IMG/VR virus record: IMGVR_UViG_3300027649_000008
Coordinates: 1 to 33,049 of that record
Source: a virus
DNA: 33,049 nt
Strand: one strand, 5' to 3'
The notes under the pieces are model-generated. The model saw only the letters and a list, made by a program, of their open reading frames with translations. It had not been told where the DNA came from and searched no databases. Positions 1 through 33,049 of the stretch are shown here, piece after piece. Positions within the stretch are counted from its first letter, which is position 1; each line of letters starts with the position of its first letter. The position numbers were made by a program, and so were the translations under genes.

Positions 1-1
1 C

Positions 2-2569
2 ATAAACATCAACGCCCCTAAGGCCGACCAGAGAACGGCTCTCGAAAAGATATTCGGACTTACAAAGAACTATGTCATGTTCCCCGGCTCTGAGGACGCA
101 ATAAAGATACTTAGTAGAAAGAACCAGAACAACGAAGGCGTGGACTTAAATAAGCCAACTCCTCGTAGCGAGTGGTCGCGCGGAAAATACTTTAGCTCTA
201 TAGCAGCAGCGACAGCAGCAGGACTCGCTGCTGGTCTATCAACTCAAGAAGCGGAAGCAGCCGCAGCTAAAAAGATGGCAACGCTGTATCGCGGCGAAAC
301 GAGCATTATCGGCCCACCAGCTAAACCACCCCCAGATTGGATGCTGGAGGACAAAGACTTTCTAGCGGCGGCGGATGCACAGGGTCGCTGGTTCAACAGA
401 ACCCCAGAAGAAGCACAATGGTATATCGACCATGCTGCAAAAATGGGAAAAACAACCGGCATGTCTTCGCTAGAAGTTCCAGAAGAAGACCTAGCCAAGT
501 ATCTTGTTGCTAACCAACCGGATGAAGTGCGTAGACACTCTCGCAGGCCAGACGATGAGTATTTCCTTCCTAAAGATTTAGCAGCTACTAGAGAACGCAT
601 CACAGCACTGCTAACAGCACTGCTAGCAGCAGGAGCAACCGGTAGAGCAACCGCACAGGCTCAAGAGCCAAATGCTTCAGCAGAACAGGAGAGCGCGTTC
701 CAAGACTGGTACGCAAAGCAAGCATACGAAAACGGGCTTTCTCCAAACCCCGATGACCCAGAACATCAGTACGATTGGCGGGCCGCACATAACGCTGGGG
801 CAGAAGGTCAACTGGCAGAGGATGGCTATAAGCACTGGCCTTCTGAATTCAAACGCCCGGATCATCCCAATCGGTTCATTGACGGCATCGACACGATTAC
901 AGGAAATCCAGTAGATCCAGAACCCGCCCCAGAGGCAACTGGCTCGTACATGGACTATCTGACCAATCTTGTCAAAGGCGATAGCAACCAAAGGCAATTG
1001 GGCTTCTTTGGCTCTGATCCCAGAGAGATGGAACAGTGGTACGGCAGCACAAAGCCGCCAGCTTACAGAGAGTTCCTAGACGAAGCCAAGCCAGTTTTTG
1101 AAAAAAGAGTTCTTGAGCATATAGAGAATCTGCCAGAAAACCAGCGTGAAGAAGCTCGCCAGACACTGAAAGAGAACTACGGGGATATTCGCGGCAACGT
1201 GCTTGGGTGGGAACACAACAGGATCAACTCACGGGCTAAGAACTTTGTAGATAATTTCTTGTCCGAGATGCACTCGCGTACGCCCGGACAGTCAGAAGCA
1301 GCAATGCCAATGAGGACTCCAGAAGAAGTAAGCGACAACCTTAATAGCACATGGAGTGATAAGAACTCGCTAGGTGGCAATCTACTTGCTACAGCAGATG
1401 CTCGTTTTGCAATGGACAATGATGGTGTACTCAGGAACCAGAAGCAGCTAGAGAGCGATCTAAACTTGCTTAGAACCTTTCAGCGAGAAGGCCCAAACAA
1501 GCCTGTTTTCGTTGGGACAGGAAGCCAAATTCTTGGCGGCATCGGTTCATTCTTTGACAACGACGAAATAAGGAATTCTCCATTACTAGAAGGACGGTTG
1601 CCGCCATCGCAGACTGCAAAGCTGGCAAATCTTGCGTACGCCAATCGCCCACAAGACGCACTAGAAGCGTCAATGATCTGGAGAAAAAATAGCCGCCCAT
1701 TCTGGGATCAGAGCGATCCTAACTACAGAGACAGCCTCGGCGCTAAGAACCCTCAAGATAGCTGGACTACTCCTGAAGGCATGATGTCAGAGAGCGCAAG
1801 CACCAATACGTTTTTTGGCTCAATGAATGCAAACACTTACAACGCGCTCGCACATCTCAACAAGTGGGCTACACCGACTGACCGGCAGGGGCTATCAGAT
1901 CAGATGGACACTTATCAGGCCTTGCAGCAAAAAGCCCCAATTGTTCCAAAGCACCTACAGCCAGAAGCCCGAAGCGCACTGGATCAGTCTAAAGCAGAAG
2001 AACAGCAGGCTTACCATGATCCAAATGTCATGTACAGAAAGCTACAGGGACTTCTTGGAATTAAGAATCCAAAGTATTTTACTGGCCTTGGCAACTCAGG
2101 AATTGGCTCCTACAGATATACACTTGATGCCCCAACCTTAGCTATGGGTGCAGTGGGTGGCCTATTTGCTGGCGGCTTAAGGCCTGCGTTGGGTAATTTT
2201 GCAAAGGAAACAGGAAAAGACTGGCTCACGGAAATGCCGCTTCAAGCAGCAATTGGCACAACGTATGAACCTTCCGCAAATAGCACCTACGAAAAAGCTA
2301 AGAACTTCATGCTAAATGAGTCGCAGGGCTTTCAGGACGAGAACGGCAACCCAGTCCCGGCTAATCATCCACGCTGGGACGAGCTTGCTGCCGAACGGGA
2401 CAAGGTACAAGAACAACGCTTTCAGGGTCAGGCTAATTTTGGAGCAAAGCTCAAAAAGCCCGCCCCGCTACCCTTGCAACAAGATACTGAAAATGATATT
2501 AACTATAAGCAGTGGAGAAAAGGGCAAGGAAGTATACATCTAGACTACCTAGACACAATGAGGAGATAA
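2..2569 (+). CDS. Large polyvalent-type phage protein with ART-like region (5' end missing)
   Basis: The frame is open from base 2 through the first internal ATG at 77, so the gene very probably begins upstream and at least 855 residues lie here. The opening stretch includes YVMFPGSEDAIKI and may be the tail of an upstream domain. A region at 287-590 has the pattern YRGE ... GRWFNRTPEEAQWY ... DDEYFLPKDL, which resembles ADP-ribosyltransferase-like domains of phage polyvalent proteins (aromatic-Arg-Gly, then GRWF-T, then Glu). Two Ala/Leu-rich hydrophobic segments at about 190-270 and 595-660 each end in an AxA-like stretch, and a Gly/Ala-rich segment lies near 2140-2200. The rest is polar and unrecognised. 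It lies 6 bp before the scaffold gene, so it may be packaged or injected with the DNA. The ART call rests on motif memory only. Confidence 0.8.
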   Translation: MNINAPKADQRTALEKIFGLTKNYVMFPGSEDAIKILSRKNQNNEGVDLNKPTPRSEWSRGKYFSSIAAATAAGLAAGLSTQEAEAAAAKKMATLYRGETSIIGPPAKPPPDWMLEDKDFLAAADAQGRWFNRTPEEAQWYIDHAAKMGKTTGMSSLEVPEEDLAKYLVANQPDEVRRHSRRPDDEYFLPKDLAATRERITALLTALLAAGATGRATAQAQEPNASAEQESAFQDWYAKQAYENGLSPNPDDPEHQYDWRAAHNAGAEGQLAEDGYKHWPSEFKRPDHPNRFIDGIDTITGNPVDPEPAPEATGSYMDYLTNLVKGDSNQRQLGFFGSDPREMEQWYGSTKPPAYREFLDEAKPVFEKRVLEHIENLPENQREEARQTLKENYGDIRGNVLGWEHNRINSRAKNFVDNFLSEMHSRTPGQSEAAMPMRTPEEVSDNLNSTWSDKNSLGGNLLATADARFAMDNDGVLRNQKQLESDLNLLRTFQREGPNKPVFVGTGSQILGGIGSFFDNDEIRNSPLLEGRLPPSQTAKLANLAYANRPQDALEASMIWRKNSRPFWDQSDPNYRDSLGAKNPQDSWTTPEGMMSESASTNTFFGSMNANTYNALAHLNKWATPTDRQGLSDQMDTYQALQQKAPIVPKHLQPEARSALDQSKAEEQQAYHDPNVMYRKLQGLLGIKNPKYFTGLGNSGIGSYRYTLDAPTLAMGAVGGLFAGGLRPALGNFAKETGKDWLTEMPLQAAIGTTYEPSANSTYEKAKNFMLNESQGFQDENGNPVPANHPRWDELAAERDKVQEQRFQGQANFGAKLKKPAPLPLQQDTENDINYKQWRKGQGSIHLDYLDTMRR
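287..590 (+). other. Putative ADP-ribosyltransferase-like region within the first protein
   Basis: The translated region starts with YRGE at 287-298, continues with GRWFNRTPEEAQWY beginning near 383, and ends with DDEYFLPKDL near 550-580. ART folds place an aromatic-Arg (or His) on the first strand, a Ser/Thr or Tyr after an aromatic in the middle, and a catalytic Glu near the end; Arg of YRGE, Thr after GRWFNR and Glu of DDEYF fit this order. Catalytic competence cannot be judged from sequence alone. A related but inactive domain is possible. Confidence 0.45.
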
Positions 2570-2575
2570 GCAAAC

Positions 2576-3685
2576 GTGGCAGAGAACATCCAAAGCGACT
2601 TAGATGCGCCAGATGACGTTTCATATGAGTCACCAGAGTCAGAATCGCCCGAAATAGACAGTTCTCCCGAGGATATTGACTCCGGCGAACAGCCAGAAAG
2701 CCCAGATTCTGTTGCGGAGGTTAATCATTATGCCCCTTTTCGCGCACTTCCGCAGTTTGCTGGCCAAGATGACGCACAAATTGCGTTCTCTCTGTATGAA
2801 ACCATGCAAAGAGAGCAAGCAGCGACCAATGCTCTCCAGCAATATCAGCAAATCATCCCATTTGCCAGCGAATATCTGTCAAATAAAGAGCAATACGACC
2901 AGTGGGTTGCCCAGCGAAACCAACCACAACAGCAAATGCAGCAGCCCATGCAGCAGCAAATGCAGGCACAAGCTCCAAAACCAGAAAGTTGGTGGAATCC
3001 TCCAGCCGTTCGTGAGGCATACAAGCAATACTTAACCCGAGACGAGAACGGCAGGGAGGTTATTGCTGAAAATGCACCCCTAGACGCTAGGCATGCTTTG
3101 TCAGAAATGCAGGCTTATAAGGCTGATTTTGCCCGCAAGTTCCTTGAAAACCCCGAGCAAACACTAGGCCCAATGGTCGAACGTGTAGCTTCTAGCCGTG
3201 CGGCAGCGATGGTTCAGCAGCAGTTTGAGCAGGCAGAGAATGAGCGTTTTGTTGCTGGCCTACAGGAAGACAACAAAGAATGGCTCCTTGATTCTCAAGG
3301 CAATGTATCCCGAGAAGGCTTGTTATGCCAGAAATTTATTGATGACGCAAAAAACATGGGCATTGTTAGCCCACAAAACCGTTGGGAGTATGCAAAAAGC
3401 CAAGTGACCAGAACCCTTCTGGAAGCTAACTTCCGCAATTCTCAGCAACCGCCATCTCCAGCACCAGCACAACCAGTACAACAACAAGCCCAACAGCCGG
3501 TAGCCCCGCAGCCAACGCAAGCTAGCCAGCAAGCCCAAAAGAACATGGACTACCTCAGGGCGCAGGCCGCAAGGACTGCCCCGAGAAACTCCCAAGCTAC
3601 GACAGATCCAAGAGTTCCTAAAAAACCACTATCTTTTGCAGACAAACTAAACCAACAGTTTGCAGCAGAAGGACTGACAGAATAA
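2576..3685 (+). CDS. Probable capsid scaffolding protein
   Basis: A 369-residue protein starting at GTG 2576, with AGGAG at 2561-2565 placed 10 bases upstream. The N-terminal 50 residues are very acidic and Ser/Pro-rich. Residues about 110-135 are Gln/Met-rich, the middle is predicted helical with many Gln, Glu and Ala, and another Gln/Pro/Ala-rich linker lies near residues 285-325 before a basic C-terminal tail. Acidic N terminus, helical Gln-rich body and short basic tail are typical of podovirus scaffolds, which bind capsid protein through the C-terminal tail during procapsid assembly and then leave. It sits immediately before the major capsid gene, as scaffolds usually do. No catalytic motif was seen, and no protease is fused to it. 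Confidence 0.75.
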   Translation: MAENIQSDLDAPDDVSYESPESESPEIDSSPEDIDSGEQPESPDSVAEVNHYAPFRALPQFAGQDDAQIAFSLYETMQREQAATNALQQYQQIIPFASEYLSNKEQYDQWVAQRNQPQQQMQQPMQQQMQAQAPKPESWWNPPAVREAYKQYLTRDENGREVIAENAPLDARHALSEMQAYKADFARKFLENPEQTLGPMVERVASSRAAAMVQQQFEQAENERFVAGLQEDNKEWLLDSQGNVSREGLLCQKFIDDAKNMGIVSPQNRWEYAKSQVTRTLLEANFRNSQQPPSPAPAQPVQQQAQQPVAPQPTQASQQAQKNMDYLRAQAARTAPRNSQATTDPRVPKKPLSFADKLNQQFAAEGLTE

Positions 3686-3701
3686 GAAAGGCTTATTGAA
3701 T

Positions 3702-4841
3702 ATGGCTAGCCCAACAGACTGGAGCCGACTTATCGGCGTTACGATTGTCAACCATCTTCGTGAAGAAGAATTGGCAACATTCCGTAAGTTCAAAGTATTT
3801 GCTGCTTTAGAGGCTTCCGGTAACGTCGTAATGAATCAGTCTGGAAGGGGAATGGACTGGAACGTCCGTTATCGAAATACCCCTGTTTCAGGAAACTCTG
3901 GAGATACACCAAGGACGTTTGCGCGTCAGAACTTGTGGAAGTTGGCAAACCTGCCTTGGAGGGGCTTTGTCACGACAGATAGCATTTATCGTCGTGAAAT
4001 GCTGGAAAATCGCGGCCAGCAGGCACTTGTCAATGTTGCATCTAACATGGCAAGTCGTCTGCAAGAGAGTCTGGAGCAGCATCTGGCTACGCAAATCTAT
4101 GCAAATGGAGATGCCGCCGGTTACGAGAACTCGTTCCACGGCCTCGAAACCTTTATGGGTTATGCTGGAACCATTAACTCGGGTACTGCTGGCGTTGCAG
4201 ACCAGTTTACTCAACGTGCGGCTGGTAACGCAGCAGATCCTTATGGATTTCCGTCTGGCCAGTACGCCGGTCTGAAGACGAATCTGGGTTATTACGGCGG
4301 TGGACGCACGGGTGGCGTGGATTCATGGCCAAGATCGCCCGTTGATCCGGAAGCGGATTTCTACAGCCCGGTAATAATTAACTATAGTTCCACAAGCTAT
4401 GGGTTTGCAAGCTGGAAGCTCGGCAACTGCATTTCGGCAACTCGGGAAGGCATTTTCCAGTGCAAGCGTAACGATACGCGAGAAAGTGCTATTGATATGG
4501 TGATTCTGGACAGGAATCTCTATATTCAGTACCTGAATGCTCTCAACACCACAGAGCGGGCTATCGTTACGAAGACCACCGGACTCCGTAGCTATGGATT
4601 TACCGATGTATTTGAACAGGACGGCGTTGAAATCACGACCGAATACGCTGTTCCTCAAGGAAAAGGCTTTGGAATCAGTGTTGGAAACATGGAACTCCGC
4701 TGCTTAGAGAATCAGCTTATGGTAGCAGAGGGGCCATTTTTCTCGGAGGAACTACAAAGTTATAGATATTCCTGTAGTGTTCTCGGCAACCTCCGGTTCC
4801 GTAGTCCACGAAACTTCTTTGCCCTCGCACCTATCGCCTGA
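3702..4841 (+). CDS. Major capsid protein
   Basis: Start chosen at ATG 3702 (379 residues) because AAAGG at 3687-3691 is 10 bases upstream; an in-frame TTG at 3696 would leave only 4. The protein opens MASPTDWSRL, has a long helical stretch at residues about 97-133 (like the spine helix of HK97-fold capsid proteins) and then HGLETF at residues 146-151, a short motif I associate with major capsid proteins of podovirus-like phages. There is no signal peptide or membrane segment. It follows the scaffold gene and precedes the decoration protein, the usual head cassette. It ends with TGA followed directly by TAA. Assembly into the icosahedral shell is inferred from family and context; the fold itself is not proven here. 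Confidence 0.85.
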   Translation: MASPTDWSRLIGVTIVNHLREEELATFRKFKVFAALEASGNVVMNQSGRGMDWNVRYRNTPVSGNSGDTPRTFARQNLWKLANLPWRGFVTTDSIYRREMLENRGQQALVNVASNMASRLQESLEQHLATQIYANGDAAGYENSFHGLETFMGYAGTINSGTAGVADQFTQRAAGNAADPYGFPSGQYAGLKTNLGYYGGGRTGGVDSWPRSPVDPEADFYSPVIINYSSTSYGFASWKLGNCISATREGIFQCKRNDTRESAIDMVILDRNLYIQYLNALNTTERAIVTKTTGLRSYGFTDVFEQDGVEITTEYAVPQGKGFGISVGNMELRCLENQLMVAEGPFFSEELQSYRYSCSVLGNLRFRSPRNFFALAPIA

Positions 4842-4850
4842 TAAACACCT

Positions 4851-4866
4851 CACACGTTAGCGTGTG
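4851..4866 (+). other. Short perfect inverted repeat between capsid and decoration genes
   Basis: CACACG and CGTGTG form a 6 bp stem around the loop TTAG, 9 bases after the capsid stop codon and 10 bases before the Shine-Dalgarno of the next gene. There is only a TT after the stem, so a true intrinsic terminator is unlikely. It could protect the 3' end of capsid mRNA or mark a processing point. Confidence 0.4.
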
Positions 4867-4890
4867 TTCCCAAACAAGGAAGACAAAACC

Positions 4891-5814
4891 ATGTCTAGTT
4901 TTTTCTCTGATCCGTATTTCGGTCGTGGGCAGACGCTGCTTGCTGGCGAACTTATTGAGTTGGACGGTAATAGCTTCCCAGTTGCTGGGCAAAACATCGT
5001 TGGTGACGTTAAAGTTTTCAACGACGTAAATCCGCGTACTACGCAGATGTTGAGCAATCAGCTTGTGTATTGCATGGCCGCTCGTTATATGGGTACTACG
5101 GTCGCTGACGCAACTGTGCTTGCCGGTAAGACGATGGCAATTCTTGCAGACGGTGCTTCATTCACCACAAGCGCCATGCTGTCCGACATGACTGCTGGCA
5201 AGCGAATTGGCGTATTGGACGAATACTTGACTGGTCAACTTCGACAGTATGACATCGTATGGCTTGTGGTATCTGGCCCAACCGCGATGACAACTTCGCT
5301 GGCAGGTATTGCAGCAGGCGCGGCTGTAAAAATGGATGCAGTAGGGGCTATCCTTGCAATCAATATCCTCGCTGGCGGCACTGGCTACTCCGCCGGTTCT
5401 CTCACTATTACCGGTGGCGGTGGCTCATCTGGTGCTGCAACCTTTACCGTTACCAGTGGCGTAATTACAGCGGTAACGATTGGTACTGCCGGTACTCTCT
5501 ACTCATCCCCCCCAACAGTGACAAACGCCTCCGGTAGCGGGGCGTTATTTGACGTTGTTTATGGTGGCGGTTCAATTGCTGAAGCAACCGCACCATTAAC
5601 GCCCGGATTTGCAGTTGGATTGCATCGTGGAGCGGTTCGGATTCTGGGTTCTGCCCCAACGGCTGGCACTGATTCATCCGGCAATGTAGTTGCCGCTACG
5701 GCTACCGTTGCTGCCGATGTTGGCAGAGTGGACGTTGGGCTGGCAACTACGGCAACGCAGAGGAAGTGCCGAGTTCACTTTACTGGCAACACGATGACCG
5801 GTGCTGTCCTCTAG
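4891..5814 (+). CDS. Probable head decoration protein with GGxGY-type module
   Basis: Start chosen at ATG 4891 (307 residues) because AAGGA at 4876-4880 is 10 bases upstream; the longer frame from GTG 4864 would begin inside the hairpin. Residues 1-135 form a compact part with many beta-prone stretches and no recognised motif. Residues about 145-230 hold a Gly-rich module: NILAGGTGYSAG, then ITGGGGSSGAATF, then SGVITAVTIGTAG, then SSPPTVTNASGSGA. The same pattern occurs three times in the nozzle-like protein. The C-terminal part returns to beta-prone sequence with several Thr/Ala/Val stretches. Position directly after the major capsid gene suggests a capsid-surface or head-stabilising protein. 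A minor capsid protein or head fibre is an alternative. Confidence 0.55.
   Translation: MSSFFSDPYFGRGQTLLAGELIELDGNSFPVAGQNIVGDVKVFNDVNPRTTQMLSNQLVYCMAARYMGTTVADATVLAGKTMAILADGASFTTSAMLSDMTAGKRIGVLDEYLTGQLRQYDIVWLVVSGPTAMTTSLAGIAAGAAVKMDAVGAILAINILAGGTGYSAGSLTITGGGGSSGAATFTVTSGVITAVTIGTAGTLYSSPPTVTNASGSGALFDVVYGGGSIAEATAPLTPGFAVGLHRGAVRILGSAPTAGTDSSGNVVAATATVAADVGRVDVGLATTATQRKCRVHFTGNTMTGAVL
5330..5570 (+). repeat. GGxGY module in decoration protein
   Basis: Encodes AINILAGGTGYSAGSLTITG, GGSSGAATFTV, GVITAVTIGTAG and PPTVTNASGSGALFDV. It is the clearest copy of the module also found three times in the nozzle-like protein. Confidence 0.7.
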
Positions 5815-5842
5815 TCCTCTGAAGACACAACTAACAATCACA

Positions 5843-5883
5843 ATAACAGCCCTTGGGGAATTCCCCGTGGGCTGTTATCATTT
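5843..5883 (+). terminator. Strong hairpin, probable intrinsic terminator after the head cassette
   Basis: ATAACAGCCC (5843-5852) pairs perfectly with GGGCTGTTAT (5869-5878). The 16-base loop contains a second stem, GGGG with CCCC around AATT, giving a stacked hairpin. A short TTT follows at 5881-5883. It falls in one of the two largest gene gaps of the window (5815-5888, 74 bp; the other is 31734-31825), just before the terminase genes. The T tract is short, so termination may be partial. Confidence 0.65.
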
Positions 5884-5888
5884 CCGCA

Positions 5889-6572
5889 ATGGACACAAAG
5901 TTATGCACCAAATGCGCAAAAGAGCTTCCCAGTACCCTAGAGTTTTTTCGCCCTAACCATGGCGAAATAAGCAGCGTTTGCATTACATGTCACCGCACTC
6001 AAAAGAAAGCTGAAAAGAAGAGAGCTAAGGGACGAAGGGCAAATAACCTAAGCAAGCTGGAGGCAGCGGGGGTAGACCTATATGTACAGGCTACGCAGAC
6101 GGGCGGCAGCAATATACCCCATTCTGCCGAAGTAATTGAGCGTGTTTTCCAGTATTTTGGCGGGGTTGGCGGGTTTTCAAGCATCATAGTCAAGCAGTAT
6201 TACGACTCTCCACCGGGAGGGACTGCAAGAAACAGGCTCATTGAGACTATTGTCAGGCTTGTAGCAAAGAATGTGGAGCAAGGTGGGGCAAAGAAGCCGC
6301 TAACCTTGTGGTCAGAAGACGAGCTAGAAAAAGAACTAGAGTCCAGATTCAACGACGCTTTATTAACGTACAAGGGAATCACTATCAATGGCCAAGCAAC
6401 ACCCCTTATCGCCGCCCCCGCCGATTCTGCCGATGCCGCCAGTATTGAAAAAGCCTTGCTTGACGCAGTTTCAAAAGGACGAGATCAAGAGTTTGCAGTC
6501 GGAGATACGGGAACGAAAGATAGAAGCGTTGAGACTCTACGAGCCAACGGAGATGCAGTCGCTGATTCATAG
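5889..6572 (+). CDS. Putative small terminase subunit with N-terminal zinc ribbon
   Basis: Start taken as ATG 5889 (227 residues); upstream in-frame starts lie inside the terminator hairpin, and no clear Shine-Dalgarno was found. Cys6-x2-Cys9 and Cys31-x2-Cys34 form a four-cysteine zinc-ribbon pattern, followed by a Lys/Arg-rich stretch that could bind DNA. Residues about 80-150 include FGGVGGF, PPGGTARNRLIETIVRL and GGAKKPLTLWSEDELEKEL, a helical segment I associate with proteins next to large terminases in similar phages. Its last 185 bases overlap the large terminase in another frame, which supports a terminase small-subunit role (recognising phage DNA and recruiting the motor). An HNH-associated or transcription-factor zinc ribbon is the alternative. 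Confidence 0.55.
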   Translation: MDTKLCTKCAKELPSTLEFFRPNHGEISSVCITCHRTQKKAEKKRAKGRRANNLSKLEAAGVDLYVQATQTGGSNIPHSAEVIERVFQYFGGVGGFSSIIVKQYYDSPPGGTARNRLIETIVRLVAKNVEQGGAKKPLTLWSEDELEKELESRFNDALLTYKGITINGQATPLIAAPADSADAASIEKALLDAVSKGRDQEFAVGDTGTKDRSVETLRANGDAVADS

Positions 6573-8094
6573 GGCAACTGCATCAGAAGTTCTTGTTATC
6601 GGTGGAAACCGTAGCGGAAAAAGCCTGTGTTCGTTCGTAGAGGACGCACGGGCAGTTACTGGGCAAGATCCATTCGATAAGTACCCCAAGGCAGATGGCA
6701 TTTTAGTCGTAATCGGGAAGGATTGGCGGCACATAGGTATGGTGGCGTACCCCTATTTGTTCAAAAAAGGTGCTTTTAAGATCATTAAGGACGAGGTTAC
6801 GAAGGAATGGCGGGCATATAGGCCCGGTACAGACGAGGCTAGACGCAAAGAATCTATGCCAGCACCACCCCTAATCCCTCAAAGGATGGTTAAAAAGATC
6901 AGTTGGGTGTTGAAAAGTGCCAACTATATCCAGAAAGCAGAGCTTCATAACGGCTGGACTATCTACTTCTTCTCAAGTGAGGGTGATCCCGTACAGGGCT
7001 ACGCCGCAGATAGGGTACATTGTGACGAGGACTTAAACAATGAGAACTGGATCAGTGAGTGTCAGGCCAGATTAGTAGACAAAAAGGGTAAATTTTGTTG
7101 GTCGGCAATGCCCCACTCGACTAATAATGCACTATTAACCCTTAAGGAACGTGCTGATGCAGAGCTAGAACAGCGCAAGGAAAACCCTGACATAGTGCAG
7201 TTTAAGCTCAGATTTTTAGATAATCCCCATATTGATGAAAAGGAAAAGCAAAAATCCCTAATTAGGTGGAGTGCGAGCGGCCAAGACGTTCTAAGAATGC
7301 GGGCTGAAGGCGACTTCATCACAGACAGCATTCTGGTTTACCCCACATTTGATATGCGGATTCACGGCTTCAGCAGATCGGAGCTTCCCAATGGTCAGGT
7401 TCCAGCCGATTGGTGCAGATATGCAGTAATTGACCCCGGTCATTCAGTTACTGCCGTGCTTTTTGCAGCAGTTCCACCGTCTGAAGAGTATGTACTGGTG
7501 TATGACCAGCTTTACTTACGGCAGTGCAATGCCCAGATATTTGGCGAGAAGTTTGCCGAGAAGATCAAAAACGGCTTTAGGGCTTTCATCATTGACGGTC
7601 ACGGTGGGCGACTTCGGGACATCGGCTCAGGCCGCCTCCCCATAGAACAGTACACAGAACAGCTTATTAAGCGTCAAATACGCAGCGAAGTTACCGGAAG
7701 CTCGTTCATTGCCGGATGTGATGACATCCAAGCCCGCTGCGAAGCAACCCGTAATTACCTACATATTAAGCCGTCTGGGACTCCAACCCTAAGAATCCTG
7801 ACTGAATCAGTGCCGGATTTAGAGAGAGAGATCAAGCGATACCGCAAGAAGGTAAACATTGTCGCTGGGACATCAATTGTGACCGATAGCCCTCTTACAA
7901 GAGGGGAAGTTCACTTGTGTCAGTGCATGGAATACCTGTGCGCATACCGCCCAAGTTATCATCGTCCACCAGTAACTGATGAAGTAGAACCGTGGTGGGT
8001 TAAGTTTCTGGCCGAGAAACGTAAGCGTCGTGGCATAACAGAGGATTCGTATGTATACTTAGGCCCACAAGGAGACTCCACAAATGATGAATGA
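6388..8094 (+). CDS. terL: Terminase large subunit (packaging ATPase and nuclease)
   Basis: ATG 6388 has AGGGA at 6373-6377, 10 bases upstream, and gives 568 residues. The N-terminal 25 residues are Pro-rich. YEPTEMQSLIH (51-61) precedes the Walker A motif GGNRSGKS (72-79). A Walker B-like stretch, VHCDED, lies near residue 210. The C-terminal RNase H-like nuclease is indicated by VIDPGHS near 347-353 and FIIDGHGGRLRD near 400. The enzyme would use ATP to drive DNA into the procapsid at the portal and cut the concatemer. The next ATG in this reading frame with a good context would remove conserved sequence before Walker A, so 6388 is kept despite the long overlap with the upstream gene. The stop overlaps the next gene start. 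Confidence 0.93.
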   Translation: MAKQHPLSPPPPILPMPPVLKKPCLTQFQKDEIKSLQSEIRERKIEALRLYEPTEMQSLIHRATASEVLVIGGNRSGKSLCSFVEDARAVTGQDPFDKYPKADGILVVIGKDWRHIGMVAYPYLFKKGAFKIIKDEVTKEWRAYRPGTDEARRKESMPAPPLIPQRMVKKISWVLKSANYIQKAELHNGWTIYFFSSEGDPVQGYAADRVHCDEDLNNENWISECQARLVDKKGKFCWSAMPHSTNNALLTLKERADAELEQRKENPDIVQFKLRFLDNPHIDEKEKQKSLIRWSASGQDVLRMRAEGDFITDSILVYPTFDMRIHGFSRSELPNGQVPADWCRYAVIDPGHSVTAVLFAAVPPSEEYVLVYDQLYLRQCNAQIFGEKFAEKIKNGFRAFIIDGHGGRLRDIGSGRLPIEQYTEQLIKRQIRSEVTGSSFIAGCDDIQARCEATRNYLHIKPSGTPTLRILTESVPDLEREIKRYRKKVNIVAGTSIVTDSPLTRGEVHLCQCMEYLCAYRPSYHRPPVTDEVEPWWVKFLAEKRKRRGITEDSYVYLGPQGDSTNDE

Positions 8095-8425
8095 TGAAGT
8101 ATGGCGAATGCCGACCGTACAGATTGGGGACTGTGTTCTTTTTAGCATGGACATGGATAACTTTTCTAAGCCGACAATTGGGTGGATTACACGGGAGCCG
8201 GGGGACAGCACAGTTCAAATTCTAGTATTCACAAACAACGGCTTTGTTGAAAAACCATCAGTGCATCACAAGGACGATCCAAGCGTCCACGAAGATCACG
8301 GCTGGCAACACCTTGGTTGTTGGGACTACGCTCCGCAGACTAGAGCTATTTACGGCCTCAAAGACGTACTTACGCCAGTCTTACTAGAGGAGGCTTCAGT
8401 TGAACGACAACTTGCCGCCCGATAG
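8084..8425 (+). CDS. Conserved small protein between terminase and portal, function unknown
   Basis: A 113-residue protein starting at ATG 8084 with AAGGAG at 8069-8074, 9 bases upstream. It overlaps the terminase stop by 11 bp and the portal start by 26 bp, so the three are probably translationally coupled. The sequence is beta-prone with many aromatic residues: GDCVLFSMD, then PTIGWITREPG, then FVEKPSVHHKDDP and GWQHLGCWDYAP. I recall similar small proteins with EKPSVxHKDDP between terminase and portal genes in other uncultured phages, but no function. There is no signal peptide or membrane segment. Roles in packaging or portal assembly would fit the position but are not shown. Confidence 0.75.
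   Translation: MMNDEVWRMPTVQIGDCVLFSMDMDNFSKPTIGWITREPGDSTVQILVFTNNGFVEKPSVHHKDDPSVHEDHGWQHLGCWDYAPQTRAIYGLKDVLTPVLLEEASVERQLAAR
8386..8393 (+). promoter_or_regulatory. Ribosome binding site deciding the portal TTG start
   Basis: AGAGGAGG ends 6 bases before TTG 8400. No in-frame ATG with a comparable site is near, and the protein sequence immediately after the TTG already looks portal-like, so this site fixes the unusual start. Confidence 0.75.
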
Positions 8426-10484
8426 TCCACTGCGACAGATAACTGCTACTTGGGTTAAAAAGCTAGAGCAGGCCATTAAGTACAAAAAGCCTTTTGCAGA
8501 TGATGCAAAAGAGGCCATGAACTTCTATGATGGCGAAAACAACTGGATGTGGCGAGACGGCTACGCCAGAGGAGATAGGGGTTACAACTCTAATATCTCG
8601 CCTCCTAGTTTTAGGATGCAGATTAACAAGGTTTTTGAACTCGTAGAGATTATGGGCAGTGTCATTTACCACCGGAACCCGGTGCGTACGGTGACAATCA
8701 TGCAGTTCCCAGAGATTTCCCCTGACGCGCTTGGCCTGCCCAATGTGCCAACGCCTGAATCTATTGCGCAGCTTACCCCAGAACAGATGCAGATTCTTCA
8801 GCTATTGCAGCAGCAAGAAGACACAAAGCGTGGCCGTGCAGTTGCAGCCCAGCTAATCCAAGCCTACCTAAACTGGACTCCTGTTGAGCTAGACCTAAAG
8901 ACGCAGGCACGAAAAGTAGTCAACGAGGCCATGATTAAAGGGGCTGGCGTGTTTTGGACTGAACTGGTCTCGCTTGAAACTTCCGGCGATAACCAGACAC
9001 CCGCAGTAAAAATGATCGGGAGTTTTTACGACACGATTGACTCGCTCTTGATAGATCCAGACTTTGATAACCGGGATGATTCCCTGTGGTGTGCGCGTCG
9101 GTGCGTTAAGCCAATTGGAGAAGTGGCCAAGGAGTACAACGTTCCCGAAGAAGAACTGCGCAAGCACCTTAGCAGCGGTCAGACTATTCGGGCAGACAAC
9201 GAGGCAAGAGACAGCAAAAAGAAGGCTGGCAAAACCAACGATCTAATTACTTACTACCGCATCTGGAGCAAGACTGGAGCGGGAGACCGTCTTAAGGATA
9301 GCCCCAAGGACAACAGGGGAGCTTTTGACGCACTGGGCGATTACGTTTATCTAGTAATTTGCGAGGGTGTCCCGTACCCACTAAATATCCCGCCAGCAAT
9401 TCTAGATCAAGAAATCGAGGAGGAAACTGGCGTTCCAGCAGAGCTTCTTGCCAGAGCATCGTGGCCAATCCCGTACTTCTCTGATCCGCAGGGCTGGCCG
9501 TACACAATGCTGTCATTTCACACTAAGCCTAACTATGCTTGGCCAATTAGCCATATTCGCCCAGCTATTCCAGAACTTCGCTTCTTGAATTGGGCAATGA
9601 GTTTCTTGGCTACACGAATCTCCACAAGCTGCGAGACAATGATTGGCGTGTCTAAAGCAGCCGATCAAGACCTCAAAGACCAGCTTTTGGCCCCGTCGCA
9701 GGGTGGCTTTAAGATTGTGGAAATCAGCGAAATGATTGGCCGCTCCGTGAACGATGTTGTTTCAGTGTTTCAGTTACCACAGGTAACAAAAGACATGTAC
9801 GACATTATCAGTGCAGTGTCGGATATGTTCGATAAACGCACGGGTTTGTCAGAACTCACATATGGAACTACCCGTGCGCAGTATAGAAGTGCCGCAGAGG
9901 CACAAATTAAGCAAGAGAACATTTCCATAAGACCCGACAACATGGCCAACGAGCTTGAGGATTGCATGTCACTCCTTAGCAGGCGAGAAGCACTGGCTGC
10001 TAGGTGGCTCTTAGAAGCTACCGATGTGGCCCCTGTTCTTGGCCCACTTGGTGCGATTGCTTGGGAAAAACAGGTAATGACCAGAGACATCGTTACGCTC
10101 ACAAGGGACTTTCTTTACAGGATCGAAGCTGGGTCAGCAAGAAAGCCTAACAAGTCTACCCGTGTTGAACAGATGCAAATGGCCATTCAGACGCTTGGCC
10201 CAATTCTGCAACCGGTAGCAATGGCAGGAGTTGTGCAGCCGTTTAACGCTCTTATTACAGACTGGGCAGACAGCTTGGACATTGACCCACTGCCATATCT
10301 GTTGCCAGAGCCACAACCACCACCGCCGCAAATGATGCTTCCACCACCGCCGGATGTACCGGGGGCTGCGCCTCAAGACAGCACTCCTCCCTCTGTTGAG
10401 ATGAGCGCGCCCCCGGTGCTATCGGATAATGAAATGCCACCACCCCAGCAGCTTGAACAAATACCCCCGGAATTGCAGCAATGA
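8400..10484 (+). CDS. Portal protein
   Basis: A 694-residue protein starting at TTG 8400. The first 100 residues include NFYDGENNW-like and GYNSNISPPSFRMQINKVFE sequence followed by MGSVIYHRNP, a pattern common to podovirus-type portals. The middle is a long mixed helix/strand region, and FDKRTGLSELTYGTTRAQYR near residue 480 resembles the segment before the helical crown. The last 65 residues are Pro/Gln-rich and probably disordered. Twelve copies would form the ring at one capsid vertex through which DNA is packed and ejected, docking the terminase and the adaptor. The stop overlaps the next gene as ATGA. Length is on the upper side for this family, close to large podovirus portals. Confidence 0.85.
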   Translation: MNDNLPPDSPLRQITATWVKKLEQAIKYKKPFADDAKEAMNFYDGENNWMWRDGYARGDRGYNSNISPPSFRMQINKVFELVEIMGSVIYHRNPVRTVTIMQFPEISPDALGLPNVPTPESIAQLTPEQMQILQLLQQQEDTKRGRAVAAQLIQAYLNWTPVELDLKTQARKVVNEAMIKGAGVFWTELVSLETSGDNQTPAVKMIGSFYDTIDSLLIDPDFDNRDDSLWCARRCVKPIGEVAKEYNVPEEELRKHLSSGQTIRADNEARDSKKKAGKTNDLITYYRIWSKTGAGDRLKDSPKDNRGAFDALGDYVYLVICEGVPYPLNIPPAILDQEIEEETGVPAELLARASWPIPYFSDPQGWPYTMLSFHTKPNYAWPISHIRPAIPELRFLNWAMSFLATRISTSCETMIGVSKAADQDLKDQLLAPSQGGFKIVEISEMIGRSVNDVVSVFQLPQVTKDMYDIISAVSDMFDKRTGLSELTYGTTRAQYRSAAEAQIKQENISIRPDNMANELEDCMSLLSRREALAARWLLEATDVAPVLGPLGAIAWEKQVMTRDIVTLTRDFLYRIEAGSARKPNKSTRVEQMQMAIQTLGPILQPVAMAGVVQPFNALITDWADSLDIDPLPYLLPEPQPPPPQMMLPPPPDVPGAAPQDSTPPSVEMSAPPVLSDNEMPPPQQLEQIPPELQQ

Positions 10485-11032
10485 TTGTGCTAGAAAACTT
10501 CCTCCCACCAGACATTGCTGCCGCAAGCGAACAGGTTCAGGCCCACTTCTTGAAGATGATTGCCGAAGGGCAGACTATAAGATGGTCTGAAATGTGCGCC
10601 TTGCAAATGCCGCCGGGTGTTAGAGGCACAGACAGGGCTGTTATGCAGGATAGGAATAACGGCGAATGGCTAGACAAAATGCCGCCTAAGCAAGCTAGAA
10701 AAATTCTGGGTGACGCTAAACATGCTGGCATTAGCACTAGCGGCAAATACTACATGAGCGGATTGGCTGATAAGCGTGGCCCCGGCGATCCGCATGCATG
10801 GATTGAGAGTTCGGCAGACATACTCAAAGTAGCCAAAGAGCGCAACCTGCACGTTAATGGAATTGTTGATTACGAACCAAGAGAAGTAGAGAAAGCAGCA
10901 TCAAAGCCGTTAAGCGACTCCCTAGTAAAAGAGCTATCAGCAAAAGAAAAAAAGCTCAATCCAAAAGCAAGCGCAGGAGAGCTAAAAGAGCTAGTTATCG
11001 GTAAATACGCACCTAAGCACAAGCGAGGCTGA
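10481..11032 (+). CDS. Conserved phage protein after portal, function unknown
   Basis: A 183-residue protein whose ATG overlaps the portal TGA (ATGA), implying coupled translation. Sequence features are RWSEMCALQMPPGVRGTDRA near residues 34-53, then KMPPKQARKILGDAKHAGI, GKYYMSGLADKRGPGDP and a basic, Lys-rich helical C terminus ending KHKRG. I recall relatives with the same EMCALQ-PPG-GTDR and YY-GLAD-RG patterns next to portals in other phages, without a function. It is soluble and basic at the end, so DNA or portal contact is possible but unproven. Confidence 0.75.
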   Translation: MIVLENFLPPDIAAASEQVQAHFLKMIAEGQTIRWSEMCALQMPPGVRGTDRAVMQDRNNGEWLDKMPPKQARKILGDAKHAGISTSGKYYMSGLADKRGPGDPHAWIESSADILKVAKERNLHVNGIVDYEPREVEKAASKPLSDSLVKELSAKEKKLNPKASAGELKELVIGKYAPKHKRG

Positions 11033-11037
11033 AAGCA

Positions 11038-12612
11038 ATGTTTACCGCTCAAGATATTGTCGAATACATGCTGGCCTCAGTTGGTGGAGGCGCGCAGGAC
11101 GGCGAACACAGAGCGGTAAGAATGGCCGTAGTAAACGGCGCAAGAGAAGTAATGCAGACGCGACAGTGGCTTTGGTACACGCGCACAGGGTATTTCAACC
11201 TAAACGATACAAGCACGACAGCGTATGTAGTTCAGGGAAACCCATACATTACCGTCGCAAGTACAGCAGGAATCTATGCTCAAAGGATCTTATCGTTTTC
11301 GAGCGCGGGGCTGTTTTCGCAACTCCCAAGAGTCGAAAGCACATCTCTGTCGGCTACTGGATTTATTAAAATCAATCAAGCAGCGGTCGGCAGCGTCGGC
11401 TATACCCCACAGGCGATAGCGACGATTGCGTCGGCAGCTACAACCATTACCGTGCCTAACGGCACAAATATGACAAAAATTGTTGTAGGGCAGATAATTA
11501 GCGTTGGTGCAGATGGCACAAATGTTGCAATCTTTCCGCAAAACACCAAGGTAACGAACATAAACGGCCTTGTCGTCACTTTAAGTCAGCCAGCTTTGTC
11601 TGCCGGATCAAACACAATTATCAATTTTGGTGCTGCCTACAACATGACAGCACAGACTTTTTACGAGCTTCCGGCCAACGTCAAAGATATTGACGCACTG
11701 GTAACGCAATCTGTAGGGACTCTCCACTGTTACCTGTCACCGGCTGATTGGCAAAGGATGGAGACTAATAGCAGCGGTTCCGGCGAACCTTACTACTACA
11801 CCATCATGCGGTCAGACGTTAGCGAAAACTACCAGATCAGGTTTGTCGGAGTTCCAACGTCCGGAACAGCCGTGTACTACACATACAGGTACATTCCAGA
11901 ACCAATCAAATTCATGGGGTATGAGGCCACTTGCAGGCAGGGAACTGCGTCAAGTTCACTCACGGCTACAGGGACGTTCTCAATATCAACCCAAGCAATC
12001 ACGATGACGGATACAAGCCAAATTGAGCCGGGTTTTGCCGTAACGGGGGCTGGCATTGCAGCCGGAACAACTGTATCTAGCGTTACCAATAGCACGGCGA
12101 TTGTTGTAAGTGTTAATACAAGTGCGGCGGGAGACCTTGCCGCACTCACGTTTACTGACCCAGCAGGCCTGACTATGTTCGGTGCTGGCACAGATTTCCC
12201 GCCTAACATGCTTAATTGCGTGATTCGCTTTGGCACTGCTACTAACGAAGCAGACGGGGTAGGGTCAGTAACTCCGTATGTGTATCAGCGGGAGATAGCC
12301 TCTCGGATAAACAGCAAGAAAGTGCGGCTTACAGAAGCCTTGCCCGCAACAGTGGCAGTTAAGTATGCGATTAGCGACATAATTGACTGTAGTCCACAGA
12401 TGTACACAGCTATCTTAAGTGCTTGCGAAATGTGGTATGCGAGGCTAGCCGGGAAAGCCGCTGCCCCAGTTATGGAAGTGTACAAGCGTGATCTTGTGCT
12501 GGCTTTTGAGAACGACGTTATTTCGCCCATTGGTGGACGAGCAACTAGCATGATTGCCCCAACACCAAGAACGGCTGGCTGGTACTCCCCATCGTTTCCA
12601 GATATGGGCTAA
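11038..12612 (+). CDS. Putative head-tail adaptor (tail tubular A-like) with inserted repeats
   Basis: A 524-residue protein; ATG 11038 has GAGG at 11025-11028, 9 bases upstream. The N-terminal helices (residues 1-45, VEYMLASVGGGAQDGEHRA) and the C-terminal helical part (TAILSACEMWYARLAGK, near 460-476) resemble the adaptor subunits that sit below podovirus portals. The T7 counterpart is about 196 residues, so this one is much longer. The extra length includes two beta-rich repeats, near residues 110-180 and 310-370; the second reads PGFAVTGAGIAAGTTVSSVT, the same family as repeats in the next protein. Position between portal-linked genes and the nozzle-like protein supports the adaptor role. 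Product confidence is moderate because the match is by pattern and context. Confidence 0.6.
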   Translation: MFTAQDIVEYMLASVGGGAQDGEHRAVRMAVVNGAREVMQTRQWLWYTRTGYFNLNDTSTTAYVVQGNPYITVASTAGIYAQRILSFSSAGLFSQLPRVESTSLSATGFIKINQAAVGSVGYTPQAIATIASAATTITVPNGTNMTKIVVGQIISVGADGTNVAIFPQNTKVTNINGLVVTLSQPALSAGSNTIINFGAAYNMTAQTFYELPANVKDIDALVTQSVGTLHCYLSPADWQRMETNSSGSGEPYYYTIMRSDVSENYQIRFVGVPTSGTAVYYTYRYIPEPIKFMGYEATCRQGTASSSLTATGTFSISTQAITMTDTSQIEPGFAVTGAGIAAGTTVSSVTNSTAIVVSVNTSAAGDLAALTFTDPAGLTMFGAGTDFPPNMLNCVIRFGTATNEADGVGSVTPYVYQREIASRINSKKVRLTEALPATVAVKYAISDIIDCSPQMYTAILSACEMWYARLAGKAAAPVMEVYKRDLVLAFENDVISPIGGRATSMIAPTPRTAGWYSPSFPDMG

Positions 12613-12615
12613 TAA

Positions 12616-15600
12616 ATGAAAGCTACTAAATGGCTGGGCTTGTTTAACACAATCTCGGCCTATTTGCTGCCTCCAACAGCAGCAGTCATCCAGAACAACT
12701 TACAGAGCATTCGCCCCGGAATGCTAACTCCTCGCCGTGGAATGTCTAGAAGGGCTGGCTCACTGCTTGGAAACGCAGTTTTGGCCTTATACCGCAAGAC
12801 AAGGGCAAGGCTTCCGGATCATCTAATACTCTATTCGTTCACTAAGACTGCGACAACGAGCGGAGGGTCGGCGTTTAGTTTCCAGTATTTGTACTCAGCA
12901 CAAAGAATACAACAAGACCCGGTTACTCTCACTTACCAAATTGACGACGTTTATCAAGACACAGGCACTGCCGTAACGTGCGTATTGGCAATCAACAGCC
13001 GTGTTGCTGTAACGTCATCCACTACAGAACGAGTTCGCGTAGGAGACAAGGCTCTCGGTGCTAGCATCCCAGACGGCACTGTAGTGCAGGCAGTTACTGC
13101 AACAACAATAACGCTTAGTCAAGCGGCCACGGTGTCTACCGCCGCAGGGCAAACTCAGACAATGACAATTTTCCCCGGCTCAGTAAGCGTCCCTTCGTTT
13201 GCAGAAGACAGGCACGGAAGGCTGTACATGTTCTTTGGCAACGGCATAAAGCCACAGATGCTGCGAACGGACGCGACGACGACAGTAGACGTTGGAATAG
13301 AAAGCCCGCAGGCCTTGGCAACAGTCTCAGCCTCCGGCGCATCCATGTTTATTGAGCGTGTAGATGTTTATAACGGCGGTGGTGGCTACTCCCAAGCGCC
13401 AGCGATTTCGTTTGCTGGCGGTGGCACAGGCATTAACGCTAAAGCAACGGCAATTATAGACAACGGCACAATAGCATCAGTAGAAGTGACAAGCGGCGGC
13501 AAGCTCTACACAGCTACCCCGCAGGTGACAGTTACTGACACTGGCCGAGGCGCGGGATTTGCTGGGGTAGCTACATTATCAAAAGCAGAACATAGGTTTG
13601 GCCCAGAAGTGGGTGTTCCAATAACGCCAACTTATACCGGGAATGTGCTAACAACAATAGGCACTACGGAATCCTATTTGTACTCATATGTTTCTAGCGT
13701 ACCCACAGTTCGGCAAGTTGGCGCAACGGCAGACGCTACCACAGTCGTGGGCAGCAAAATAATTACGCTTACTTCAAATGCAAATATGCAGATAATTGGC
13801 GGGCAGGCACTGGTAGGTACTGGAATCCCAGCCAGTTCTGTAGTGGTTAAGGTGACTCCTACGGGGCAATACTTAACAGACACTACAGTTGAGATGTCGC
13901 TGGCCGCAAGCGCAAGCGCAACTGTACCCGTGTCGTTTTATACTCTATCAGGGCTTTCGTTTGATATTGCTACGAGAGAGTACAGCGGAATTTTCCCTTT
14001 TCTGTCTACAGTTACAGAGGGAACTGGCGCACAGGCACAAATTACGTTCGCAGAAAAGTCGTCTGCGTTCAGGATCGCAGCAACACCTATTCCCGTCACC
14101 AGTCCGGCCTCGCTATACACCGGAATCCTTATATCAGCGACATACGAACCGGACTTACCAACTACTAGGAACTTCCTGACCTACTACGGCTTCTTCGGCG
14201 GTCAACCTCACAACTGGGGGCTGCTAGCTGCTGCGAATTATGGCCGATGGGGTGCTTATACAAGAATTAGCACCTCTACAGACGGTTGGGGCCGACCAAA
14301 CGCACCCAAAGAAAACTTTTGGTTTCCGGACTACAACTACATAAGGGTTTTTAGCCACACAGGAACTAAGTCTGACCAAAACATAAATCAGTGGACTGCG
14401 CAACAATGCCCAGTGGTTTATGTATCTGCAAGGAAGGCGTACATTGATGTAACGCTGTTTCCAGAGCAAGCAGCAGACGGGGTTCCCAGTCCGGTCGCCA
14501 TTGACGCAACAAATCCAGTTGTAAGGTTTTACCTTTCGTATTGCCCGACTTGGTGGGCAAGGAATTATCCAGATCCTTTTAATGGCACGGTAACAGAGAA
14601 TGCTGTTTTGTATCAACAAACTAATATGGCACAGCGATGGAGATGGCTTGGGTCAAACACATCGCCAAAACCAATTGTTGACTTTTGGCAAACAGGGCAT
14701 ACGGCTAGCCCCGGTGGTTTTACCGACAATCAGATTGAAAACAGTCAGTTTGGATGGAATCAAGCCAGTTCCTTTTTAGTAATACATCCGGGGTCTGGGC
14801 ATAATGCAAATGCGACGTTCAAGGTAAAATTTGTAGTGGGCAGAACCAACCCTCCTTTTCCATCCACAAGAGATGGTTACGCAAGAAATTCATCTTATCA
14901 AAACGGAAACCTTCAAGACGGTCTTCCCGTACTCCCTGCCGACATTTCTTACACCAATGGCGTATTTAACATTACGTTTACGGCGGATACTTCAGATCCG
15001 GGCGCTGGCGTAACTAGCCTGCCGTGGACTATCACAAAAAGCGTGGTAGCAGTCCAAGGCAGTAAATACAACACAGTGAATAATGACCTTGGAATTGTAT
15101 TGACGCATACAACTACGGCGACCGGCGTGCCGTCTGCTAATTTCACCAACCTCAAGACAACTGGTGTTAAATCGAGTGTCGAGAATCCTACAGACAGAAT
15201 TGAAACCGTAACTGTAAGCCTGCCCGGAGCGAACTACACGGGACAGCCTACATTCTCTTTAGACACGCCGTCTGGGAATGGGTACGGAGCGGAGCTATCT
15301 GCGGTAATTGATCCCGTCACTGGTGGACTTACCAAGGTAAACGTAATTGACGGCGGGCATGGGTATACGGACAACGGCTTTCTGATTGGAACAACGACAC
15401 CTACTCCAAGCCTTAGTGCAGTAATGCGTCCGACATTCAAGGGAACTTATAGCTGTGCGTACCGATACGCCGATTGGACAGACACAGTAGTAGGAACATG
15501 TTATGCAACAGCAACATCCGGCGGGATGACCCAGCCTACATGTATTGTAGATAGCGATGGTCAGGCCTTAATTAAGACGGGCTATGTTCTAGACGGCGGT

Positions 15601-18600
15601 CTGTTTAGGTTTCAAACAAAAGCGACATCAGTGTCGGGCGCGTCAATCTCTTTGAATCGGCCTACGACAAACCGAGCAGCAAATTCTTACAAGGGGGCTA
15701 TTCCCGGCGAAGTTATAGCCTCAGGAGCTAAGTTTGCTGCTAATCCGGTAATAACGTTTGCGGAAGTGGGCATGAGTATTGCTGGCTCGGGCATCCCGGC
15801 AAACACAACTGTCACTGGCATTGTTAGCCCAGTTATTACGATAGTCAACGCTCCTGTGACGGCAACAACTGCTACATGCCATACGATGACTGGCCAGCCG
15901 GTTATATGGGACGGCACTAGGATAACTGCTGTTCCGGGTTTCGTGGGCGCAACACCGACAATTAACCTACCGGTAACGGGGCCGGGCATTCCGGCAGGAA
16001 CCACCGTTACGGCTATTTATGGATCGCAATACAAAACCGTAACCGGGTGCAGTGCAACCGCTGGCTCAAACAATATCACAACAACAACGGCTGCCCCAAA
16101 TAACTTTCAGTTATTTTTTGTTGGGCAAGTTTTACAAAGTACAACTTTGTTTCTCCTTAACCCCGTATCGGTTCATAGAATTACGGCTATAGCAGCCAAC
16201 GGATTGTCGCTAACAGTGTCGCCGCCTACCGTAAATGCGGGAACCAATATAGCCGTTAGGGGCATGCCAACGCTTCAGATTTCGGCAAACGCAACAGCTA
16301 CTTCCAATTATTATGCTGCGTCGCCGTTGATACCCATTTATGTCACGATGACGTTTACCTCGGCAGCATCCTACTCAACCACAACTTCTGAACTAACTCT
16401 ATCTAACGTTGCCACCTCAACGTCAGAAGTAACTCTATCGCTGGTTAGTCCCGTTGTGAAGCGACTTGGAAGCACCACCCTCAATAGCACTACGGTCACT
16501 ACAGCAACAACAATTGGGTTTCAGATAGGCCAGCACATCTCGGGGGCGGGAATTCCGGGCGGCACATATATTCTCGCAATGACTGATGTTGCCATAACGC
16601 TAACTAATCAAGCTACGGCGACATCTGCGTCACCAATAATGCTGTCCTGTGGGTGGCTAACCACAATTCGGGACATGACGAAGCCAATTGCGTACAGCAA
16701 TTTCTCGCCAATTGCAACGGTGTCGGCAGGGAGTACGGCAAATTCAACTGGGCAACTAAACTGGCTGTGGGGTTCAAGCGTAACTACGCCCGACCGTGCA
16801 GAGATCGTAGAAACGTGGCGCACCAACGGCGACCAGTCGCTAGTGTTTTACCGTTCGGAAGTCTGGGCAAAAGCCACTCCACAAACGTCAATAGTTCTAG
16901 TAGAAAAACTACCAGACAGTGCCGCCCTAACGCTACAGAATGCCTTGCGTGGGTATGCAGCGGGCAGTAGCAGCGCCGACTACACATCAGACGAAGCACT
17001 GTTTGATTTTAACCGTACATTTTACGCAGCAATGCCAGTTGTGCTTCCAAACGGCGGGCTGAACGCTTTTAGATTCGACCAGCCAAGAACAGACATGCGA
17101 GTGTGTGCCGCCTATAACGACCGGCTTTGGTATGCGGTGTCTACAAGCGGCGTTGACACAAACACCATTTTCTTTAGCGAGTATGATGAATTTGAAAGCT
17201 GCCCAGAAACAAACGCCTTGACTATACAGAACAATCAAAAGCTAACGGACAGCCTTACGTCTCTCATTCCCTACGGATCAGTGCTAATTGCAGGCCAAGA
17301 GAACCATCTTTATCAGGTGACTTACAGCACTGATCCAGCAGTTGATGCCAGCGTGTCAATGCTTGCCCACCGTGGTATCTATAACCAGCGATGCTGGGAC
17401 ATTTACGACGATGAACTGTACTGTCTAGATCGCCGTGGCATGTACACCATGACGCAATCCGGGCAAGTAACACCCATCAGTGCAGCAGTTGATTCTTACT
17501 GGATAGACAGGGACATCGAAGCGACACGGACAGAAGCGTTTTTCATTAAGATTGACAGCAGTGCGGCAGTAGTGCGGGCGTTTGTTGTCGTACGCGATGC
17601 TAACGCTCCCGGCCCCAACTTAGTGCTGTGTTACTCAATCAATACCAAGACATGGTGGACGGAGACATACCCAACATGCATTACAGCAGCGTCTTCGTTT
17701 AGGCCAGAATCCACGCTTATTCACGACGATGTGTATGCAGCTATAGACGGTGGCGTGTACGCGCTAGACGGCCAGAACGACAGTGGCTACAGAAGCATTA
17801 CATCTGTAGAAGTGACGGCTAATGGCTCTGGGTACATTACGCCACCCAATGTAGTCGCTGCTACCTCGCAAGGAAGTGGCGCTAAGTTTCAAGCATTGCT
17901 CAAAAACGGCACTGTGTCCGAGATACTCGTTATTGACAGGGGTACTGACTACGGCGTTATAACAAGTACGGTGGGAAGGCGAGGTACGCTTACGCTAGCG
18001 AGCGGCATCTACACAGCCGCCCTTGACCTTCCATTTCTGGCAAGGATCAATGAGTCTGTACAAATACAACGTTATACAGACAGCACCTACCGAGTTCTGC
18101 TAGGCGAAGAAAAAACAGTCACGATAGCTACTGTGCCTGTGTACGGCGGCGCTACTTATCCGCGAACTGCATTCTTTGGGACATTGGCTAACGTAAGTGG
18201 TGTGAACAAGATTACCGTGGAAGACCCATCTCTTCTTCTTGTTGGACAAGCGCTAAACGTGCTTAATGGCATTGTGGCAAATACATTTATAACAGCGATT
18301 GTCGGTAATTTGGTTACATTAAGCACAAACAGTAACGCAATTACTGCAGTACGAACTCAGTACAAATCGTACTCTCCAAAGCAGTTTACAAGCACTACCA
18401 CAATTACTGTCACAGAACCAGATCCACCGTGGGGAGCGGGGCCGTGGAACGTCACCGTAACAACAGCCGAAACCGCAACGGCAGTCATCAGTCAGGCGTT
18501 TACAGATTCAGTAGCACTCCTGATTGACCCACCGGGTGAGGGCGGCACGACGGCTACGGCTGTAGCAAAGTGCCAGACACCCCCAAGCGAATTCGTTTTA

Positions 18601-19347
18601 CAAGGAAATTTCATCGTTCAGGCAGGCGACTTGCTCCAGATAACATTTGCCCTAAAGCACCCGTACTTTCAGGGCGAACAAGTGCCAATTGAGTTCAAAA
18701 CCTCTCTATTTGCTATCGTTCCAGCAATTCACAGTGCAAATGATGCAAACAATACAGTGACGGGTAGCTGGTATGTGTATGCCGTAACGGATTACACAAT
18801 AACTATAATGGCAACCGGGGCGGGATCCGTTGACACCACTGGGCTGGCTAACTGTACGGCGCAGGGGTCAGGTAGTCAGCGGTTTACGGTAGGCTCTGTC
18901 TACAAGACCGGGGCGTTGGAGCTAGTCGCAGACGATAATACGCCAAAAATAGGCTCTAACTTTATGGACAGGTCTGTAACAGTGCTGTATCAGCCAACGA
19001 GCCAAAGCACATCGCTTGTTTTGCGGGAGTATTACAACAACTCCGATAACCCCCGTATCAACCAAATGGCCAGAAACAGGGGCACTGGGTTCATTCACGA
19101 ACTAAACGGCGCACAAACTACGCTAGACATGTCAATTAGTAGAAGCGCCCTTGGGGTTGCTACGGGGGTAGCAAAGGCCATATTTGGCTCACGGACAGCC
19201 TCGGACATGTCGGGTGCGGATACTCACATTGCCGTAGAACTAATTATTCCAAGCGTGGTATTAGAGGAAGAGACCGATCTTGCCACGCCACCGGAGTTTT
19301 ACGGATTAACTATAAACGGAATAGTGGGAAATGAAGCCAAAGACTAG
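12616..19347 (+). CDS. Giant tail nozzle-like protein with many beta repeats
   Basis: A 2243-residue protein starting at ATG 12616, three bases after the adaptor stop; no clear Shine-Dalgarno, so coupling is likely. Residues about 1495-1725 look like the beta-propeller/nozzle core of tail tubular B-like proteins: YNDRLWYAVSTSG, FFSEYDEFE, VLIAGQENHLYQVTYSTDP, HRGIYNQRCWDIYDDELYCL, then INTKTWWTETYPTC. Around this are at least six or seven repeats with the pattern VGxxVxGxGIPAGTTV (near residues 143, 395, 1051, 1117, 1169, 1304 and 1876) and three GGxGY modules (near 250-325, 861-929 and 1728-1782). T7 gp12 is about 794 residues. It would form the tail nozzle and may also carry surface-exposed receptor-facing domains; the latter is inference. 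Confidence 0.65.
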   Translation: MKATKWLGLFNTISAYLLPPTAAVIQNNLQSIRPGMLTPRRGMSRRAGSLLGNAVLALYRKTRARLPDHLILYSFTKTATTSGGSAFSFQYLYSAQRIQQDPVTLTYQIDDVYQDTGTAVTCVLAINSRVAVTSSTTERVRVGDKALGASIPDGTVVQAVTATTITLSQAATVSTAAGQTQTMTIFPGSVSVPSFAEDRHGRLYMFFGNGIKPQMLRTDATTTVDVGIESPQALATVSASGASMFIERVDVYNGGGGYSQAPAISFAGGGTGINAKATAIIDNGTIASVEVTSGGKLYTATPQVTVTDTGRGAGFAGVATLSKAEHRFGPEVGVPITPTYTGNVLTTIGTTESYLYSYVSSVPTVRQVGATADATTVVGSKIITLTSNANMQIIGGQALVGTGIPASSVVVKVTPTGQYLTDTTVEMSLAASASATVPVSFYTLSGLSFDIATREYSGIFPFLSTVTEGTGAQAQITFAEKSSAFRIAATPIPVTSPASLYTGILISATYEPDLPTTRNFLTYYGFFGGQPHNWGLLAAANYGRWGAYTRISTSTDGWGRPNAPKENFWFPDYNYIRVFSHTGTKSDQNINQWTAQQCPVVYVSARKAYIDVTLFPEQAADGVPSPVAIDATNPVVRFYLSYCPTWWARNYPDPFNGTVTENAVLYQQTNMAQRWRWLGSNTSPKPIVDFWQTGHTASPGGFTDNQIENSQFGWNQASSFLVIHPGSGHNANATFKVKFVVGRTNPPFPSTRDGYARNSSYQNGNLQDGLPVLPADISYTNGVFNITFTADTSDPGAGVTSLPWTITKSVVAVQGSKYNTVNNDLGIVLTHTTTATGVPSANFTNLKTTGVKSSVENPTDRIETVTVSLPGANYTGQPTFSLDTPSGNGYGAELSAVIDPVTGGLTKVNVIDGGHGYTDNGFLIGTTTPTPSLSAVMRPTFKGTYSCAYRYADWTDTVVGTCYATATSGGMTQPTCIVDSDGQALIKTGYVLDGGLFRFQTKATSVSGASISLNRPTTNRAANSYKGAIPGEVIASGAKFAANPVITFAEVGMSIAGSGIPANTTVTGIVSPVITIVNAPVTATTATCHTMTGQPVIWDGTRITAVPGFVGATPTINLPVTGPGIPAGTTVTAIYGSQYKTVTGCSATAGSNNITTTTAAPNNFQLFFVGQVLQSTTLFLLNPVSVHRITAIAANGLSLTVSPPTVNAGTNIAVRGMPTLQISANATATSNYYAASPLIPIYVTMTFTSAASYSTTTSELTLSNVATSTSEVTLSLVSPVVKRLGSTTLNSTTVTTATTIGFQIGQHISGAGIPGGTYILAMTDVAITLTNQATATSASPIMLSCGWLTTIRDMTKPIAYSNFSPIATVSAGSTANSTGQLNWLWGSSVTTPDRAEIVETWRTNGDQSLVFYRSEVWAKATPQTSIVLVEKLPDSAALTLQNALRGYAAGSSSADYTSDEALFDFNRTFYAAMPVVLPNGGLNAFRFDQPRTDMRVCAAYNDRLWYAVSTSGVDTNTIFFSEYDEFESCPETNALTIQNNQKLTDSLTSLIPYGSVLIAGQENHLYQVTYSTDPAVDASVSMLAHRGIYNQRCWDIYDDELYCLDRRGMYTMTQSGQVTPISAAVDSYWIDRDIEATRTEAFFIKIDSSAAVVRAFVVVRDANAPGPNLVLCYSINTKTWWTETYPTCITAASSFRPESTLIHDDVYAAIDGGVYALDGQNDSGYRSITSVEVTANGSGYITPPNVVAATSQGSGAKFQALLKNGTVSEILVIDRGTDYGVITSTVGRRGTLTLASGIYTAALDLPFLARINESVQIQRYTDSTYRVLLGEEKTVTIATVPVYGGATYPRTAFFGTLANVSGVNKITVEDPSLLLVGQALNVLNGIVANTFITAIVGNLVTLSTNSNAITAVRTQYKSYSPKQFTSTTTITVTEPDPPWGAGPWNVTVTTAETATAVISQAFTDSVALLIDPPGEGGTTATAVAKCQTPPSEFVLQGNFIVQAGDLLQITFALKHPYFQGEQVPIEFKTSLFAIVPAIHSANDANNTVTGSWYVYAVTDYTITIMATGAGSVDTTGLANCTAQGSGSQRFTVGSVYKTGALELVADDNTPKIGSNFMDRSVTVLYQPTSQSTSLVLREYYNNSDNPRINQMARNRGTGFIHELNGAQTTLDMSISRSALGVATGVAKAIFGSRTASDMSGADTHIAVELIIPSVVLEEETDLATPPEFYGLTINGIVGNEAKD
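13350..13590 (+). repeat. GGxGY module, copy 1 in nozzle-like protein
   Basis: Encodes VYNGGGGYSQAPAISFAGGG followed by an Ala-rich strand and TIASVEVTSGGKLYTATPQV. It matches the module in the decoration protein at about 5330-5570 and two more in this same gene at about 15190-15400 and 17796-17960. The similarity is at the protein level; codons differ. Confidence 0.7.
15190..15400 (+). repeat. GGxGY module, copy 2 in nozzle-like protein
   Basis: Encodes IETVTVSLPGANYTGQPTF, then GYGAELSAVIDP, then LTKVNVIDGGHGYTDNG. The order of strands is the same as in the other copies, but the first glycine pair has become PGANY. Confidence 0.6.
17796..17960 (+). repeat. GGxGY module, copy 3 in nozzle-like protein
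   Basis: Encodes SITSVEVTANGSGYITPPNV, then GSGAKFQALLKNGTVSEILV and IDRGTDYG. It follows directly after the nozzle core, which suggests an exposed add-on domain. Confidence 0.65.
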
Positions 19348-19987
19348 CAAGACAGTATTTAATTCGTTGGTGTCTGGCGGGGTGTCGGCCCCTGCGGCAG
19401 CACAGATAGCCAACGCAATTGACAACAAAAACGCCGCTCAAGTGGCCCATTCAGCCAGCTACTCGGATGCGACTAACAAAGCTGCGCTTCGGATGGTGAG
19501 TGCAGATACTCGCAAATATGAGCTTACTAACCTAGATTTTAGGCACGAAAAGCAGTACCAGCAGGCGGCAACCAAGACAGAAAGAGTGTTTTCTCCACCC
19601 CCTGTGGATCATCCCTACAAGGACAGTCAGCCGCAGCTAATAAATAGCCCGTTATCTTCAAGCCCTATTTTGGCAGGGCCGTACATAAAGACCGTAGACA
19701 CGGTTACATCCGGTGCAGTCCAAAGTACAGTCGCCTTAAATATAGGATTGGCAACCGGAGTGAACCTGAGAATAAACAAAGGAAGCCAGACATTAGAAGC
19801 TGTTCCCATGACGGTCAGGAACACAACCAACTTTCCTTTAACGTATTCTTTTGACAGTACCGAACAAGGAATTGAGTTAGTGCTTACTGGAGCCAATTTG
19901 GTAGAATTTGAGTTTCCTATTAACGCTGTATCCATCGCTGGGGTTCCCAACCCAGCTCCAATAAAAGCCTTAATGTTTATGAAGTAG
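19331..19987 (+). CDS. Unrecognised probable virion protein
   Basis: A 218-residue protein whose ATG lies 17 bp inside the end of the nozzle-like gene, so translation is probably coupled. Residues 1-50 are helical and Ala/Asn-rich (SAPAAAQIANAIDNKNAAQV). Residues about 60-115 form a polar linker with several Pro residues. The C-terminal 100 residues are beta-prone: KTVDTVTSGAVQSTVALNIG, then LRINKGSQTLEAVPMTVRN, then GIELVLTGANLVEFEFPINA. A helical N terminus with a beta C-terminal domain suits a small structural component attached to the nozzle or tail, but I do not recognise the family. No signal peptide or membrane helix was seen. Confidence 0.7.
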   Translation: MKPKTSKTVFNSLVSGGVSAPAAAQIANAIDNKNAAQVAHSASYSDATNKAALRMVSADTRKYELTNLDFRHEKQYQQAATKTERVFSPPPVDHPYKDSQPQLINSPLSSSPILAGPYIKTVDTVTSGAVQSTVALNIGLATGVNLRINKGSQTLEAVPMTVRNTTNFPLTYSFDSTEQGIELVLTGANLVEFEFPINAVSIAGVPNPAPIKALMFMK

Positions 19988-20001
19988 AGAGCAGCACAAG
20001 T

Positions 20002-20577
20002 ATGTTTGATACTAAAATACCCCTTACAGCACAGCAAGGCATTGGCTATGCCGGACAGGCCGCACGGGTGCAGAAGCCGTATGCAGTTGCTGGAACTGGC
20101 AGCGCACAACAGTCCCGCAATGCCTTTGCTGATGCAGCAGCCAGAAGGCAGTCAACTACTGCAAATCAGCAGCTACAAGAGTATGCGAACCAATACTCGT
20201 CGCAGGCACAGGCAGCACGCGCCGCCGATGTGCAATCCCAGCGATCTAACCTAGTTCGCCAGCAGGGGACTTCGCTAGAAAAAGAAACTATGCAGCGGCA
20301 AATTGCGATGACGCAAGCACAGAAAACAGCCGACATTAACACGCAAATTTCAGAATCACAAAAAGACGCTCAAACCCGTAAGTCGCAAGCCATCTTCAAT
20401 ATGCTTATCGGATCAGGCCTTCTCACTGGCCCGATGGGTACTGGGGCAGGATCGTATGTGGCTGGCAAAGTTGGCAATCGGTTTACTGGTGGTGGTGGTG
20501 GGATGCTTTCAGGCTTGCTTGGTTCTGCTGGGCCAGCGATTGGGCCAGCAATTAGCGCCTCCGCAATGTTTCTTTGA
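20002..20577 (+). CDS. Putative internal virion/ejection protein with hydrophobic Gly-rich end
   Basis: A 191-residue protein starting at ATG 20002, with only a weak GAGAG upstream. Residues about 30-130 are Ala/Gln-rich and strongly helical, probably coiled coil. Residues about 131-191 switch to a Gly/Ala/Leu-rich hydrophobic tail: NMLIGSGLLTGPMGTGAGSY, then GGGGGMLSGLLGSAGPAIGP. In short-tailed phages, small internal core proteins with a helical body and hydrophobic segment (T7 gp14 is the known example) enter the host outer membrane during ejection. The composition and place in the virion gene block suggest the same role here; there is no clear sequence match. Confidence 0.65.
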   Translation: MFDTKIPLTAQQGIGYAGQAARVQKPYAVAGTGSAQQSRNAFADAAARRQSTTANQQLQEYANQYSSQAQAARAADVQSQRSNLVRQQGTSLEKETMQRQIAMTQAQKTADINTQISESQKDAQTRKSQAIFNMLIGSGLLTGPMGTGAGSYVAGKVGNRFTGGGGGMLSGLLGSAGPAIGPAISASAMFL

Positions 20578-20595
20578 CTTAGTAGGTGTTGTTAA

Positions 20596-21084
20596 ATGTT
20601 TAGCACGGAAGGTTTTACGCCAACTTATGGCGCACCGGCAACACAATCGTACGGCGCACTGCGTCAGTCTAGAAACAACGCCGCAGCAGACTCTGCGTTT
20701 CAAAGCGACCAGCGACAGTTCCAAGCACCACAAGCGTCTCGCGGTCTTTCCGCTGGAAGCAAAGCACTTCAGTATCGTGCAGGCATTGCGTCAGACGCAC
20801 AATCCGCACAGGGAGCATCGGCACTTAACAAGATATACCTAGACCAAGTAAATCAGTCACAGAAGGCTGGCTTGGAACGACAAACTGGATTAGCAGGGGA
20901 GAGGGCAGGGCTAAGGGATTTAAGGTATTCGGCACAAAAGCAGCAGCAAGAATATGACCTGACCAAGGAAAGTGACGTAATGCAGCAGCTTTTGGCCACT
21001 TTGTCCCGATCAGCCCAAGAGCAAATTGGCAGGACAAACAGAAACTCCTCGCTGACTTATTCTATTTTAGGCAACCTTTTTTAA
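20596..21084 (+). CDS. Putative helical virion protein, Ala/Gln-rich
   Basis: A 162-residue protein starting at ATG 20596 with AGG near 20584 upstream, 18 bp after the previous gene. The N-terminal 25 residues are Gly/Pro/Thr-rich, and the rest is Gln/Ala/Arg-rich and predicted helical, with AASDAQSAQGAS-like composition and a C-terminal segment QLLATLSRSAQEQIGRTNRN followed by LTYSILGNLF. It resembles its upstream neighbour in composition, and both begin MF-x-T, but I see no convincing alignment. A partner core protein is a reasonable guess. Function is not recognised. Confidence 0.65.
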   Translation: MFSTEGFTPTYGAPATQSYGALRQSRNNAAADSAFQSDQRQFQAPQASRGLSAGSKALQYRAGIASDAQSAQGASALNKIYLDQVNQSQKAGLERQTGLAGERAGLRDLRYSAQKQQQEYDLTKESDVMQQLLATLSRSAQEQIGRTNRNSSLTYSILGNLF

Positions 21085-21094
21085 GGCACATACC

Positions 21095-21451
21095 ATGTCG
21101 CACAGCTTTGCCATATGTCTTTCCGATCTCAAACCATCATGTGTTCAAAGAATGCTTGGACACGCACTGTCTAAGCAAAGCCGCACACAAGGCCCGAAAA
21201 AACTGTTTCGTGGCCAGACAGATCCAAACGAAGACTCTGAAGACGACGACGATGTGGAAGATCCAAGCGAAATAGAAGAGGACGAGAACTCTAAACTTGT
21301 GGATTTAGCCGAAGAAAAAAGGGGTAGCTCCCGTCCACCGCAGGCTACAGAGGACGATTTTGACGAGGGCTTGGTACGCAAAACCATGACATCTAACAAA
21401 TCTAACCGAATGCCTAAGGTGGTAAGCAAGGGCAAGATGCCTAAGCAGTAA
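21095..21451 (+). CDS. Small protein with strongly acidic middle, function unknown
   Basis: A 118-residue protein; AAGG at 21083-21086 lies 8 bases before ATG 21095 and overlaps the preceding stop codon. The first 45 residues are mildly basic and contain two cysteines. Residues about 42-70 carry a run of Asp/Glu (DPNEDSEDDDDVEDPSEIEE), and the last 30 residues are Lys/Asn-rich. Such charge segregation suggests an unstructured protein that contacts a basic partner or DNA-binding surface. I do not recognise a family. The good ribosome site and tight packing support it as a real gene. Confidence 0.6.
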   Translation: MSHSFAICLSDLKPSCVQRMLGHALSKQSRTQGPKKLFRGQTDPNEDSEDDDDVEDPSEIEEDENSKLVDLAEEKRGSSRPPQATEDDFDEGLVRKTMTSNKSNRMPKVVSKGKMPKQ

Positions 21452-21452
21452 G

Positions 21453-24020
21453 ATGGTTAAACCCAATACCAAAAAGCCACCTCGCGGTGGTTTGCCTGAA
21501 CCCCCATCGCGCTTCTACATTGCGCGGGGCGGCGACCTTGCAGGGCAGCTTGCCCTAAAGCTGCGTACGCCGGGAGAGCATCTTGGACAAGCTGCTGACG
21601 CTCTGTATTCAGCAGCGATTGAGCATCTCAAGCTGAAGACTGATGCCACGAAGGTGTACGGAGAGGCGTATAACAAAATTGGCGCTTCTCAGCAAGACGC
21701 TCTGTTTACGGCACTTGCCCAAAACCGCGATCATCGCATGGGGAGCAAGAGCAACCCGCTAACGCCCAGCCAACAGGACGAAGTAGCCCGCAAAGTTGCA
21801 ATCATTAAAAAAGCATTTGGCAAGAGTGATGAACAAAGCGTTCTTCCTGAACTGCCGGTTTTAGAGTCTATCGCAGACAACCCATCTCAAACCAAATTAG
21901 ATGAAGCTCAGTACCTTGAGGCAGTGTCGGAACTGAACTCACAGCAGCTAGAGGCGTTAATAGCCGCCAACGGACACAGCGCAATCATAGGCGAGGTGCT
22001 GAACCACACAAGACAAAACTTCCCTAGCAGCGAGGTGGACAACCGACTGCGCACTAATCCAAGGTACTCATCCGCACAGAATGCGTTAAAGCAAATAGGC
22101 AAGGCTCACCCAGAATTACTTAACTTAATAACAGAGGGCTTTCCGCTTAACGAGATGTCACTACCAAAAGATGTAGTAGATGACACTAACCGAAACCGAC
22201 AGGGCGGGGCATTTGCGGCACTGGTTGGTGCAAAACAGGCAAAACTCGCAATTCCAGACGACAGACTAGACCGGCGAACGCTACGAAAAAGTCCCTCAAG
22301 GCAGTCAACTGCACAAGCCATTGCCATTAAAGCATCTGGCCAACAACCAGAGCTTCTTCCTTACGTTCCAGTCCCAGACAAGCCGAATATCACCACTAAT
22401 CTAAATACGATAGACGGCCCATACATCACAAAACAAAGTGTGGCTGGAACCGAATCGCAAGCCAAACGAGCAGAGATGGCCGCGCTGCATGACCAGCAGA
22501 CAATGTTTCAGAAGCTACAGGACAACTTAAACAATATCTCTACACAGCAAGGCAACGTGCCTATTGAATCTGGCGCTGTGGACGTTGGCGTAGATGACTC
22601 TGGTTCGCGGTTTGCGCAGATTGCTCCGGGCGCAACACCGGGAGAAAACCACAAGAAAATCAACTTAGACATGATGTTCCCGATTTGGCGTGCTTTAGTG
22701 CAGCAGCTATCGGAGGATGGTAGGTCTATTGTGTGGGGCCGCATGACACCGCACCAGATTGCAGACGGCTTAATCTATATCGCTAACATGCACGGCAGCA
22801 TCAATCCAGAGACGTTAATTCCGGCAATTACACGGGCTATGGATGAAGCCCCGGCTTCTATTAACGCAGACTCCGCGCTGGCTGAACGCTGGGAGCGCGC
22901 CGCAGCGCATGAGGGGCAGAAGTACACAACCGAGGGCCGGACAGAAGCCTTAGTGCAGCAAGCAAGAGATCAATTAAGAGACCAATATGCGGAGATAGAT
23001 GTTGACGACGGCTTAACGCAGGAGTCGCTGCCGTGGAACGAACCAATTCCAGAAGGCGACGAAGCGCTGACAGCAATTCCGTTTGACTCAAGACTTCCAG
23101 ATAGCACAGTTGAGCCGGTACGACAGCAGGCAATGGTTATAGACCAGACACCAACTGTGGCTGACGAAATGTTTCAGCAAGGACTCCTTACCGAAGAGGA
23201 GTATGCCGTCTTAAAAAAGTGGCATGATGACAACCCCAAGTACATTCCAGCCCCCGAAGAAACCAAGCCAAAGCCCATGACGAGGGCGCAGGCACAGGCT
23301 AAAGATGCAAAAGATGCAGCCGGTTGGTGGGCTGGGTGGCATGGCCAGCAAATGCCGGACACGTTGCTGGAAGGGCAGCAATCAGGTGCAGACATAGAGG
23401 CACTGCTAGGAAAACTGTTGCCGAGTAATCCGGAAAGCGTAGACGCACCCTCTGGCGTTGTCGCGCCTGCCTACAACAGCACAACTGATGTGTTTCGGGG
23501 AGTAGACAGGAGGCCAGCCCTTGGGCATCTTCTGGCAGGCGGGGAGGCAGAGTTCCCTAATAACATGACTCAGGAACAGTTTGGTGCGTACCAGAATCAA
23601 CTCAATGCAATTCTAGGTACTGCTAAAGAACCCGAGGCAATGCCAGCCCAGCTTAATGCTCACCAGTGGTACAATTCACCGCAGAGAAATCAGGGAGTTA
23701 ATGAAACAGACCTGTTGGATCAAAAAGCAAACAGGACACAGGTTAGTGGTGAAGTGCAGCAGACAGCGGGCGGCCCTGAAGAGTATATGAATAATCTAAG
23801 GGCATCACTCCTTGGCAACCGAGAAATACAAAACAACCTAGACGCAACAGAAGCAATTATTAAGAAGCCAGAGATTCAACAAAGCCCAATGAATATGGGG
23901 CCAAGTTTCTTTACAAGACAAAGCGATAGTGGCGTAAAAGAACTTGTTCCTCAAGAAAACGCAACTCAATCTGCAATTGAACGACTGTTGCAAAGTTTAC
24001 TAGAACAGCAAAGGAAATAG
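21453..24020 (+). CDS. Large unrecognised probable virion/ejection protein
   Basis: An 855-residue protein, one base after the preceding stop, with a weak ribosome site. Residues 1-30 are basic and Pro-rich. Residues about 35-240 are mainly helical (GEHLGQAADALYSAAIEHLK, KVAIIKKAFGK). Residues about 300-390 form a Gln/Asn-rich linker. A compact helical region near 400-510 contains MFPIWRALVQQLSEDGRSIV, ADGLIYIANMHGSINPETLI and AITRAMDEAP. The remainder is Gln/Pro/Glu-rich and low in complexity. There are no transmembrane segments or catalytic motifs that I can name. Position in the virion block, size and helical/Gln-rich composition suit an internal core protein. Confidence 0.7.
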   Translation: MVKPNTKKPPRGGLPEPPSRFYIARGGDLAGQLALKLRTPGEHLGQAADALYSAAIEHLKLKTDATKVYGEAYNKIGASQQDALFTALAQNRDHRMGSKSNPLTPSQQDEVARKVAIIKKAFGKSDEQSVLPELPVLESIADNPSQTKLDEAQYLEAVSELNSQQLEALIAANGHSAIIGEVLNHTRQNFPSSEVDNRLRTNPRYSSAQNALKQIGKAHPELLNLITEGFPLNEMSLPKDVVDDTNRNRQGGAFAALVGAKQAKLAIPDDRLDRRTLRKSPSRQSTAQAIAIKASGQQPELLPYVPVPDKPNITTNLNTIDGPYITKQSVAGTESQAKRAEMAALHDQQTMFQKLQDNLNNISTQQGNVPIESGAVDVGVDDSGSRFAQIAPGATPGENHKKINLDMMFPIWRALVQQLSEDGRSIVWGRMTPHQIADGLIYIANMHGSINPETLIPAITRAMDEAPASINADSALAERWERAAAHEGQKYTTEGRTEALVQQARDQLRDQYAEIDVDDGLTQESLPWNEPIPEGDEALTAIPFDSRLPDSTVEPVRQQAMVIDQTPTVADEMFQQGLLTEEEYAVLKKWHDDNPKYIPAPEETKPKPMTRAQAQAKDAKDAAGWWAGWHGQQMPDTLLEGQQSGADIEALLGKLLPSNPESVDAPSGVVAPAYNSTTDVFRGVDRRPALGHLLAGGEAEFPNNMTQEQFGAYQNQLNAILGTAKEPEAMPAQLNAHQWYNSPQRNQGVNETDLLDQKANRTQVSGEVQQTAGGPEEYMNNLRASLLGNREIQNNLDATEAIIKKPEIQQSPMNMGPSFFTRQSDSGVKELVPQENATQSAIERLLQSLLEQQRK

Positions 24021-24024
24021 GATT

Positions 24025-25278
24025 ATGGCAGGCAAGACCAAAGCTAAAACAGGCAAAACAGGTGCTGCACCAGTGCAGACACCACACGATCTCGTCATGC
24101 AGAGAGTTCTTGAGGGAGAGGCGGTGACGAGGGGTCAGATCGAACTGTATGAGAAGCAGATGGCGTACTTGCGCGCTCAGTTTGTAGAGGGAAAAATATC
24201 ATATCCCGAAATGCGCGTTAAAGCAGAAGACTCCATTAGGCGAATGCAGACACTAACGGGCATGGCTGTTGAGGATATAATTACTACATACTTAAAAACA
24301 GAACCAGTTTCCGGTGGAACGCAAACGCTTCCCGAAGTACCGCCGCCCGCTAGTGGCAAGGGCAAGGGCAAGGGCAGGGGTAGGGGAAAGAAGAAAGACG
24401 AAGCAACGGAACCGGCTGCTGAAGGTACTGGCGAAACAACCCAAGATACGACTCCTCCAGCAGAGGAAACAGACCCTAACCTAAAGCCGGTTCCTGATGC
24501 AGAGACAGACCCTAACCTAGTGCCGGTTCCTGATGTAGAGACAGCACCATTAACTGACGAGGAAAAAGTTCAAGCGGCTACTGCACAAATTTTACAAGAC
24601 CGCGCCGAAGACGCTGCGGCTAGAAAACAGGCCGCAAAAGGTGGGGCAAAAAAGGGGAGGGCAGCGGGGGCAGCGGCTAAGGAAGAACTTCTTGTAGACG
24701 AGAAGCTAAAAGCTGAAGCAGCAGCGCGCGGTGGAAAAAGAAACCAAACCGCTGGTACGGCTGGCCAAGCCGATGGCACTCCAAAAACCGACATGCAAGC
24801 GGCATGGGATGCGTTAGTAGCACAGTCTGAAGCAAGACATAATGCATCAACGGGTTATTTGAATAAGCAGCAGGCAGCTTTGGAGGCCGTGAACAAACAG
24901 CATGCAAACCTACAGACACAGTTTAACGTACTGCAAGCACAGCTAAACTCCCAAAATCGCTCTAATAACATGCCCGGAGCAGGCGGCGGCGGTGGCGGGA
25001 CTACTGGTGGTGGCACTACTGGCAGCACTACTGGCGGGCCAGTTGTTACTTCCGATGGCTACTCTACACGCGCTCTTGGTGCAGCGGGACTGGGTGGGGC
25101 CGGACTCGCAGCGTTGCTTAATGGTTTAACCTCAGACAAGCAGCAGCAGCAAGCCCCACTTCCACCTTCAACGCCAGCTTGGCAAATGCCAGAAGCGGGA
25201 GAGCCAGCAACGTGGAGACAGGAACGCCAGAGATACCCAGATTACCCACAGCAGCAGGGCAGATACAACGGACGATGA
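24025..25278 (+). CDS. Low-complexity probable virion protein, basic then Gly-rich
   Basis: A 417-residue protein; AAGGAA at 24011-24016 lies 8 bases before ATG 24025. Residues about 15-90 are helical. A KGKGKGRGRGKKK stretch at about residues 112-124 is encoded by a hexanucleotide repeat. A 12-residue tandem repeat (TDPNLKPVPDAE, TDPNLVPVPDVE) follows near 149-172. Residues about 180-310 are Ala/Lys/Gln-rich helix, probably coiled coil. The C-terminal part has a Gly/Thr-rich linker, then the short hydrophobic GAAGLGGAGLAALLNGL and a polar Pro/Gln tail. The mix of basic patch, coiled coil and one hydrophobic segment would suit an ejected protein. No family recognised. Confidence 0.7.
   Translation: MAGKTKAKTGKTGAAPVQTPHDLVMQRVLEGEAVTRGQIELYEKQMAYLRAQFVEGKISYPEMRVKAEDSIRRMQTLTGMAVEDIITTYLKTEPVSGGTQTLPEVPPPASGKGKGKGRGRGKKKDEATEPAAEGTGETTQDTTPPAEETDPNLKPVPDAETDPNLVPVPDVETAPLTDEEKVQAATAQILQDRAEDAAARKQAAKGGAKKGRAAGAAAKEELLVDEKLKAEAAARGGKRNQTAGTAGQADGTPKTDMQAAWDALVAQSEARHNASTGYLNKQQAALEAVNKQHANLQTQFNVLQAQLNSQNRSNNMPGAGGGGGGTTGGGTTGSTTGGPVVTSDGYSTRALGAAGLGGAGLAALLNGLTSDKQQQQAPLPPSTPAWQMPEAGEPATWRQERQRYPDYPQQQGRYNGR
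24355..24390 (+). repeat. Hexanucleotide tandem repeat encoding basic Lys/Arg-Gly patch
   Basis: Six units of the form GGYARG or GGAAAG in register with the reading frame encode GKGKGKGRGRGK. Repeat number could vary by slippage without changing frame. Confidence 0.75.
24469..24540 (+). repeat. Two-copy 36 bp tandem repeat in coding sequence
   Basis: Units 24469-24504 and 24505-24540 differ at only a few bases and encode TDPNLKPVPDAE and TDPNLVPVPDVE. A partial third unit (TAP) follows. The unit length keeps the reading frame. Confidence 0.85.
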
Positions 25279-25298
25279 CAACTACTTAGGATAAAACA

Positions 25299-25643
25299 AT
25301 GCCTTTTATAGAGACAGGTCGGCAAGTCAGTTTTCTGCCATCAGTAACAGCTACTACAACCGCTACTACATCAACTCAAGTAGTGCTGGGGCAGTTCGCG
25401 GGTGGACTTATGACCATTATAAGTGGCGCTCCCACAGCCGCTTCGCTAGAGTTTTGGATCGTACCGGACGACGGTTTGTCTGTACCCGTGCAAATTTACA
25501 CAACGGCTGGTGCGGCAGTGACTGTTTCGGTAGTCAATAACAAGGCGTATCCGCTTCCGGACGAAGTGTTTGCAGCTAAAATAATTACATTCCGTGTAGG
25601 TTCCGGCGGGCCTGTTGTATTCACACTTAGCACAAAAACTTAA
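25299..25643 (+). CDS. Small beta-rich probable virion protein
   Basis: A 114-residue protein; TAGGAT at 25287-25292 lies 6 bases before ATG 25299. The sequence is Thr/Val/Ala-rich with alternating beta patterns: FLPSVTATTTATTSTQVVLG, LMTIISGAPTAASLEFWIVP, VPVQIYTTAGAAVTVSVVN, then a conserved-looking YPLPDEVFAAKIITFRV. This looks like a single beta-sandwich domain. I have seen similar SVTATTTATTST and YPLPD patterns in small phage virion proteins of unknown role. Head decoration or a tail appendage would both fit; context does not choose. Confidence 0.7.
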   Translation: MPFIETGRQVSFLPSVTATTTATTSTQVVLGQFAGGLMTIISGAPTAASLEFWIVPDDGLSVPVQIYTTAGAAVTVSVVNNKAYPLPDEVFAAKIITFRVGSGGPVVFTLSTKT

Positions 25644-25647
25644 TACT

Positions 25648-25654
25648 TGAGGAG
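25648..25654 (+). promoter_or_regulatory. Ribosome binding site deciding the ATG 25662 start
   Basis: TGAGGAG ends 7 bases before ATG 25662 and overlaps the upstream in-frame TTG at 25647, which therefore cannot use it. Confidence 0.75.
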
Positions 25655-25661
25655 CTACGCA

Positions 25662-27038
25662 ATGGCAAAGCAAAAACCAACGGGCAACGGACGTAAGGCG
25701 AAGGGGTTTTACGAAGCACCTCCAAGCAAGATGGACTCAATGATTACCTCCGATGCAAATGGCACGGATGTAGCAAAGCAAGCTACCCCATTTCTGCGTA
25801 CCGTACAGACCCGTATTGCCGGTGATTTCTCTGGTAAGAAACCCAAGCTCCCCCAACCAAATCCGCAGAACACGGACTCAGACGCACCAGACGTAACAAA
25901 CGATAGGGTATTTGCCCATAGCGATCCTAAGAATTTACAGGCGCAGGGGAACGGCGGGAAGGTGCGAACGGCTGCGTACACTAAGAAAGATGCTGGTGTA
26001 TACAATGCGCCTGCGGCAGAGTCACTTCCTCCCGCCGCTGCAAAACAGAGTGTGGTGGATCGCAGCCCAGCTTTAATTACTAAGCGAGTAGCGCCATACA
26101 AAGGCCCGGAACAGGGCTATTCTGTAGAGGCTCCACCACAGCAAGTGCAGAGGCATGCGGGTGGCCCGATCCGACACCTGATCCGAAGGCTGCTAGGGGG
26201 CATGATGGGTCACGGCGGGCATCATGGCGAAGGGGGCGGCGAAATGGCTGCGGCCCAAGCACAAATGGCAATGATGAATCAGACCATGATGCATCAGGTC
26301 GGAATGCAGGCAAACGCCCAAGCGTACGCTCGGAGCAATAACGAATGGCAGTCAGCGGAAAACGACAGACTGCAACAGCGCCAAGCAGCCAGCCAGACAC
26401 CAGATACCTCGTTGCATACCTATCTTGCTATGGCCAGAAATGGCAATCCAGTAGAAGCGCACCGGCAGTTTGTAACAAACAACAAAATCCCACAGGCCTC
26501 AGATGCCATGCCGATGATGGGACAAGATGGCAAGCCTATGATGGGACAAGACGGCAGCCCAATAATGTCACCGGCTGTAAACAATCCGCATTATGGCAAA
26601 CTAAATCAGCTATTTCACGCGGAAGCCTTTGCTGGGGCAAACGAAATACAGGACGGTTCGCACCAAAATTATCTCTTAAACGAATACATGAACGGCCTGA
26701 AAGATGACAGCCGGGATACTGGATATGACGAGTTAATGGCACACATTAAATCGCTTAACAAAAACTTTGTTATTAGGCCTAGAAATAATTCGCAAGCTCC
26801 TTCAACAGCAGGCCTCTTTACTCCACAGGAATACCAGCAGCAACCGGAGTTGCTAACCAGTGGACTTAACGCACCGGCTCCGGGGGAGTTGCTGCCATCT
26901 AAAACCCTCTCGCTGGGCGGGCCAGCTATGAATGGCAAGGGTTTTGGTAATCTGGAGAATGATGTTCAGTACCGAGAGCTTTCCAAAACCTACGGCAAAC
27001 CACCGGCCAAAAAGAAGCCCAATTTCTACGGGTACTAG
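25662..27038 (+). CDS. Low-complexity probable virion protein with His/Met-rich segment
   Basis: Start chosen at ATG 25662 (458 residues) because TGAGGAG at 25648-25654 is 7 bases upstream; the longer frame from TTG 25647 overlaps that site. Residues 1-165 are basic, polar and Pro-rich. A central stretch at about 180-225 is unusual: GGMMGHGGHHGEGGGEM followed by MAMMNQTMMHQVGMQ. Two 8-residue repeats (MMGQDGKP, MMGQDGSP) lie near 285-300. A helical part near 315-375 (HYGKLNQLFHAEAFAGANEI) is the only compact-looking region. The end is basic (KPPAKKKPNFYGY). No catalytic motif, signal peptide or membrane helix. The family is not recognised. Confidence 0.7.
   Translation: MAKQKPTGNGRKAKGFYEAPPSKMDSMITSDANGTDVAKQATPFLRTVQTRIAGDFSGKKPKLPQPNPQNTDSDAPDVTNDRVFAHSDPKNLQAQGNGGKVRTAAYTKKDAGVYNAPAAESLPPAAAKQSVVDRSPALITKRVAPYKGPEQGYSVEAPPQQVQRHAGGPIRHLIRRLLGGMMGHGGHHGEGGGEMAAAQAQMAMMNQTMMHQVGMQANAQAYARSNNEWQSAENDRLQQRQAASQTPDTSLHTYLAMARNGNPVEAHRQFVTNNKIPQASDAMPMMGQDGKPMMGQDGSPIMSPAVNNPHYGKLNQLFHAEAFAGANEIQDGSHQNYLLNEYMNGLKDDSRDTGYDELMAHIKSLNKNFVIRPRNNSQAPSTAGLFTPQEYQQQPELLTSGLNAPAPGELLPSKTLSLGGPAMNGKGFGNLENDVQYRELSKTYGKPPAKKKPNFYGY
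26514..26561 (+). repeat. Two-copy 24 bp tandem repeat in coding sequence
   Basis: Units 26514-26537 and 26538-26561 encode MMGQDGKP and MMGQDGSP, nearly identical in DNA. The unit keeps frame. Confidence 0.85.
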
Positions 27039-27047
27039 GGAGACACT

Positions 27048-27344
27048 ATGGCTAGCTCTGGACTAATTAACATTCTGCGTCGTCGTTTGAATCGCAACAA
27101 ACGAAGCGGGTCTAGCAAAACCTTTGACGTAGCAGACTTCATTATGAAGCATAGGCTTAATTTAGATCACTCCACGCAAGTCCTAGCAGATATTCCAGAC
27201 ACAACGGTTAAGCCACTAAAGTGGGAAGAGCTACAACAACAGTTCGATAAAGAGCAAGCAGAGTGGGCAAAGATGGAAGCTGCGCAAGTTAAACAACAAC
27301 AAAAAGAAGCCAAAGAGCTAGCAAAGCAGAAAGAAGAAGGTTAA
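27048..27344 (+). CDS. Small basic/coiled-coil protein, function unknown
   Basis: A 98-residue protein; AGGGAG at 27037-27042 is 5 bases before ATG 27048. The N-terminal 25 residues are strongly basic (NILRRRLNRNKRSGSSK). The middle has DVADFIMKHRLNLDHSTQVL. Residues about 65-98 form a charged helix, probably coiled coil (WEELQQQFDKEQAEWAKMEA). This layout suits a DNA- or protein-bridging virion component. No family recognised. It sits between two low-complexity proteins and its downstream neighbour's ribosome site lies inside it. Confidence 0.65.
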   Translation: MASSGLINILRRRLNRNKRSGSSKTFDVADFIMKHRLNLDHSTQVLADIPDTTVKPLKWEELQQQFDKEQAEWAKMEAAQVKQQQKEAKELAKQKEEG

Positions 27345-27346
27345 TT

Positions 27347-27838
27347 ATGGCGGCATATAACTACAATACACCCGGAAGCAACAGGTTCCAGAATGGCCCA
27401 CCGGGCAGCGCTCAAGGGAGGGCTGTTACGAACGGGCAAGCCAAACTGTCTAGCATTGTGGGCGATAGTCAGCGCACGCCACTGCTTAGTGGGCTAACTC
27501 AGCCGTTCCCAAATACACCGTCTGCAAGAATGCAGCCGACTTCGCAAGACATGCAGGCACACGACATGGCTCAAATGCCACCGCTTGGCCCAGACATGCA
27601 ATCGCAAGACAGGTTTTCAATGCCACCGATTAACCCTTCTAGTCCTTGGGGTTCTGCAACAAGCCAGCAGAATGACTTTGCCGCAAACCCAGAGAAAAGA
27701 ATGTGGAACGATTTCTGGAAGTCGCTTATGTCAAAAGACCAGATGGGACTGTCTTCTGGCGGCATGGGTGACTCTGTTGTGGTTCCTAATTCAGGCCCGG
27801 TAGGCACTCAGTTCCAGCCAACTAATTACCCTTACTAA
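27347..27838 (+). CDS. Small Pro/Gln/Met-rich protein, function unknown
   Basis: A 163-residue protein; AAGG at 27337-27340, inside the preceding gene, lies 6 bases before ATG 27347. The sequence is poor in charged and aliphatic residues and rich in Pro, Gln, Ser, Asn and Met, with loose repeats of the type MPPLGPDMQSQDRFSMPPIN. The only compact-looking stretch is EKRMWNDFWKSLMSKDQM near residues 118-135. It is probably disordered and may act as a linker or flexible virion part. No family recognised. Confidence 0.65.
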   Translation: MAAYNYNTPGSNRFQNGPPGSAQGRAVTNGQAKLSSIVGDSQRTPLLSGLTQPFPNTPSARMQPTSQDMQAHDMAQMPPLGPDMQSQDRFSMPPINPSSPWGSATSQQNDFAANPEKRMWNDFWKSLMSKDQMGLSSGGMGDSVVVPNSGPVGTQFQPTNYPY

Positions 27839-27851
27839 TTTGGGTGGCTGA

Positions 27852-30800
27852 ATGTCTTATGCCGATCCTTTCCAGCTTGCACTTGCCCGAAAGTCTCTTG
27901 CCGCTGGAGGCACGACTGATCCTTCAGCAAATGTAGAGCAAGTCGTTCCGATAGACGAATTAGAACCATTGTCTCCGGACACTAAGGACAGTTTGCTGGC
28001 TGAATTAGGCAGGCGAACGGGTCAGTTCGTTGAAGGCATTGGGACGGCTCTGGATACACCGGGCGCGATTGTTCGCGGGGTGCTGGCAAACAAGCCCCTG
28101 TCCGGATTTTCCTCGGATACTAACGACAGGGTAACTGGTCAGGACTTGCTGGAGCATTTTAACCTAAAGCCATCTAATCCGTACCTAGCTGCCGGGTCTG
28201 GATTTGTGGCTAATATAGTTACTGATCCCTTGTCGTACCTAACGGGGCCGCTTATGGCTGGGGGTGTGGCTGCTAACGCTGCACGAAAAGCGGGGTTAAT
28301 GCAGTACGCACCACTTGTTGCACAGCTTAAGCATGGTGCAGAGACCACGCAAACCGGTAAGTTCACGGCAAACGCACTAAAAAACCTAGACTTGAGTCTG
28401 TCTACAGCACACCCAAACGCATCGCTTCAGGCTAGGCCGCTTATCGGGCCTCGGCTAGCACAGAGCGCGATAACACTAGAAGAAGTTGTTAATGCAGCAC
28501 CAGATGCTAATGAGGCTATTCGGAACGTGCAGCTAGCACTGGGATCAGTCCCATACGAAAGCGTGAAAAACCAAAGACTTGGTGGCGGGATTGGGTGGCA
28601 AACTCTTTTCGGTGGTCAGCGCGGTTTGTTTAACCAGAAATCGGGCGTAATGGATTCGCTTTCTCCCGAGTTTCTAAGCGGTTCGCAGAAGTTTGCTGAC
28701 AGGTTAGACAAGATTGGGCAACAGATTGGGTGGTCTGCACCTGTAAGGAAAATCGCCCAGTACACAGACCAGCGAGTTTATGGCCCAGCATCTGACGAAC
28801 TATCTCAAATTCTAGCACTGCGGGCTTGGGACTCTAAGCTGCACGAACAGAGGCTCATGCAGAACGCATTCACTAAGCATGCAGAGAAACTCACTAGCTT
28901 AAAAATACCCGCTGGCATTGCAAGCAGTACAGGCGTTTCTGACTTACTTAACAGTAAGCTCGGAAACGATGCAGTGCTGCGAATTGTAGAGAATCACCCT
29001 AACCAAGCAGACCTTACGCTAGTGGCAGGCGTTCCGGGCCTAACTAGTTGGGCAGACGATTGGCAAAGGATTGCAGCGGGCCTGCATGAAGATGCGAAAG
29101 AATTGGGGATGACATCCTCTGTGTTGTCAGACAAGAAGGGATTTGGGACTCGCTTTTCCCCTCGCTCTGCACAAGAGCTAGACATTATTGGCAGAGGTAA
29201 CTCAGGCTCGTCGGCACAGTATTCTGCGTCTATTAGAAACCAACTTAAGCGATCTGAAGACCTGAAGACTCCGGGCGCTACGTTTGACTTGCGCAGCCTT
29301 AGCACAGATCCACGCATACGCCAGTACATGAAACTAACAGATGCCGATGTAGTTGCCGGTAGGGGCGAGACAGATGCGGCTATTGGGCAATACATAAAGG
29401 ATAAGTTTGCACACCCAGAAGTAGACCTAGACCAGTCGATTGAGATTGCGCGTACTATGCGCCGACTTAAGCCATCCACGCCAGACGACTACGCCGTCTT
29501 CTCAACCCATCCGCTTGTCAATCAAGGCAACTACATGATGGGCGAGGCAAAACGAGTAGGAAACGTTAAGGCCGTATACGAAGCCCTTGGAGATACAGCC
29601 AAGCTAGGGCTGTACACTAACCAGCCGGGTGGAAAGCACATGAGCCTTGGCGTGGCACTGTCGCGTGTCGGAGGAGTTATTGGTTTGGCTAAAACCAAAA
29701 AGGGGTTTCCGACAAAAGCAGCGAGAGACCAAGTGCGTCAGGCTATTCTCAATGCGTCAAATGCACCTCCGGGGGCAGTCGATCTGAGTGATGTAAAGCT
29801 AGCGCAATACTCTGTACCGGAGAGCGTTGTAAACAGGCTTACAGCAATGAATGATTTTGCGACCAAGCCAGCAACGCAATCTGCCGTAAAGTCTGGGATG
29901 GATCAGTACACAACACTGTTTAAGGGATTTGTGTTGGCATGGCCAGCCACTAAGGTGCGAGATAGTTACAGTAATTTGTTCAGTGCCTTCCTTGAAACCA
30001 ATGACATCGCTGGCTCGGTGAGTGGGTTTTACAACGCAAATGGGATAGTGATGGGAGAGTGGGGCAAGGCTATGCCTTACCTAAGAAGCATCCCTAGATA
30101 CCAAAGCGTGGCCAATGATCCAGTGGCATTAAAGCGGGCAGTTATTCAGGACGTTGGTGGTCACGGTGTACTGACCGGCCTTACAAGCACTGACTTACTG
30201 TCATCCTCGCAACGAGGAGATGTGTCCCAGTTTGTCCCCGGTTCCACGCCAATATCTGTTAAGAAAGGCCTGTCTAATTTATGGCCGACAGGCGAGAACA
30301 GCCTCAAACAGATGGTGCGAGACTTTGGCACAATCCGTGGGGTTGGTGGTTCGGACGTTACTAAAAACCCTCTGTTGATGGCTTCGCAAGAAGTTGGCGA
30401 TACCGTTGATAGCATTGGCAGACTCGGTACGTTTCTGGCGTTACTCAAGAACAACGTAGCACCAGAGGAAGCGGCGCGTAGAGTAAAGTCAAGCCTCGTA
30501 GACTATTCAAGTTTAACACCGTGGGAGCGCAACTGGGCGCGTTCCATATTTCCGTGGTATGCATACCAGTCCAGAATGGGAAAGTATGTAGCGCAGCATT
30601 TAATACAGAATCCCGGTGGTGCATACGGAAAGACCATTCGCTTTTCGCACGACATGCAGCAATCAGACAAAGACACCTATGTGCCATCGGCTCTGAAGCA
30701 GCAGTTCGCCATCCGAATCCCGCAGTTGTCCACTCCAACTAATACGGCTTTCCTGTCTGATATAGACTTGCCCGGATTTGATATTCTGAACAACATCAAA

Positions 30801-31379
30801 TATCAGTCCAACGACAACTTGGCGACTGCTGCCCAACAATCGTTAATGCAAACGGCCCGAGGGCTGGCGTTTCAGATGCATCCGATAGTGCGGCACACCG
30901 CAGAGCTACTGTCTAATACAGATGCTTATTCAGGGCTACCGCTTAATCAGGCCCAAACGCCCATTAAGAAAATGATGCAGAAAGCTGGGCTTGGCGCATA
31001 CTACAACCCTCTGCTAAACATGGCGATTCAGGCAGCACCCGGACTACAAAGACCCGTATCGCTGGCTGGTGAGCTTATAAATGCTGACGATGAAGTGAGT
31101 GTTCGTGACCGGCTGCTTAAGGCCTTCGTGAACAACACCTCAGGCGTTAAGCTAAAGATGGTTAATGAACAAACCCAAAGGTCAGATCAAATCAGAAAGC
31201 TGGAAGACGAGCTTTCGCCATACAGCCGTGAACGCTCCAATCGCTATGTTCCCAAAGACGAGCGACAGTACCTGAGCAAAGGCAACAAACAGAAACTACA
31301 ACTAAAGAATACTTTAGAAAGAGAAGCTGTTCGGCAGCGAAAGAAAGCTGCTGACGATAAAAAGAAGAAGTCGGTATAG
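27852..31379 (+). CDS. Large internal/ejected virion protein
   Basis: An 1175-residue protein; GGTGG at 27843-27847 is 4 bases before ATG 27852. Residues 1-110 are polar; about 110-146 are hydrophobic and Gly/Ala-rich (LAAGSGFVANIVTDPLSYLT). The body is long and helical. Near 692-716 lies GFVLAWPATKVRDSYSNLFS, and near 880-916 DYSSLTPWERNWARSIFPWY followed by AYQSRMGKYVAQH. Sequence of the type DYS-LTP-E-N-R-IFP-Y is known from large phage proteins that are packaged and injected or belong to polyvalent proteins. The C terminus is very basic (RKKAADDKKKKSV). It is the last gene before a terminator-like hairpin. An inner-core role is inferred. Confidence 0.7.
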   Translation: MSYADPFQLALARKSLAAGGTTDPSANVEQVVPIDELEPLSPDTKDSLLAELGRRTGQFVEGIGTALDTPGAIVRGVLANKPLSGFSSDTNDRVTGQDLLEHFNLKPSNPYLAAGSGFVANIVTDPLSYLTGPLMAGGVAANAARKAGLMQYAPLVAQLKHGAETTQTGKFTANALKNLDLSLSTAHPNASLQARPLIGPRLAQSAITLEEVVNAAPDANEAIRNVQLALGSVPYESVKNQRLGGGIGWQTLFGGQRGLFNQKSGVMDSLSPEFLSGSQKFADRLDKIGQQIGWSAPVRKIAQYTDQRVYGPASDELSQILALRAWDSKLHEQRLMQNAFTKHAEKLTSLKIPAGIASSTGVSDLLNSKLGNDAVLRIVENHPNQADLTLVAGVPGLTSWADDWQRIAAGLHEDAKELGMTSSVLSDKKGFGTRFSPRSAQELDIIGRGNSGSSAQYSASIRNQLKRSEDLKTPGATFDLRSLSTDPRIRQYMKLTDADVVAGRGETDAAIGQYIKDKFAHPEVDLDQSIEIARTMRRLKPSTPDDYAVFSTHPLVNQGNYMMGEAKRVGNVKAVYEALGDTAKLGLYTNQPGGKHMSLGVALSRVGGVIGLAKTKKGFPTKAARDQVRQAILNASNAPPGAVDLSDVKLAQYSVPESVVNRLTAMNDFATKPATQSAVKSGMDQYTTLFKGFVLAWPATKVRDSYSNLFSAFLETNDIAGSVSGFYNANGIVMGEWGKAMPYLRSIPRYQSVANDPVALKRAVIQDVGGHGVLTGLTSTDLLSSSQRGDVSQFVPGSTPISVKKGLSNLWPTGENSLKQMVRDFGTIRGVGGSDVTKNPLLMASQEVGDTVDSIGRLGTFLALLKNNVAPEEAARRVKSSLVDYSSLTPWERNWARSIFPWYAYQSRMGKYVAQHLIQNPGGAYGKTIRFSHDMQQSDKDTYVPSALKQQFAIRIPQLSTPTNTAFLSDIDLPGFDILNNIKYQSNDNLATAAQQSLMQTARGLAFQMHPIVRHTAELLSNTDAYSGLPLNQAQTPIKKMMQKAGLGAYYNPLLNMAIQAAPGLQRPVSLAGELINADDEVSVRDRLLKAFVNNTSGVKLKMVNEQTQRSDQIRKLEDELSPYSRERSNRYVPKDERQYLSKGNKQKLQLKNTLEREAVRQRKKAADDKKKKSV

Positions 31380-31409
31380 CAACAGACTATCGTAGTAGGT
31401 TGTATTTTT
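31380..31409 (+). terminator. Probable intrinsic terminator ending the structural operon
   Basis: CAACAGACTA (31380-31389) pairs with TAGTAGGTTG (31393-31402): four base pairs, a two-base mismatch, then four more around loop TCG. TATTTTT follows. It begins directly after the stop codon of the 1175-residue protein gene. The mismatch and low GC make it weaker than the hairpin at 5843. Confidence 0.5.
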
Positions 31410-31436
31410 AACGGTCGAATAGAAGAGGGTTCTTAC

Positions 31437-31733
31437 ATGAAGATTGCACTGATTGTTATGGTTTTGCTTCTGGCTGGTGTTACTGCAAAAGCACAGACGA
31501 CCACCACCACCACCACAATCACAACGGCACAGGACGATGCGTGCGAAATGGCCCGAACCGGAATCATGCGTCATCGCAATCGACATGGCGGTTGCTGCGA
31601 GGGCATCGGGATGTGTTCGACGCGAGAAGGGGCGATTCGCCGCTGCTGCTTCTGGGGCCAGCGGGTTCCAGTCGAAATTGGTGTGGCTCAAGGCCGATTG
31701 GGACGCTGGTACGCATGCGTCCGATACCGGTAA
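31437..31733 (+). CDS. Small secreted Cys-rich protein
   Basis: A 98-residue protein; AGAGGG at 31424-31429 is 7 bases before ATG 31437. Residues 1-20 are a clear signal peptide: Lys2, hydrophobic core IALIVMVLLLAGV, and AKA-Q cleavage site. A run of seven Thr, encoded partly by ACC repeats, forms a linker. The mature part has seven cysteines (36, 53, 54, 60, 70, 71, 94) and the patterns RHRNRHGGCCEGIGMCS, CCFWGQRVPVEIGV and GRWYACVRYR. I recall small phage and bacterial proteins with EG-G-S, A-CC-WGQR and GWYACV-YR patterns, possibly from Planctomycetes-rich samples, but no function. It would act in the periplasm or outside the cell. An overlapping longer frame at 31453-32010 is rejected. 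Confidence 0.65.
   Translation: MKIALIVMVLLLAGVTAKAQTTTTTTTITTAQDDACEMARTGIMRHRNRHGGCCEGIGMCSTREGAIRRCCFWGQRVPVEIGVAQGRLGRWYACVRYR
31500..31514 (+). repeat. (ACC)5 microsatellite encoding poly-Thr linker
   Basis: Five ACC triplets in frame give Thr residues between the signal peptide and the Cys-rich domain. Copy number could change by slippage without breaking the frame. Confidence 0.8.
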
Positions 31734-31825
31734 AAATGGCCTCTGCCCGCTAAAAACGCTGACCCCTTGCATTTGTGTTGGGGCTTCCTACATTCGGCTG
31801 ACCAAACCAGCAGGAGGAGGCGCAA
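31734..31825 (+). other. Gap before the recombination genes; weak promoter-like sequence
   Basis: This 92-base gap holds TTGCAT and TACATT separated by 16 bases near 31775-31800, matching sigma-70 boxes only partly (3 of 6 and 4 of 6), and ends with a very strong ribosome site (AGGAGGAGG, 31812-31820). I see no coding potential. Confidence 0.25.
31812..31820 (+). promoter_or_regulatory. Very strong ribosome binding site of the exonuclease gene
   Basis: AGGAGGAGG lies 5 bases before ATG 31826. It is the longest Shine-Dalgarno match in the window and decides the start of the exonuclease over other in-frame starts. Confidence 0.8.
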
Positions 31826-32662
31826 ATGCAGGGGGCAATCAGCACAGAATCACCGGCACACTACCATGCATCGTATGGCATATCGGCCTCTCGGGTGAGG
31901 TTGTTCGCAGACTCTCCGTACGAATACTACCAACAGGTAGTGCTGGGCCTACCCGGCCCGCCACAGAGTCCACAGATGAGCTATGGGGAGCTTCTGCACC
32001 AGTGGCATGAATATGGCCCCACTAGGTTCTGGGAGCGCGTGGTAGTTGCCCCCGACAATGTACTGACAGCAGGCGGCGCATTTGGAAAAGCGGCAATTGG
32101 CTGGCTGGCAGATCAGGGGGACGACACAATTCCTATGAGTAAGTCTGACCAGCATCAGATCATGGCACAGACATCACAGATATTTGAAAACTCGGCGGCA
32201 AAGAAACTGATACTAAGTGCCAGCCATAAAGAGTTCGTTGTGCGATGGAAGTCGGAGTGCAACACCGACATGAGATCGCGCATCGACGGGATGGCTGATG
32301 GTACTATGTACGACATCAAAACCACCCGAGAACAGCGTCCACTTACTACATGGTGGAGGGCTGTACAGTCATACCGATATGACATCCAAAGCGTCGTCTA
32401 CACCGATGCCGGTGTATCTATTGGATTGGTGAGCCAGCCGTTACAGTTTATTGTTACTAGCACTGTACCACCGTATGCCTGTCATGTAGTCACACTGCCA
32501 GCAGGCTTACTAACTACAGCAAGAACAGCGGTACAGCGGTGTCTGGCAGAAATCAGGCACAGGACTGAGTGGGGCAATTGGCTACCCGACGATTATGGGA
32601 GTGTTACGGAACTGAGGTGTCCAACGTTTATGAGCAACCAAGAACCAATAGGGGAGATTTAG
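31826..32662 (+). CDS. PD-(D/E)XK exonuclease of RecE/YqaJ type (phage recombination)
   Basis: A 278-residue protein. The family motifs are in order: GELLH (residues 54-58, His58), RSRIDG with Asp154, YDIKTT with Asp163 and Lys165, and QSYRYDIQSVVY (Gln181 to Tyr192). This is the arrangement of lambda-exonuclease/RecE-like nucleases that resect double-stranded ends 5' to 3' and leave 3' tails; the closest named groups are the RecE/YqaJ/DUF3799-like families. The stop codon abuts the start of the annealing protein, its usual partner. Alternatives such as a Cas4-like nuclease are less likely because no iron-sulfur cysteine cluster is present (only three cysteines, not spaced for one). Confidence 0.8.
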   Translation: MQGAISTESPAHYHASYGISASRVRLFADSPYEYYQQVVLGLPGPPQSPQMSYGELLHQWHEYGPTRFWERVVVAPDNVLTAGGAFGKAAIGWLADQGDDTIPMSKSDQHQIMAQTSQIFENSAAKKLILSASHKEFVVRWKSECNTDMRSRIDGMADGTMYDIKTTREQRPLTTWWRAVQSYRYDIQSVVYTDAGVSIGLVSQPLQFIVTSTVPPYACHVVTLPAGLLTTARTAVQRCLAEIRHRTEWGNWLPDDYGSVTELRCPTFMSNQEPIGEI

Positions 32663-33049
32663 ATGGAAGACCCAAGACCCGCTATGAGAGCTATACCGCA
32701 GATAGCTGCAACAAGAAGGACGTATATATACCGCGAACAGACAGACTCTATACGGCAGCTTCTTCGGTCGCTGTCTGTTGCACAAGGCGAAATGACTACG
32801 CCTAAACGGACTACGCCGGGACAGTACGGCAAGTTCGCTGACTTAGAGGACTTGAAGGCAGCGAGTCGAGTGCCATTGGCCTCTAATGGGCTTGCGATTA
32901 TGCAGACGTTTGCGTGTGTGGATTCCGAACTGTACCTAAATACCACTCTTGGCCATGAGAGCGGTGAGTGGATCAGTAGCCAGATCCCGATTAAGCAACA
33001 CGCAGAAGCGCAGAAAACGTGTGCGTATATGACTTATATGCAGCGTAAA
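32663..33049 (+). CDS. erf: ERF-family single-strand annealing protein (3' end outside window)
   Basis: ATG 32663 follows the exonuclease stop with no gap (TAGATG); GGGGAG at 32651-32656 is 6 bases upstream. The visible 129 residues show the ERF pattern: GKFADLEDL (56-64), RVPLASNGLAIMQ (69-81), LNTTLGHESGEWISS (92-106) and AQKTCAYMTYMQRK (116-129), corresponding to the family's Y-DL--L, L--NGL---Q, T-L-H-SGEW and Q--GSA-TYA-RY stretches. In P22, Erf anneals single strands in phage recombination and genome circularisation. The reading frame is still open at the window end, so the C-terminal part is missing. The Gly-Ser expected before the TY pair is replaced by Cys-Ala. Confidence 0.85.
   Translation, partial: MEDPRPAMRAIPQIAATRRTYIYREQTDSIRQLLRSLSVAQGEMTTPKRTTPGQYGKFADLEDLKAASRVPLASNGLAIMQTFACVDSELYLNTTLGHESGEWISSQIPIKQHAEAQKTCAYMTYMQRK

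What the first reader, a model, noticed from the sequence alone, without database searches (positions are those of the whole stretch)
287..590. Possible ADP-ribosyltransferase domain in a large protein next to the head genes
The order YRGE, GRWFNRT, DDEYFLP fits the Arg, Ser/Thr, Glu logic of ART folds seen in phage polyvalent proteins. If this protein is packaged with the DNA, it could modify a host target at the moment of infection, as T4 Alt does. What is seen is the motif order; the ART assignment is by memory of the family; delivery is inference.
Basis: partly seen in the sequence, partly recalled or inferred. Interest (0 to 1): 0.7.

Follow-up and report, generated by a model that had tools for sequence, protein, structure and literature searches.

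The report
Second ART-like domain in phage protein
A phage protein encoded next to the head genes carries a small domain that very probably has the fold of NAD-using ADP-ribosyltransferases, from a sequence family that the databases searched here do not list; it sits on an exchangeable arm that in related phages carries other predicted enzymes, so it is probably a host-modifying tool, but neither its activity nor its injection has been shown.

Summary
The motifs are real and part of a conserved domain (window ~260-607) in an 855-aa ORF cut by the contig's 5' end. No Pfam, PHROG, NCBIfam or PDB sequence profile names it, but scans of environmental viral contigs gave 11 relatives; a profile made without the window finds it at 5e-23 among 12,236 ORFs. 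Across 12 members Arg is invariant, Thr/Ser follows GRWF in 11, and Glu is kept in 10; the window has Arg and Glu but Asn at the middle position. AlphaFold2 puts the three on strands 1, 2 and 5, as in ADP-ribosyltransferases (ARTs). 21 of 25 PDB fold matches are ARTs from several families, though each is weak (best E 0.34). Pfam ART-PolyVal weakly finds two relatives inside the domain. So: ART-like, but Arg-(Thr)-Glu, not the His-Tyr-Asp type reported in polyvalent proteins. The tail of a His-type ART-PolyVal domain lies just upstream at 62-124, so the intact protein probably had two different ART units in tandem. The C-terminal core is conserved in 33 related loci just before the scaffold-like gene, while the N-terminal part is exchangeable (none, ART, kinase-like, peptidase-like). 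Catalysis and delivery remain inference.

The parts
2..2569 (+). Polyvalent-type protein, 855 aa, 5' end cut off by the contig edge
   Evidence: open frame; relatives L002 and L003 continue upstream with about 400 aa more
62..124 (+). C-terminal tail (TKNYVMFPGSEDAIKIL) of a His-type ART-PolyVal domain whose body lies outside the contig
   Evidence: matches the last positions (255-272) of a profile of ART-PolyVal domains from related phages, i-E 3e-5; those domains hit Pfam PF18760 at 2e-6 to 1e-5
191..271 (+). Ala-rich hydrophobic linker ending in STQEAEAAA
   Evidence: hydropathy peak; same kind of linker in L002, L003, L015
260..607 (+). R-type ART-like domain (the finding)
   Evidence: family of 12; AF2 pLDDT 83.2, pTM 0.72
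290..292 (+). Arg on predicted strand 1, invariant in 12 of 12
395..397 (+). Asn at the strand 2 position that is Thr/Ser in the other 11 members
557..559 (+). Glu on predicted strand 5, kept in 10 of 12
599..664 (+). Second Ala-rich hydrophobic linker (ITALLTALLAAGATGRATAQAQ)
1022..2467 (+). Conserved C-terminal core of the protein
   Evidence: iterated profile finds it in 33 related loci plus the window, always ending about 1.0-1.2 kb before the major head gene
2576..3685 (+). Scaffold-like gene (by position and composition only)
   Evidence: no family hit; kept in order in relatives
3696..4841 (+). Major head protein
   Evidence: PHROG 9953 major head protein, E 1.1e-10; 154 relatives in viral contigs
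6388..8094 (+). Terminase large subunit (context)
   Evidence: tblastn matches to annotated terminases, best E 8e-9
8400..10484 (+). Portal or connector-like protein (context)
   Evidence: PHROG 332, E 2e-4

Best explanation
Window 260-607 encodes a small domain of the ADP-ribosyltransferase (ART) superfamily, in a so far undescribed Arg-(Thr/Ser)-Glu family, fused after a His-type ART-PolyVal domain and before a conserved core encoded beside the head genes. The likely mode of action is that the core is made with the head proteins and carries the N-terminal units into the virion, that the protein enters the host with the DNA, and that the domain binds NAD+ and transfers ADP-ribose to a host molecule early in infection, as T4 Alt does. 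Shown: the domain, its conservation, the linked ART-PolyVal tail, the exchangeable N-terminal architecture. Well supported but predicted: the ART fold. Inferred: catalysis, target, packaging and injection.
For: Family with invariant Arg, G-R-W-F and Ala, and a Glu kept in 10 of 12 members; leave-one-out E 5e-23. AF2 models: window pLDDT 83.2, pTM 0.72; relative L118 87.5, 0.77, with five concordant models. Arg falls on strand 1, the Thr position on strand 2 and Glu on strand 5, where ART catalytic triads sit (PMC13285283). Foldseek against the PDB: the first 12 matches of the window model are all ARTs, and 21 of 25 matches of the L118 model are ARTs from several families: TreX, TreTu, ParT, cholera and LT A chains, PARP14. 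Pfam ART-PolyVal hits relatives L132 (E 3e-5) and L110 (5e-4) inside this very domain. Ten of 12 members sit in proteins of 700 to 5,600 aa, one with a polyvalent InPase domain at 4e-26. The window protein's core is always just upstream of the scaffold-like and head genes; the small member L132 lies directly after a terminase gene. Phage ARTs near head and packaging genes are held to be virion-delivered (PMC9503650; PMC5512222).
Against: No single fold match is significant (best E 0.34, prob 0.41, TM about 0.38). No sequence family match for the window itself in Pfam, PHROGs, NCBIfam or PDB. The strand 2 Thr/Ser is Asn in the window, so activity could be reduced or lost. Arg-Glu geometry was not measured. 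There is no virion proteomics, and the 5' end of the gene is missing.
Confidence: 0.62

Rival explanations
1. The domain has the ART fold but no transferase activity in this phage: Asn at the strand 2 position has weakened or abolished catalysis, and it now binds a ligand or partner, or only cleaves NAD+.
For: Window is the only one of 12 with neither Thr nor Ser there; the prophage relative L130 has lost both Arg and Glu, so versions without the triad do exist.
Against: Arg and Glu, the two best kept catalytic-type positions, are present in the window.
Confidence: 0.2
2. An active ART that is not injected: it acts late inside the producing cell or protects packaging and head parts against host defence.
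For: The position beside head genes also fits this; PMC9503650 names it as an alternative.
Against: The conserved core with an exchangeable, enzyme-bearing N-terminus fits a carried protein better.
Confidence: 0.15
3. Not an ART: another small alpha/beta domain whose motifs look alike by convergence.
For: Weak fold scores; no ART family above its cut-off.
Against: Nearly all fold matches are ARTs from several unrelated ART families; strand positions of the triad; independent PF18760 hits.
Confidence: 0.1

Closest known systems
ART-PolyVal (Pfam PF18760), ART domains of phage polyvalent proteins, Tox-ART-HYD2 clade (PMC5512222)
   Same: Found in large phage proteins beside head genes; weak profile overlap on strand 2 and the following helix; the tail of one such domain lies directly upstream in the same protein.
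   Different: His-Tyr-Asp active site versus Arg-(Thr/Ser)-Glu here; shorter; no Pfam match for the window.
T4 Alt / VIP2 family, R-S-E clade ARTs
   Same: Arg, then hydroxyl residue, then Glu; Alt is packaged and injected with the DNA.
   Different: No ADPrib_exo_Tox (PF03496) match in any of 14 records; [quoted passage not shown] Asn at the middle position in the window.
Small Rhs ART effectors TreX and TreTu
   Same: Closest solved structures by fold and similar size (about 130 aa).
   Different: 11-16% identity, no significant score; secreted bacterial effectors, not phage proteins.

Membership tests
ART superfamily | Order of core strands with the triad on strands 1, 2 and 5 | tested here: met
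   DSSP of the AF2 models: window strands 8-17, 46-48, 67-76, 102-104, 114-116, with R13, N48 and E102 on them; L118 likewise for the first, second and Glu-bearing strands
ART superfamily | Significant fold match to solved ARTs | tested here: inconclusive
   Matches are overwhelmingly ARTs, but best E 0.34
ART superfamily | Arg and Glu meet in an NAD+ pocket; NAD+ is used | not testable with these tools
   no coordinates, no assay
R-S-E clade ARTs | Arg on strand 1 | tested here: met
   12 of 12
R-S-E clade ARTs | Ser/Thr on strand 2 | tested here: not met
   Asn in the window; Thr/Ser in the other 11 members
R-S-E clade ARTs | Glu on strand 5 | tested here: met
   window, and 10 of 12 in all
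ART-PolyVal (PF18760) | His-Tyr-Asp active site and Pfam score above cut-off | tested here: not met
   Arg in place of His; no window match; two relatives hit at 16 bits, cut-off 31.2
Alt/VIP2 type, ADPrib_exo_Tox (PF03496) | Profile match | tested here: not met
   0 of 14 records at E <= 1
Polyvalent proteins | Several unrelated domains in one phage polypeptide | tested here: met
   ART-PolyVal tail, R-type domain and conserved core in the window; InPase plus R-type domain in L088
Polyvalent proteins | Packaged and injected with DNA | not testable with these tools
   context only

The most novel reading that the evidence does not exclude
A previously unlisted Arg-(Thr/Ser)-Glu ART family is spread through genuine phage polyvalent proteins, where only His-Tyr-Asp ARTs were reported, and in this phage it is stacked behind a His-type ART on an exchangeable virion-carried arm, giving one injected protein two chemically different ART units.
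Probability: 0.45. Interest if true: 0.6.

Novelty: new variant of a known kind. Interest (0 to 1): 0.47.

Why it matters
Predicted virion-carried ARTs are thought to be a first-line phage strategy, but outside T4 few are tested. A small family with few hits outside uncultured phage contigs, tied to a module-swapping protein beside the head genes, gives a compact testable enzyme candidate and a site in phage genomes where further effectors can be looked for: the N-terminus of this core protein.

Tried and rejected
Direct homology searches with the window protein or segment in viral contigs and cultured phages: nothing. L077 tblastn match to the segment (E 0.006) lies in the scaffold-like protein and lacks the motifs: rejected. 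Erwinia jumbo phage matches (E 1-5) checked in DNA and lacked the motifs: rejected. Polysaccharide deacetylase and PUF60 profile matches are weak and do not cover both ends of the motif set: rejected. Genome-wide scan for GRWF motifs in bacterial genomes gave no in-family hit; profile searches of 369 and 395 bacterial genomes gave one divergent prophage relative (L130) and one false hit, L131, an enzyme with a chance GRWF. ADPrib_exo_Tox and DUF3990: no match. Direct profile-profile comparison of the family with the ART-PolyVal domains of related phages gave only 5% probability. Pelagiphage relatives of L132's terminase were checked for the domain in the following gene: not there.

Full report
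Setting. The window is a whole 33,049-base IMG/VR virus record, probably a fragment. The finding lies in the ORF 2-2569 (+), which runs off the 5' end. The genes that follow include a scaffold-like protein, the major head protein (PHROG 9953), the terminase large subunit and a connector-like protein, so the gene is in the head and packaging block.

Observation. YRGE, GRWFNRT and DDEYFLP are present and in frame. No Pfam, PHROG, NCBIfam or PDB sequence profile recognises the segment, and direct searches found no relative. A degenerate DNA pattern built on WFxxxx[DE]xAxW[YF]...F-L-P gave exactly two places in the whole viral collection, and both proved to be full-length relatives. Looser patterns added more. 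Twelve distinct members were aligned. The window aligns with L083 and L118 at 39-40% identity; a profile made without the window scores it at E 5.4e-23. So this is a real domain, about window 260-607.

Conserved positions. Arg is invariant, as are GRWF and an Ala in the next helix. The residue after GRWF is Thr or Ser in 11 and Asn in the window. Glu before F-L-P is kept in 10 of 12. The residue two before Glu varies between members, so no target amino acid can be guessed.

Fold. AlphaFold2 with eight sequences gave pLDDT 83.2 and pTM 0.72 for the window; with twelve sequences the relative L118 gave 87.5 and 0.77, all five models above 84. Arg lies on the first strand, the Thr/Asn position on the second, Glu on the strand that corresponds to the fifth, the arrangement described for ART triads (PMC13285283). 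Foldseek against the PDB returned mostly ARTs at the top: pertussis S1 and TreX in the first 12 places for the window model, with Vis toxin further down among unrelated proteins; TreX, TreTu, ParT, cholera and LT A chains and PARP14 for L118, 21 of 25 matches. That TreX, TreTu, ParT, Vis and PARP14 are ARTs is partly from the entry titles and partly general knowledge. Each match alone is weak (best E 0.34); the weight lies in several independent ART families being picked out of 350,542 chains by two different models. A sequence link agrees: Pfam ART-PolyVal, with no hit in the window, finds L132 (E 3e-5) and L110 (5e-4) within this same domain. The direct profile-profile comparison with the related phages' ART-PolyVal domains aligned only the strand 2 and helix region and was not significant.

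Which ART. Iyer et al. [quoted passage not shown] The present family is Arg-(Thr/Ser)-Glu, and ten of the twelve members are in large proteins, among them L088, which also carries the polyvalent InPase domain (E 4e-26), and L136 with a histidine phosphatase domain. Because the window has Asn at the middle position, I do not file the window domain as a strict R-S-E member; I describe it as an ART-like domain of a new family. A divergent prophage relative, L130, has YHGG in place of YRGE and no Glu.

Architecture. Relatives of the phage were found by their head protein. In them the gene before the scaffold-like gene has a conserved core (window aa 341-822), found in 33 other loci, each time ending 1.0-1.2 kb before the head gene. 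Its N-terminal extension varies: little or none in about ten loci (for example L030, L031, L037), His-type ART-PolyVal in L002, L003, L013, L022, L024 and near-identical copies, a kinase-like stretch in L012 and L021 and a HExxH-like stretch in L025 (both by eye only). In the window, aa 21-38 match the last positions of the ART-PolyVal profile of these phages (i-E 3e-5), so the cut-off part was most likely that domain, followed by the R-type domain. In the same place L003 has a different module and L002 none. None of the 21 related records searched has the R-type domain; the single E 0.002 hit lies in the ART-PolyVal region of L022. Ala-rich hydrophobic linkers bound the modules.

Function. 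By analogy with T4 Alt and the survey of phage ARTs near head genes (PMC9503650), the likely role is modification of a host molecule after injection with the DNA. This is inference: no proteomics, no assay, and the middle residue of the triad is unusual in this member. My estimates: ART fold 0.85; catalytically active 0.65; virion-delivered 0.6.

Verdict. As a kind of thing, a phage ART in a polyvalent protein is known; the sequence family, its residue type in genuine polyvalent proteins and the tandem with a His-type ART appear to be new in the databases and papers searched.

Noticed in passing
window 191-271 and 599-664; L002, L003, L015, L024: Short Ala/Leu-rich hydrophobic linkers ending in Ala-x-Ala-like stretches (STQEAEAAA, ATAQAQ) follow each N-terminal module; they resemble signal-peptide or membrane segments in mid-protein and could be processing sites or membrane-active parts.
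   Followed up: partly
L012:3776-6415 and L021:5805-8549: N-terminal extension of the same core protein looks kinase-like (IWQDNHRGNIGK...VVIDG), by eye only.
   Followed up: no
L025:397-3435: N-terminal extension holds an AHEMRHAI stretch like a zinc metallopeptidase; an ART-PolyVal ORF lies directly upstream.
   Followed up: no
L003:2826-6140, aa 474-575: A different module (GNIDL...EEVLLP...GKFSTPEAATAYAEQLH) occupies the place of the R-type domain; its motifs faintly recall the ART ones.
   Followed up: no
L130:1510-1791 (+): Gammaproteobacterial genome: an ORF of 4,850 aa with an H-type, Glu-less relative of the domain (YHGG, PRWFS).
   Followed up: partly
L133, L135, L137, L147: A second family of small phage proteins with FRGE/YRGT and GRWFT/GRWFS motifs, ending in a conserved RVETD; hhalign 94% to the R-type family over the middle region.
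   Followed up: partly
window 4864-5814 and 12616-19347: Both proteins hit the same PHROG virion structural and baseplate profiles through a Gly/Ser-rich stretch, suggesting a shared repeat-like module in a head-region protein and the 2,243-aa protein.
   Followed up: no
window 31826-33049: Exonuclease VIII-like gene followed by an Erf-like annealing protein cut by the contig end: a recombination pair.
   Followed up: no
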